Origin: a virus
Virus record (IMG/VR): IMGVR_UViG_3300037258_000720
Span: 1-46,839 of that record
DNA: 46,839 nt
Direction: 5' to 3' (one strand)
Shown piece after piece: positions 1-46,839 of this stretch. A model generated the notes under the pieces. That model saw only the letters and a list, made by a program, of their open reading frames with translations. It searched no databases and was not told where the DNA came from. Both the position numbers and the translations under genes were made by a program. The stretch's first letter is position 1. Each line of letters starts with the position of its first letter.

Positions 1-146
1 GGCGTGCAGCTCTACCTGCAAGTCGGCAAGTCGTCGGCCGCCGACGCCCCGGCGTTGTACGTCACCGCCTGCGAGATCCAGTACCGCGTCGCGGGCGGCC
101 ATTTGTTCGTTCGTGTGGGGGTCGCGGCGGATGTGGCGCAACATCC
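1..146. repeat. Terminal redundancy, left copy
   Basis: Bases 1-101 are identical to 46694-46794. Bases 102-146 match 46795-46839 with seven mismatches (102, 104, 118, 131, 140, 144, 145). The segment encodes the C-terminus of the protein at 46109-46798. In this left copy the stop codon has been replaced, whereas the right copy ends in TAG, so the right copy is probably the correct reading. The simplest view is a circular or circularly permuted genome with assembly or strain differences at the join. Confidence 0.85.
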
Positions 147-149
147 GCC
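126..149. repeat. 24-base palindrome, copy 1 (imperfect centre)
   Basis: The arms GGCGGATGT and ACATCCGCC flank GGCGCA. A perfect 24-base palindrome version is at 19973-19996 inside a coding region, and a damaged version lies at the right end of the contig (from about 46820). It could be a transcription-termination hairpin or a protein site after the gene at 46109-46798. Confidence 0.6.
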
Positions 150-211
150 GCGGCTGCGTTTTGCCTGTCGTCCCTTCGTCCCTCAAGCCTGTAGCCTCCA
201 GCCTCAAGCCT

Positions 212-691
212 ATGAACGGTGCTTCCCACTACGTCGGCCGGCCGAATCTGTTGCCCGTGGCGCTCACCACGCAAAGCGGCGTGAGCGCGACCGGCAACGA
301 TACGCCTGTCGGCCAGAACGCGCCCCAGGTGGGCGCGACAACCGCGCCGGTCGCGCCGGCGATGGGCGACTGGTCGAACATCATGTGGGAGCTCGACCTC
401 ACGAGCGCCGCCGGGGCCAGTGGCGACACGCTCGACGTCTACGTGCAGACGTCGCTCGACGGTAAGAACTGGGTCGATATCGTGCACTTCGCCCAGGCGC
501 TCGGCAACGGCGGGGCCAAGCGGTATTTCGACAAGACCTGCGAGGGGCTGGCCCAGGCCGAGTTCGAAAACGGCACCGCGCTGGCGGTGAGCACGGTCCG
601 GCACCTGTTCGGCGACCAGTACCGCGTGCGGTGGGTCATCGCCGGCAGCACGCCGGTGTTCACGTTCGGCGTCTACGCATCGTGCCGATAG
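212..691 (+). CDS. Putative virion (head/neck) protein
   Basis: This 159-residue product lies in the head-to-tail interval after the capsid gene. I recognise no family. The ATG at 212 was chosen because the upstream in-frame sequence is only heptamer repeat (178-211) and the recognisable protein starts at MNGASHYVG. There is no Shine-Dalgarno sequence; the repeat directly abuts the start. The C-terminal half (DTLDVYVQTSLDGKNWVDI) reads like an alternating beta-sandwich, as in capsid decoration or neck proteins. Position makes a virion role likely, but the exact role is inference. Confidence 0.6.
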   Translation: MNGASHYVGRPNLLPVALTTQSGVSATGNDTPVGQNAPQVGATTAPVAPAMGDWSNIMWELDLTSAAGASGDTLDVYVQTSLDGKNWVDIVHFAQALGNGGAKRYFDKTCEGLAQAEFENGTALAVSTVRHLFGDQYRVRWVIAGSTPVFTFGVYASCR

Positions 692-705
692 GAGACCTTG
701 AGAAC

Positions 706-774
706 TTGAGGGGCGTGAGCCAGTGAGGACGCGCAAGCGGACTCTTTCGTCGCCTCGTACCTCACGCCCCTCAA
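706..774. repeat. Composite intergenic stem-loop
   Basis: TTGAGGGGCGTGAG (706-719) and its exact complement CTCACGCCCCTCAA (761-774) enclose a loop that contains GGACGCGCAAGCG (727-739). The right-arm motif repeats once more before the start codon at 798. The same parts recur near 3300, 5583, 9740, 28039 and 41651. Confidence 0.7.
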
Positions 775-797
775 TTCCTCACGCCCCTCAATCCCTC

Positions 798-1190
798 ATG
801 TCCGTCAAAGATCAAATCGCCGCCGCGCCGTCGTACCTGCTCGATCCCGTGGGCGGGATCGCCTGGTCGCTGGTGCACCGGATCGCCGGCGATCCGACGC
901 GCACGGAGACGGTCGTGGCCCAAGTGTTTTGGGATGAGGACCAGCTCGTCCGCAGCGGGCAGCAATCCGACAACGCCGATCGCAGCGGCCGCAAGGTCCT
1001 GCACTCGGTGCAATTGGACCTGCACAGCGCCGTGCAGGTGTTCCCCGAAAAGTGCCAGTTCGTGTTGCCCGACGGGACGGTCCTGAAGGCGGTCAAGGTC
1101 GTCGGCCGCGACCTCGAAGCCAGCATGCAGACGGTCGAATGCCAGTTCGCCGACGGCCTGAGCACGAAGCGCACCCGGCCCCGGCCGTAG
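798..1190 (+). CDS. Putative neck / head-tail joining protein
   Basis: The product is 130 residues starting MSVKDQIAAAPSYLL. The ORF is open upstream, but that part encodes only the composite repeat (SSPRTSRPSIPHAPQ), so the ATG at 798 is preferred although no Shine-Dalgarno sequence precedes it. The body has alternating hydrophobic strands (TVVAQVFWDEDQLV, VQLDLHSAVQVFPEK) and no transmembrane segment. It sits between two other small virion genes and just before a gene with a normal ribosome binding site. The neck or tail-completion role comes from gene order alone. Confidence 0.55.
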   Translation: MSVKDQIAAAPSYLLDPVGGIAWSLVHRIAGDPTRTETVVAQVFWDEDQLVRSGQQSDNADRSGRKVLHSVQLDLHSAVQVFPEKCQFVLPDGTVLKAVKVVGRDLEASMQTVECQFADGLSTKRTRPRP

Positions 1191-1200
1191 GGAGAACACG

Positions 1201-1743
1201 ATGCCCCTGCCCTATCCGGCCGCGACCGGCCTGCTCTCGCCGAACGTCGACGGGATTCTGTACCTGTTGGCCGCGTCGCCGACGTTCCAGGCGGTCGTCG
1301 CCGCGCCGTCGGCCGACGCCGCGCTGGCGAGCATTTACTGGTACGAGGCCCGCGACGAGCAGGATCCCCACGCGCCGCCAGACGCTCCGGCCCTGGTCGA
1401 GCCGCGGCCGCGGGCGATCCTCGAGCTGCCGCACGCCTTCGGCCGCTACCGCAACGGCCCCGGAACTTGGAATGCGACCGGCGCCGCCGAGCTCAGCTTC
1501 GAGTTCCTCGCGCCGCCGGGGATCGCCGGCGACAACCGCCGCGAGGCCCGCTGGTTTTCCAACGTGATCGGCGCGATCACCCAGGAGATGACCGACGCCA
1601 GCGGCGCGAGCGCCGGGAACCTGGTCTACGCGAACATTTCCAAGATGGAGCTCACGCTCGGTCCGGCCCAGTGCCGGTTCGCCGAGGAGATCGAGGAGTT
1701 TTGGGCCGCCGTGTTTTGCCTCGAATGGCCCGGCCGACGCTAG
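1201..1743 (+). CDS. Putative tail completion / neck protein
   Basis: This 180-residue protein starts 10 bases after the previous stop behind a clear GGAGA motif (1191-1195). The N-terminal part (SPNVDGILYLLAASPTF) looks helical. The middle contains FGRYRNGPGTWNATGAAELSFEFLAP, and the C-terminus ends in FCLEWPGRR. Order and size suit a head-tail joining or tail terminator protein. I do not recognise a named family. Confidence 0.55.
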   Translation: MPLPYPAATGLLSPNVDGILYLLAASPTFQAVVAAPSADAALASIYWYEARDEQDPHAPPDAPALVEPRPRAILELPHAFGRYRNGPGTWNATGAAELSFEFLAPPGIAGDNRREARWFSNVIGAITQEMTDASGASAGNLVYANISKMELTLGPAQCRFAEEIEEFWAAVFCLEWPGRR

Positions 1744-1784
1744 AGTCCGCAATTGCACCCGTCCCGTAAACCGTAGCCTCAAGC

Positions 1785-2357
1785 ATGCCCGGCATTCGCA
1801 CCATCGCCCGCGCGTTCCCCACGCTCACGCTGGCGCTCGACATCCCGACGCGGCCCGACGACGTGGCCCGGCGGCACCACAACCGGATGACGAAGGACGC
1901 CCTGCGCGAGGTGCTCGAGGAGCACCACCAGACCCGCTTGCCCGAACACTTTTCCCGCGCGGCCCACGCCAAATACGGCTATGCCCAGCGCAACGAAAAA
2001 TACATCCGCACGAAACAGCGCCGCTACCACACCGGCGGCCTCGACCTGGTGAAGACCGGCGGATCGCGCGCACGGATGGCCCGCGAGGGCCACGTCGTGA
2101 TGAGCGGCGCCGCCGAGGGCTCGCAGAAGAAGCTCGGCGGCACGCTCAAGCTGCGGTTCGATTTCCGGGGCGGCAGCGGCCGCTACCGCCAGCCGGGCGC
2201 CGCGCAGCACATCCCGATCGACCAGATGCGCAAGGAAGTCCGGACGTTCCTCGCCGCCGAGCGGGCGGAAATGGCTCGGTCATTCCGCGCGAAATACCTG
2301 GCCGCCTACAAGGCGTTCCGCGCTCGCCGGCAGCGCGTCCGGATGCCCACGACTTAA
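1785..2357 (+). CDS. Putative head-tail connector (gp10-like or virion morphogenesis)
   Basis: The product is a basic, Arg/His-rich protein of 190 residues. It has a central stretch REVLEEHHQTRLPEHFSRAAHAKYGY and a Gly-rich 'GGTLKLRFDFRGGSG' strand region. Basic proteins of this size just before the major tail protein are often HK97-gp10-like or virion-morphogenesis connectors. That role rests on position and composition, because no diagnostic motif is certain. A short TAGCCTCAAGC repeat precedes the start and no Shine-Dalgarno sequence is visible. Confidence 0.5.
   Translation: MPGIRTIARAFPTLTLALDIPTRPDDVARRHHNRMTKDALREVLEEHHQTRLPEHFSRAAHAKYGYAQRNEKYIRTKQRRYHTGGLDLVKTGGSRARMAREGHVVMSGAAEGSQKKLGGTLKLRFDFRGGSGRYRQPGAAQHIPIDQMRKEVRTFLAAERAEMARSFRAKYLAAYKAFRARRQRVRMPTT
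2282..2295. repeat. parS-like palindrome, site 1
   Basis: ATTCCGCGCGAAAT lies inside the preceding connector gene and encodes part of SFRAKY. It belongs to a six-copy family (2282, 5526, 12641, 22628, 33012, 41611) with core TTYCGCGCGRAA. Confidence 0.6.
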
Positions 2358-2377
2358 CCCCAGGCAACAGGCTTCGC

Positions 2378-3292
2378 ATGGCCGCCAATCGCTACAGCAG
2401 TTTTCCCGCCTCCTTCGGCTACGGCTCGGACTCCACGCTCGCGCTCACGCAACTGGGCGGCTACCACGTCGATTCCGGCGCGCGGCTGCACGAGATCGTC
2501 CCCTCCGGCGCGATCGATCGCGGCGCGGTCGTGCTCTCCAGCGCCGAATCGCGGTGCCGGATCACGACCGAGGACCTGGCCGCCGTGTTCGCGGTGGTCA
2601 GCCCGACGGTCGGGTTGGCTTGCACCGGGGGCGCCACGTTCCGCTACCAGAAGCGGGCCGACAGCGGCGTGTTCGCCGGCGGCAGCACGAACCTCAAGGC
2701 CCTCAGCACGCTCGGGTTTCTGTATCCCGAAAGCCTCTCGGCGTCGCTGGACAGCCCGGCCCAACTCGAGCTGGCCTACTGTCCCTTGTTCGACGGCAGC
2801 AACGAGCCGCTGGCGCTGACCGATTCGATCAGCCTCTCGGGCGCGCCGGCGCCGGCCTACAACTCGGTGTTTTACCTGGGGCCGCTGTATCTCGACAGCG
2901 CGCAGATCGAAGGCCTGACGCAGGTCCGGCTGAATTTCGGGATCGATTTCCGCACGTTCAAAGGCGACGGCCTGGTCCATCCGGCGCAGGGGGCGATCTA
3001 CGGGCGCAAGCCGACGCTCTCGCTGACGCTCACTAAGGCCGACATGGTGCCGGCCCAGTTGGCCAGCCTCTACAACAACGCGGCCGCCACCCTGGCCCAA
3101 TACTTCGCGGCCGGCACGCCGGGCGGCAGCCGCATCGCGGCGGCCACCGGCAGTCATTGCAAGGCATCGATCGCCACCGGCGCCTGGCAGGGCCGCGGCC
3201 TCAGCGTCTCGGGCGAGAGCGACACCGAAATCACCATCGAAACGCAAGTCACCGGCACGATCGGCCTCAGCGTAGCGAGCACGATTCCATGA
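2378..3292 (+). CDS. Candidate major tail (tube) protein
   Basis: The 304-residue protein is soluble with no TM segment and rich in beta-strand-like, Ser/Thr/Ala/Gly segments. It ends in a strand-rich domain (SDTEITIETQVTGTIGLSV), as many tail tube proteins do. It follows the putative neck genes and precedes the tail chaperone by one gene, which is the usual place of the lambda gpV equivalent. The start has only a weak AGG upstream. Because 3398-4627 lies between it and the chaperone, the assignment is tentative. It could instead be a minor tail protein. Confidence 0.5.
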   Translation: MAANRYSSFPASFGYGSDSTLALTQLGGYHVDSGARLHEIVPSGAIDRGAVVLSSAESRCRITTEDLAAVFAVVSPTVGLACTGGATFRYQKRADSGVFAGGSTNLKALSTLGFLYPESLSASLDSPAQLELAYCPLFDGSNEPLALTDSISLSGAPAPAYNSVFYLGPLYLDSAQIEGLTQVRLNFGIDFRTFKGDGLVHPAQGAIYGRKPTLSLTLTKADMVPAQLASLYNNAAATLAQYFAAGTPGGSRIAAATGSHCKASIATGAWQGRGLSVSGESDTEITIETQVTGTIGLSVASTIP

Positions 3293-3298
3293 GCAGCA

Positions 3299-3389
3299 GG
3301 GGCGTGAGGACTTGAGGGGCGTGAGAACTTGAGGACGCGCAGCGTCATTCGTCATTGATTCGACATTCGACATTCGTCATTAGGCATTT
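3299..3389. repeat. Composite repeat with ATTCGAC heptamers
   Basis: Two GGGGCGTGAG arms are followed by GGACGCGCAGCGTC (3333-3346). A run of degenerate 7-base units then follows at 3344-3385 (GTCATTC, GTCATTG, ATTCGAC twice, ATTCGTC, ATTAGGC). This heptamer family differs from the TNNAGCC family used elsewhere. It fills the gap up to the start at 3398. Confidence 0.65.
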
Positions 3390-3397
3390 CCCCTCCC

Positions 3398-4627
3398 ATG
3401 ACTGCCACTGCCCAAAACTGGATCGGCGGCGCCGCTGCCATCCCGCAGATCGACACGTTCACGCCGGCCAACGTGGCCAGCGGCGACACCTTTTCGATCA
3501 CCGTCGGCGGCCAAACGGTCACCTACACCGCCGGCGTTTCGGACACGGTGGCCATCGTCTGCGCCGGCCTGTTGGCGCTGGCCACCGCGGCCACCGCGCC
3601 CCCCACGTTCGACGATGCCGCCTGGACTGCCAGCGCGACGGCCGTCACGTCCACCGGCGACGCGGGAGTCCCGCTCACCTGTTCGAGCTCGGCCAGCGGC
3701 GGCTCAGCCACCTGCACGCACGCCAATGTGCAAGCCGCCAGCGGCCCCAACTGGTGGAGCATCGCGGCCAACTGGGCCAGCGGCAGCGTCCCGGCGACCG
3801 GCGACTCGGCCACCGTGGGCGGCGGCCCCGATATTTTGTATGGCCTCGGGCAATCGGCCGTCACGCTCACGGGCCTCACGATCAATTCGCCGTCGACCAA
3901 GATCGGCCTGCCGATCCAAAACCCGGGCCAGGCCGGCGCCGCGTACGGCGAATATCGCCCGCAGTATCTGGCGATCGGGGCCACGGTCCTGAACATCGTC
4001 CAGGCCTCGGGCCGGGTGAAGATCGACAACGGCTCGGTGCAAACGACCGCGACCGTCTCGGCCGCGCAAACGGGCGCCGACAGCGGGTTGCCCGCCGTGC
4101 TGTGGAAAGGGACCCACGCCAGCAATGCTCTGGATGTCCTGGGCGGCACGGTCGGCGTCTCGGTCCTCGCCGGCGAAGTGGCCACGCTCGCTTCGCTCGA
4201 CGCCGCCGGCGGCACGACCACGCTTGGCTCGGGAGTGACGCTCGGCACGGCCGAGTTCAGCGACGGGGCCAATGGCACGATCCAATCCAGCGCGACCACG
4301 ATCACCCTCGACCCCGCCGCCGGCACGGTCGATGTCCTGGGCGGCGCCGGCGCGGCCTACACGACGATCAAGGTCTACGGCGGCACGCTCAGCTACCAGG
4401 CGGGCGGCACGATCGCCGCGCTCTACGCGGGCCTCAAGGGCTCGGTCAATTTCAGCGAAAACATCCAGGCCCGCACGGTGACCGATGCCACGCTCGCCGC
4501 GGGCGCGACCGTCACCGACAGCAGCAAGAGTGTCACCTGGACCAACCCGTTGGCCACCGACGGCTGCCGGCTCGAGGATCTTTCATTGGACTTTGGAGTC
4601 GGCCGCACCTATGCGATCGCGGGATAG
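3398..4627 (+). CDS. Repetitive beta-strand tail/fibre-like protein
   Basis: This 409-residue protein consists largely of Gly/Thr/Ala-rich short strands. The segment NWWSIAANWASGSVPATGD resembles the 'NW..aaNW..g.vP..gD' repeat starter common in beta-solenoid surface proteins of planctomycetes and in autotransporter-like proteins. The second half (TLASLDAAGGTTTLGSGVTLGTAEFSD and following) reads as successive solenoid rungs. It probably makes an exposed virion structure. Its position between the candidate tail tube and the chaperone is unusual for a fibre. Confidence 0.55.
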   Translation: MTATAQNWIGGAAAIPQIDTFTPANVASGDTFSITVGGQTVTYTAGVSDTVAIVCAGLLALATAATAPPTFDDAAWTASATAVTSTGDAGVPLTCSSSASGGSATCTHANVQAASGPNWWSIAANWASGSVPATGDSATVGGGPDILYGLGQSAVTLTGLTINSPSTKIGLPIQNPGQAGAAYGEYRPQYLAIGATVLNIVQASGRVKIDNGSVQTTATVSAAQTGADSGLPAVLWKGTHASNALDVLGGTVGVSVLAGEVATLASLDAAGGTTTLGSGVTLGTAEFSDGANGTIQSSATTITLDPAAGTVDVLGGAGAAYTTIKVYGGTLSYQAGGTIAALYAGLKGSVNFSENIQARTVTDATLAAGATVTDSSKSVTWTNPLATDGCRLEDLSLDFGVGRTYAIAG

Positions 4628-4633
4628 AAAAAA

Positions 4634-4672
4634 CTCCCCTCGCCCCTTGCGGGAGAGGGTTGGGGTGAGGGG
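4634..4672. repeat. REP-like GC-rich inverted repeat
   Basis: CTCCCCTCGCCCC, CGGGAGAGGG and TGGGGTGAGGGG form an inverted structure right after the stop at 4627. It resembles REP-type sequences seen between genes in many GC-rich bacterial chromosomes. It may act as a terminator or mRNA stabiliser after the fibre-like gene. The resemblance is from memory and was not checked. Confidence 0.4.
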
Positions 4673-4683
4673 TTGTTCCTCGT

Positions 4684-4714
4684 CCTCAAGCCTGTAGCCT
4701 CAAGCCTGTAGCCT
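4684..4714. repeat. TNNAGCC heptamer array
   Basis: Alternating CTCAAGC and CTGTAGC units are repeated twice directly before the start at 4719. They take up the place where a Shine-Dalgarno sequence would be. Confidence 0.75.
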
Positions 4715-4718
4715 TTGC

Positions 4719-5414
4719 ATGTCCTATCAAATCTTCATCCCCGGCGGCCGCGGCTGCGACGTCGCGCAGCTCCGCGCCGTCGGCCTCGAAACCATTTTGG
4801 ATCCGGAGTTCGGCCCCTCGGAGTTCGACGTGACGTCTGGCCCCCAGGGCCAGTGCGGCGCCTGCTTCGCCTGGCTCGACACGCTGCATCCCGAGCGCGA
4901 CCCGCGCCGCCCGGGCATGCACCTCGACCAGCAAATCTGGACCCCGTGCAAGCCGCGCGGCGGGCTGGCGGCCGGCCGGTTCTGGCTGGGCCGCGACAAG
5001 GGCCGCAAGATCAAGCCCAGCGACCTGGCTCGCCGCACGCAACAACCGGGCCTCCCGGTCAAGCTCGACGACGGCCAGGAGTGGCTCGTGCCCGCGGCGG
5101 TCCGCTTGCCGCACCGCTACGCGCTCGACGCCGAGGGGCGCGAGAGCCGCCAGGTGGTCGATCGGTTCCGCGAGTTTTATGCCCGGGCCGAGCACTTTTA
5201 CAACGTGTTCCTGAAAATCCAAGTCCAACCGGGCGTCGTCGTGGAGGGGGGCTGGCCGTTCGCGATCGAAGCCCTGGCGCTCAACTACCGCGTCAATGCC
5301 GACCTGGTCGATTGGCTGGGGCTGTTTTCGGAGGAGGCCTTGCTGTGGACGATCGGGGCCACGTTCGAGTTGGACCCGCTCCGCGCGATCGAGCTTCAAA
5401 AAAAAACGGCCTAG
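4719..5414 (+). CDS. Tail assembly chaperone, short form (gpG-like)
   Basis: This is the zero-frame product of 231 residues, ending in ELQKKTA. It immediately precedes the tape measure gene and is followed by an overlapping -1 frame, the classic arrangement of lambda G/GT chaperones. The chaperone would coat the tape measure protein and recruit tail tube subunits during tail assembly. A Cys-containing N-terminal region (SGPQGQCGACFAW) is present. The ATG at 4719 abuts a heptamer repeat and has no Shine-Dalgarno sequence. The assignment rests on gene order and the frameshift signal, not on sequence identity. Confidence 0.72.
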   Translation: MSYQIFIPGGRGCDVAQLRAVGLETILDPEFGPSEFDVTSGPQGQCGACFAWLDTLHPERDPRRPGMHLDQQIWTPCKPRGGLAAGRFWLGRDKGRKIKPSDLARRTQQPGLPVKLDDGQEWLVPAAVRLPHRYALDAEGRESRQVVDRFREFYARAEHFYNVFLKIQVQPGVVVEGGWPFAIEALALNYRVNADLVDWLGLFSEEALLWTIGATFELDPLRAIELQKKTA

Positions 5415-5542
5415 TCGTCCACAGCCGCTACGCCCAGTACGTCGCCTGGAGCCGCGGCCTGGCCGGCGAGTACTTGCCCAGGATCCTCGATCTGCACCTG
5501 TTGGCCCTGGAACATCAACTCGGTTATTTCGCGCGAAATTGA
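4719..5542 (+). CDS. Tail assembly chaperone, frameshifted long form (gpGT-like)
   Basis: The zero frame enters nine consecutive A's (5398-5406) and then stops at 5412. A -1 slip on A-AAA-AAA (5399-5405) continues for 45 residues (NGLVVHSRYAQYVAWSRGLA and onwards) to the TGA at 5540-5542. The fusion is about 274 residues. In lambda the equivalent extension binds the tape measure protein and the ratio of short to long product matters. The last codons overlap a TTTCGCGCGAAA palindrome. That the slip occurs is inferred from position, heptamer and the open -1 frame. Confidence 0.72.
5398..5406 (+). promoter_or_regulatory. -1 ribosomal frameshift site
   Basis: A run of nine A's ends with C; zero-frame codons are CAA AAA AAA ACG. 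The heptamer A-AAA-AAA allows perfect re-pairing after a -1 slip. The zero-frame stop lies six bases further on (5412-5414). Confidence 0.72.
5526..5539. repeat. parS-like palindrome, site 2
   Basis: ATTTCGCGCGAAAT is a perfect 14-base palindrome and encodes the end of the long chaperone (GYFARN, then stop). Confidence 0.65.
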
Positions 5543-5553
5543 AAGAAGACTAT

Positions 5554-5645
5554 GGGCTTAGGGCTTAGGGCTTAAGGCTTAAGGACGCGCAGCGTCCGCC
5601 CGTCTCCTCGTCCCTCACGCCCCTCACCACCTCACGCCCCTCCCG
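5554..5645. repeat. Heptamers plus hairpin plus right-arm repeats
   Basis: Three GGGCTTA units and one AGGCTTA (5554-5581) run into GGACGCGCAGCGTCC (5583-5597). TCGTCC and two CTCACGCCCCTC motifs follow, up to the start at 5650. The whole gap between chaperone and tape measure genes is repeat. Confidence 0.75.
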
Positions 5646-5649
5646 CCCC

Positions 5650-7176
5650 ATGTCCGCCGACGAACAAGTCGACATCAAGGTCACCGCCGACAACGCGGCC
5701 GCGCTCTCGGCGCTCGAGCAGATCTCCGCCGCGCTCACGAAGCTCGGCGACAAGGGGAAAGAATCCGGCGAGAAAAACAAGGAGGGCTCCAACTGGGCGT
5801 CCGAAGGTCTGGCGGACTTCGAAAAGCGGCTCGTCTCCGCCACGGGCGCCGCGGCGATCGCCGACAAGGTGTTCGAAGGGATCAACAAACAACTCGAGGA
5901 CATGCGCGATCGCGCCCGCGAAGCCTGGGAAGCGCAGCAAAAAGCCGCCGGCGTCCAGGCCAACTGGGCCGAACTGCTGCCCGAAGGCAGCGACCCGGCG
6001 AAGATCCAGCGGCGGATCGACCAGATCGCCAAGGCCACCGGCAATCGCTCGCAGGACGTGGGCAGCGCGCTGGCCCAGGCCATGGGCTCGGCCGGCGAGA
6101 ACCAGACGGCGGAGCAGGTCCTGGAGGCGGTCGGCGCCGCGGGCCGCCAGCGGCACGACGCCGGCGGGATGGCCACGCTCGGCTCCGAGGTCCTCAAGCT
6201 GCAAAAAACCTTTCCCGAGCTCGACCCGCAAGCCGCGCTGGCCGGCGTTCTCAGCCACGGACAGAAAGACAATTTCGCCGAGCGGATCCTGCCGGCGATG
6301 ACCGAGCTGCGGCATATCGGCGGCGAACGCGACACGCCGCAATTCCTGGAGTCGTTCGTGGCCGCGATGGGCAAGACGGCCGACGTCGGCAACCTCAAGG
6401 GGATGTTCAACAAAATTCGCGCCTACCTGCCCGAGGAGTCGCTGGGCAAATGGAGCGTCGAGCAGATGGTCCAATACCTGAAGAGCGACAAGGGAAAAAT
6501 GGCCCGCTCGCGGCTGTTCGGACCCTTGGCGGCCAATCCCGAGCTGCTCGAAAAAATGCCCCGCGAACAACTCGACATGATCATGGCCGGCCAGACGGGC
6601 TTTGGGCGCAGCGATCCGGCGATGATGAATCGCGGCCTGGGCTATTTCACGCCGGGCGGCGATCCGGCCGCGCGGGCGGCCGCGGCCGCCGAGCTCGGCT
6701 TCGATCGCTACGGCGCCGCGTCGCAGGCCAAAGCCGCGGCCCAGCAGGCGGTCAATGCTTCCACGCCCGAGGCCCAGCTCGCGGCCCGCACGCGCGCGTC
6801 CGAAGAAAGCCGAGATCGGTACCTTAAAGAAAATCCCCTAGCGCTGGTTGCCGAAGCGCAGGCCGTGCGCGACAAGTTCATTCACGACGCCGGCACCGGA
6901 TTTCTTGGCTTCAAGGTCTGGGGGCGCGGCCCCGTCGATTACGCTCACAGCATGCTCAATAACCCCGGGGAGCAGATCGAGGCCGCGCAGCGGCAGATGG
7001 AATCATTTCGCGATCCGAGCAACCCCGCGCTCGAACAAAACTACCAGGATCAACTGAAGGTCATGCAGGAGATCCTGCAAGCCATCCATGACCAAGAAAT
7101 CACGGTCCGCATAACCGGGGGCGAGGGCATTAACCCGCAGTCGCCCGCGGTGATGGCCGGGAAAGGCGGACGCTAA
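5650..7176 (+). CDS. Tape measure protein
   Basis: The product is 508 residues, highly helical and Ala/Glu/Lys/Gln-rich, starting MSADEQVDIKVTADNAAALS. An N-terminal sequence of this type (short beta strand, then a long coiled coil) is typical of tape measure proteins. It lies directly after the frameshifted chaperone. The residue count implies a short siphovirus tail. A hydrophobic turn (DAGTGFLGFKVWG) occurs near residues 415-425. It sets tail length and is probably released on infection. No peptidase or lysozyme domain is evident. Confidence 0.75.
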   Translation: MSADEQVDIKVTADNAAALSALEQISAALTKLGDKGKESGEKNKEGSNWASEGLADFEKRLVSATGAAAIADKVFEGINKQLEDMRDRAREAWEAQQKAAGVQANWAELLPEGSDPAKIQRRIDQIAKATGNRSQDVGSALAQAMGSAGENQTAEQVLEAVGAAGRQRHDAGGMATLGSEVLKLQKTFPELDPQAALAGVLSHGQKDNFAERILPAMTELRHIGGERDTPQFLESFVAAMGKTADVGNLKGMFNKIRAYLPEESLGKWSVEQMVQYLKSDKGKMARSRLFGPLAANPELLEKMPREQLDMIMAGQTGFGRSDPAMMNRGLGYFTPGGDPAARAAAAAELGFDRYGAASQAKAAAQQAVNASTPEAQLAARTRASEESRDRYLKENPLALVAEAQAVRDKFIHDAGTGFLGFKVWGRGPVDYAHSMLNNPGEQIEAAQRQMESFRDPSNPALEQNYQDQLKVMQEILQAIHDQEITVRITGGEGINPQSPAVMAGKGGR

Positions 7177-7629
7177 ATGAGCCCGCCATCCAACCTGGCC
7201 GCCGCCGGCACGCTCACGTTCAACGGCGACACCGGCCTCTGCCTGCCGCTGGCCTTCACGCCGGCCGCGCCCGAGTACCACTTCTTCCGGACCCATTTCG
7301 CCGGCACCGACGGCGTCTCGGAAATCACCGCCGGCAGCGGCCTGCGCACGATCCTGGTCAAGGTCGTCGTGTTCGGCGGCTTTCGCACCCGCAACCAGTT
7401 GCAGCAGTATTGCGAGCAGACGATGAACGTCACGGCCCTGGGGAGCAACAGCACGCTGAAATATTCGTCCAGCAATCCCAAGTTCAGCGTTTCGTATCCC
7501 GACTGCACGTTCGAAGGCTTTGCCATGGACGAGTCGCCCGGGATGCTCTACGACTCGGCCGGCACGCTCGACGGCGGCTGGTTTTGTCTGGGCACCTTGA
7601 AATTTACCCAACTCAGTCAGCAGCAATAG
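7177..7629 (+). CDS. Putative minor tail protein
   Basis: The ATG follows the tape measure stop with no gap (TAA-ATG), so translation is probably coupled. The 150-residue product is beta-rich (GTLTFNGDTGLCLPLAF, IRTILVKVVVFGG-like strands) with three Cys and a Gln tail. The position corresponds to the lambda M/L region, where distal tail proteins lie. The family is not recognised. Confidence 0.55.
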   Translation: MSPPSNLAAAGTLTFNGDTGLCLPLAFTPAAPEYHFFRTHFAGTDGVSEITAGSGLRTILVKVVVFGGFRTRNQLQQYCEQTMNVTALGSNSTLKYSSSNPKFSVSYPDCTFEGFAMDESPGMLYDSAGTLDGGWFCLGTLKFTQLSQQQ

Positions 7630-7641
7630 GAGGCTCTTCCT

Positions 7642-7732
7642 CGTACCTCAAGCCCGTAGCCTCAAGCCTGTAGCCTTTTTAGTTCGTCCCTCACGCCCCT
7701 CAACACCTCACGCCCCTCACGCCCCTCACGCC
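7642..7732. repeat. Heptamer array and right-arm repeats
   Basis: TCGTACCTCAAGCC and CTGTAGC units are followed by a T stretch, TTCGTCC and four CTCACGCCCCTCA-like motifs that end exactly at the start codon at 7733. No Shine-Dalgarno sequence is present. Confidence 0.7.
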
Positions 7733-9733
7733 ATGCCCTCCCGCGACGCTCCCCAGATCACGGTCTACCTCGACGGCCTGGCCGTCCCCAACATCCAGGC
7801 AATGCGCGTCGAGCGCTCGGTCGGCGGCGCCCGGCTCGATCATGCCGTGTTGCGGGTCGCCGGCGGCAGCCAGTTGTACGTCGAGAATTTGCAGCTGCCC
7901 CACGGCGTCAATCCGCTGGTCGTGATTAAGGGGACCTTGGCCGACGGCAAACAGAAAACCTTTTTCGTCGGCAAGGCCACCCGCCAGCGGATCACGATCG
8001 ACGAGCACACCGAATCGAACGAGTTCGTCGCCCAGCTCGCCGAGTACCTGTTCGGCAATCCGTTGGAGTTTTTCGAGGACTACGACGTCGCTGCCAAGAC
8101 GACCGCGATCTCCTTCCGCCCGCTGGTCTTCAATCCCGAGATCGACGGCCGGACCTACGGCAACAAGCGCGCCTCGACGTTCGCTATCTTCGACAGCAAT
8201 CTGTTCATCGACACCGAAGCCCTCCGCTCCGATCCGGCCCGCAAATATCAGGGCGAGCCGCCCCTGCCCGCCCCCGGCACGCCCGACACCGTCAACCTGT
8301 GGGACCTCAGCGAGGCCGTGTACTACCTTTGCACGAACCTGAACCTCCTCGAGACGTACGTCCACAATCCCACGCTCGCCGTACTGCGCTCCGTGATCGA
8401 CGACGAGCACGACCTGGTCCGCAATCTGCACATCCCCTTCGGCACGTATCTGCCCAAGGCGCTCGACCTGCTGTTGGAGCCGCTGGGCTATTCCTGGTAC
8501 GTGGCGATCGACGACAAGACGGCCGCCCTGACGATCCGCGTCTTCCAGCGGGGCGTCGGCACGGCCGTGACCAGCGTCTACTTGCAGCCCCGCGGCGCGC
8601 AGCTCAACCTCGCGCCCGACAGCGGCGACGAGCTCTCGAACACCTGCGCCGTCGAGATCGATTACGACATCGGCAGCCTCTACAACCAGGTCGTGGCCTT
8701 CGGCGATTACGAGGAATACGAAAGCACCTTCACGCTTTTTCCCTTGTGGGACGCCACGAAGGACAATTTGATTGCCTATCCGCCCCAGCTCTGGACCGGC
8801 GCGCCAGACTTCGTCAAAAACGGCTTCCACGATGTGTGGCGGAAGTGGGGCTTGAACGAGGCCGGCGATTACATCGGCCTCCGGCCGGAAATCCAAAGGC
8901 CCTACCCCTTCGACGAGCTGGGCCTCTCCGCCAGCCAGACGCTTCCCCGCCGCCGCCGTTTTCTCCCGACGCTCACGCTCGGGCCGGACCTGCGGCCGAT
9001 CGGCCATCTCAAGGGCTGCACCCTCGAACTCTATTCGCCGTACTGGAAAGAGGGCGCGGGCTGGAGGCAGGTCACGGCCGGCTGCGAGCTGCTCGAGACC
9101 GAGTGTGCGGTCTATTTCGGCGACCGCGAAATCCCCCAAGAGATCCTGATGCTCGCCCAGAGCGCGCCGGTCGTCGGCGGCTTCGCCACGCAGCATTCGG
9201 CCGCCTCGCAAATCAAAATCCGGATCACGGCCTGCGTCCGCTTCGATCGGCTCTATACGCGGGTGCTGCGCGAGAAGAGCTCTCCCAACGACGAGACCCA
9301 CACGCTCGTGCTCGACTGGGCGCACCTGTTCCATTACCGCCAGGTGACGCAGACCAGCCAGTACTACGCCGACGTCGCCAGCGGCGCGAAGTTGGCCACA
9401 CAGGACAACGACTATGCGGCGATGAATGCCTTTTGCGACAGGATCCGTCAAGCCTGGGACATGGCGGCCGTGCACGGCCCGCTCACGATCGAGGGGGTCG
9501 ACGACTGGCGCGACCCGCCGGCTTACGACGTCGGGATGAGCGTCGACGCCCTGGTCGGCCGCGACGTGAGCTTCAACGCCGTCGCCAGCGGCAAAGCCTA
9601 CCCGCAGATCGTGGGCATTACGTACGACTTCCAGCGGCAGCGGACCACGCTGCAACTGGAGCGGTTCCGCGAGCCGCCGCGCTTCCTGCATCGCGGCGAC
9701 GGCGAAATCACCGACGCGGGAGTCATCCACTGA
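7733..9733 (+). CDS. Putative baseplate hub / distal tail protein
   Basis: The 666-residue protein has an N-terminal strand region (ITVYLDGLAVPNIQAMRVERSVGGARLDHAVLRVAGG) like the first hub domain of siphovirus and contractile-tail baseplate proteins. A central region follows (LHIPFGTYLPKALDLLLEPLGYSWYV). Near the C-terminus, VGMSVDALVGRDVSFNAVASGKAYPQIVGITYDFQRQRTTLQLER resembles the hub barrel that mediates final attachment. Position downstream of the tape measure supports a gpD/Tal-like hub. No lytic domain is seen. Confidence 0.55.
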   Translation: MPSRDAPQITVYLDGLAVPNIQAMRVERSVGGARLDHAVLRVAGGSQLYVENLQLPHGVNPLVVIKGTLADGKQKTFFVGKATRQRITIDEHTESNEFVAQLAEYLFGNPLEFFEDYDVAAKTTAISFRPLVFNPEIDGRTYGNKRASTFAIFDSNLFIDTEALRSDPARKYQGEPPLPAPGTPDTVNLWDLSEAVYYLCTNLNLLETYVHNPTLAVLRSVIDDEHDLVRNLHIPFGTYLPKALDLLLEPLGYSWYVAIDDKTAALTIRVFQRGVGTAVTSVYLQPRGAQLNLAPDSGDELSNTCAVEIDYDIGSLYNQVVAFGDYEEYESTFTLFPLWDATKDNLIAYPPQLWTGAPDFVKNGFHDVWRKWGLNEAGDYIGLRPEIQRPYPFDELGLSASQTLPRRRRFLPTLTLGPDLRPIGHLKGCTLELYSPYWKEGAGWRQVTAGCELLETECAVYFGDREIPQEILMLAQSAPVVGGFATQHSAASQIKIRITACVRFDRLYTRVLREKSSPNDETHTLVLDWAHLFHYRQVTQTSQYYADVASGAKLATQDNDYAAMNAFCDRIRQAWDMAAVHGPLTIEGVDDWRDPPAYDVGMSVDALVGRDVSFNAVASGKAYPQIVGITYDFQRQRTTLQLERFREPPRFLHRGDGEITDAGVIH

Positions 9734-9739
9734 ACGAGG

Positions 9740-9890
9740 CTTGAGGCGTGAGGGGCGTGAGGCGGTGAGGACGCGCAAGCGTCCGCACCGCTCGGCAGTG
9801 CCTCAATCCGTTCGATGAGCCTAGCACTCATAGACTCATAGTCGTACCTCAAGCCTCAAGCCTCAAGCCTCAAGCCTCGAGCCTCTTCCC
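9740..9890. repeat. Composite stem-loop with perfect GGACGC-GCAA-GCGTCC hairpin
   Basis: GAGGCTTGAGG-type arms (9737-9760) and their complements (CCTCAAGCCTC, from 9846) surround the perfect hairpin at 9769-9784, which has a GCAA loop. Five consecutive heptamer units fill 9846-9886 and end just before the start at 9892. Confidence 0.72.
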
Positions 9891-9891
9891 C

Positions 9892-11391
9892 ATGCCCGCC
9901 TTCCGCCAAGACCGCCGACCGCTGCTGGGCGGCGACCGCCAGACCTACGACGGTGTGAAGATCTACCGCGTCCGGTTGCAGGACACGCTGTTGCCCGGCG
10001 GCAACGCCCCGGCCCACTTGCAGTATTGGAACGGCACGCAAGAGGTCGACGGCGCGACGGTCCAGACGATCCAGGTCTACGACCCGCATTTTCAGGTGCT
10101 GGGCTTCAAGGGCGAGCTGCTCGACGTCTGGCACGTCAGCGACATGATCGTCAATCCGCCCGACGGCGGGGCGCCGACCTTCAACCGCTTCGAGCCGGTC
10201 CACCAGCACGGCCTGATGCGGCTCGGGCAATACAAGGGGAGCCCCGGACTGCCGCAATACTGGGCGCCGGGCACGGCCCAGAGCGTCGAGATTTGGGGGG
10301 GCAATCTCGGCGGCGAGACCGACCAGCATGTCTCGGTCCTGGCCTCGAACACGTTCCCCGTCCCGGTTGCCCCCAATGCGTTTTTGTGGATCGAATCCAA
10401 CGGGATGACGCTCGACCACAACGGGGCGAATTTCTACGTCGTCGCCCCGCTCACCTTCGGCGTCCTGGCGCTCTACTCGGGCGGCGGCTATTGGTTCCCC
10501 GGCTCGAGCGCCTCGGTCCGGATCTGGGGCGGCACGCCGGGGGCCGAGACCGACCAGGCCCTGCCCGTCTATGCCTTCAACGGCTTCGATATCGTCGGCC
10601 CCAACACGTTCGTGTGGCTCGATCACAACGGCTACGCCTGGTATGTCGTGCAGCGCGTCGAGCCCTGCTGCTGGTGGCAGATGTGCGGCTCCGGCTGGCG
10701 GCTGATCCGCGGCCTGCCGGCGAACTGCGCCTCCCCGCCGAACTTTTCCGGCAGCGGCGGTCCGCCGCTCCTCTACGATGGCCAGGTCGTCGTCATCTGC
10801 CCAAAATGCTTCGGCACGACCTCGACGTCGACCTCCGTCAGCAGCACGAGCACCTCGACCAGCACGCCGACGGGCTCGACCCCCAGCAGCAAGCCCTGGG
10901 GCGGCGGGCCAGAGATTGGGGCCGATTGCGGAACCTGCACCAGCGGCACGACGCCCTACAACCTGTTCGCGGAGATGCCGGCGTTCGGTTCCGGAACTAA
11001 CGCTGCCTGCTGCAACGCCATCCTGAGCGGCAACGCCTTCGAACTGACCCAACTCATCTCCAACGCTTGCGTCTGGCGGTACGTCGTGGCTTTTGCCGGC
11101 GATTCCACCCCCTGCGATCTCACGCCGCTGGCGGGCAATTTTCAGATTCAGGGCGAATTCGGCACCTCCGGCGGCGACGTGGTCTTCAATGTCTTTATCG
11201 AGGCTGGCGGCGCTAATTTGGTCTGGAGCTCCGCGCCGCTGTTCGCGATCGACGCCGGGCCGGTCGATTGCCTGGCGATCCTCAAAAGCCTGACCTTGAG
11301 TTTCAACGCCGCCGCCAGCGGTGCCTCACTATTCTGCACCGATCCGACCGGCGGCTGGGACTTCGACGACATCTTCATTTCTGTTGTGTAA
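9892..11391 (+). CDS. Tail fibre / tip-like protein with duplicated module
   Basis: The product is 499 residues. A module occurs twice: VEIWGGNLGGETDQHVSV...FLWIESNG...NFYVV at about residues 124-183 and VRIWGGTPGAETDQALPV...FVWLDHNG...AWYVV at about 204-252. A Cys-rich segment follows (CCWWQMCGSG, CPKCFG), then a Ser/Thr-only linker (about residues 305-330) and a C-terminal domain with further Cys. The architecture fits a fibre or tip protein with repeated binding domains and a flexible linker. The receptor is unknown. Confidence 0.6.
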   Translation: MPAFRQDRRPLLGGDRQTYDGVKIYRVRLQDTLLPGGNAPAHLQYWNGTQEVDGATVQTIQVYDPHFQVLGFKGELLDVWHVSDMIVNPPDGGAPTFNRFEPVHQHGLMRLGQYKGSPGLPQYWAPGTAQSVEIWGGNLGGETDQHVSVLASNTFPVPVAPNAFLWIESNGMTLDHNGANFYVVAPLTFGVLALYSGGGYWFPGSSASVRIWGGTPGAETDQALPVYAFNGFDIVGPNTFVWLDHNGYAWYVVQRVEPCCWWQMCGSGWRLIRGLPANCASPPNFSGSGGPPLLYDGQVVVICPKCFGTTSTSTSVSSTSTSTSTPTGSTPSSKPWGGGPEIGADCGTCTSGTTPYNLFAEMPAFGSGTNAACCNAILSGNAFELTQLISNACVWRYVVAFAGDSTPCDLTPLAGNFQIQGEFGTSGGDVVFNVFIEAGGANLVWSSAPLFAIDAGPVDCLAILKSLTLSFNAAASGASLFCTDPTGGWDFDDIFISVV

Positions 11392-11396
11392 CCATC

Positions 11397-12656
11397 ATGC
11401 GTTGCGTTTTCACTCGCGTCGACGCCGAGACGATCGTCAGCACCTGTTGCGGCGTCACGCGCAAATTCAAAGGCGACGTCGCCAAGGTCTGGCGCGAGTG
11501 CCACCAGCCCTCAGCCCCGCGGCCGCCGCTGGTCCCCTGCACGTCCTGCAATGAACACGGCGGCAACGTCCGGATCAAAGTCCATCGCCACATGCCGGTC
11601 GAGGCCCTGGCCAGGCTGCTGGCCGAGCAGGGCAGCGCCGGCTTTCCCGCCGGCTGGGAGCTGTGGCCGGTGGCTGATTGCGCCTTCGACCTGCTGGCCA
11701 AGTCCCAGGCGATCATCCGCCCCGCGCCGTTCGTGCCCCCGTTCGGTGACGACGGCCCAGCCTGGTCCGGGCGCGCCGAAGTCATCGCGGCCCACGCCCA
11801 TGCCCTGCGCCGCAAGGCACTCGAGCGCGAACCTTATCCCGGCTTCGCGGGGCGCGGGATCGTGATCGTCGGCGGCGGCACATATTTTCCCGGGGCCTAC
11901 GTCGCGGCCTGCATGGCCCGGCACGTCGGCTGGGAGGGTCCGATCCAGATCTGGCACCGCGGCGCCGACGAGCCGGCCGACGCGGCAATCCTCGGACCGC
12001 TCGACGTCGAGCTCGTCGACTCGGACACGCATCCCGCCCGGTCAAGCCGGCGGTTGCTCGGCGGCTGGGAACACAAGACGTTCGCGATCCGCCACTCCCC
12101 ATTCCAAGAGGTCCTGTACCTCGACGCGGATGCCTATCTGGTCGCCGATCCCTCGCCCGTGTTCGCCGCCAACCGCTACGGCGCGGTGTTCTGGCCCGAC
12201 CTGGAGCAGACCGATCACAACGTCAAGTGGGCGCTGCACGGCGAGCTGGACGATCCGCACGGCCAGGGAATCCAGGGCGGCCACGTCCTGCTCGACAAGG
12301 CCCGCGCGTGGGATGCGCTCTGCCTGGCCGACTGGATCAACGACCATTCGGATTTTTACTACCAGCACCAGTACGGCGACCAGGACTCGTGGCGCTTGGC
12401 CTGGCGCGTCCGCCGCGAGCCGTTTTGCTTGGCTCATCCCCGGCCGAACTGGGTCGAGAGCGCGTTTGTGCAGTACGGCTTGCCGCCCCGGCCGCGGCCG
12501 CTGTTCGTCCACCGCTGCGGCTCGAAGATGTTTTTGCCTGAGGCGCTTGAGAACCGCGGCAAACTCTATTGCGAAAAGCTGCCGCTAGAGGCCGTCGCTT
12601 GGGGATTTTTAGAGCGCTTCGCGAAGGAAACGAGCGCATCATTCCGCGCGGAATGA
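11397..12656 (+). CDS. GT-A-type glycosyltransferase (mannosyltransferase/GT8-like)
   Basis: The 419-residue product has a Cys/His-rich N-terminal part (STCCGVTRKF, CHQP, CTSCNEHGG) that may bind zinc. The catalytic-type domain follows: GIVIVGGGTYFPGAYVAACMARHVGW, then FQEVLYLDADAYLV with the DxD signature that binds metal and sugar nucleotide, then YGAVFWPDLEQTDHN. This is the pattern of alpha-mannosyltransferase and glycogenin-like enzymes. It starts five bases after the fibre gene, so it may glycosylate virion proteins or a host surface glycan. The last codons (SASFRAE, stop) are formed by a palindrome at 12639-12656. Confidence 0.68.
   Translation: MRCVFTRVDAETIVSTCCGVTRKFKGDVAKVWRECHQPSAPRPPLVPCTSCNEHGGNVRIKVHRHMPVEALARLLAEQGSAGFPAGWELWPVADCAFDLLAKSQAIIRPAPFVPPFGDDGPAWSGRAEVIAAHAHALRRKALEREPYPGFAGRGIVIVGGGTYFPGAYVAACMARHVGWEGPIQIWHRGADEPADAAILGPLDVELVDSDTHPARSSRRLLGGWEHKTFAIRHSPFQEVLYLDADAYLVADPSPVFAANRYGAVFWPDLEQTDHNVKWALHGELDDPHGQGIQGGHVLLDKARAWDALCLADWINDHSDFYYQHQYGDQDSWRLAWRVRREPFCLAHPRPNWVESAFVQYGLPPRPRPLFVHRCGSKMFLPEALENRGKLYCEKLPLEAVAWGFLERFAKETSASFRAE
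12639..12656. repeat. parS-like palindrome, site 3
   Basis: TCATTCCGCGCGGAATGA is a perfect 18-base palindrome that includes the stop codon of the glycosyltransferase gene. It separates the + strand tail operon from a minus-strand gene and could also serve as a hairpin. Confidence 0.6.
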
Positions 12657-12680
12657 TTTCAGCTTCCCGCCCGCTCTTTG

Positions 12681-13547
12681 CTACGGAAGCGGCGCGCCAA
12701 TCGCCGCGATGACCTCGGGCCTCGCGTCCCTGCCGGCGGGCGACCGGATCCAATCCCAGACCTCCGGCAAGTCTTGCGAGAGAGCTTGCCGGTCTCCGTG
12801 CATAAACGCCGCGTTCCTCAACATGCCGATCGCGTGTCCGACGTCGTCGGGAGCCATCCAGCGCGGAAGAATTTTGACGAATGCGTAATAGAACGGATAA
12901 TCCTGACCGCCCCCCATTTCACGCGCTTGAACAATTCCCGGCAGCACGCGCGCGATGTAATCTTCGCGATCTCCATCACGCTCGAGCTCGGCGGCGGCGC
13001 CTTTGGCCGTCCAAGCCGGGAAAGCGGCGCGAAGCTGCATGATCGCCACGGCGGTGGCGATTTGCGTAGACGAATCCTTGGAGCGGCGGACCGCCTCGCT
13101 CACGGCTGCGAAGACTTGCCCATCAAAATGGTGCGGGGGCCGGCGCTCCAGCGCGACGGCAAAGGTGTGACTCACGGTGGCCCGCGGGCAAGCGGTTTCA
13201 GCGCTCAGCGCGTCGACCTTCGCGACAACTCCGGCGTGCGACCCTTCTCCCTTCCAATTCGAATCGAGCCGTTCAAGGAACTCCCGACTCGCGGCGTCGT
13301 ACTCGCGACCAGAACCTTGCGATGGCTCACGAGCCTCTGCCGCCGATGCGGCGTCGCCAGCGCCGCCGTGGTGAATCATCGTCATGCAAATCACGCCGGC
13401 GACGAACCCCACGACGATCCCGCAGCATCCGTAAAGACAATTGCGCAACACGCTGCCATTGGCCAGCACTTCGCTCCAATTGGAGTCCGACTCGGGCTCG
13501 ACGTCGTCAATCGGCCGATGATCGAAACGAGACTGCGCGGCAGCCAT
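12681..13547 (-). CDS. Minus-strand single-TM protein
   Basis: The 288-residue product has one transmembrane helix at about residues 35-58 (NCLYGCCGIVVGFVAGVICMTMI) after a short acidic N-terminus. A polar soluble domain follows with no family I recognise (WTAKGAAAELERDGDREDYIARVLPGI). It is convergent with the tail operon and transcribed opposite to nearly all other genes, which is typical of a lysogeny-expressed accessory gene. Membrane anchoring suggests a superinfection-exclusion or host-surface role, but that is inference. Confidence 0.6.
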   Translation of the reverse strand: MAAAQSRFDHRPIDDVEPESDSNWSEVLANGSVLRNCLYGCCGIVVGFVAGVICMTMIHHGGAGDAASAAEAREPSQGSGREYDAASREFLERLDSNWKGEGSHAGVVAKVDALSAETACPRATVSHTFAVALERRPPHHFDGQVFAAVSEAVRRSKDSSTQIATAVAIMQLRAAFPAWTAKGAAAELERDGDREDYIARVLPGIVQAREMGGGQDYPFYYAFVKILPRWMAPDDVGHAIGMLRNAAFMHGDRQALSQDLPEVWDWIRSPAGRDARPEVIAAIGAPLP

Positions 13548-13751
13548 ACGGCACCCCGTTGCTTGCCCAAAGACGACGGCCTGAAACCACGGCCGCCAGA
13601 TGCCACCACTCTAACCCCCCTTCGCCCGGCGAGCAAGAATCTTGGCCCGCCGCCCGCTACATTTCGCGTAGCGGCCACGGGCTGAAGGTCGTCGGGAGCC
13701 CTCGCGACCGATCCTGGGGCATCCTGGCGCTGCCATTTCCGGCAACTTGGC

Positions 13752-13814
13752 GCTCCCGCGCGAGATGCGGACTGTTAATCCGCTTGTCCAAGGTTCGAGT
13801 CCTTGTCGGGGAGC
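13752..13814 (+). tRNA. tRNA-Asn(GTT)-like 3' fragment; candidate attP core
   Basis: The anticodon arm GCGGA-CTGTTAA-TCCGC (13767-13783), variable TTGTC, T arm CAAGG-TTCGAGT-CCTTG (13789-13805) and TCGGGGAG match the 3' half of a bacterial tRNA-Asn. The D arm is missing: only about nine bases separate GCTCCC (13752-13757) from the anticodon arm. GCTCCC can pair with GGGAGC (13809-13814). The favoured reading is an attP identity segment copied from a host tRNA gene, given the integrase at 16137. A D-armless or decayed phage tRNA is the alternative. No CCA is encoded. Confidence 0.6.
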
Positions 13815-13868
13815 TTTGGGCTGACTGCGAAGGCTGCCAGCCCAACGATTTAGCGATCCACGACAGGA

Positions 13869-13907
13869 GCGGATTCTTACTCCGCACCTGTCCAGGGTCT
13901 CGCTTGG
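13869..13907 (+). other. Degenerate tRNA-Lys(CTT)-like segment
   Basis: GCGGA-TTCTTAC-TCCGC forms an anticodon-type arm with CTT in the loop. GTCCAGGGTCTCGCTTGG follows, resembling a decayed T arm (CCAGG/CTTGG with a six-base loop). No matching acceptor or D arm was found. It is probably a tRNA relic or mimic, not a working tRNA. Confidence 0.35.
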
Positions 13908-13965
13908 CCCGAGGGCGGGCCCTTGCTCGCTATCACACTCGCCCTCATCGGCTGCCCGAGATCCC

Positions 13966-14009
13966 GGCCGGCGGCGGTCTCACCCCCGCCGCCGGCCGCG
14001 TGTTTTTTT
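13966..14009 (+). terminator. Intrinsic terminator
   Basis: A perfect 12-bp GC stem (GGCCGGCGGCGG, 13966-13977, with 13986-13997) and an 8-base loop are followed by GCGTG and seven T's. It would stop + strand transcription after the tRNA-like region. Confidence 0.8.
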
Positions 14010-14038
14010 CGCGCACGAGGCACGCGGATCAAGTCCCG

Positions 14039-14161
14039 ATGGAGCGCCAGCAAATGACCCCTAACGCCAAGCCGGCCCCGCAAGCGCCGCCCCCCAGGCC
14101 GCAGCCCCCGCCCGCCCGGCCCGACGAGTTTCGCGGCAACCCGCCATTGCCGGGAAGGTGA
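14039..14161 (+). CDS. Possible small Pro-rich peptide
   Basis: This 40-codon frame (MERQQMTPNAKPAPQAPPPR...) begins just after the terminator and ends four bases before the converging gene at 14166. There is no clear Shine-Dalgarno sequence and no known family. It may be chance in GC-rich sequence. Confidence 0.25.
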   Translation: MERQQMTPNAKPAPQAPPPRPQPPPARPDEFRGNPPLPGR

Positions 14162-14165
14162 ATTG

Positions 14166-14723
14166 TTAGAAAAGAACCGCGATCAACAACGCGATCCCAA
14201 GCACCATCAACAGCGTCGCGGCAGCCAGCCGGTTGGCGAGCCACTCGGCGTGGACTCGCAGCCCCTCCAGAGTCAGGAACCAACTGACCGCCAGCCACAG
14301 CTTTTCCCGGTCGACGTCCGGAAGTTTTTCGAACGTGGTTCGGAAATCGGGGAAAGCTGCCGTGAGCGGCGCTACCTGGCTCCCCAACGAGCTGACCGCG
14401 GCCAAGACAAAGCAGATCATCGAGCCACGGACCGCCCAGGAGCCGGTCAGCTTCAGAGCGACGGCCGCGGCGATCAACGCCGTGGCCAATCCGCAGGCGA
14501 CCTTGACGATCTCCAACAGCCGCGCCGTCAAGAGGTCGCACCGGCCGCGGGCTGCGATCGCCGATTGCTGCGCGAGCGCTTCGACCGCCGCGATTTTCGC
14601 GCTGTCGAAAGTGGGTTCGAATCGGTCGGGATCGTCCGCCCAGCGGCAGGCCGCCAGATAGCCGGGGTCGCGTTTGAAGTCGGGCAGCCCGGTCAGGGCG
14701 GCAAAGAAGCGGCCGGCATGCAT
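14166..14723 (-). CDS. Minus-strand multi-TM protein
   Basis: The product is 185 residues. An N-terminal polar region (about 1-70) is followed by hydrophobic segments at about 72-93 (IVKVACGLATALIAAAVAL) and 98-115 (GSMICFVLAAVSSLG), and a C-terminal segment at about 165-185 (AATLLMVLGIALLIAVLF) that ends the protein. The C-terminal hydrophobic tail and minus orientation suggest a lysogenic membrane accessory protein. Terminators for + strand transcription lie on both sides. The family is unknown. Confidence 0.6.
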   Translation of the reverse strand: MHAGRFFAALTGLPDFKRDPGYLAACRWADDPDRFEPTFDSAKIAAVEALAQQSAIAARGRCDLLTARLLEIVKVACGLATALIAAAVALKLTGSWAVRGSMICFVLAAVSSLGSQVAPLTAAFPDFRTTFEKLPDVDREKLWLAVSWFLTLEGLRVHAEWLANRLAAATLLMVLGIALLIAVLF

Positions 14724-14826
14724 GGCGGCGAGTATACCAGCGCGCAGAACCTCGGCGAACGAGGCAAGCGAGTAAAAGGAACGTGGGCGGATTGGTAGTC
14801 CCTCGCGTTTTTGGGTTTCGACGGTT

Positions 14827-14866
14827 CCGCCGGCGGCAACCCGCCGCCGGCGGCCGTGTGTTTTTT
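14827..14866 (+). terminator. Intrinsic terminator
   Basis: A 10-bp stem CCGCCGGCGG/CCGCCGGCGG (14827-14836 with 14844-14853) and a 7-base loop are followed by CCGTGTG and six T's. The trailer resembles that of the terminator at 13966-14009. It lies upstream of the gene at 14891. Confidence 0.75.
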
Positions 14867-14890
14867 CCGGGGCGCCCGCGGGCTTGCTCG

Positions 14891-15505
14891 ATGAAGTTCG
14901 GCTCCTATATAAGAACCGCGACGTCCCAAGCTTGGCACAGTGCCTTCGGCATTGTGAGCGTTGTGGCGTTCTTTATCTCTCTGGTCACGATGGCCTGGAC
15001 ACTCGTCGCGCATATGCTCGTCTGGCTGACGGTCTCGCTCGTAGCGCTTCTGCTCATCCTCTTGATCTGCGAATTGGTGCGAGCCCAGTTCCAGATGTTC
15101 AACGAGCAGGAGGCTAAGGCCGCGCTGAATCTCGACATCGCTGCAGCCCAGGCCGCGAACGACGAGCTTATCGCGCTTCACGCGCAGGGCGTCTCGCTCA
15201 GAGACCGCATCTACGTTCCGGCCACTCCCCAGGAAGCCAATGACAGACGCGGCTGGTTCGCGTTTCTGGAAACGTACTCCGACGACGTGGAGGAGTGGAG
15301 CGATCGGGTCCACGCGCGGCTGCTGCCCCATGAATGCACGGATTTCGACGTGATCGAGGTCGCGCCGGGCAAACCTCGATTGGACGTTGGGCTCGCGCGG
15401 CAGGAGCGGGCTGCCGCGACAGTCCGGGCAGCGCTCGTGAAGTTGGCCGACCTGATTCGCGCTCGCGAGTCTCGGATCGATGCCCAACGAATGGCCGCCT
15501 CCTGA
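14891..15505 (+). CDS. Two-TM membrane protein with soluble C-terminal domain
   Basis: The product is 204 residues. Hydrophobic helices lie at about residues 19-40 (FGIVSVVAFFISLVTMAW) and 44-62 (HMLVWLTVSLVALLLILLI). A long polar helical domain follows (QFQMFNEQEAKAALNLDIAAAQAANDEL...). It stands alone between a terminator and 630 bases of non-coding DNA. No Shine-Dalgarno sequence is obvious. The two-helix hairpin and cytoplasmic domain would suit a superinfection-exclusion or signalling protein, but no family is recognised. Confidence 0.55.
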   Translation: MKFGSYIRTATSQAWHSAFGIVSVVAFFISLVTMAWTLVAHMLVWLTVSLVALLLILLICELVRAQFQMFNEQEAKAALNLDIAAAQAANDELIALHAQGVSLRDRIYVPATPQEANDRRGWFAFLETYSDDVEEWSDRVHARLLPHECTDFDVIEVAPGKPRLDVGLARQERAAATVRAALVKLADLIRARESRIDAQRMAAS

Positions 15506-15565
15506 AAAATCTTTTCCAACCGCGCTTGCAATCGTCGCGGCCGCGCGCTAGATTGTCCCCCGTTC

Positions 15566-15594
15566 GCGACGAGGTGGTAAGAACACCTCGCCGC
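15566..15594 (-). ncRNA. Candidate structured RNA: 11-bp hairpin with anticodon-like loop
   Basis: Read on the minus strand this is an 11-bp stem with one G-T wobble closing a 7-base loop TTCTTAC, the same loop found at 13874-13880. On the + strand the wobble becomes an A-C mismatch, so the minus strand is the better fold. It may be a tRNA relic or a regulatory hairpin. No promoter was identified. Confidence 0.3.
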
Positions 15595-15624
15595 GGCAAG
15601 TTTCCTTGTGATAGCGAGCTCTTA

Positions 15625-15658
15625 TCCGGCCGCCCGTTGAAAGCGGGTTCTCGCCGGA
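15625..15658 (-). ncRNA. Candidate structured RNA: nested hairpin with CTTTCAA loop
   Basis: TCCGGC pairs with GCCGGA (15625-15630 with 15653-15658) and encloses a CCCG/CGGG stem. On the minus strand the loop is CTTTCAA, like the anticodon loop of tRNA-Glu(TTC). D and T arms are absent. The function is unknown. Confidence 0.3.
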
Positions 15659-16136
15659 CCGACCGCCTGATCCGACTTTTTTCGAACCGGGTCTGCCACG
15701 GCCGTCAGCTCGTCAGAAACGCGAGTTTGACTTTTGTCGGCCGCCATCCTGCTCTTTCGCTATCAGCTCGAGCGCGGTGCACGGCCTTGGCAACCCGGTT
15801 TGATCCGTGTAGGTCCCCCTCGTCGCGGGCGTCTGGCTCCGCGGCAACAACGGCGTCCATAGCGCTTTGGGGAAACGCCCGGATTGAAGGCCGGGCCGGT
15901 AGCGCGGGAATGATGAATTCCAGCGCTGCCGACCGGTTTTTACCTTGCGGATGCATCCTGCTTGCTCCGCAATTAAAGTCGGAATGGTCGGCGCATGAAG
16001 ACTCGGACGACGGTCGCGACACGGATCGATGCGCGAACAATCGGGCGGAATGGTTCACGGGCCGCAAGCCCTGAACGGAGTCTGCCACGGAGGAAGGCCT
16101 GCGTGCCCAGATCACCTCGATCCTGGAGCAGCAACG

Positions 16137-17267
16137 ATGATTCACCACAAGCGGGATTCGCGACGTTCTCCACCCGCGCAGCCGCAGGGGCTGCGACTCT
16201 TTTCCGGCGACGGCCCTGGCCGCGCAGCTCAAGCAGAGCCTGCCGACGGCGAAGCGCTCTCGCCCGGCATGACGGTCAGCCAGTTTTACTTCGGCTATGT
16301 GCGGCCGATCGTGCTCCGCGAGCGGAACGCCAAGCCGCGGAATCTCCAGCAATACGACGGCACCGTCTCGTACTGGTCGCGGTTCACGGGCGATCCGCCG
16401 CTGGAGTCGATCGAGGATCGGCACAAGGCCGACTTCGCCGCGCGGCTGTGGGGCCTCAAAGGCCGCCGCGGCGGACCGATCTCGCAGAACACTGTCCGCA
16501 AGCACATGATCCACTTGCAGGCGGTGCTGGACCTGGCCGGCCCGCGCTCGCGCAGCGCCAATCCGCGCGGCGCCGATCTGTTGGTCGAGGCGCCGTATCT
16601 GCACAAGCCGGCCACGCTCACCACCGACGTGGAAAACGCATTCACGCTCGCCGAGGTCCAGCAGTGGCTGGCGGCCTGCCGGGGCGCCAAGTTTCCGACC
16701 GAGAGCGAGTCGGGCGTTCCCGCGCCCCTCTGGTGGCAGCAGTTGGGAATTTTTCTTTACAACGCCGGGCCGCGGATCGGCACGGCGCAGGAGCTCCGCT
16801 TTTCGTGGCTCGAGCGCGACGAGCTCGGCGCCTGGTTCCGCGCGCCGGAGGGGGCGGTCAAAGGACGGCGCAAACTGTCGATCTACGTCAACCCGTGGGC
16901 CCTGGCGGCGATCGAGACGATGCGGGCCGCGCTCGCTGCCGCCGGCCGGGGAAAACAAGATCGGATTTTCCTCTGGCCGCACGTGTTCAGTTGGCTGAAC
17001 GAGTGCCGCGTACGGCTGCTCGAGCGTTCGGAGATCCAGCCCAGTCGCCGCTTCGGCTTCCACGCCCTGCGCAAGGCCTGCGCGACGGAGCTCGGAAAAA
17101 TGAACTTCGCCGCGGCCAAGCTCCAACTCGGCCATGCCTCGAAAGACGTCACGCTGACCAACTACACGCATCGCGTGGTGCTGGTGGAAACGGCCAACCG
17201 CCTGCCCCAACCGGATTGGGACGCGGTCCGCTTCCAGGCCGGCCCGCGGCAGTTGGAACTTTTTTAG
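16137..17267 (+). CDS. int: Tyrosine-type site-specific integrase
   Basis: The 376-residue product would insert and excise the phage at attP/attB. An N-terminal SAM-like DNA-binding part (GMTVSQFYFGYVRPIVLRERNAK...NTVRKHMIHLQAVLDLA) precedes the catalytic domain. Visible catalytic elements are Arg in NAGPRIGTAQELR, FHALRKACATELG (box II His-x-x-Arg), LGHASKDVTLTNYTH (Gly-His and the nucleophile Tyr). The ATG at 16137 has GGAG eight bases upstream; an in-frame ATG at 16029 is an alternative. It supports a temperate lifestyle. The tRNA-Asn fragment at 13767-13814 is its likeliest target signature. Confidence 0.88.
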   Translation: MIHHKRDSRRSPPAQPQGLRLFSGDGPGRAAQAEPADGEALSPGMTVSQFYFGYVRPIVLRERNAKPRNLQQYDGTVSYWSRFTGDPPLESIEDRHKADFAARLWGLKGRRGGPISQNTVRKHMIHLQAVLDLAGPRSRSANPRGADLLVEAPYLHKPATLTTDVENAFTLAEVQQWLAACRGAKFPTESESGVPAPLWWQQLGIFLYNAGPRIGTAQELRFSWLERDELGAWFRAPEGAVKGRRKLSIYVNPWALAAIETMRAALAAAGRGKQDRIFLWPHVFSWLNECRVRLLERSEIQPSRRFGFHALRKACATELGKMNFAAAKLQLGHASKDVTLTNYTHRVVLVETANRLPQPDWDAVRFQAGPRQLELF

Positions 17268-17357
17268 AGGCTGCGGGCCACGGAAACACCTTGCGCCTCT
17301 GGGGGCCCAAGGTTGGGCCGGTTCGGCGGCGCGGCGATGATGGGAAGGCGCGGATTC

Positions 17358-17401
17358 GTCCGTTGTTCGTTGTCCGTTGTCCGTGGCAACTGACCACGGA
17401 C
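17358..17401. repeat. GTCCGTT heptamers and hairpin
   Basis: Four units (GTCCGTT, GTTCGTT, GTCCGTT, GTCCGTG) run at 17358-17385. GTCCGTGG (17379-17386) pairs with CCACGGAC (17394-17401) across a 7-base loop. The pattern resembles heptanucleotide repeats of cyanobacteria. Confidence 0.6.
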
Positions 17402-17419
17402 CACTGACGAGCCCTAACC

Positions 17420-17438
17420 GCCCGGGAGGAGGTCGGGC
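17420..17438 (+). promoter_or_regulatory. Hairpin with GGAGGAGG loop (possible CsrA site)
   Basis: GCCCG (17420-17424) and CGGGC (17434-17438) enclose GGAGGAGGT, which exposes two GGA triplets. CsrA-family proteins bind GGA presented in hairpin loops. A phage csrA gene lies 1.1 kb downstream. Confidence 0.4.
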
Positions 17439-17493
17439 AGAAAAGGAGGTGCGCGTGAGATCGACGGGTTGACCGTTTCGACGAATCCAGGAA

Positions 17494-17542
17494 GGCGGTC
17501 GGGCGTCCGCGTGGGTGCTCTACGGGGCCCGACCGCCGTTTT
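17494..17542 (+). terminator. Terminator-like hairpin upstream of the KOW-like gene
   Basis: GGCGGTCGGGC (17494-17504) pairs perfectly with GCCCGACCGCC (17527-17537), an 11-bp stem with a 22-base loop. GTTTTAA follows. The weak T run could mean attenuation and not full termination. Confidence 0.55.
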
Positions 17543-17560
17543 AACCAAGGAGTGCGCAGG

Positions 17561-17848
17561 ATGGCAGTGGAATTGAGAGACCGAGTCCGCGACACGATCA
17601 CCGGCTATACCGGGATCGTGATCGGCGTCACGCAATGGATCCATGGTTGTGTGCGCTGCACGGTGCAGGCACGGGAACTGAAAGATGGCCGGCCGGTCGA
17701 TCCCGTGTGTTTCGACGAGCCGCAATTGGAACTGCTCTCGGCGGCCGCCGTCCCGCTGCCGTTCGCGCAAACGGTCGCGCCAACGGACGCAGCAACGCGC
17801 GGCGGTCCGCTTGCCGCGCCCGCGCGGCGTCCCGACGTGCAGCGTTAA
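17561..17848 (+). CDS. Small KOW/SH3-like phage protein
   Basis: The product is 95 residues. The segment DRVRDTITGYTGIVIGVTQWIHGCVRCTVQ looks like a small SH3-like barrel (KOW type) found in a widespread conserved phage family of unknown role. It continues with LKDGRPVDPVCFDEPQLELL and ends in a Pro/Ala-rich tail. The ATG at 17561 is eight bases after GGAG (17549-17552); GTG at 17552 is possible. It opens the early operon that contains csrA. Confidence 0.6.
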   Translation: MAVELRDRVRDTITGYTGIVIGVTQWIHGCVRCTVQARELKDGRPVDPVCFDEPQLELLSAAAVPLPFAQTVAPTDAATRGGPLAAPARRPDVQR

Positions 17849-17854
17849 TTTTTC

Positions 17855-17875
17855 CGGCCCGCAGGAAGCGGGCCG
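17855..17875 (+). promoter_or_regulatory. GGA-loop hairpin 1 (candidate CsrA site)
   Basis: A perfect 8-bp stem CGGCCCGC/GCGGGCCG closes the pentaloop AGGAA. It lies seven bases after the stop at 17848 and 71 bases before the start at 17946. GGA in a tight apical loop is the established recognition element of CsrA. Confidence 0.5.
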
Positions 17876-17892
17876 TTTACGGGTGGCCAATA

Positions 17893-17920
17893 GCCCGGGC
17901 TCAGGGACGCGAGCCCGGGC
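17893..17920 (+). promoter_or_regulatory. GGA-loop hairpin 2 (candidate CsrA site)
   Basis: A perfect 10-bp stem GCCCGGGCTC/GAGCCCGGGC closes the loop AGGGACGC. The loop holds AGGGA, which fits the A-R-GGA core. The following gene's start is 26 bases further on. Confidence 0.5.
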
Positions 17921-17945
17921 CGGGCGAACCGAAAGGGCGACAACG

Positions 17946-18176
17946 ATGAATGCCGGCCAACGCAATTGTTACCTGGCGCTCAAAGCGGCGGTCGAACAGT
18001 ACGACCTCGACGATGCGCTGTTCGCGCTCGCGGCGCTCATCGGCGAGCAAGGCGCCCGCGTCGCCGACGATTGGTACTTCAGGCTCGCGCGGGGACACAT
18101 CCAAGATGCGCGTGGGCATCTGCGCCGCGCCCGTCCTCAAGCCTGTAGTCTCAAGCCTGTAGTCTCAAGCCTGTAG
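17946..18176 (+). CDS. Small helical protein ending in repeat-encoded tail
   Basis: The product is 76 residues and starts MNAGQRNCYLALKAAVEQYDLDDALFALAAL. It is predicted helical with no recognised family. The last residues (QACSLKPVVSSL) are encoded by the heptamer array, which supplies the TAG stop. The original C-terminus was therefore probably replaced by repeat. A weak AAGGGCG lies upstream of the start, preceded by two GGA-loop hairpins. Confidence 0.5.
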   Translation: MNAGQRNCYLALKAAVEQYDLDDALFALAALIGEQGARVADDWYFRLARGHIQDARGHLRRARPQACSLKPVVSSL

Positions 18177-18214
18177 TCTCAAGCCTGTAGTCTCAAGCCT
18201 GTAGTCTCAAGCCT
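18136..18214. repeat. Six-unit 14-base tandem array
   Basis: CTCAAGCCTGTAGT occurs six times at exact 14-base spacing (18136, 18150, 18164, 18178, 18192, 18206), ending in CTTTTT. Each 14-mer is two heptamers. It overlaps the end of the gene at 17946 and precedes the ribosome binding site of 18239. Confidence 0.85.
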
Positions 18215-18238
18215 TTTTCACCAGCCGGAGGAGCGACG

Positions 18239-18481
18239 ATGGCAAGCGAAATCGAAACGGCAATCGCCGCCGACACCACGATCGGGCCGAACACGCCCGA
18301 AGCGCCCGTCGCGGTGGAGCTCGAGACGGAGGAGGCCTGGCTGGTGCGAGCGCTGCTGCGGCAGGTGGTCTCGGCCAACCGCGGCCGGCGCTCGTTCGGG
18401 ATTGCCAAAGGGATTTTGCAGAAGCTCGGCCAGGCCGAGATCGCGGCGGTCGAGCGCACGTTGCGTAACTCAAACCTGTAG
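18239..18481 (+). CDS. Small acidic protein of unknown function
   Basis: The product is 80 residues and starts MASEIETAIAADTTIG. It has an acidic N-terminal half and a helical C-terminal half (EEAWLVRALLRQVVSANRGRRSFGIAKGILQKLGQ). A good GGAGGAG Shine-Dalgarno sequence precedes it. The end (RNSNL, stop) is formed by the repeat AACTCAAACCTGTAG. It lies immediately before csrA. Confidence 0.5.
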   Translation: MASEIETAIAADTTIGPNTPEAPVAVELETEEAWLVRALLRQVVSANRGRRSFGIAKGILQKLGQAEIAAVERTLRNSNL

Positions 18482-18533
18482 CCTCAAACCTGTAGCCTTG
18501 TCCCTTGTCTTGATTTACGAACAGGAGGTTCGA

Positions 18534-18740
18534 ATGCTGGTTTTTTCCCGGAAGCGCGGCGAGACGATCGTGTTCACCACGGCCGCGGGGGAGCGGATCA
18601 CGGTCCGGGTCTGTCGGATCGGCGGCGACACGGTCCGCCTGGCCTGCGACGCCGACCCGGCGACCTCGATCCACCGCGGCGAGGTCCAGGAGCGGATCGA
18701 TCGCGAGCGGGGTGATTTGCAGGGAGGCCGCGCCGCATGA
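18534..18740 (+). CDS. csrA: CsrA-family RNA-binding regulator
   Basis: The 68-residue product begins MLVFSRKRGETIVF and continues ITVRVCRIGGDTVRLACDADPATSIHRGEVQERI. This follows the CsrA/RsmA fold from strand 1 to the C-terminal helix, with family-length spacing and the LVFSRK start. CsrA dimers bind GGA motifs in mRNA leaders and block or change translation. The Shine-Dalgarno sequence (ACAGGAGG) itself matches the ACAGGA binding consensus, so autoregulation is plausible. The stop overlaps the next start (ATGA), so the two genes are coupled. Confidence 0.85.
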   Translation: MLVFSRKRGETIVFTTAAGERITVRVCRIGGDTVRLACDADPATSIHRGEVQERIDRERGDLQGGRAA

Positions 18741-19222
18741 ACATTTTTTCGCCGACCTGGCTGACTACCTGCCTGACTGCCTGGCTCCGCGGCTGGCGCG
18801 ATCGGCGCACCAACCAGCGCTATCTGCGGGTCCGCCTGCGGCAAGCGCGGCGGCTGGCGGCGGGGCAGCAGCAGCAGTGCGCGCGGATGCGGCTCCACTG
18901 GCTGTCGGCCGAGCAGCGGGTGAACCAACTGGCCCGCGAGAACGAGCAGCAGCGGCAGACGATCCACTTGCAGCGCCAGCGGCTGGTCGAGCTCGGCACG
19001 CAGCGGCCGTGCGGCGTCTGCCCGCCGTTGCAATTTGTCCCCTGGCCAGTCGACGCCAAGCAGCAGCAGCCGCTGGTCAACGGAAAACTCTGGCTGCGTT
19101 TTTTCGTGAAGGTCAACGACACGCACGTCTGGGTCAGTTTGGTTGCGTCGGGGCGCGCTCCGCTGCTGCATTTCCTCGATCGGCTGGAAGGCCGACCGAG
19201 CACACCCGTTTCTTCGTCCTGA
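18737..19222 (+). CDS. Coiled-coil protein coupled to csrA
   Basis: The 161-residue product overlaps the csrA stop by four bases. A short hydrophobic N-terminus (MNIFSPTWLTTCLTAWLRGW) leads into an Arg/Gln-rich coiled coil (about residues 25-92, RLRQARRLAAGQQQQCARM...). A compact C-terminal domain (LWLRFFVKVNDTHVWVSLV) follows. The N-terminus could be an amphipathic membrane anchor. The family is not recognised. Coupling suggests a link with CsrA, possibly as partner or target. Confidence 0.55.
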   Translation: MNIFSPTWLTTCLTAWLRGWRDRRTNQRYLRVRLRQARRLAAGQQQQCARMRLHWLSAEQRVNQLARENEQQRQTIHLQRQRLVELGTQRPCGVCPPLQFVPWPVDAKQQQPLVNGKLWLRFFVKVNDTHVWVSLVASGRAPLLHFLDRLEGRPSTPVSSS

Positions 19223-19224
19223 AG

Positions 19225-19268
19225 TCTCAAGCCTGTAGTCTCAAGCCTGTAGCCTCAAGCCTTTTTTT
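19225..19268. repeat. Heptamer array ending in T run
   Basis: Three CTCAAGC units alternate with CTGTAGT/CTGTAGC and end in eight T's, just upstream of a GGAGG ribosome binding site for 19284. Confidence 0.75.
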
Positions 19269-19283
19269 TACGGAGGTCCAACC

Positions 19284-19487
19284 ATGTCGCACGGCTTTTT
19301 TCGCACGGTCGTTCCCGGGGCCCTCGCGCCGCTGTGGCCGCGAGCCGAGGAAATCGCGTTGCCCCACGGCGGGGCGATCACGCTGCGGTTGCCCGGCCGC
19401 GGCCGCGGGCGGCGGAAGTTGCAGGTCTTGATCCCGTTGGCGATCCCGTTGCGCGCGCCGCGCCGTAGCTTGACCCGCGGAAACTAG
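19284..19487 (+). CDS. Small basic protein
   Basis: The product is 67 residues behind a clear ACGGAGG motif. It starts MSHGFFRTVVPGALAPLWPR and ends in an Arg-rich segment (RGRGRRKLQVLIPLAIPLRAPRRSLTRGN). No family is recognised. The good ribosome binding site and tight packing support a real gene. Confidence 0.5.
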   Translation: MSHGFFRTVVPGALAPLWPRAEEIALPHGGAITLRLPGRGRGRRKLQVLIPLAIPLRAPRRSLTRGN

Positions 19488-19520
19488 ATCGCTGCGCCCT
19501 GGCACTGGAAGGAGCTGCCC

Positions 19521-20453
19521 ATGGAGCAGCCTTGCAGCCGCGGCGAAGCGGTGCGGCGAGACGAGGCTTGGGACCTCGTCCGCCGGCATCCTTTGCTCCG
19601 TGGCGAACCGAAGATCGCCTGGCGGCTCCTCTGGGAGTTGGCCGGCGGAAAACCTGGCACCGTCCGCATATCCCCCGCTGATATCGGCTTGGACCAGGGA
19701 CGCGAAGATCCGAAGCGGTGCGGCTTGCGGGCGATCGAATCGCTCGAGCTGGCCGGTCTGATCGAGGTCGTCGATAGACGGAGCGGGCGCTGGAGCGTGT
19801 ACGTAGTCCAGCCAGCCGAGCTCGAAAGAGCTCGTCGCCGGCCCCACGATCCCCAGCGCGAGCTCCCCGGCGTAGAAGACGGCGAGCAAGACGCTGCCGT
19901 CGACGCCGGGGAAGCGACGGTCCGGTTGGAGACGGCGAAGTTGGCGACGGTCGAGCGGGAGACAATCGGCGTGGCGGATGTGGCGCCACATCCGCCCGCG
20001 CCCTCGCAAAACCTTCGGAAAAAACAAGCGCAGCGCGCGCCTTCCACTTCGGAACCCTTTGTACCTTCGGTAACTTCGTTACCTTCGGAACCTTCCTTAG
20101 TGGCCCAGCCATTTGGCGCGCTGCTCGTCGAGCGGGCGGCGGCCGCGGTCGCGCGCCGGCCCGGCAGCCGCGAAACGGAAACCGCGATCGAGGACCTGGC
20201 GGCCCGGATCAGGCAGGCCGTGGCCGATCCGCAGCTTCGCTCGGCTCCCGTGCTGCGGGTGGCGCGGGCGGTCGTGCTGGGCGAGCTCGACCAGGACGAA
20301 TTGCGCTCGATTCTGGGGCTGATCGACACCAAGCGCCGCGACGGCACGCTCGAGCGGGCGTGGTGGTATTTCGTCGGCGCGGCCCGCGCCGCCTTCAAAC
20401 GGGCCGGACTCGAGTGGCCGCGCGAGAACCCTCCCACGAGCGGAGCGAGATGA
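19521..20453 (+). CDS. Winged-helix DNA-binding protein (possible replication/regulatory protein)
   Basis: The product is 310 residues. The N-terminal part (about 12-95: AWDLVRRHPLLRGEPKIAWRLLWELAGG...CGLRAIESLELAGLIEVVDR...WSVYVV) reads as a winged helix with a beta wing, as in phage replication initiators and regulators. The middle is a low-complexity linker that contains a perfect 24-base palindrome (19973-19996) and CCTTCGG-type repeats (20056-20095). A C-terminal domain ends TLERAWWYFVGAARAAFKRAG. GGAAGGAG precedes the start. A role in replication is attractive because no other initiator is seen, but it is inferred. Confidence 0.55.
   Translation: MEQPCSRGEAVRRDEAWDLVRRHPLLRGEPKIAWRLLWELAGGKPGTVRISPADIGLDQGREDPKRCGLRAIESLELAGLIEVVDRRSGRWSVYVVQPAELERARRRPHDPQRELPGVEDGEQDAAVDAGEATVRLETAKLATVERETIGVADVAPHPPAPSQNLRKKQAQRAPSTSEPFVPSVTSLPSEPSLVAQPFGALLVERAAAAVARRPGSRETETAIEDLAARIRQAVADPQLRSAPVLRVARAVVLGELDQDELRSILGLIDTKRRDGTLERAWWYFVGAARAAFKRAGLEWPRENPPTSGAR
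19973..19996. repeat. Perfect 24-base palindrome, copy 2
   Basis: GGCGGATGTGGC followed by its exact complement encodes GVADVAPHPPA in frame within the winged-helix gene linker. It is the same family as 126-149 and the contig end. Confidence 0.65.
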
Positions 20454-20456
20454 GCC

Positions 20457-20960
20457 ATGCAAGAAGCGCCCCCGCTGCGAGTTCACCTCCGCTGGCTGCT
20501 CCGCCGCGACCAGGACGCGGTCCAGCGGATCGAGGTCGAGAGCTTCAAGTTCCCCTGGGGGGAAAAGGAATTCCTGCGCTGCCTCCGTGAGCGCCACACG
20601 ATCGGGATGGTGGCCGAGGTGGGCCAAGGGATCCTCGGCTTCATGATCTACGAGCTGCACAAGACGCGGCTGCACGTGCTCAACTTCGCCGTGGCGCAGG
20701 AACACCGCCGGCAAGGCATCGGCCGGGCGCTGTTCGCGAGGCTCGCCGGCAAGCTCTCCTTGGAAGGCCGGTCCCGGATCCTGTTGGAGATTCGCGAGTC
20801 GAACCTGGCCGCGCAGCTCTTCTTCCGCGCCTGCGGCTGCCACTACATCGACACGTTCCGCGCGCACTACGAGGACACGCCCGAGGACGCGTACGTGTTC
20901 GAGTACCGCCTCGGCGCGGCGCAACCAGCAACCCAGGAGGATTCTTGTCATGGCCGTTGA
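20457..20960 (+). CDS. RimI-like GNAT acetyltransferase
   Basis: The 167-residue product has the GNAT core: MVAEVGQGILGFMIYEL, then LHVLNFAVAQEHRRQGIGRALFARL with the Q/R-x-x-G-x-G/A acetyl-CoA loop (RRQGIG), then ILLEIRESNLAAQLFFRACGCHY with the Asn and aromatic ending of RimI-type N-acetyltransferases. It would transfer acetyl from acetyl-CoA to an amine, typically a protein N-terminus. The start lies three bases after the previous stop. A second GNAT gene lies at 26429. Confidence 0.8.
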   Translation: MQEAPPLRVHLRWLLRRDQDAVQRIEVESFKFPWGEKEFLRCLRERHTIGMVAEVGQGILGFMIYELHKTRLHVLNFAVAQEHRRQGIGRALFARLAGKLSLEGRSRILLEIRESNLAAQLFFRACGCHYIDTFRAHYEDTPEDAYVFEYRLGAAQPATQEDSCHGR

Positions 20961-21132
20961 ATTCAAGCGGGGCGTTTGTCGAAACTGCGGCTGCACCGAT
21001 GCGCGGGCTTGTCCTGGCGGATGTTATTGGCTCGACGATGAGCACACCGTTTGTTCTCAGTGCTCGGTCGCGCTCGTCCCTAAGCGGAGGCCCAGAAAGC
21101 GGAATGCTCGCCGCCGCGGGGGTAAGCGATGA
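20950..21132 (+). CDS. Small Cys-rich zinc-binding protein
   Basis: The 60-residue product carries CRNCGCTDARACPGGCYWLD and CSQC, a Cys-rich knuckle seen in small phage proteins and in parts of larger nucleic-acid-binding proteins. A strongly basic tail follows (PKRRPRKRNARRRGGKR), consistent with nucleic-acid binding. An AGGAGG motif precedes the ATG, and the start overlaps the GNAT gene by 11 bases. Confidence 0.65.
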   Translation: MAVEFKRGVCRNCGCTDARACPGGCYWLDDEHTVCSQCSVALVPKRRPRKRNARRRGGKR

Positions 21133-21476
21133 AGACCCGCAAGGCGGCCCATTTCCATTCGCGATTGCCGCGCTGGCTCCGTCGCGCGAATTCGCTGTTT
21201 ATGTTCGCGACGTTCGTCCGGGAGCTGCACGACTGGATCCAGATCGGCCGCCGGCGGTGTTGCTTGTGCGGCAGGCGGCTTTACTGGGGCGCGTTGCCGA
21301 CCTGCTTCGGCGGCTGGGTTTGCGACGAGTGCGAAGAGCAGATTTCTCGCCCCTCGATTCGCGCGCGGTTGCGCGAGCTTGAGCGGGCATTCCACGATAG
21401 GAGCCGACCATGGCCATTGCTGAGCGAGTACGAAAAGCGAAAGAAAAACAGACGAAGACGAAGGGCCAAGGTCTAA
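21129..21476 (+). CDS. Zinc-ribbon protein
   Basis: The 115-residue product starts within the previous stop (ATGA). CCLCGRRLYWGALPTCFGGWVCDECEEQI gives two CxxC pairs about 20 residues apart, a treble-clef or zinc-ribbon pattern. Basic flanks at both ends suggest nucleic-acid contact. It overlaps the start of the large ParB-like gene by 67 bases. Confidence 0.6.
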   Translation: MKTRKAAHFHSRLPRWLRRANSLFMFATFVRELHDWIQIGRRRCCLCGRRLYWGALPTCFGGWVCDECEEQISRPSIRARLRELERAFHDRSRPWPLLSEYEKRKKNRRRRRAKV

Positions 21477-23716
21477 CCGAGGTCCAGCGCGAAGCGGCGA
21501 TCGAGCGGTTTTTGAACGAGCGCCTGGCTGGCGGCCGCCCGTTTCGCGAGGCGATCGAGGCCACCGGGAACCGCGCGCGGGCCCGCGACGCGATCGCCCG
21601 CTGGACGGCGTTCGGGTGGGGCTTGGCCGAACAGCTCGACGAGCCGGCGCTCCAGGCCGACGCGGCCGGGCTGCACGTCAAGGTGGGCGTCGAGCCCTGG
21701 GGCACGGAGTGGCACGCGCCGCTCGAGTGGGACCAGATCATCGACGCCGCGATCGACGCCGACGCGGGGGCCGAGACGTGGGACGTGCCCGCGCTGCCGA
21801 CGATGGAGCGGATCGAAAACAAGGAGCGGGCCAAGCACGCGGCGAAAATGTCGACCGGCGACAAGATCGCGGCGGCGCGAATGAACGGCGAGCTCCCCGC
21901 CGACGGCGTGCTGACCGAGCAAGGCCTGGTCGCCGGCGACGGCGCGAAGCAAGTGGGCGGCAAGCCGCGCGCGCGCGGGGCAAGGGGCGTGCCCGATACG
22001 GGTTCCGCTTCTCTGCCCACGTCCTCGCGCCCCTCAATTTCTCACGCCCCTCAGGCCTCGTCCGATCCCGCGCTCGCGGCCGCGAAGGAAGCGGTCCAGC
22101 TCGTGCGGCTGGAGTGCATCGAGCCCAATCCCTACCAGCCGCGGCAAAACTTCGACGAGGCCAAGCTCACGGAGTTGGCCAAGTCGATCGAGACCGACGG
22201 CCTGCTGCAGCCGATCGCCGTCCGGCCGAAGCCGCGTCGTGGCAAGCCGTCGGCGGAAGAGCAGCTCGAAGGCCTCGGTTTGCTTACTCCTCAAGCCTCA
22301 AGCCTCAAGCCTCAAGCCTATCAAATCGTCGACGGCGAACGGCGGCTGCGGGCGATCAAGATTCTCGCGGCGCGCGACCCGCGCTTCAGTCGCGTCCCGG
22401 TCATCGTCCGCGAGACCACCGACCGCGAGATGGCCAAGCTGGCGCTCGTGGCCAACGACCAGCGCGAAGATCTCAATCCGATCGAGCGGGCCCAAGGCTA
22501 CCAGCGGATGGTCCGCGAGCACGGCCTGACCCAGGAGGAGCTCGGCGCGTCGCTCGGCCACAGCCAGGCGTTCGTCGCCAACGCGATCCGGCTGTTGGAG
22601 CTGCCCGCCGAATGGCAAGCCCGGGTTATTTCGCGCGAAATTTCCCCGAGCCATGCCCGCGATCTCGTGCCCCATGCCCGGCGGCCGGCGATCCTGAAGG
22701 AGATCGCCGACACGGTGAAGCAGCAGGGCGTCGCGCCTCTCAAGGGCTGGATCGCGGACGTCCGCCATGCGGTCCGCTATGTGTGCGTGCAGCTCGACAA
22801 CGGGGCCCGATGCGAGCCCAAGACCTATCGCCGCGTCGGCACGTTCCAGCCGACGCCGGAGCAGCTGGCGGAGCTGGACGTGATCGAGGTGCCCCGAGAG
22901 TACGGGAAAGGCATCGAGCGCTATGCCGCCAACACCAAGCTGTTCGACAAGCTCCAGGCCGCGTATGTGAAGGCCCTGCCGGCCGCCGGCGAACAGCGCG
23001 GCGGCAAAAAGTCCGGTGGTGCAGCCGCGGGCGGGAAGGAAAAAAAGCTCACGCCGGCCGAGCTGAAGAAGAAGGCCGCGGAGCAGGCCCGGATCTTCGC
23101 CGACCGCCTGGCCCGCTGGAAAATCCTCTGGCTGCGGTGGCTGATCGTCGAGGAGCTCGGCGAACTGGATCCGACCTGCACGGTGTTCATGAGGTTGGCG
23201 ATCTATTTCTCGGCCTCCAGCGCCGCCCACGATTGGCGGACGTTCGGCAAGCGCGAGCGCGATTTCGACAAGGCGATCACCACGCTCGAGCACTTGCCCA
23301 AGTCGGCGTCGCGGGTGAGATGCTGGGGACCGCTGGCCGAGTGCGCCGAAGCCGAGTTGGCCTACGTGCAGCGCGCCTTGGTCATGGCCTGGCTGCGGTT
23401 CGATCCGAAATCGAGCGACGGCCCCTCGACGATGTTCCCCGACGGCGGGGTTCCGGCGCTGGCCGCGCACCTGGAGATCGACACGCTCGCCGCCTGGCGG
23501 GAAGACCTGGCCGGCCCCTTGAGCCAGGCCTATTTCGAGCTGCACACGAAGGAGCAGCTCGCGGGGCTGGGCCGCGAGCTGGGCGTCCACGTCGACGAGG
23601 CTAAACCAAAAGGCGTGATCGTGAAGCAACTGCTCGCCTCGCCGGCGACGAAGCGCAAACTGCCCGCCGAGTTGGCCCCGGCGGCGGCGAAGAAGAAAGG
23701 GAAGGGCAAGAAGTGA
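21410..23716 (+). CDS. parB: ParB-like DNA-binding protein with repeat insertions
   Basis: The product is 768 residues. The ParB N-domain spans about 228-345: LVRLECIEPNPYQPRQNFDEAKLTELAKSI, then GLLQPIAVRP, then QIVDGERRLRAIKIL. The helix-turn-helix spans about 370-400 (HGLTQEELGASLGHSQAFVANAIRLLELP). A long C-terminal region with a Lys-rich tail follows, without a known domain. Repeat-derived peptides interrupt it at about 204-216 (SSRPSISHAPQASS) and 294-303 (PQASSLKPQA); the second splits the ParB core. TAGGAG precedes the start. No ParA was recognised. A role in partition or transcription control is inferred, and parS-like palindromes are scattered in the genome. Confidence 0.8.
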   Translation: MAIAERVRKAKEKQTKTKGQGLTEVQREAAIERFLNERLAGGRPFREAIEATGNRARARDAIARWTAFGWGLAEQLDEPALQADAAGLHVKVGVEPWGTEWHAPLEWDQIIDAAIDADAGAETWDVPALPTMERIENKERAKHAAKMSTGDKIAAARMNGELPADGVLTEQGLVAGDGAKQVGGKPRARGARGVPDTGSASLPTSSRPSISHAPQASSDPALAAAKEAVQLVRLECIEPNPYQPRQNFDEAKLTELAKSIETDGLLQPIAVRPKPRRGKPSAEEQLEGLGLLTPQASSLKPQAYQIVDGERRLRAIKILAARDPRFSRVPVIVRETTDREMAKLALVANDQREDLNPIERAQGYQRMVREHGLTQEELGASLGHSQAFVANAIRLLELPAEWQARVISREISPSHARDLVPHARRPAILKEIADTVKQQGVAPLKGWIADVRHAVRYVCVQLDNGARCEPKTYRRVGTFQPTPEQLAELDVIEVPREYGKGIERYAANTKLFDKLQAAYVKALPAAGEQRGGKKSGGAAAGGKEKKLTPAELKKKAAEQARIFADRLARWKILWLRWLIVEELGELDPTCTVFMRLAIYFSASSAAHDWRTFGKRERDFDKAITTLEHLPKSASRVRCWGPLAECAEAELAYVQRALVMAWLRFDPKSSDGPSTMFPDGGVPALAAHLEIDTLAAWREDLAGPLSQAYFELHTKEQLAGLGRELGVHVDEAKPKGVIVKQLLASPATKRKLPAELAPAAAKKKGKGKK
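22021..22053. repeat. In-frame right-arm repeat inside parB
   Basis: GCGCCCCTCAATT and CTCACGCCCCTCA, the intergenic right-arm motif, lie inside the coding frame and encode SRPSISHAPQ. Confidence 0.7.
22287..22319. repeat. In-frame heptamer array inside the ParB domain
   Basis: Four CTCAAGC units interrupt the coding sequence between the 'PIAVRP' strand and the 'YQIVDGERR' box, encoding PQASSLKPQA. Confidence 0.8.
22628..22641. repeat. parS-like palindrome, site 4 (inside parB)
   Basis: ATTTCGCGCGAAAT is a perfect palindrome inside the parB gene just after the HTH coding region. parS sites are often near or in parB. Confidence 0.6.
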
Positions 23717-24201
23717 TCGACCGGCGTAGCACAGCCCTGCACTCGCGCGATCCCCTGCCGCTGGGCTCGATCCGCGTGCGCCAGCGGCGAGGCTGCGCCG
23801 TGCGGATGATCAAAGTTCGGCTCGACGGTCCGCAGGGTGGGCGCTGGGTGCGACTCGCGCGATTTACCTGGGAGCAACGGCACGGGCCCGTGCCGCGCGG
23901 CCAGCGCGTCGCGCATCTCGACGGCAATCCGCTCAACGACGACCCGGCGAATTATGGCCTGATGACGCCGGGCCAGGTGATCCAGATGTTCCACCGCCTG
24001 CGGCCAGCGATGAGCGAATCGAACCGCCTGGCGATCCGCGAAACGACGAAGGACCGCAACCGGTTGATGGGCCGCGTGCATCGCGCCTCGGCGGCGCGTC
24101 GCCGCGGCCTCGTGGCAGGCACGCCCGAGTGGGAACAATTCATGGCCATGCCGAAGAAACAATGGCGACGCATCCTGCGAACAACTGCCTCAAGCCTGTA
24201 G
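23713..24201 (+). CDS. HNH-like (His-Me finger) endonuclease
   Basis: The 162-residue product starts at GTG overlapping the parB stop. RWVRLARFTWEQRHGPVPRGQRVAHLDGNPLNDDPANYGLMT follows the HNH_3 pattern (W..H/R..G.vP.g..v.h.dgn..nd...NL), with HLDGN as the second His/Asn element. Such proteins are homing-type or packaging-associated nucleases. The first catalytic His may be H23881-coded RHGPVP. The C-terminus (TTASSL, stop) is made by the repeat at 24187. Confidence 0.65.
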   Translation: MIDRRSTALHSRDPLPLGSIRVRQRRGCAVRMIKVRLDGPQGGRWVRLARFTWEQRHGPVPRGQRVAHLDGNPLNDDPANYGLMTPGQVIQMFHRLRPAMSESNRLAIRETTKDRNRLMGRVHRASAARRRGLVAGTPEWEQFMAMPKKQWRRILRTTASSL

Positions 24202-24215
24202 CCTCAAGCCTCCCC
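24187..24215. repeat. Heptamer array supplying the HNH gene stop
   Basis: GCCTCAAGCCTGTAG encodes ASSL and the stop; a further CTCAAGC follows, and CTCCCC leads to the ATG at 24216. Confidence 0.7.
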
Positions 24216-24485
24216 ATGACCGACACGACTCAAAAAATGTTCGTCGACGCGCCGCCGCATGGGCTGCGGTTTTATTCCGGGCGGCTGCGCTCGCGGGTGT
24301 TTCGCCCGGAGGAGTCGCTGCTGGTGCGCCGCGCCGCGGAGGCCGCGATCGCGACGGCGGCCAACGACGTGCGCCTCGGCGACTTCGGCATCCACGCGCT
24401 GGCCGGCGGCGTCGAGTCCTGGGCCGCCGTCACGGAAATCGAGGTCGTGACGAACGAGGCTACAGGCCACAGGCTGCAGGCTTAA
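24216..24485 (+). CDS. Small protein of unknown function
   Basis: The product is 89 residues starting MTDTTQKMFVDAPPHGLRFYSGRLRSRVF. It has a helical middle (EESLLVRRAAEAAIATAANDVRLGDFGIHALAGGVE) and a strand (AAVTEIEVVTNEA). The last residues (EATGHRLQA) come from the repeat family in reverse orientation (GAGGCTACAGG..., ending GGCTTAA). No Shine-Dalgarno sequence is present because the repeat abuts the ATG. The family is unknown. Confidence 0.5.
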   Translation: MTDTTQKMFVDAPPHGLRFYSGRLRSRVFRPEESLLVRRAAEAAIATAANDVRLGDFGIHALAGGVESWAAVTEIEVVTNEATGHRLQA

Positions 24486-24497
24486 GGGACGAAGAGC

Positions 24498-24743
24498 ATG
24501 ACTGTCTCGACGGAGATGAAGACGGAGACCGGCTTTCGCACGATCGAGGAAGTGCGCGCGATTCTCGCCGCCCGCGGCGACCGCATTTCGCGGGCGCGCG
24601 TCTGGCAGATCGAGCGCTCGGCGCTAGCGAAGCTGGCCCGCGATCCGCTGCTGCGGGCCCTCGCCCGCGACGCGGGAATCGAGCTAGCGCCGCTCGAGCC
24701 GCCGCGGAGAAAAGGACGCCGGCCGAAAGCCTGTAGTCTGTAG
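24498..24743 (+). CDS. Sigma-region-4-like HTH protein
   Basis: The 81-residue product contains FRTIEEVRAILAARGDRISRARVWQIERSALAKLARDPLL. This follows the region 4 pattern of sigma-70 (T.eEva..l....R.rv.QIe..AL.KLr), whose second helix contacts the -35 element. Regions 1-3 are absent, so it cannot act as a complete sigma factor. It could be a repressor, an anti-sigma-like competitor or a transcription adaptor. The end (PKACSL, stop) is repeat-derived. Confidence 0.65.
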   Translation: MTVSTEMKTETGFRTIEEVRAILAARGDRISRARVWQIERSALAKLARDPLLRALARDAGIELAPLEPPRRKGRRPKACSL

Positions 24744-24773
24744 CCTCAAGCCAAGGGCCTCCGGCGGCCCATG

Positions 24774-24796
24774 CTTAACAGCGGCCCGGCTACAAC
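24774..24796 (+). promoter_or_regulatory. Promoter-like motif, site 1
   Basis: GCTTAAC, ten bases, CTACAAC. The arrangement recurs at 28130 and 41758, and in part at 27787. It lies 29 bases before the start at 24803. Confidence 0.4.
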
Positions 24797-24802
24797 TCGG
24801 CC

Positions 24803-25279
24803 ATGAGCCGCTGCGACCACAAACCGCGTGACGCCGAGGCCGAGGCCTCCGCGTCGTTCCCCAGTGCCAAGGCCCTCACGCCGCTCGAGTGGCAAGCGCT
24901 GCTGCTGGCCTCGAAAGACGCCGGCAACTTTCGCAAGGCCCTCGAGGTCGGCGCCGACCAGTGCGTGGCGTTCGACCTCCACGTCGACGGCCTGGTGACG
25001 GTCTCGGCCGACCAACTGGCCCACGTCAAGAAAGGGCCGAGCGTGCAGGCCGTCCTGGCCGTGGTGCTTGAGCAGCTTGGCCCCAAAACGCGCCACAAGA
25101 TCGCGGCCACCGTCGCCGAGCGGTTCGGCCCGGGCAACGCCAAAGACTACGAGCCGAGCGCGGCCGCGGTCGAGCTGGTCGAGCAGGTGCTGTTCGCGGT
25201 CCAGACCCGCGTCCCGCAACCCCGCAGCGGCAACGTGACGGGCGTCGTCCGCGTGGTGCGGAAGCCGGCGAAGGCTTAG
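24803..25279 (+). CDS. Conserved-looking protein of unknown function
   Basis: The product is 158 residues starting MSRCDHKPRDAEAEASASF. The body (LTPLEWQALLLASKDAGNFRKALEVGADQCVAFDLHVDGLVTVSADQ) reads as a folded alpha/beta protein, then a helical part (VLEQLGPKTRHKIAATVAERFG). No family is recognised. The stop (AAGGCTTAG) lies in the first unit of a reverse heptamer array. A promoter-like motif is immediately upstream, so it may start its own transcript. Confidence 0.5.
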   Translation: MSRCDHKPRDAEAEASASFPSAKALTPLEWQALLLASKDAGNFRKALEVGADQCVAFDLHVDGLVTVSADQLAHVKKGPSVQAVLAVVLEQLGPKTRHKIAATVAERFGPGNAKDYEPSAAAVELVEQVLFAVQTRVPQPRSGNVTGVVRVVRKPAKA

Positions 25280-25299
25280 GGCTGAAGGCTGAAGGCTAC
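25272..25299. repeat. Reverse heptamer array
   Basis: AGGCTTA, GGGCTGA, AGGCTGA, AGGCTAC run in exact 7-base register, followed by AGGACGA. The first unit includes the stop of the preceding gene. Confidence 0.7.
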
Positions 25300-25322
25300 A
25301 GGACGAAGCAGGGGACTCGGGG

Positions 25323-25664
25323 ATGGCACGGAAGTTTGCGCGGCTTAGCTTTGATCCGCGGCTGCTGCTTGGCCCGGTCCTGCCGTTTCGCGGCTAGGAC
25401 AAGCCCCAGCCGGCGCGCATCGATCGGGCGGCGCTGAAGAAGGCGCTCAAGAAGCTGGTGCGCGGGACGGGCAAGCGCAGTTCGCGCGATCCGACGTGGC
25501 TCCGCGAAGCGACGGCCATTCGCCAGCAGCGCGAGCTCGCCGAAACGAAACTGCGCGTCGAGCGCCGCAACCAACACGCCGCGAACGCGGCCCGCAAGCG
25601 TGAATTGGCCGCGGCTGCTAGCGGCAGGCAATCCGGCCTTCAGCCTGGAGCCGCAAGCCTTTAG
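25323..25664 (+). pseudogene. Amber-interrupted small basic protein gene
   Basis: One frame runs from the ATG at 25323 (MARKFARLSFDPRLLLGPVLPFRG) to a TAG at 25395-25397. It then continues unbroken to 25664 as a basic helical segment (KKALKKLVRGTGKRSSRDPTWLREATAIRQQRELAETKLRVERRNQ), ending AASL with a repeat-derived stop. TAG ends many good genes here, so general recoding is unlikely. Options are a decayed gene, a sequencing error, or initiation at the GTG at 25458 that gives only the C-terminal part. Confidence 0.4.
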
Positions 25665-25681
25665 TCTCAAGCCGGTAGCCT
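25640..25681. repeat. Heptamer array
   Basis: CAGCCTGGAGCCGCAAGCC, TTTAGTC, TCAAGCC and GGTAGCC form a degenerate array that supplies the TAG at 25662 and ends in TTTTT. Confidence 0.6.
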
Positions 25682-25744
25682 TTTTGAAATAGCCGGCCCC
25701 ACGATGGGGCGGCTATGATCGTTTGTCCAGCGTGGGAGTTAGGG

Positions 25745-26398
25745 ATGACGACACCGCGGCGGCGCCGCGGCGGCCAGCGCCCCAAGGGGCAGGCCGTCGT
25801 GGCGCACATCCTGGCGCTGGCTCGCGGCGATGCCAAATCGACGCGGCGGATCGCCGAGTTCGCCCGCCGCGCCGGGATCGAGATCAGCTACGTGACCGTC
25901 TGGAAAATCCTCAACGGCACCCACGCGCCCCAGACGCCGCCCGCTGGGGAGCAACGGCCGGAGCAGCCGCCAAGCGCGATCGGCGAGATCGCCCACCGCT
26001 GCCTGCGCGGCTGCGGAGCCCGAACCTACATGCTCTCAAAAATCTGCGCGACGTGCCAGGCGGACGAGCCCGGCCCGGCTGCGGCCAGGAAACCCCGCAA
26101 GTCGGCTCGCAGCGAGGCCGCGACGGTCGGCCAGGTCCTGCGCGCGGCCGGCGTGAAGCCGTCCCGGCTCAAGCGGTCGCTGGCGAACCTTTCCGAGTCG
26201 CTCGATCTCCAGTTGGCGCCGGGCGCCCAGCGGCGGTTGGCCCGGCTCAAGCAGAAAAAACTGTTCGCCGGCGGTCCCGTCGAGAGCGAGCGGCCGTCGA
26301 AGCGCGCTGCCGAGCCGGGCTTCCAACGCCGGTCGATGGATCGACGCGTCCGGCGATCGCTTTTGCCGGATGCGGATCGCGGCAGCCAAGGGAGCTGA
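25745..26398 (+). CDS. Putative HTH and zinc-ribbon protein
   Basis: The product is 217 residues. A basic N-terminus (MTTPRRRRGGQRPKGQ) is followed by a probable HTH (AVVAHILALARGDAKSTRRIAEFARRAGIEISYVTVWKILNG), a CLRGCGARTYMLSKICATC zinc-knuckle and a basic C-terminal half rich in Lys/Arg helices. The first part resembles XRE/homeodomain-like HTH proteins. GGGAG precedes the ATG at 25745. It is probably a DNA-binding regulator; the target is unknown. Confidence 0.55.
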   Translation: MTTPRRRRGGQRPKGQAVVAHILALARGDAKSTRRIAEFARRAGIEISYVTVWKILNGTHAPQTPPAGEQRPEQPPSAIGEIAHRCLRGCGARTYMLSKICATCQADEPGPAAARKPRKSARSEAATVGQVLRAAGVKPSRLKRSLANLSESLDLQLAPGAQRRLARLKQKKLFAGGPVESERPSKRAAEPGFQRRSMDRRVRRSLLPDADRGSQGS

Positions 26399-26426
26399 GC
26401 CAAGGGAACTGAGCCAAGGGAACTGA
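26385..26426. repeat. Triplicated 14-base unit carrying a ribosome binding site
   Basis: GCCAAGGGAGCTGA is followed by two exact copies of GCCAAGGGAACTGA. The first covers the stop of the upstream gene and the last ends two bases before the GTG at 26429. Each unit carries AAGGGA, a usable Shine-Dalgarno sequence, and a TGA. Confidence 0.8.
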
Positions 26427-26428
26427 GC

Positions 26429-26941
26429 GTGAAAGCCGTGATCACCGAAACGCTGCGCTTGGCCCAGGCGAAGCAGATTCCGCTGTTGCGGGCCCTGGAG
26501 CTGGGCGGCTCGCACTGGCCGCTGGCCGAGGCCGACCTGACGCGGCTGTTCTGGCTCGAGCGGGCGGTCACGATCTTGATCTGCGCCGGCGACGCGCCGG
26601 CCGGCTATCTCATCTGGCGCACGCTCGGCCCGAAGGTGCGCGTCGAGCGGCTGTTGGTTTCGCCGCGGTTTCGCCGCAAAGGGATCGGCCGGCGGACGCT
26701 CGACTGGGCCGCGGCGCGGGCCCGCAGCGCGGCCGCCCGGTTCCTGACGACCGAGGTCCGCGAGCTCGACCTGCGCTCGCAATTGTTCCTGGCGGCCTGC
26801 GGCTGGAGCGCCTCGGCCATGATCGACGGCTTCTATCGGCGCCGCGCGGGGACCCGGACCTACGTCCAAAACGCGTTGCAGTTCGTCCGCCGGATCGACG
26901 GCCGCGCCGCGCCGGAGCTGAGCCATTTCGGAGCCGGCTGA
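26429..26941 (+). CDS. GNAT acetyltransferase 2
   Basis: The 170-residue product has VTILICAGDAPAGYLIWRTLGPKVRVERLLVSPRFRRKGIGRRTLDWA with the acetyl-CoA loop RRKGIG. FLTTEVRELDLRSQLFLAACGW follows, the RimI-like ending strand and helix. It is only distantly similar to the enzyme at 20457. The GTG start is used after three tandem AAGGGA motifs. The stop overlaps the sigma factor start. Confidence 0.75.
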   Translation: MKAVITETLRLAQAKQIPLLRALELGGSHWPLAEADLTRLFWLERAVTILICAGDAPAGYLIWRTLGPKVRVERLLVSPRFRRKGIGRRTLDWAAARARSAAARFLTTEVRELDLRSQLFLAACGWSASAMIDGFYRRRAGTRTYVQNALQFVRRIDGRAAPELSHFGAG

Positions 26942-27780
26942 TGAAGGCTACAGGCTTGAGGCCACAGGCTACAGGACGGCAGGCCACACGACGAGGAGCC
27001 ACGCACCTTCCGCCGGACGAGGCGGCGCTGTGGCACGCTTATCGCCGCAATCCGGCGGCGGCGCGGAATCGGCTCGTCGAGCGCTATTGGCCGCTGGTGA
27101 AACACCTGGCGGCGGCCATCTGGCAGCGCTTGCCCGACACGGTCGAACTGGACGATCTGGAGCAGGCCGGCGTGTTCGGCCTCGTGGACGCAATCGAACG
27201 CTACGACATCGGCCGCGGGCTGAAGTTCGCGACGTATGCGACGCCGCGGATTCGCGGGGCGATCCTCGATCACCTGCGGGCCGGCGACTGGGCGCCGCGG
27301 CTGGTGCGGCAGAAGGCGAAACAACTCGCCGGCGCGATCGATTCGGCCGAGCGCCAGCTCGGCCGCCAGCCGACGCTGCGCGAGCTGGCCCGGCTGACGC
27401 GCCGCACGCCCCGGGAAATCGAGCGGCTGGTCGAAGAGGTCCGCGTGCCGACGCTCGAAAGCCTCTCGAAGCCGATTGGCAGCAACTTCTACGAGCGGCC
27501 GCTGCAGATGGACGACCTGCTGCCGGACCCTCGCGGGCAACAGCCGGACACGGCGGCGCTCGCCCGCGATGTCTGGCGGGCGGCGCTGGCGGGCTGCAAT
27601 CGGGCCGAGCGGCTGCTGCTGATTCTTTATTATCACGAGCAGCTCACGATGAAGCAGATCGGCCGCTCGCTCGGCCTCTCCGAAAGCCGCATCAGCCAAC
27701 TGCACAGCGCGCTGGTGGAGCGGCTGCGAACCCGGCTTGCCGACCGCCGCTGCGAGCTGTTCGCAGCAGCGCGGGCGTGA
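26941..27780 (+). CDS. FliA/WhiG-type sigma factor
   Basis: The product is 279 residues. Region 2 spans about 36-120 (NRLVERYWPLVKHLAAAIWQRLP...LDDLEQAGVFGLVDAIERYDI...KFATYATPRIRGAILDHLR). Region 3 spans about 138-178 (ERQLGRQPTLRELARLTRRTPREIERLVEE). Region 4 spans about 218-268 (AERLLLILYYHEQLTMKQIGRSLGLSESRISQLHSALVERLRTRL). Length and layout match sigma-28. It would direct host RNA polymerase to phage promoters, probably late ones. The first residues (MKATGLRPQATGRQA) are encoded by reverse repeats, so the true start may be further in. Confidence 0.82.
   Translation: MKATGLRPQATGRQATRRGATHLPPDEAALWHAYRRNPAAARNRLVERYWPLVKHLAAAIWQRLPDTVELDDLEQAGVFGLVDAIERYDIGRGLKFATYATPRIRGAILDHLRAGDWAPRLVRQKAKQLAGAIDSAERQLGRQPTLRELARLTRRTPREIERLVEEVRVPTLESLSKPIGSNFYERPLQMDDLLPDPRGQQPDTAALARDVWRAALAGCNRAERLLLILYYHEQLTMKQIGRSLGLSESRISQLHSALVERLRTRLADRRCELFAAARA
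26944..26977. repeat. Reverse repeat forming the sigma factor N-terminus
   Basis: AGGCTACAGGC, TTGAGGCCACAGGC and TACAGGACGG are reverse-orientation repeat units that encode residues 2-12. Confidence 0.6.
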
Positions 27781-27786
27781 CGCGCG

Positions 27787-27812
27787 TGCTTAACGGCCGC
27801 GGCGCGAGAATA
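27787..27812 (+). promoter_or_regulatory. Promoter-like motif, site 2 (partial)
   Basis: GCTTAAC is followed after ten bases by CGAGAATAGGG, a weaker right half than at the other three sites. It lies 74 bases before the start at 27861. Confidence 0.3.
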
Positions 27813-27860
27813 GGGCCATCGCGGGCGTGCGATTCTCATGCCATTCGGGGAGGCCAATCT

Positions 27861-28034
27861 ATGCAATGGATCCTGGGCAGCGCCGCGGCCGTCGCGGCGG
27901 CTGTCGCGTCGCTGTGGCGGTGGCTCAAGCGGCAGCGTCCGGGCGCGGGAAAAAGCCGGCTCGAGGAAGTTGTCGACTTCGTGGAAAACAAGAAGCCGCG
28001 CAAGAAGCCGCACCCCAAGCGGAAGAGGCTTTGA
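27861..28034 (+). CDS. Small single-TM protein (holin-like candidate)
   Basis: The product is 57 residues. An N-terminal hydrophobic helix (WILGSAAAVAAAVASLWRWL) is followed by a highly basic tail (KNKKPRKKPHPKRKRL). GGGGAGG precedes the ATG. Size, one TM helix and basic tail fit a class III holin or similar lysis protein, and the next gene encodes a putative peptidase. The evidence is topology only. Confidence 0.5.
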   Translation: MQWILGSAAAVAAAVASLWRWLKRQRPGAGKSRLEEVVDFVENKKPRKKPHPKRKRL

Positions 28035-28038
28035 GGGA

Positions 28039-28128
28039 TTGAGGGGCGTGAGGAATTGAGGACGCGCAAGCGGAATCCTCGTCTCTTCGTACCTCATGCC
28101 CCTCACCCCCTCACGCCCCTCACCACCT
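28039..28128. repeat. Composite stem-loop repeat
   Basis: TTGAGGGGCGTGAGG (28039-28053), GGACGCGCAAGCG (28060-28072), TCGTACCTCATGCCCCTCA and two further CTCACGCCCCTCA-type motifs form the most complete copy of the composite element together with 706-774. Confidence 0.72.
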
Positions 28129-28129
28129 C

Positions 28130-28153
28130 AAGCTTAACGCCCGCGGGCCTACA
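28130..28153 (+). promoter_or_regulatory. Promoter-like motif, site 3
   Basis: GCTTAAC, ten bases, CTACAGT. A hairpin AGAGCCCG/CGGGCTCT lies just downstream (28170-28216), before the start at 28246. Confidence 0.4.
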
Positions 28154-28245
28154 GTGGTTTCGTCAGGGAGAGCCCGAGCCGGCGCCTCTCACCCTGGGGC
28201 CACGGCCGGGCTCTTCCAGATTTTCTCGCACTCCACGCAGCGCCC

Positions 28246-28803
28246 GTGATGACGTCGTACCGCTCCGTTCGCGCGAAGATCCACACCGGCGACCTGCTGC
28301 TGTACCGGCGGCCGGAGTCGCTGATCGCGCGCGAGACCGAGGGGGAATACTCGCACGCGGCCATGGCCCTCTGGCACAAGTGCGTGCTGGCGGTGGCCGA
28401 ATCGCGCGAGTGGGTCGGGGCGCGGGTCGTCACGCTCTCCAGCCAGGTCGAGCGCTACGACGGCGTGATCGACGTGTTTCGCCCGCGGATGGCCGAAGCC
28501 AACGCGCAAGCCGCGGCCGAGGTGATGTTCCGCCAGGCCGGCCATGACTATGGCTACCTGCAGATCTTGCGGGCGTCGCTGATGCACTGCGGGCTGTTGC
28601 GATTGTTGGGAGTCGGCCCGCGCGCGGACCAGGTCCCAGAACCGACGTTCGACGAGCCGAAATTCTGTTCCTGCCAGGTGATCTGGTCCTATCGGCAAGC
28701 GGGCTTCGATCCCTGCCCAGGCCTGGCGTCGCCGCTGGTCGAGCCGAACCATTTGCGTCATTCCTCCGCGTTCAATCTTCTTTACGAGGGCCTCTGCCTA
28801 TGA
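28246..28803 (+). CDS. NlpC/P60-like (permuted papain) amidase or peptidase
   Basis: The product is 185 residues. TGDLLLYRR...EGEYSHAAMALW carries the His motif and KFCSCQVIWSYRQAGFDP the Cys motif, with His before Cys as in circularly permuted NlpC/P60 (YiiX/YaeF-like) enzymes. Such enzymes cleave peptide or amide bonds in cell wall or lipids. It lies between a holin-like gene and a secreted protease, so a role in lysis or entry is plausible. GTG at 28246 or ATG at 28249 could start it; no Shine-Dalgarno sequence is seen. The stop overlaps the next start. Confidence 0.62.
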   Translation: MMTSYRSVRAKIHTGDLLLYRRPESLIARETEGEYSHAAMALWHKCVLAVAESREWVGARVVTLSSQVERYDGVIDVFRPRMAEANAQAAAEVMFRQAGHDYGYLQILRASLMHCGLLRLLGVGPRADQVPEPTFDEPKFCSCQVIWSYRQAGFDPCPGLASPLVEPNHLRHSSAFNLLYEGLCL

Positions 28804-30605
28804 AACTTGACTCGACGGCCGTGATCCTGCTGGCCTTGGCATTTTCCGTCGCCGCCCGCGGCGCGGAGATCCCCGGACCCGATGGCCCCTGGCACGCGGC
28901 CACGCTCGGCACGCCGGTGCCCCTCAACGATGCCCCCGTCCTCAATACTCAAGCCGCAAGCCTCCAGCCTCAAGCCTCAAGCCTCGCCGCCTGCGGCTGC
29001 CCAACATGCCCCAACGGCCGCTGCCCCTATCAACCGAGCCCCTATCAACCGAGCCCTTACAGCGCGCCAGCGGCGCAAACGCCCGTACCGGCGGTGGCCC
29101 GGATTCGCGTCCCCGACGCCAACGGCCGCGGCACAAGCTACGGCAGCGGGAGTCTGATCGACGTCACTGCAAATGCGGGCCTGGTGATCACCAACAACCA
29201 CGTGGTCAAAGACGGCAACGGCCAGTGCGAGGTCGATTTCCCCAACGGCGGCCGCTATCAAGGAAAAGTCCTGGCGGCTGACGCCCAGTTCGACGTCGCG
29301 GCGATCGTGATCGCCGCGCCCGCCGGGATCCGACCCCTGGCGATCGCCGAGGCGCTGCCCCAGCGCGGCGAGCAGTTGGCGATCGCCGGCTACGGGCCCG
29401 ACGGCCAGTACCGGCAGGCTTCGGGGGCGTTGCAAGGCTTCGTCAGCGAAGACCGGTCGCCGGCCGAGTTTTTGGACATCCAGGTCGGCGCGCGGCATGG
29501 CGACAGCGGGGGACCGATCTTCAATAGCCAGGGCCAGTTGGCCGGGATGTTGAACGTCTCCAACGACAGCATCACCTGCGGGCCCTGCTGCCAGCGAATC
29601 CGTACGCTGCTGCGCGGCTGGTTCGGCCGGGGCGGCACAAAGGTCGGCGTCGGCGTGCAGGTCGGACCGGTCCAAGCCGGCGTCGGCGTGGCCGCCGCGC
29701 CCGCGGCCGTGGCGCCTGCCGCAGTGGCTCCGGCGGCAGTGGCTCCGCTCCAAACGCTCCCGCCGGCGACGGCGCCGCCCGCTGCGGCCACGCCGACGTC
29801 GGACCCGAACGTCATTTCGCGGTTGCAGAAAATCCAATCGTCGCTCGATACGCTTGGCCAGACCGCGGCCCAGAACGGCAGCACTGCGCCGCCCGCCGTG
29901 TTGTCGGGCCTGCAAGCGATCAACGCGGCGATCGCCAACCTGGCCGGCGGCCAGCAATCGGCTTCGCAGCAACTGAGCGAGCTCGCGCCGCTCAAGAATC
30001 TGCAATCGCAACTGCAAACCGCCTTGCCGCAGATCCAATCGCAAATCAACCAGGTGGCCAGCAACGTCACGCCCCAGCAGCTGCAGACCGTCCTCCAGGA
30101 CGCAGCCAAGTTCGCCCCGGCGATCGCCGCGGCGGCCGCGCCGGGCGGCCTGAGCCTCGCGTCAATTCTGGGACTGGTCGGCGCGGGCGGCGCCACGCTG
30201 GCCTCGATCGGGGCTCTGTTCCAGGCCAACAGCACGAAAACCGCCGTCACCCAATTGTCCCAGCGGCCGATTACGCTCGCCCCCGCCGCGTCGCCGGCGA
30301 GCTCGCCCCCTCAAGCCTCTAGTGCCCCATCCGCCGCGGCTCCCGCGGCTGCCGCCAGTTCCGTCGCGCCGTCGGTGAGCGTCGCACCGACGGCCCCTCA
30401 ACCCGCCAAGACGCAAACCGTGTATCAGCAAGTGCCGGTCCAGACCAATCGCCAGACCGCCCTCGAAATGGCCCTCAACGAGCTGGTCCGCCGCAACCCG
30501 AACAACGAAGCCTTCGTCACCCAGCTCAGCGGGATGGCCGACCAGTACGAAAGCGGTTTGTCAGGCCAGAGCAGCCCGACCACGCCGTCCACGACCAACC
30601 CTTAA
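28800..30605 (+). CDS. Secreted trypsin-like serine protease with long coiled/low-complexity tail
   Basis: The product is 601 residues with a signal peptide (KLDSTAVILLALAFSVAARGA, residues 2-22). A repeat-derived peptide follows at about 46-62 (VLNTQAASLQPQASSLAA), then a Cys/Pro linker. The S1C-type domain spans about 95-260 with His134 (ITNNHVV), Asp165 (FDVAAIVI) and Ser236 (GDSGGPIF). After an Ala/Pro linker comes a Gln-rich helical region (about 340-440), a hydrophobic stretch (SLASILGLVGAGGATLASIGALF, about 450-472) and an Ala/Ser/Pro tail. An exported chymotrypsin-fold protease is unusual for a phage. Confidence 0.78.
   Translation: MKLDSTAVILLALAFSVAARGAEIPGPDGPWHAATLGTPVPLNDAPVLNTQAASLQPQASSLAACGCPTCPNGRCPYQPSPYQPSPYSAPAAQTPVPAVARIRVPDANGRGTSYGSGSLIDVTANAGLVITNNHVVKDGNGQCEVDFPNGGRYQGKVLAADAQFDVAAIVIAAPAGIRPLAIAEALPQRGEQLAIAGYGPDGQYRQASGALQGFVSEDRSPAEFLDIQVGARHGDSGGPIFNSQGQLAGMLNVSNDSITCGPCCQRIRTLLRGWFGRGGTKVGVGVQVGPVQAGVGVAAAPAAVAPAAVAPAAVAPLQTLPPATAPPAAATPTSDPNVISRLQKIQSSLDTLGQTAAQNGSTAPPAVLSGLQAINAAIANLAGGQQSASQQLSELAPLKNLQSQLQTALPQIQSQINQVASNVTPQQLQTVLQDAAKFAPAIAAAAAPGGLSLASILGLVGAGGATLASIGALFQANSTKTAVTQLSQRPITLAPAASPASSPPQASSAPSAAAPAAAASSVAPSVSVAPTAPQPAKTQTVYQQVPVQTNRQTALEMALNELVRRNPNNEAFVTQLSGMADQYESGLSGQSSPTTPSTTNP
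28941..28985. repeat. In-frame repeat array inside the protease gene
   Basis: CTCAATA, CTCAAGC, CGCAAGC, CTCCAGC, CTCAAGC and CTCAAGC run in 7-base register within the reading frame, just after the signal peptide and mature N-terminus. Confidence 0.75.
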
Positions 30606-30645
30606 GCCTCTAGCCTCAAGCCTCAAGTCTCAGGACTTCTCCCCC

Positions 30646-31557
30646 ATGCCCACCACGACCGACCCTTTCAAGACCGAACAGATTCTGTGGTACAACAACG
30701 GGATCTGGGGCCAGCTCGGCTATGCCGCGCCGAATTTTGCTTTGGGCGCGCAAACCCAGAACGAGACGATCCAATATCTGGTCTACGCCCTGGGCAGAAA
30801 TCTCTCGGGCGTGATGCACCATCCCGACGCCGATTGCCGGACGCCGCCGACGATCAACACGCTGACCCGGATCCACAAGCTGGTCGTCCGGGCCCGGACC
30901 ATCTTGGGCGGGCGGGCGGTGCCGCCGGGCACGCCCGACATGGAAGCGGTCCACGTCCAGCCCGGCGCGCAGGATCAATTGATTTTCCCGGTCCCGTATT
31001 TCAAGGTCCACAACCAGTGGATGAAGGAATACGCGGGGCTCTGCCTGGCGGCGATCGCCGAGGCCTGCCAGCACAGCGAGAATCGGCAGCCGTTTGAGAT
31101 CTCCACCATCTTCGCCGGCGTCATCGGCCAGTACCTGCAACGCATTTACATGCGCCTCGGGACCGAGCTGTTGATGCTCCCGCCGGCGACGATCACGCCG
31201 AACTACGTGTTCAGCGCCGCCGATCTGGCCGGCTACAACCCGGCGGCCTGGTTCAGCGGCACGGAGATGATCGACGTCACGCCGAGCCTGACCCGGATGC
31301 CGACCGACGTCGACGTGCGGCCGCTGACGCGCGGCATTCCGGCCTCGAACCTGGTGGGCCTGGCGCTGTATCCCAGCGGCACGCCCTACAACCCGACCGC
31401 CCCGTCGAACGTCAACGCGTTGGGCGCCGTGGCCACGCCGGCGGCCGCGACCGCTGCGGCATCCACGCCCGCCGCTGCGGCGACAACTCCGGCCGCGACA
31501 GCGCCCGCCGCGGCCACGCCGGCCGTTCCCGCGTTCGCCACGCCGCCGTCGCCGTAA
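30646..31557 (+). CDS. Putative structural protein with Ala/Pro tail
   Basis: The product is 303 residues. The first 245 form a folded domain (MPTTTDPFKTEQILWYNNGIWGQLGYAAPNFALGAQTQNETIQYL...). The tail is Ala/Thr/Pro-only low complexity. No family is recognised. The same kind of low-complexity segment occurs in the neighbours at 28800 and 31627, which suggests exposed or matrix-like proteins of one functional group. The start abuts repeats and CTTCTCCCCC, with no Shine-Dalgarno sequence. Confidence 0.5.
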   Translation: MPTTTDPFKTEQILWYNNGIWGQLGYAAPNFALGAQTQNETIQYLVYALGRNLSGVMHHPDADCRTPPTINTLTRIHKLVVRARTILGGRAVPPGTPDMEAVHVQPGAQDQLIFPVPYFKVHNQWMKEYAGLCLAAIAEACQHSENRQPFEISTIFAGVIGQYLQRIYMRLGTELLMLPPATITPNYVFSAADLAGYNPAAWFSGTEMIDVTPSLTRMPTDVDVRPLTRGIPASNLVGLALYPSGTPYNPTAPSNVNALGAVATPAAATAAASTPAAAATTPAATAPAAATPAVPAFATPPSP

Positions 31558-31584
31558 GGCTGAGGGCTTAAGGCTGACGGCTTA
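31557..31584. repeat. Reverse heptamer array
   Basis: AGGCTGA, GGGCTTA, AGGCTGA and CGGCTTA run in exact register, followed by AGGACG. The array starts within one base of the preceding stop. Confidence 0.75.
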
Positions 31585-31626
31585 AGGACGTTTTCATTCA
31601 TTCACGGTTCCCGAGGGATTTAGATC

Positions 31627-32133
31627 ATGGCTGATTCGACTTCGAACGCGGCTGCCGCGCCGGCTCCCGCCAGCTCGGCCCCGGTGAACGGGACGCCGCT
31701 GGATCCGACGACGATGCTCGCGCACTTCGACAAATTCCCTGGCGACGCGGCCGCGCTCTCGGCGGCGATCGGCAACAATCCGCCGCTCACTTCGCACGTC
31801 AGTCTCGGGGCGCGCGACAACGCCCACTCGGTGCGCGTGGCGATGGCCGCCGGGATCCCGCCGGCGTCGATGCACACGAATCTTTCCTGGCTGGCGCAGC
31901 ACGGCCACAAGCTCGGCCCGCTGTTCGCGGCGCTCGCCACGCCGGCAGCCGCACCCGCCGCAGCGGCACCCGCCACGCCGGCAGCCGCACCCGCTCCGGC
32001 CGCGTCGGCCACAGCGCAAGCGCCGGCAGCCAGTTCGCCGACCGCCTCCGCCAGCGCAGCGCCCGTCGCACCCACACCGGCGGCAGCCACGCCTCCGGCA
32101 GCGGCGCCCGCGGCTGCAACGCCGGCGAGTTAA
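31627..32133 (+). CDS. Ala/Pro-rich protein with small folded core
   Basis: The 168-residue product has a short folded segment (about 22-100: NGTPLDPTTMLAHFDKFPGDAAALSAAIGNNPPLTSHVSLGARDN...SWLAQHGHKLGPLF) between an Ala/Pro/Ser N-terminus and a long Ala/Pro C-terminal tail. The tail DNA contains imperfect tandem GCAGCCGCACCC-type repeats. The family is unknown. It may be a virion or secreted accessory protein. Confidence 0.45.
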   Translation: MADSTSNAAAAPAPASSAPVNGTPLDPTTMLAHFDKFPGDAAALSAAIGNNPPLTSHVSLGARDNAHSVRVAMAAGIPPASMHTNLSWLAQHGHKLGPLFAALATPAAAPAAAAPATPAAAPAPAASATAQAPAASSPTASASAAPVAPTPAAATPPAAAPAAATPAS

Positions 32134-32234
32134 ACCAACCCAACTGAAACCTGGGGGCGCGCCCAGCACGCCCGTTGCTGACCTACCTGATCGCAGCCTT
32201 GCGTGCCGCCGCCCCCTCTTCTTCTTCTTCGTCC

Positions 32235-32262
32235 CTCAAGCCTCAAGCCCCAAGCCTCATTC
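32235..32262. repeat. Heptamer array
   Basis: TTCGTCC is followed by CTCAAGC, CTCAAGC and CCCAAGC directly upstream of the start at 32265. Confidence 0.65.
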
Positions 32263-32264
32263 CC

Positions 32265-32618
32265 ATGCCTCAGTTCAGCGATCTCACGAGCGCCGTCACG
32301 CAGGCGCAAACCGACCTGGCCACGTACAACGCCGCCCAGCAGGCCCAGCTCGCCTCGCAACAGGCGCTCGCCACGGCCACGACCAACGCCAACCAATCGA
32401 TCCAGGCTGCCCAGGCCGACCTGCAAGCCAAGACGACCGCGCTAGCGGCCGCGGCCCAGACCGTGAGCGACGACGAGCAGTCGATCGACAACCTGGCCCA
32501 TCAGCTCCTCACCGGAGCGTTGCAAGCTGCCCCGGCAGCCGCCGTGCCGGCCACGGCGGACCAGGCCGCGGCCGCCGAAGCCGCCGCGCCCCCGCTGCCC
32601 GAGCAGCCGTCGAGCTGA
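32265..32618 (+). CDS. Small coiled-coil protein
   Basis: The product is 117 residues and almost entirely helical (SDLTSAVTQAQTDLATYNAAQQAQLASQQALATATTNANQSIQAAQADLQAKTTALAAAAQTVSDDEQSIDNLAHQLL), with an Ala/Pro tail. The ATG at 32265 was chosen because the upstream frame is repeat-encoded. Long Gln/Ala coiled coils of this kind occur in fibre assembly or internal virion proteins. The role is not established. Confidence 0.5.
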   Translation: MPQFSDLTSAVTQAQTDLATYNAAQQAQLASQQALATATTNANQSIQAAQADLQAKTTALAAAAQTVSDDEQSIDNLAHQLLTGALQAAPAAAVPATADQAAAAEAAAPPLPEQPSS

Positions 32619-32647
32619 CCGCTGCCCCGCGTCCTCGTCCGTCCCCG

Positions 32648-32676
32648 TAGCCTCAAGCCTGTAGCCTCAAGCCTTC
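32648..32676. repeat. Heptamer array
   Basis: TGTAGCC and TCAAGCC units alternate four times in register, ending two bases before the ATG at 32679. Confidence 0.75.
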
Positions 32677-32678
32677 GC

Positions 32679-32993
32679 ATGCCCACGCTCGCCGACATCG
32701 CCTGGGGGGAGCTGGCCGAGATGGGCCTGTTCGTGCTGGGCCTGCTCAGCGTGCCGGCGGTGGCCAGCGCGATCAAGCACCTCAAAGAAATCGCCCGCGG
32801 CATCGGCGGGATTCCCGCGACGGTCGAGAAGGTCGCCCAGAACACGGGCCACATCGACCAGCACGAACGGCGGCTGACCGAGCACGGCCAGACGCTCCAG
32901 GAGCACGGCGAACGGCTGAACAAGCACGGCCTGAAGATCGCCGAAATGGAATCCTGGAAGGGCAAGCCCATCGACCCGGCCCAGAGCGCCTGA
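32679..32993 (+). CDS. TM plus heptad coiled-coil protein (holin- or spanin-like topology)
   Basis: The product is 104 residues. A hydrophobic helix lies at about 12-31 (LAEMGLFVLGLLSVPAVASAI). A coiled coil follows with three near-identical heptads (TEHGQTL, QEHGERL, NKHGLKI) and a short tail (MESWKGKPIDPAQSA). Similar small TM plus coiled-coil proteins lie near tail fibre genes of many phages and are called hemolysin XhlA-like or holin-associated. It is a plausible lysis or membrane-tether protein. Confidence 0.5.
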   Translation: MPTLADIAWGELAEMGLFVLGLLSVPAVASAIKHLKEIARGIGGIPATVEKVAQNTGHIDQHERRLTEHGQTLQEHGERLNKHGLKIAEMESWKGKPIDPAQSA

Positions 32994-33011
32994 GCCGCTA
33001 GCCAGCCCATT

Positions 33012-33025
33012 ATTCCGCGCGAAAT
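33012..33025. repeat. parS-like palindrome, site 5
   Basis: ATTCCGCGCGAAAT (flanked T...A) lies in the 55-base gap before the fibre gene. Confidence 0.6.
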
Positions 33026-33048
33026 ACTTTTCGAGATCGGCGTCCCGG

Positions 33049-34800
33049 ATGTCCCTCGGCCAGATCATCAATCCCGACGGCGCGACGGTGAAGCTGGTCG
33101 ATGGCCAACTCGTCGCGACGGCGCTGGGCGCTTCTGGCGGAAGCCATTCGGCCGGCATCGCGCCCGATCCGGGAGCGTCGTCGGGCTCGACTAAATTCCT
33201 CCGCGAGGATGCGACCTGGGCCGTGCCCAGCGGCGGAGGCGGATCGAGCGCCAATCCATCGGCAAGCGGCGGGCTGTCGGCGGTCAATGGCACGGCCACG
33301 ACGTTTATGACCAGCGATAGCGCTCCGGCCTTGTCGCAAGCGATCGCCCCGACCTGGACCGGCTCGCACACGTTTTCCAAGACGGCGGGCACGGGAACGC
33401 AAAGCCCGACGCTCACGATCAATCTGCCTGCTCATACGGCGCTAACGGCATCGACCGAATCGCCCTCGATCAACGTCGTTGGAGCGACCCAGCAGTGGGC
33501 TACCGGCACACTGACCCTGCAACGCTGCGTGCGGCATCAAGCGCCGACCATCGCGTTCGCGGGCGCTTCGACTTGCACGACCGCCATCAACACGGAGATC
33601 GCCAGCCCGATTGCCGGCACGAATGCTACGCTCACCAACAGCATTGCCTTGCGGCTGGTGGCGAGTTCCGCTGCTCACGTGCCGCTGGTTGTGCAAGGTG
33701 CAGGGAGTCAGAGCGGCAATCTATTATCCTGTCAAAATAGTTCGGGAACGACAGTAGGAGGCTTCAGCAGCGCGGCTACCGTACTATGCAACGATCTTAG
33801 TACGGTTGGTGCTCCGGGGATTAAGTCAGTCTTGGATAGCACCAGCCTTGGGGTGTATTTCCAGAATTCATCTTTGAAAGTGGGCTTTGGTGCAGCAGGC
33901 TCCTTCGCCGCTTATTACACGAGCCAAGTCAGTTCGACATCGACGTTCACTTTGGGTAACGGAGCTAGTGGACTACTTGGATCAGTAATCATCCTCCAAG
34001 GTAATGGTCTCAACCAGACCATGCTTGTCGCGACCGCCGGCTCTCCGGCTGGCAACACGGCTTCGACCGAATATACCGATGTCAACTTCATCCTGACCAA
34101 CACTGCTGAGTTCGCCACTGGTGCGGTGGCACTCAATCGCACGTTCCGAATCCAGCCCCGCACCTATTCGGCTGTGGGTGCCAGTACGATCACCGATGCC
34201 GCGACCTTCGATGTTGGTGGCCCCCCAATCGCTGGCTCTAATGTCACACTTACGCGGGCATGGGCTGCTCGCTTCGGGGGTCGCTCCGGCGTGTTGGCCG
34301 GAACATCGACCCACTACGGCACGATCGGCGGCACGCTGTTCGATCATTTCACGGATAGTGGATCAACACACACCGATGGTACGGAGGACACGCTTTACAC
34401 CGACACCATCGAAGCGAGTGCCTTGGCCACCAACGGCGACAAGATCGAAGCGGAATACTGCATCACGCTAGTCTCTTCCGCCACGGCCACCCGCGAGATC
34501 AAAGCCTATTTCGGCGGGACGCTGATCCTCGACTCGGGATCGCAGACCTTCGCCTCCGCTGGTACGACCGACCTCTGGATTCTGATTATTCGAGTCTCGG
34601 CTACCGAAGTGCGCGTGAAGGCGGAACTGGTCGTCAGCGGTATCTCATTACAACCGCTTGTGACCTATACCGACATTACTGGACTCACGCTGAGCAGTTC
34701 ACAAATCATCAAAGTCACCGGCATCGCTGCCGGCACTGGCGCAGCCTCAGGCGACATCACGGCCAGGCTCGGTACCATCGGCTGGAAGTCAGCAGCGTAA
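33049..34800 (+). CDS. Tail fibre / receptor-binding protein
   Basis: The 583-residue protein has GSTKFLREDATWAVPSGGGG near residues 44-66, a motif common in phage fibres ('..FLr.DgtW..p..g'). A Ser/Thr/Gly-rich shaft follows, with a C-terminal domain (GDKIEAEYCITLVSSATATREIKAYFGGTLILDSGSQTF...GDITARLGTIGWKSAA). The central part (about 33700-34200) is less GC-rich than its surroundings and uses codons such as TTA, AGT and CAA, which suggests acquisition by exchange. It probably decides host range. Confidence 0.72.
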   Translation: MSLGQIINPDGATVKLVDGQLVATALGASGGSHSAGIAPDPGASSGSTKFLREDATWAVPSGGGGSSANPSASGGLSAVNGTATTFMTSDSAPALSQAIAPTWTGSHTFSKTAGTGTQSPTLTINLPAHTALTASTESPSINVVGATQQWATGTLTLQRCVRHQAPTIAFAGASTCTTAINTEIASPIAGTNATLTNSIALRLVASSAAHVPLVVQGAGSQSGNLLSCQNSSGTTVGGFSSAATVLCNDLSTVGAPGIKSVLDSTSLGVYFQNSSLKVGFGAAGSFAAYYTSQVSSTSTFTLGNGASGLLGSVIILQGNGLNQTMLVATAGSPAGNTASTEYTDVNFILTNTAEFATGAVALNRTFRIQPRTYSAVGASTITDAATFDVGGPPIAGSNVTLTRAWAARFGGRSGVLAGTSTHYGTIGGTLFDHFTDSGSTHTDGTEDTLYTDTIEASALATNGDKIEAEYCITLVSSATATREIKAYFGGTLILDSGSQTFASAGTTDLWILIIRVSATEVRVKAELVVSGISLQPLVTYTDITGLTLSSSQIIKVTGIAAGTGAASGDITARLGTIGWKSAA

Positions 34801-34812
34801 GGAAAACACGAC

Positions 34813-35136
34813 ATGAGCATCTTCGTCCCAACGCCGACCGATCAACCCACACCCGCCCAGCAAGCGGCCGCGAGCCTGATCCAAATGGTGCAGGAAACCT
34901 ATGCCTTCGTGGGCACGAAGCTCGCGATTGGGCAGGACATGCTTTGGAACAACGGCACGGCCACGCCTGATGAGATTATCGCTGCGCTCGGGACCGATGC
35001 GGCGGCGGTCTACATGGCGGGAGTCGCCCTGCAAGCATTCATCAATGAGCAGGTGCCCAACACGAACACGTTCGCCGCGCCGCGTGCCGGCACGATCAAT
35101 CCCGATGGCTCGCTGACGCTGGCCCCGGCACCTTAA
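34813..35136 (+). CDS. Small fibre-associated protein
   Basis: The product is 107 residues, starting MSIFVPTPTDQPTPAQQAAASLIQMVQETYAF, with LAIGQDMLWNNGTATPDEIIAALGTDAAAVYMAG. It ends INPDGSLTLAPAP. AAGGAAA precedes the start, 12 bases after the fibre gene. The arrangement is that of a fibre assembly or cap protein. The family is not recognised. Confidence 0.55.
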   Translation: MSIFVPTPTDQPTPAQQAAASLIQMVQETYAFVGTKLAIGQDMLWNNGTATPDEIIAALGTDAAAVYMAGVALQAFINEQVPNTNTFAAPRAGTINPDGSLTLAPAP

Positions 35137-35151
35137 CAAGGAAACAGGCAG

Positions 35152-35637
35152 ATGCTCAGGACAGAATGTGCGGTGCTAGTCGGAACGTTCAAGGCGGCGG
35201 ACATCTCGCCACTCGCGCCCAGCGGCTCGCAGATCGTCCGCGACGGTTATACGCTGCTGGTCAACGACGGAGTGCTGCAAATCCTGGCCAGCTCCGGGGA
35301 CGAACCGGCAATCGTTCAGAGAGCGGTGTTGGACGTGCTGAAGGCCACGCTCGGCAAGCCGATGGGCTGGAGCGGCCTGGGCTGCAATTTCATCTTCGAC
35401 GACGCCCAAGCACCGCTCACGGTCGGAGGCCGACTTGCCGAACAACTGACGGGCAGTGTCAGCGCCGGCGAGTTACCTACGGATCATGGGCGGCTGCGAA
35501 TCACTTCGGCTGCTGGGCAGCACCAGTTCAATTTTCACCGCGACGTGCAGACCAGTGAAGACATCATCGCCTGCCTGGACCGTTGGTCGGAGATGCGGGC
35601 CGAGGCGGTGGCGTTGATGACGGACACCACGAGCTAA
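35152..35637 (+). CDS. Protein of unknown function in the fibre operon
   Basis: The 161-residue product is a compact alpha/beta protein (MLRTECAVLVGTFKAADISPLAPSGSQIVRDGYTLLVNDGVLQILASSGDEPAIVQRAVLDVLKATLGK...) with no TM segment or known motif. AAGGAAACAGGCAG precedes the ATG, and the next start is four bases after its stop. Cotranscription with two fibre genes suggests an accessory virion role. Confidence 0.5.
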   Translation: MLRTECAVLVGTFKAADISPLAPSGSQIVRDGYTLLVNDGVLQILASSGDEPAIVQRAVLDVLKATLGKPMGWSGLGCNFIFDDAQAPLTVGGRLAEQLTGSVSAGELPTDHGRLRITSAAGQHQFNFHRDVQTSEDIIACLDRWSEMRAEAVALMTDTTS

Positions 35638-35641
35638 ACCC

Positions 35642-37396
35642 ATGTCGATCATCGCCGCTTTTGCTTATCCGCCCGCCACGGGCACGCTGTACGCGGTGTT
35701 CTCGCCAGCGAGCGGGGCGAGCGCGGGGCAATTTTGGGACACTTCGACCTCCGGCTACGAAGCCTACAACGCTTCGGACTGGGGAAACTATGCCGTGGCG
35801 GTCAGCCAGAAAGGCTCGTCGTCGCAGTACGAGGTCACGCTGCCGGCGGGCGCGAGCCAGCTGACCAAGCACAACGTCACGATCTATTTGCAGGCCGGCG
35901 GCTCGCCGGCGGTGAGCGATACGCCGATTCTCCAGGGCGACATTTGCGATCCGTTGACCAGCGGAATCCTGCCGCCCGTCGCCAGCGGTTCGACCGGCTC
36001 GCTTCCCGTCACCGATTCGAGCGGCAACGTCGCCGCGAACCTGAAGGCGATCCTCGGAACTGTGCTCACCGAAACCGCCGGCTATCTGGCTGCGGGCTTC
36101 AAAAAGCTGTTCAACGTCGCCAGCCCGACGTTGACCGCCGATACGACCGGGAGCACCTTTTCGGCAGTTCCCGACACCTCGGGCACGACCACGCTCCTCG
36201 GCCGGTTCACCTCCTCGCGCGCCGCCTACCTCGACAACCTCAACGTCGGCGGGGCTGTCGCTTCGCACGCCGATATTGTGGCCATCAACCAATCGGCTTC
36301 AAAGCACCTGTTGCTCGCGACCGTTGGCCAGTACGAACCGGGCGAAACGTACACGATCGAATGCCGCACGTTCTCGGCCGTCGATGGCACGGCGGTCAAT
36401 GCCGACACCACGCCAACCCTCGCGGCCACCGGAAACGTCAGCGGCGATCTGTCGGCCAATCTGTCGGTCGCCTCGAATCCGGCGACGGGCGTTTACCGCT
36501 GGACCTACACGCCTGGCTCCAGCCCGACGCTGGAACAGATCGTGATGAACGTCTCGGCCACGATCGCCAGCGCCACGTACACCTTGGCGGCTTACACGCA
36601 AACCGTTGATTTCGCCACGGCCGTATTCACGGCAACCGATCAAAGCCATCTGACGGCCATCTACGACAAGCTGCCGACGCACAACATCGCCGACGAAAAC
36701 GACCTGACGAGCCTCGCCTCGCAAGTCTCCAGCGCCCTGGGCGCAGGCGCCGGGGCGAAGACCTGCAACCTGACGCTCGCCACCAGCGGCAACGAACCGG
36801 TCGGTCAGGCGCTGGTCTGGATCGCGACCGACGCCCAGGGAACCGACGTCATCGCCGGCAGCGAATCGACGAGCGACCTGGGCGGCGTGACGTTCTTTCT
36901 CACGCCCGGCACCTATTACCGCTTCGCCAAGCTCAGCGGCTACAACTTCACCAATCCCCAGTCGTTCAGCGTCACCTCCGACGCCACGCAGAGTTTCGCG
37001 TTCAGCGATGCTGCGCCAGTCAGCGCGCCGAGCGCAGCGCCGATCGGCACCACGCAACTCACGGTCGTGCTCGGCTCGCGCGTGCGGTTGCCCGCGGCTT
37101 ACGAAGGCGCGATCCTCGGGCCGTGGCAGATCTTGTTGGTCGATCCGTTCGGCAACGCCGCCAGCATGGCCGGCAAGACCGTGAAGCTGGTCGTCTACAA
37201 CGCCGCCAGTTCCGACGCCCAGCTGTTCGAGCTCAGCGGCACCGTCGACGACAGCGTGACCAACCAGATCACCTTCCAGGGCACGACCGACGACACGGCG
37301 AACGTCGGCATCTGGCGCTGCACCTGCGCCAACACGACCGACAACCAAGTCCTGTTCACCGGCACGCTCGCGATCCGCGACAGCGCGCCGGCTTGA
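35642..37396 (+). CDS. Large beta-rich fibre/baseplate-like protein
   Basis: The product is 584 residues. The N-terminal part (MSIIAAFAYPPATGTLYAVFSPASGASAGQFWD) is followed by an amphipathic segment with LNVGGAVASHADIVAINQSASKHLLL. Ig-like domains (QYEPGETYTIECRTFSAVDG...; NLTLATSGNEPVGQALVWIATDAQGTDVI) and a C-terminal domain like those of upper-baseplate proteins (VRLPAAYEGAILGPWQILLVDPFGNAASMAGKTVKLVVYN) follow. It is the last gene before a terminator. It is likely a structural, adhesion-type protein. Confidence 0.6.
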   Translation: MSIIAAFAYPPATGTLYAVFSPASGASAGQFWDTSTSGYEAYNASDWGNYAVAVSQKGSSSQYEVTLPAGASQLTKHNVTIYLQAGGSPAVSDTPILQGDICDPLTSGILPPVASGSTGSLPVTDSSGNVAANLKAILGTVLTETAGYLAAGFKKLFNVASPTLTADTTGSTFSAVPDTSGTTTLLGRFTSSRAAYLDNLNVGGAVASHADIVAINQSASKHLLLATVGQYEPGETYTIECRTFSAVDGTAVNADTTPTLAATGNVSGDLSANLSVASNPATGVYRWTYTPGSSPTLEQIVMNVSATIASATYTLAAYTQTVDFATAVFTATDQSHLTAIYDKLPTHNIADENDLTSLASQVSSALGAGAGAKTCNLTLATSGNEPVGQALVWIATDAQGTDVIAGSESTSDLGGVTFFLTPGTYYRFAKLSGYNFTNPQSFSVTSDATQSFAFSDAAPVSAPSAAPIGTTQLTVVLGSRVRLPAAYEGAILGPWQILLVDPFGNAASMAGKTVKLVVYNAASSDAQLFELSGTVDDSVTNQITFQGTTDDTANVGIWRCTCANTTDNQVLFTGTLAIRDSAPA

Positions 37397-37719
37397 ACTT
37401 AGCGCGTCCCGCCACGAGCGCAACCCCAATGCCCACGGTCACCACCCTCGACGTAAGTCCTTACCCGCCTCCCCGGCCACGGGTCCTCCCGAAGGCCCCC
37501 CAGGGGCTCGCGGCTAGTCGCGGGCGCTTTTTTTGTCGCTACGAATGAAAAATTTTGCCCTCATCATCATCATCGCCTGGCCGAGTCGGCCCAGGCGCGA
37601 AATTGACGAGGGGGGCCTTTGAAAAGTCGGCCGGCCGAGGAGCGCGAACTCCAAGGCCGGCCTAAACACGACGACGTCAGTGCACGCCGCCATGCCTACG
37701 CAACGCTAGGACATGAGCC
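37397..37719. other. Intergenic region before the packaging genes; possible cos region
   Basis: No gene is seen. It holds the terminator at 37506-37534, a CATCATCATCATCG stretch, a GCCTGG/CCAGGC hairpin (about 37577-37598) and two GGCCGGCC-type inverted motifs (about 37630 and 37658). The lambda-type terminase genes follow, so a cos or pac site is expected in this area. This is inference. Confidence 0.4.
37506..37534 (+). terminator. Intrinsic terminator after the fibre operon
   Basis: GCTCGCG (37506-37512) pairs with CGCGGGC (37519-37525) with one G-T pair; GC and seven T's follow. Confidence 0.75.
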
Positions 37720-38382
37720 ATGCAATTTCGCGATCGAATCAAACGTTTCTGCCGCGTGCCGGCGGCCGCGCTCCGCCAGAATCCGCACAGCTATAAAATC
37801 CATCCCGACCGCCAGCGGACGGCGCTGCGCGATCTGCTGGCGGAGGTCGGCCTGGCCGATGCCCTCCTGGTCCGCGAGCTCCGCGGCAGCCACTTCGAGA
37901 TCATCGACGGCCACCTCCGCGCCGAGATCGTCGCCAAACAGAAGTTGCCCGTGCTGGTCCTCGACGTCACCGCGGCCGAGGCGAAGCAACTCATTGCGAC
38001 CGGCGACCCGTTGGCCGCCATGGCCTGCCCCGATCCGGCGAAACTCGACGCGCTGCTGCGCGAGGTGCGGTTCCAATCGCCCGAGTTGCAGCAACTGCTC
38101 GACGGTCTGCGCAGTGGCGACGAGCTCCTCGACGACGAAGTACCGCCGCTGCCGGCGAAGGCCGCGACCAAGCGCGGCGACCTGTACGAACTCGGCCGAC
38201 ACCGGCTGCTATGCGGCGACAGTTCACAACGGGCCGACGTCGACCGCTTGCTCGACGGCGCGCAGATCGATTTGTTCAACGCCGATCCGCCGTACAACGT
38301 GAACGTCGAGCCGCGCAGCAACAACGCGATCGCGACGGCGAAGTCTTCCGGCCGCGCGCGTGTCAAGAAAGTGGCGCCGTAG
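37720..38382 (+). CDS. ParB-nuclease-like domain fused to a truncated DNA methyltransferase
   Basis: The product is 220 residues. The N-terminal ParB/Srx-like domain spans about 15-110 (LRQNPHSYKIHPDRQRTALRDLLAEVGLADALLVREL...FEIIDGHLRAEI). A start of an adenine/cytosine-N4 methyltransferase follows (LYELGRHRLLCGDSSQRADVDRLLDGAQIDLFNADPPYNV, about 150-200) with catalytic motif DPPY. The protein then ends; the AdoMet-binding FxGxG half usual in such fusions is missing, and it is not seen in another frame. It lies directly upstream of the terminase genes. It may be an inactive regulator or packaging cofactor. Confidence 0.72.
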   Translation: MQFRDRIKRFCRVPAAALRQNPHSYKIHPDRQRTALRDLLAEVGLADALLVRELRGSHFEIIDGHLRAEIVAKQKLPVLVLDVTAAEAKQLIATGDPLAAMACPDPAKLDALLREVRFQSPELQQLLDGLRSGDELLDDEVPPLPAKAATKRGDLYELGRHRLLCGDSSQRADVDRLLDGAQIDLFNADPPYNVNVEPRSNNAIATAKSSGRARVKKVAP

Positions 38383-38386
38383 CACG

Positions 38387-38923
38387 ATGCCCGCGCCGAA
38401 GAAAAAACCGGGCAAGAAGCCGCCAGCGCCACCGCCGCCGCCACCACCGCCGCCGGAGCCGACGACGCCCGCCGCGCTCGCCGCGGCGATCGGCGTCTCG
38501 AAGCGCACGCTGCAGGATTATTTCGAGCGCGGCTGCCCGCGGACCGGGCTGGCCGCGATCCAGCGCTGGCGCGGCGACAATCTTTCGGGCGCGAAACGCC
38601 GCGGCGACGGTGGCGCCGCTCCCCCGACAAGCCTAACGGGCGACTCGCCATACTTGGAACGAGCCGAGCTCGAAAAGCAAAAGCTCCGCGAGGAGGTCCG
38701 CGCAAAGCGTTTGAAGAACGATCTGGCGGAGGGGCTCTTTTGCCGCCGCGACGAAGTGCAGCACGAGGTCGCGAAGCTCTGCCTGCGGATCAAGGCCCGG
38801 CTCGAGCAGCTGCCTGGCGAAATTGAAATCGTCGTCCCCTCGAAACTCCGCGCGGGGCTCATGCCCGAGATCGAGACCAAAGTCCGCCTGCTGTTGAAGG
38901 AAATGGCCGCATGGGCTCTTTAG
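38387..38923 (+). CDS. terS: Terminase small subunit (Nu1-like)
   Basis: The product is 178 residues. A Lys/Pro-rich N-terminus with nine Pro in a row precedes a winged-HTH-like segment AALAAAIGVSKRTLQDYFERGCPRTGLAAIQRWRG, typical of Nu1. A helical segment (YLERAELEKQKLREEVRAKRLKNDLAEGLFCRRDEVQHEVAKL) follows, as in DUF1441/Nu1 small subunits. It would recognise phage DNA at cos or pac. The stop overlaps the large subunit start by 13 bases. Confidence 0.78.
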   Translation: MPAPKKKPGKKPPAPPPPPPPPPEPTTPAALAAAIGVSKRTLQDYFERGCPRTGLAAIQRWRGDNLSGAKRRGDGGAAPPTSLTGDSPYLERAELEKQKLREEVRAKRLKNDLAEGLFCRRDEVQHEVAKLCLRIKARLEQLPGEIEIVVPSKLRAGLMPEIETKVRLLLKEMAAWAL

Positions 38924-40950
38924 CGTCGTCCCTGGCGGCCATCGTTTGCGCGCTAGTGAGCATGACCACGATCCTGGGCGACGTCTGCCGTCACTTCGAA
39001 CCGCGGCCGCACGTCCGCGCGGTGCGCTGGTTTATCGCGCATGCCGAGACCGACCTGGGGCGACCGTACGATCACGACGCTTATCCGCACCTCGGCGCTC
39101 CGGGCGGCCCCTGCGACGCGCTCGATGATCCGCAGGTGCGCTCGATCGCGATGCAGTTCGGCTCGCGGCTGGGAAAAACCGCATTCGGCCAATGGGCGCT
39201 GCAATTTTTCGCCAGCACGGCGCCGGCCCCGATGATGATGTGCGGCCCGGGCGAGAAGCTCGCGCTCCAGGTTATGGGGCGGCAGTACAAGATGCTCGAG
39301 CAGAATCGGCTGTTCCGCGACCGCTTGCAGCCGGAGCATCTCCGCAAGGACGAAGAGGTCGTCCTCCCGGAATGCAATATCTATCTCGCCTGGGCGCGCT
39401 CGCCCGCGACGTTGTCCGACAAGCCGATCCGCTGGGGCCACATGTTCGAGCTCGACAAGTGCGATCGCACTTCCAACAGCACGGAGGCCGACCCCGAAAA
39501 ACTGTTCGACGAACGGTTCAAGGAGTTCAGCCGCCACAAGCGGATCAAAGAGTCGACCCCCTCGGTGAAAGGCCGCTCGCGGATCGAGCGGCTGGTGACC
39601 TGCTCGACCAATTGCCGCTTCCACGTTCCCTGCCCGCATTGCAAGAAATATCAGATCCTCAAGTTCGGCGACGGCAAATCGCCGGGCGCCGTGCGCTGGA
39701 AGCGGGCGCCCGGCGGCAAGCACGACGTGCCCCTCGCGCGGGCGACCGGCTATTACGAATGCGCGCACTGCCAGAAGAAAATTGAGGATCATCACCGGGC
39801 GCCGATGATGCGCCGCGGCGTGTGGTGCCCCGAAGGCGCCACGGTGAACCACGCCAAAGCCTGGAAGCTCACGAGCCTGGTCAAGCTCACGGGAGCCAAC
39901 GGCGGCGACGGCGCGAGCCAGCAGGATTATCTCCGCGAGCATTACCAGTGGTCCGGCTGGTCCGAGGCGTCCTGGATCGATGGCCATCCCGTCCGCGACA
40001 GCCACGAGGCCGGCTATCAGCTCTCCTCGCTCTACGCGCTCACGCTCGGCTGGGGCGACATCGCGGCCCAGTTCATCGACGTCAAGGACAAGCCGGCCGA
40101 GCTGCAGAATTTCATCAACTCGTGGCTCGGGGAAACTTGGGAAATCCGCTCCCGCCAACAAACCTGGCAGGAGCTCGGCGCCCGGCTGATCGGGGAGGTG
40201 CCGCGGAGCATCTGCCCGCGCTGGGCGAGCTTCGTCACGGTCGGCATCGACCGCCAGGCCGACCGGTTTGTGTATGCCGTGGACGCCTGGGGCCCCGAGC
40301 GGGCCAACGCGACGATCGAATATGGCGAGCTGGAGACTTTCGACGAGCTCCGCAACCAGGTCCTCGACCGCGGCTACACGCACGAGGATGGCGGCGCTCC
40401 GCTGGTCCCGGTGATGACGCTGATCGACTCGGGATTTAGCCCAGACGGCGTCTACGAATTTTGCGTGGAATGCCTCCGCGCCGGCCGGCAGGTCTGGCCG
40501 TCGAAAGGGAGCTCCAAGAATCTCAACGCCGATTATCGGGTCACCACGCTCGACGACAACACGAGCATGCCTGGCATGAAGCTCGTCTGGCTCGACACGA
40601 TCCGCTCGCAAGGCTGGCTCGATCGCCAGTTGCACGTCCTGCAGCGCAGCGACCCGGGCGCCTCCAGCCTGCACGCCGGCTCCCTCGAGCAGCACCAGGA
40701 TTTCTTGGAGCAGCTGTTGAACGACGGCGCCACGATGGAGCTCGATAAAGCAAACAACGCCCGCCAGAAGTGGGAGCGGCTCGTCACCTCGATCCCGAAC
40801 GATTTTCGCGACTGCCGCCGGGGCGCGTACGTGGCGATGCTGTTGCACACCCGCGGGGCGCCGATCCGGCCGCGCAGCGCCCCGCCGGCGAAGCGCCGCG
40901 CGGTGGTCAATCCCGGCGCCACGCGCCCGGACGGGAGGCCGTGGCTATAA
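38911..40950 (+). CDS. terL: Terminase large subunit (lambda gpA family)
   Basis: The product is 679 residues. The ATPase part has a Walker A-like QFGSRLGKTAFGQWAL (about residue 87) and a Walker B-like WGHMFELDKCD (about 178). A Cys-rich insertion (CPHCKK...CAHCQKK) is typical of gpA, and the nuclease part begins FVTVGIDRQADRFVYAVDAWG (about 435) with TLIDSGFSPDGVY. It packages DNA into the prohead and cuts concatemers. The C-terminus ends RPDGRPWL, a peptide repeated at the end of the following zinc-ribbon gene. Confidence 0.88.
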   Translation: MGSLASSLAAIVCALVSMTTILGDVCRHFEPRPHVRAVRWFIAHAETDLGRPYDHDAYPHLGAPGGPCDALDDPQVRSIAMQFGSRLGKTAFGQWALQFFASTAPAPMMMCGPGEKLALQVMGRQYKMLEQNRLFRDRLQPEHLRKDEEVVLPECNIYLAWARSPATLSDKPIRWGHMFELDKCDRTSNSTEADPEKLFDERFKEFSRHKRIKESTPSVKGRSRIERLVTCSTNCRFHVPCPHCKKYQILKFGDGKSPGAVRWKRAPGGKHDVPLARATGYYECAHCQKKIEDHHRAPMMRRGVWCPEGATVNHAKAWKLTSLVKLTGANGGDGASQQDYLREHYQWSGWSEASWIDGHPVRDSHEAGYQLSSLYALTLGWGDIAAQFIDVKDKPAELQNFINSWLGETWEIRSRQQTWQELGARLIGEVPRSICPRWASFVTVGIDRQADRFVYAVDAWGPERANATIEYGELETFDELRNQVLDRGYTHEDGGAPLVPVMTLIDSGFSPDGVYEFCVECLRAGRQVWPSKGSSKNLNADYRVTTLDDNTSMPGMKLVWLDTIRSQGWLDRQLHVLQRSDPGASSLHAGSLEQHQDFLEQLLNDGATMELDKANNARQKWERLVTSIPNDFRDCRRGAYVAMLLHTRGAPIRPRSAPPAKRRAVVNPGATRPDGRPWL

Positions 40951-40968
40951 GTTGGCCAACAAAAAGCC

Positions 40969-41343
40969 ATGAAAAAGAACCCCCTCAAATTCTTCGGCGG
41001 CTCGGATCCCAGCATGCCCGCGCCCGCTCGCAAGAAACGCGACGCGGCCGAGCTCGAGCTCGATCCGCGGCTCGCCGGTCCGGCGAAACCAAAGGCGCCG
41101 CCAGTCGAACCCGACGCGGCGCGGGCGGCCGCCGAGCGGGCGGCGAAACAGCAGCAATGCCCGAGTTGCTTCGGCGGTCTCGGCGGTACCGGCCAGGTCT
41201 ACGCCAGCGCGGGCTTGAAGCACTACACCCGTTGTGGCACGTGCGGCTTCACTTGGGTCGTCGACCTGAGTCCGCCGGCCAAGAACACGCGCAGCGGCGC
41301 GCCAGCCGGGCTCCGTCGCCCGGACGGCCGGCCGTGGATTTAG
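40969..41343 (+). CDS. Zinc-ribbon protein A, with TerL-like C-terminal peptide
   Basis: The product is 124 residues. A charged N-terminal half is followed by QCPSCFGGLGGTGQVYASAGLKHYTRCGTCGFTWVV, two CxxC pairs forming a zinc ribbon. The C-terminus is RRPDGRPWI, almost identical to the TerL end RPDGRPWL at both protein and DNA level. The gene may have arisen with help of a duplicated terL 3' end. If the peptide contacts the portal or prohead, this protein could compete with or modulate terminase. Confidence 0.65.
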   Translation: MKKNPLKFFGGSDPSMPAPARKKRDAAELELDPRLAGPAKPKAPPVEPDAARAAAERAAKQQQCPSCFGGLGGTGQVYASAGLKHYTRCGTCGFTWVVDLSPPAKNTRSGAPAGLRRPDGRPWI

Positions 41344-41355
41344 CAGGAGCACACG

Positions 41356-41604
41356 ATGACCAAACCCGTTGAAAAATCCGACTCGCCCAAGCCCGGCGCC
41401 GCGGCCGTCCGAGAAACCGTGCCCAAGCATCGCCAGTGCCCGAGCTGCTTCGGGATGCACGGGGGCGTCGGGCAGGCCTACGCCACCAAGGGCGAGCGGC
41501 GCTACTACAAGTGCGACCGCTGCACGTTCACCTGGGCCGTCACGATCCAGGTCGAGCGGATCGGGCACCACGAGGTGCCCGTCGACGTGCGCGGCGAAGA
41601 TTAG
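41356..41604 (+). CDS. Zinc-ribbon protein B (paralogue of A)
   Basis: The 82-residue product has QCPSCFGMHGGVGQAYATKGERRYYKCDRCTFTWAV, closely similar to the ribbon of the preceding gene, so the two are tandem duplicates. It lacks the RPDGRPW tail and ends VPVDVRGED. CAGGAGC precedes the start. Its position between terminase and portal suggests a packaging or late regulatory role. Confidence 0.65.
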   Translation: MTKPVEKSDSPKPGAAAVRETVPKHRQCPSCFGMHGGVGQAYATKGERRYYKCDRCTFTWAVTIQVERIGHHEVPVDVRGED

Positions 41605-41610
41605 CGCCGT

Positions 41611-41624
41611 ATTCCGCGCGGAAT
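41611..41624. repeat. parS-like palindrome, site 6
   Basis: ATTCCGCGCGGAAT is perfect and extends to TATTCCGCGCGGAATA (41610-41625). It lies just after the stop at 41604. Confidence 0.6.
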
Positions 41625-41628
41625 ACCG

Positions 41629-41705
41629 AGGCTACAGACTACAGGCTGCAGGACGCGCAAGCGTCCGGGCGCCTTCGTCCCTGGAGCCTGGAGCCTGGAG
41701 CCTCT
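41629..41705. repeat. Composite repeat with perfect hairpin
   Basis: AGGCTACAGACTACAGGCTGC, the hairpin GGACGCGCAAGCGTCC (41651-41666), TTCGTCC and three CTGGAGC heptamers (41684-41704) make a complete composite element before the gpW-like gene. Confidence 0.72.
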
Positions 41706-41757
41706 TTACCAATTCTGGTACGCCCGCGCCGCCGGCCGGCGCGCGCCCGCGCGGCAC

Positions 41758-41781
41758 GCTTAACGCCGCGGGGCCTATCGT
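41758..41781 (+). promoter_or_regulatory. Promoter-like motif, site 4
   Basis: GCTTAAC, ten bases, CTATCGT. It starts 33 bases before the gpW-like gene, the first of the portal/capsid genes. Confidence 0.42.
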
Positions 41782-41790
41782 GGCATCCGT

Positions 41791-41997
41791 ATGGCCCGCT
41801 CGGTGCGACAGATGCTCGACGACTGCGACGCGGCGATCGCCGCGATCGAAACCGGGGCCCAGGCCTGGACCAATCGCGGCAAGCAAGTGCAGCACGCGCA
41901 GCTCCGGGACCTGTACGCCCAGCGCGAGCGGCTGCTGAAGATCGTGGCCCAGCCGGGGCAAATGGCCTCCCTCGGCGTCATCCTCCGCCCGTCCTAG
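41791..41997 (+). CDS. gpW-like head-tail connector
   Basis: The product is 68 residues, the length of lambda gpW, and lies between terminase and portal as W does in lambda. It has two helices (VRQMLDDCDAAIAAIETGAQAW and HAQLRDLYAQRERLLKIVA) around a short polar strand region. gpW stabilises filled heads and provides the surface for tail joining. Sequence match is weak; the call rests on size, position and helix pattern. Confidence 0.6.
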   Translation: MARSVRQMLDDCDAAIAAIETGAQAWTNRGKQVQHAQLRDLYAQRERLLKIVAQPGQMASLGVILRPS

Positions 41998-42025
41998 TCG
42001 CTCCTCTGGCAGCCCGCGAGATCCC

Positions 42026-43813
42026 GTGCGCCGCAGTCCGCCGCAAAACTCGTTGCCCGCCTTTCTGGCCGCGCGCCGCCCGGGTCTTTTCGACCGGCTC
42101 GGCCGCCTGTGCGACCGCGTGGCCGGCATCTTCAGCCCGCAGCGGGGGCTCGAGCGGATCGTGGCCCGGGCCACGCTCAACCAGATGGAGATCTTCTCCA
42201 ACGGCCAGAGCGGCTACGACGCCGGCAAGTCGACGACCCAAACCAAGGGCCGCTTCAGTTCGCGGATCAACGAAAACGCGGTGCCGCTCACCCAAGTCCA
42301 GCGGCTCCGCTGGCAGGCCAACGACCTGCTGCGGAACAATCCGCACGCTAGAAAAGTCGTGCGGACGCTGGAGGCCAAGGTCATCGGCCGCGGGCTCCGC
42401 CCGCAGTCGCACGCCACCCAGGCCGACGGCTCGCCGCATTTCGCGTTCCGCGAGCGGGCCCAGCAGTTGTGGCGGGCCGTGCAGAACCAGATCGACTTCC
42501 GCGGCCGCCCCGGCCGCGGCGGCTTTTCGTTCGTCGAGCTGCAAAAGCAGGCCCTGCGGTCGATCATCATGTCGGGCGACCTGCTCTGGCATATGCGGCC
42601 GCTGGGCGCGCGCGAGCAAGCCAAACAAGGGCTGCACATCCCGTTGGCGTTGCAGCTGATTCATACCGAGCGGCTGGCCGAGTACTTGACCGAGGCGGCT
42701 GAGGCGTCGAACCCGGCCAACCGGCTGTTCCGCGGGATCGAGCTCACCAAGGATGGCGTCCCGGCCGCCTACTGGATCCTCCAGCATCATCCGAGCGATC
42801 CGTTGATGTTCCTTTCGACGCAGGAAGCGGACCGCTACGACGCCCGCGACATCGGCCATCTCTACATGCCCGACGACCTCGACCAGTATCGCGGCGTCAC
42901 CTGGTTCGCCACCGCGCTGTTGCAAATGCGCGACACGGCCGACTATCAGTACAACGAGCTGAAGGCCTCGGCCCTGGCGGCTTGCGTGGCCCTCTGGTAC
43001 CGCCGACCGACCGGCGCCGGCCCGTTGGGCGCTGCGCTGCCCAGCGAGTGGGAGCTGGCCGATCGCGACGGCAACCCGATCACCGGGATGCAGCCGGGGA
43101 TGCTGATGGACCTGGGGACCGACGGCGAAGTCGGCGGCTTCAATCCGGCCCGCCCGAACACCAATGTGGCCGAATTCATCGGCCACATGGTCCGCACAAT
43201 CAGCCGGGCGTTGCCGGGCGTCAAATCGTCGACGCTCACCGGCGATTATCGGCGGGCCAGCTTCAGCTCCGAAAAATCCGAAGACAACGACGTCTGGCCG
43301 GAGCTCGAGGGGTTGCAAGACTGGTTCGCCGGCGGCTTCTGCCAGCCGGCCTACGAAGAGGTGCTGGTGGCCGGGATCCTGGCCGGCTATTTCGCCGGCG
43401 TGCTGAGCGCCGGCGAATTCCAGGAGCGCCGCAGCGACCTGGTCGCTGCCGCCTGGCAGGGCCCCGTGGCCCGCGCGATCAATCCGACCGACGACGCCAA
43501 GGCTTCGCACCTGCGGATCCAAGGCGGCATCAGCACGCCCCAGATCGAATGCGCGCGGGTCGGCCTCGATTGGCACGAGAACGTCAAGGAGGTCGCCGAG
43601 TTCATCCGCACCTGCACGGCCCTGGGCATTTCGGCCGACCTGATCCAGCAATGGCTGGGCATCGAGGCGATCAATCGGATCCAGGGCGACCCGCAGAGCG
43701 CAGGCATCGACGAGGACACGACCGCCGGTGATGCGAGCGGCGCCCCAGTCACCGCAGACGACGACGAGGAGGACGAGAGCGTTGAGTCGCCATCGCAAAC
43801 CGCCGCGGCGTAG
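42026..43813 (+). CDS. Portal protein (lambda gpB family)
   Basis: The product is 595 residues. RLRWQANDLLRNNPHARKVVRTLEAKVIGRGLRPQS and FVELQKQALRSIIMSGDLLWHMRPL, then IPLALQLIHTERLAEYL and DIGHLYMPDDLDQYRGVTWFATALLQMRDTADYQYNELKASALAAC, follow the gpB portal pattern. The dodecameric ring forms the DNA gate and binds terminase. A GTG start at 42026 is assumed. The C-terminal tail is acidic (DDDEEDESVESPSQTAAA) and its codons overlap the start of the next gene. Confidence 0.85.
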   Translation: MRRSPPQNSLPAFLAARRPGLFDRLGRLCDRVAGIFSPQRGLERIVARATLNQMEIFSNGQSGYDAGKSTTQTKGRFSSRINENAVPLTQVQRLRWQANDLLRNNPHARKVVRTLEAKVIGRGLRPQSHATQADGSPHFAFRERAQQLWRAVQNQIDFRGRPGRGGFSFVELQKQALRSIIMSGDLLWHMRPLGAREQAKQGLHIPLALQLIHTERLAEYLTEAAEASNPANRLFRGIELTKDGVPAAYWILQHHPSDPLMFLSTQEADRYDARDIGHLYMPDDLDQYRGVTWFATALLQMRDTADYQYNELKASALAACVALWYRRPTGAGPLGAALPSEWELADRDGNPITGMQPGMLMDLGTDGEVGGFNPARPNTNVAEFIGHMVRTISRALPGVKSSTLTGDYRRASFSSEKSEDNDVWPELEGLQDWFAGGFCQPAYEEVLVAGILAGYFAGVLSAGEFQERRSDLVAAAWQGPVARAINPTDDAKASHLRIQGGISTPQIECARVGLDWHENVKEVAEFIRTCTALGISADLIQQWLGIEAINRIQGDPQSAGIDEDTTAGDASGAPVTADDDEEDESVESPSQTAAA

Positions 43814-46022
43814 CGCCGCCCGACAAAGCGAGCAGGCGGTCGAGCACGACCGCGCGGAGTTCCGCACGTTCGCCGTGCGCGCCGCGAGCCTCGACGAGCA
43901 GCATCGCTCGGTCGAGGCCGACGTCGCCACGGAAACGCCCGTGCCCGAGTGGGATTGGGAGCGCTGGGAGATGGTGCCGCGCGTGCTGCTGGCCTCGGGA
44001 GCGCAGTTTCCGAGCAATGGCCAGGTGCCGTTTCTGGACAGCCACAACCGCAGCGGCACCGATTCGCAATTGGGCAGCGCCCGCGAGCTCGCGAAGCTCG
44101 GCGACCGGGTCCGCGGCCGGCTGTTTTTCAGCAGCACGGCCGACAAGCAATACACCAAGGTCCGCGAGGGCCACATCACCGACGTCTCGGCCGGGTTCAC
44201 CGTGCAAAACGAAGTGCACGTCCCGGCCGGCAGCACGCACACGATCGACGGCCGCAGCTTCACCGGTCCGGTGAACGTGGCCACCAAATGGAAACTCCGC
44301 GAGGTGTCGATCACGCCGATCGGCGCCGATGAACAAGCCAAGCTGCGGGCCGCCGGCCGGCAGCAGGCGCCACCACGAGGGAAGTTTGCGATGAACGAGC
44401 AGTTGCGCGCGCTATGTGTCTCCAAGGGCATGCCGGAGAAAGCCACCGACGAGGAGGCCCAACGCTGGCTGCTCGACAACTTTCAAGCCGTCGAAGGCAA
44501 ACCGGCCAGCAAAACCGAACCGCCGCAGGCCGGAGCGGAGCGGAAAGCTCCTCCGCCGGCCGCGCCCCCCGCCCCCCCCGCGACGTTCGACGCCGCCGCG
44601 GTCCAGGCGATCGTCCGCCAGGCGCTCGCCGAGAACGAAACGCAGCGCGCCGCAGCGATCGCCGCGCACCGCAAAGAAGTCGATGAGCTGTGCGAGCTGA
44701 GCGGCGTGCGGGCCTCGCCGGAAATTTACGCGTTGCCCGACGCGCTCGCGGTCCGCAAGCACCTCATCGATGAGCGGGCGCGCGCCGCGCCGACGCTCTT
44801 GGGCGGCGTGCAGATCGAACCGGGCCCGGCCAGCCGCGACAAGTTCCGCGAGGTCGTCGGCACCGCGTTCACGTTGCGCTGCCTGGAAAACACGTCGCAG
44901 CCGGCCGCGGCGATCGAGCGGCTGTTGCCCCTGGCCAAACGGCCCAAGGGCCACGAGCAATTCCGCTTCGCCAGCCTGCTGGACATCGCGCGGGAATGCC
45001 TGCGGGCCGATGGCTTCAACATCCGGGGGGACCTGACCCGCGAGCAGATCGCGATCGCCGCCCTCGGCTGGCCGGAAAAGGCCGGCTTCCGCTCCGGCTC
45101 GCCGGCCTACCACACGACCGGCAGCTTCCCCAACCTGGTCGTCGACGCGATCAACAAGTCGATGCAAATCGGCTACGAAGAGGTCAAGTCGACCTGGCGC
45201 GGCCCGATGCGGCAAGGCATGAGCGCCCAGGATTTCAAACAGATCCATCGGCTGCGCTTGGGCGCCGTGCCGAATTTCCCGATCTGGCCCGACAACGACA
45301 AGCCCAGCGAAGTCAGCTTCGCCGACGCCCAGGAGCAATACGCGGTCGAGGCCTACTCGCTGAAGTTCAGCTTCAGCTGGCGCTTGCTCGTGAACGACGA
45401 CATGGACGTGCTGAGTCGCGCGCCGGCGATGGTCGGCGCGGCTGCGGCCCGGACCGTGAACGCGGCCGCCTGGGCCCAGCTCACCGGCAACCCGACGATG
45501 GGCGACGGCGTGGCCTTGTTCAGCGCCGCCAGCGGCGCTCGCAAGCAGGCGAACCTCACGACCGGCGTCCTCCCGCCGAGCGTGGCTGCTCGCCAGACGC
45601 TCACCAACCTGATGCGCCAGATGCGCGGCGAGAACACGCCCGAAGGCAACACGGCTCCCGACATCCTGAACCTGGAGCCGATGTACATCATCGGCCCCTC
45701 GGCGCTGGAAACGACGATCATGCAGCTGGTGAACTCGTTGGCCGACCCGGCCCAAGCGAACCCGGCCGTGTTCAACCCGGCCCGCACGCTGACTCCGGTC
45801 ATCGAGCCGCTGTTGGACGCCTCGAGCGCCGTGGCCTGGTACCTGTTCGCCAGCCCGTCCCAGATCGACACCGTCGAGGTGACCTTCCTGCAGGGCCAGG
45901 AGTCGGTCGTCACCCGCGACTGGGTCGACGAGGAAAACCTGTCGCGCTGCTGGGCGGCCGTGCAAACCTTCGCCGCCAAGGCCCTCAACCATCGCGGCAT
46001 GCAAAAGGCCGCGGGGGCGTAG
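43782..46022 (+). CDS. Prohead protease / scaffold / major capsid fusion protein
   Basis: The product is about 746 residues. The protease domain spans about 20-190 with probable catalytic His88 (FLDSHNRSG) and Ser136 (HITDVSAGFTV), as in HK97-type S78 proteases. A charged, helical scaffold-like segment with a Pro linker spans about 204-330. The capsid domain runs from about 360 (PEKAGFRSGSPAYHTTGSFPNLVVDAINKSM...FSFSWRLLVNDDMDVLSRAPAMVG...). The start is uncertain. TTG at 43782 has GAGGAGGA eight bases upstream; GTG 43728 and ATG 43731 are alternatives inside the portal gene. Confidence 0.8.
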   Translation: MSRHRKPPRRSAARQSEQAVEHDRAEFRTFAVRAASLDEQHRSVEADVATETPVPEWDWERWEMVPRVLLASGAQFPSNGQVPFLDSHNRSGTDSQLGSARELAKLGDRVRGRLFFSSTADKQYTKVREGHITDVSAGFTVQNEVHVPAGSTHTIDGRSFTGPVNVATKWKLREVSITPIGADEQAKLRAAGRQQAPPRGKFAMNEQLRALCVSKGMPEKATDEEAQRWLLDNFQAVEGKPASKTEPPQAGAERKAPPPAAPPAPPATFDAAAVQAIVRQALAENETQRAAAIAAHRKEVDELCELSGVRASPEIYALPDALAVRKHLIDERARAAPTLLGGVQIEPGPASRDKFREVVGTAFTLRCLENTSQPAAAIERLLPLAKRPKGHEQFRFASLLDIARECLRADGFNIRGDLTREQIAIAALGWPEKAGFRSGSPAYHTTGSFPNLVVDAINKSMQIGYEEVKSTWRGPMRQGMSAQDFKQIHRLRLGAVPNFPIWPDNDKPSEVSFADAQEQYAVEAYSLKFSFSWRLLVNDDMDVLSRAPAMVGAAAARTVNAAAWAQLTGNPTMGDGVALFSAASGARKQANLTTGVLPPSVAARQTLTNLMRQMRGENTPEGNTAPDILNLEPMYIIGPSALETTIMQLVNSLADPAQANPAVFNPARTLTPVIEPLLDASSAVAWYLFASPSQIDTVEVTFLQGQESVVTRDWVDEENLSRCWAAVQTFAAKALNHRGMQKAAGA
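44391..46022 (+). CDS. Internal start: scaffold-capsid product without protease
   Basis: An in-frame ATG at 44391 (MNEQLRALCVSKGMPEKATDEEAQRW) has GAGGGAAG seven bases upstream, a better ribosome binding site than most starts in this genome. It would yield about 543 residues lacking the protease. Lambda makes its scaffold Nu3 from an internal start within the protease gene C, so a similar strategy is plausible. The bulk of capsid subunits may come from here. Confidence 0.5.
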   Translation: MNEQLRALCVSKGMPEKATDEEAQRWLLDNFQAVEGKPASKTEPPQAGAERKAPPPAAPPAPPATFDAAAVQAIVRQALAENETQRAAAIAAHRKEVDELCELSGVRASPEIYALPDALAVRKHLIDERARAAPTLLGGVQIEPGPASRDKFREVVGTAFTLRCLENTSQPAAAIERLLPLAKRPKGHEQFRFASLLDIARECLRADGFNIRGDLTREQIAIAALGWPEKAGFRSGSPAYHTTGSFPNLVVDAINKSMQIGYEEVKSTWRGPMRQGMSAQDFKQIHRLRLGAVPNFPIWPDNDKPSEVSFADAQEQYAVEAYSLKFSFSWRLLVNDDMDVLSRAPAMVGAAAARTVNAAAWAQLTGNPTMGDGVALFSAASGARKQANLTTGVLPPSVAARQTLTNLMRQMRGENTPEGNTAPDILNLEPMYIIGPSALETTIMQLVNSLADPAQANPAVFNPARTLTPVIEPLLDASSAVAWYLFASPSQIDTVEVTFLQGQESVVTRDWVDEENLSRCWAAVQTFAAKALNHRGMQKAAGA

Positions 46023-46023
46023 G

Positions 46024-46051
46024 AGGCTTAGGGCTTACGGCCTAAGGCTTG
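46024..46051. repeat. Reverse heptamer array
   Basis: AGGCTTA, GGGCTTA, CGGCCTA and AGGCTTG run in register right after the capsid stop, followed by GGGGACGAA. Confidence 0.75.
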
Positions 46052-46108
46052 GGGACGAAAACAATCAAACGCCGGCCGCCGGCGATCACTTCGAAGGGGA
46101 ATGAACAA

Positions 46109-46798
46109 ATGACCGCGTATCGTAAGGTAGTTCGCAAGATCGACGACTTCGACATGGCCCTGACCTTGACGACCACGCCGCAAGGCGAGTTCGGCTGGCG
46201 GAGCAAGACAACCCACACCTCCGGCACCCCGACCGCGGCCGTCGTGGCCGACAGCGTGGCGGGCAGCGCGCTGAAGATCGCGCTCGACACCACCAGCGAG
46301 GTTCAGGTCGAAACGGCCTACCAGAACGACGTCCTCGTCTTCCTGTTGGCCGAGCTGCAGCTGGTCGAGTTCGTGGCCAAGGTGTCGGGCGTGGCCAGCG
46401 CCAGCACGCTCCTGTTCGGGATCGCGACGGCCGAAAACGACACGCCGGCCAGCGTCACCAATTACGCCTGGTTCAAGCTGATCGGCGGCACGAGCACCAG
46501 CGAGCTGTACGTCGACTCGAGCGACGGCACGCACGTCAACACGTCAGTCGACACGCTGACCACGCTGGGCAGCGTCTACAAGAAATGCGCGATCGACTTC
46601 ACCAACGGCCTGAAGGACGTGCGGTTCTACGTCGACGGCGCGCGGGTCTGCGCGAGCACCACGTTCGACCTCTCGGCCGCTTCGGCCGGCCAGGGCGTGC
46701 AGCTCTACCTGCAAGTCGGCAAGTCGTCGGCCGCCGACGCCCCGGCGTTGTACGTCACCGCCTGCGAGATCCAGTACCGCGTCGCGGGCGGCCAATAG
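46109..46798 (+). CDS. Putative virion protein (decoration/neck, jelly-roll-like)
   Basis: The 229-residue product starts at ATG 46109, with GAAGGGGA 11 bases upstream; longer in-frame starts lack support. It is strand-rich throughout (VQVETAYQNDVLVFLLAELQLVEFVAKVSG..., LYVDSSDGTHVNTSVDTLTTLGSVYKKCAIDFTNGLKDVRFYVDGARVC). The pattern resembles concanavalin-like jelly rolls. It directly follows the capsid gene, where decoration proteins are common. Its last 35 codons are duplicated at the left end of the window through the circular overlap. Confidence 0.6.
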   Translation: MTAYRKVVRKIDDFDMALTLTTTPQGEFGWRSKTTHTSGTPTAAVVADSVAGSALKIALDTTSEVQVETAYQNDVLVFLLAELQLVEFVAKVSGVASASTLLFGIATAENDTPASVTNYAWFKLIGGTSTSELYVDSSDGTHVNTSVDTLTTLGSVYKKCAIDFTNGLKDVRFYVDGARVCASTTFDLSAASAGQGVQLYLQVGKSSAADAPALYVTACEIQYRVAGGQ

Positions 46799-46839
46799 TT
46801 CGTTCGTGTGCGGGTCGCGGCGGGTGTGGCGCCACAAAC
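46694..46839. repeat. Terminal redundancy, right copy
   Basis: This is the right partner of bases 1-146. It contains the stop codon TAG (46796-46798) of the preceding gene and a damaged copy of the 24-base palindrome (about 46820-46837) at the very end. Confidence 0.85.

Follow-up and report, generated by a model that had tools for sequence, protein, structure and literature searches.

CsrA-type hairpins precede a csrA gene carried by a predicted temperate phage of Planctomycetota

Results

Organization of the csrA locus

The window, that is, the whole stretch of viral DNA analysed here (46,839 bases), carries integrase, ParB-like, sigma factor, terminase, portal and capsid genes. A direct repeat lies at the ends of the record (positions 1–143 and 46694–46836, 138/143 identical), and because of this 143-nt repeat the record is likely a whole genome, either circularly closed or terminally redundant. 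The csrA gene is situated 1.3 kb downstream of a tyrosine integrase on the same strand, in a cluster of small open reading frames (p3–p8) and hairpins (HP1–HP3):

16029–17267, plus strand: tyrosine integrase, the upstream partner of csrA (PF00589, E=1.4e-6; phrog_1, E=4e-20)
17420–17438, plus strand: weak hairpin of 5 bp with GGA in the loop (GGAGGAGGT) and with neither a CAGGANG nor a CARGGANG motif
~17494–17542, plus strand: GC-rich dyad with a short T run after it, from sequence and fold; may be a terminator or belong to an attachment site next to the integrase
17561–17848, plus strand: small ORF p3, phrog_16275 (unknown function), with relatives in two other viral contigs (L004/L005)
17855–17875, plus strand: HP1, CGGCCCGC-AGGAA-GCGGGCCG, 8 bp, CsrB-type loop CAGGAAG
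17893–17920, plus strand: HP2, GCCCGGGCTC-AGGGACGC-GAGCCCGGGC, 10 bp, SELEX-type CAGGGACG in the loop
17946–18176, plus strand: small ORF p4, beginning 26 nt past HP2, no family match
18239–18481, plus strand: small ORF p5, coding-type codon-position GC, no family match
18518–18532, plus strand: HP3, CGAAC-AGGAG-GTTCG, a perfect 5-bp stem with the csrA Shine-Dalgarno (SD) sequence as its loop, ending one base before the ATG
18534–18740, plus strand: csrA, 68 aa (PF02599, phrog_9500 CsrA-like, alignments)
18719–18728, plus strand: possible weak site over the p6 SD, GC-AGGGAG-GC hexaloop, 2 bp only
18737–19222, plus strand: ORF p6, whose ATG overlaps the csrA stop (ATGA)
19521–20453, plus strand: ORF p8, downstream of csrA, at the position of the replication-initiator-like gene in related prophages

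The csrA gene is present where the initial annotation had placed it, and its product matches PF02599 with E=1.8e-14 and 53.8 bits against a curated cut-off of 27. Alignments show that the equivalents of E. coli CsrA R6, H43, R44 and E46 are retained; R6, H47 and R48 of the window protein, which correspond to the first three of these, are fully or almost fully conserved in 18 phage CsrAs. A 4-residue insertion lies between strands, and the structure model of the monomer (pLDDT 82) consists of three strands with a helix after them. Judged by family score and retained residues, the product is a true CsrA family member. Translation of p6 may be coupled to that of csrA because of the start-stop overlap. 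csrA is not the only regulator on the phage, which also encodes an RNA polymerase sigma factor at 26941–27780 (phrog_351, E=8e-33).

Three motif hairpins are confined to the csrA region

The three hairpins with GGA in the loop that the initial annotation listed before csrA all exist, with stems of 5, 8 and 10 bp. GGA loops as such are not enriched, since hairpins of at least 7 bp with this loop number five on the plus strand and six on the minus strand of the whole window, and the four such hairpins of at least 5 bp in 17268–18600 compare with 1.5 in shuffles (P=0.13). The binding preference of CsrA is more specific than GGA: the CsrB repeat reads CAGGA(U/A/C)G and the SELEX consensus RUACARGGAUGU, mostly in a six-base loop (PMC7652899). 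Both strands of the window were therefore scanned for CAGGANG (CsrB repeat) and CARGGANG (SELEX), a choice of motifs made post hoc, after the loops were known, though from the published consensus. Among the 47 matches on the two strands, the longest stems surround those at 17902 (10 bp), 17862 (8 bp) and 18522 (5 bp), and these three hairpins all lie on the plus strand, at most 680 nt before csrA. When the stem is required to close tightly around the motif with at least 5 bp, HP1, HP2 and HP3 are the only hairpins found in 46.8 kb on either strand; a looser rule, with the motif anywhere in the loop, adds a single minus-strand hairpin at ~37142. None of 3000 shuffles of the region contained two or more such hairpins (three observed), and none of 150 shuffles of the whole window placed three or more in any 700 nt.

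The match of HP1 and HP2 to the CsrA motif thus exceeds chance. Their GGAs are ~41 nt apart, the 97-nt fold around HP2 is more stable than expected (z=-3.2), and both lie ~600 nt upstream of csrA within the same gene cluster. Their stems are longer than those of most SELEX ligands and neither covers an SD. Of the three hairpins proposed before csrA, these two are significant, and the one at 17420–17438 is at chance level and is probably not a CsrA site.

The 17400–17542 segment, which had been put forward as a terminated small CsrA-binding RNA, is unremarkable, as is the hairpin within it, because GGA loops are not enriched and its GGA count of four is equalled in 14.6% of windows. Its fold is no better than that of shuffled sequence (z=-0.57). 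The GC-rich dyad with its short T run does exist at ~17494–17542 and, together with the four GGAs, is what such an RNA would have in its favour; the dyad is absent from the terminator-scan list. The segment has no CsrA loop motif, and a search with the Rfam Csr sRNA families gave no match there. It also adjoins the integrase, a usual place for attP. A sponge of the CsrB/RsmZ type was accordingly rejected at 17400–17542 (ordinary GGA count, one weak loop, no Rfam match); HP1 and HP2 would contribute only two loops toward a sponge-type RNA. It is very improbable that this segment acts as a small CsrA-sequestering RNA.

The csrA Shine-Dalgarno sequence lies in a hairpin loop

The SD of csrA, ACAGGAGG, is present as described in the initial annotation, which read it only as a linear element and overlooked the hairpin around it. 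In HP3 the GGA of the SD sits inside a loop, CAGGAGG, that carries the CsrA motif, with a sixth base that departs from the CsrB consensus CAGGA(U/A/C)G. HP3 is a pentaloop and not the best-supported hexaloop, and alone it is weak (-4.7 kcal/mol). A stem of at least 5 bp closing a penta- or hexaloop over the SD, as in HP3, occurs in only 5/454 control genes.

A second structure involves tandem repeats. Some 20 copies of 7/14-nt tandem repeats (CCTCAAG / CTCAAGCCTGTAGC) are scattered over the window, often directly before a start codon that is without an SD:

First half: 4677–4725, 7639–7687, 9840–9902, 18128–18232, 18461–18509, 19204–19280, 22275–22323
Second half: 24181–24221, 25630–25692, 28940–28988, 30593–30655, 32227–32267, 32630–32692, 41673–41713

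Also recurrent are a related form on the opposite strand, GGCTTAGGG, and a family of 17 nt, CCTCACGCCCCTCAA, and an exact 22-mer is absent from 99 Planctomycetota genomes. In a 141-nt fold that covers 18461–18532, the csrA SD prefers pairing with the upstream CCTGTAG repeats (CCTGTAGCC), and the repeats may therefore serve as anti-SD elements. This predicted pairing may represent a second regulatory layer, or it may be an argument against HP3.

Hairpin loops over the SD are enriched among csrA genes

The csrA of another phage (L002), whose product shares a 52% identical segment and the same 4-residue insertion with the window protein, has its SD in ACTA-AAGGAG-TAGT. With the SDs of both genes in hairpin loops, SD loops were tested across csrA genes from IMG/VR phages and Planctomycetota genomes, clustered by leader, with other SD-bearing genes of the same loci as controls. 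The CsrA hexaloop register was defined exactly as in SELEX: a loop of GGA with two bases before it and one after, closed by a stem of at least 2 bp. In the discovery set this register is found in 34% of csrA leaders and ~10% of controls (p=1e-8), while other registers stand at ~9%. A first fresh set gave a weak result, 18%, with p=0.24 against its own controls and p=0.014 against pooled controls; because of this weakness a second fresh set was added under the unchanged rule, and it gave 36% (p=1e-7), with 48% in phages. Over all sets the hexaloop register is present in 72/257 csrA leaders (28%) as opposed to 9% of the 454 control genes (p=1e-10), and it ranks top of the 36 registers at csrA SDs. 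An A stands two bases before the GGA in 75% of csrA leaders and 37% of controls. The pentaloop register, to which HP3 belongs, is only mildly enriched. Near other csrA genes, motif hairpins of at least 5 bp occur 15 times in sense and once in antisense orientation.

Flagellin is the classic textbook target of CsrA in other phyla. At three Planctomycetota loci beside csrA (L028, L253 and L262; csrA +307 to +380), the SD of a gene named as flagellin from its N-terminal sequence lies in a perfect CsrA hexaloop hairpin, ACAATC-AAGGAG-GATTGT-ATG. Flagellin is documented as a CsrA target in Campylobacter (PMC4894983), and recovery of these hairpins serves as a positive control that the search finds real sites. 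For the gene after csrA over all loci, enrichment of SD hairpins is not clear (p=0.07). The idea that the gene following csrA is as a rule a target was dropped on this ground, and the target claim is restricted to flagellin and to the prophage family described below.

Related prophages in Planctomycetota genomes

Relatives of the integrase lie upstream of csrA on the same strand at nine csrA copies in four Planctomycetota genomes, which were sampled from the same phylum as the Planctomycetota MAG with locus L003. The integrase-csrA spacing is 713–1079 bp at eight of these loci and 2342 bp at the ninth. Two of the loci (L549/L550 and L554/L555) extend into prophages that are homologous to and collinear with the window; both share its integrase, terL and tail genes, and L550 shares the portal gene as well. 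On this collinearity we assign the window to a temperate, tailed Planctomycetota phage. Searches of viral contigs by integrase or terminase returned no close relatives, and no close relative preserves HP1/HP2; the p3 relatives L004/L005 have no csrA and, in the stretches examined, no CsrA-type hairpins.

The gene directly after csrA in these prophages encodes a winged-helix protein of replication initiation families (phrog_391, 270 and 428), giving a conserved order of integrase, csrA and replication-initiator-like gene (rep). CGAACA-AGGAA-TGTTCG encloses the rep SD in three genomes (with flanks that otherwise differ in one of them), TGAAC-AGGAC-GTTCA does so in three copies within a single genome, and ACA-AGGAT-TGT in one other genome. 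Between these hairpins the outer pair changes from C-G to T-A and the loop AGGA is unchanged. HP3 of the window (CGAAC-AGGAG-GTTCG) is nearly identical to the prophage rep hairpin, but it is placed on csrA. Comparison of p8 with the prophage rep gene detected no homology, and no strong SD hairpin was found at p8.

Several further observations were made in these genomes. Two genes, a lipoprotein-like ORF at L549:15290 and another ORF on the reverse strand of L555 at 15411, each start directly after a perfect hairpin with an ANGGAN hexaloop (stems of 5 and 7 bp); the antisense strand has none. The cargo between rep and terminase (L549:7708–14234, minus strand) encodes large proteins that, by eye only, resemble TIR-type and GTPase or STAND-type defence proteins. 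The number of csrA copies reaches 17 per Planctomycetota genome: some have 9–17 (G002, G028, G052, G073, G091, G185, G198 and others) and many have one or none. Part of these multiple copies lies within integrase-linked elements.

Discussion

We propose, with a probability of about 0.62, that the window represents a temperate Planctomycetota phage with its own Csr circuit, which would repress csrA itself and early genes. The suggestion in the initial annotation of a phage-owned CsrA circuit gains support by comparison, from the motifs of HP1 and HP2, the loop around the csrA SD and the SD hairpins that follow csrA in the prophages. In such a circuit phage CsrA, presumably rather than that of the host, would bind HP3 and block the ribosome, thereby limiting its own synthesis and probably also that of the overlapping p6. 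It would also bind the paired HP1 and HP2 in the p4 leader, perhaps as one dimer across the two sites, with the result that the p4-p5-csrA transcript is repressed or that CsrA is soaked up. Because the prophage rep SD after csrA is covered by the same type of hairpin, the circuit most likely restrains phage early or replication genes, and the timing of their release would follow titration or depletion of CsrA. A fuller version, which we offer as speculation and consider unlikely, has phage CsrA acting on SD hairpins to repress both its own gene and the replication initiator. HP1/HP2 would serve as a sink built into the early transcript, and the onset of early transcription would titrate CsrA and free replication; the spread of such prophages would also supply part of the 9–17 csrA copies of some Planctomycetota.

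Other explanations account for parts of this evidence. Phage CsrA could act mainly on host mRNAs, for take-over or anti-defence, with the local hairpins serving self-limitation only. Phage RsmA/CsrA genes are many and repression of CRISPR-Cas has been proposed for them (PMC8450108); the plasmid RsmA homologue RsmQ takes global control (PMC9928087); and the Planctomycetota hosts are themselves rich in csrA. A circuit directed at the host does not, on the other hand, account for the finding that the prophages' replication gene itself has its SD covered by CsrA-type hairpins, and we regard this explanation as a real possibility that falls short of an even chance. HP1 and HP2 might also be GC-rich hairpins of the usual gene-end kind that terminate transcripts or protect 3' ends, which would leave HP3 as the sole CsrA site. 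HP1 does begin 7 nt past the p3 stop, T-rich sequence is nearby, and GC-rich hairpins of at least 7 bp are common in the window (77 per strand). The terminator scan called neither hairpin, however, HP2 is without a T tract, and among plus-strand hairpins of at least 7 bp these two alone bear CsrA motifs in their loops, which makes a pure gene-end role rather doubtful.

It is also conceivable that HP3-like hairpins work independently of CsrA, either by keeping the SD open in a loop or by toggling with the CCTGTAG repeats as anti-SD. The longer fold, in which the csrA SD pairs with these repeats, and the occurrence of the repeats before the start codon of many window genes fit this explanation. 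The signal across csrA genes is nonetheless specific for the register of the CsrA hexaloop, stronger at csrA than at other genes and biased 15:1 to the sense strand near csrA, and a CsrA-independent role is accordingly improbable. Under the preferred reading of a phage Csr circuit, the phage sequence itself points to candidate CsrA targets, namely csrA and, for the related prophages, rep, and the question of CsrA targets is reduced to a few gel shifts and reporter assays. If true, post-transcriptional repression by CsrA would join the means by which temperate phages check their early genes. The same comparison links prophages to some csrA copies in certain Planctomycetota.

E. coli CsrA represses its own synthesis through a site over its own SD (PMC7652899). 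The window csrA is similar in that its SD lies within a CsrA-type site, from which self-repression would be expected; it differs in being phage-borne and in its set of hairpins, one perfect stem around the SD and two further strong ones ~600 nt upstream. In the glgC leader a CsrA dimer binds two sites (PMC7652899), a hairpin site being paired with another, which offers a model for HP1/HP2, although HP2, unlike the glgC leader, does not overlap an SD. CsrA homologues also reside on other mobile elements, such as CsrT on Legionella ICEs (PMC7366521) and RsmQ on a Pseudomonas plasmid (PMC9928087), for which regulation of the element or the host is proposed or shown; their carriers are conjugative elements and not phages, and their gene context differs from that of the window. 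Phage-encoded CsrA/RsmA is likewise on record, with 30 phages in PMC7366521 and a survey of GenBank and IMG/VR in PMC8450108, and the window resembles these cases in carrying csrA on a tailed phage genome. The portions of the two papers available to us report presence and host links, and describe no cis sites on phage early genes. Among the open-licence papers searched, none was found that reports CsrA sites on the replication genes of phages or treats csrA as an early gene conserved among Planctomycetota phages. Compared with the catalogued phage csrA genes, as far as those portions show, what sets the arrangement here apart is that Planctomycetota prophages carry integrase, csrA and rep as a module whose SD hairpins are of the CsrA type. 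Phage csrA genes and autoregulation by CsrA are already known; the integrase-csrA-rep module with its cis sites seems to be new.
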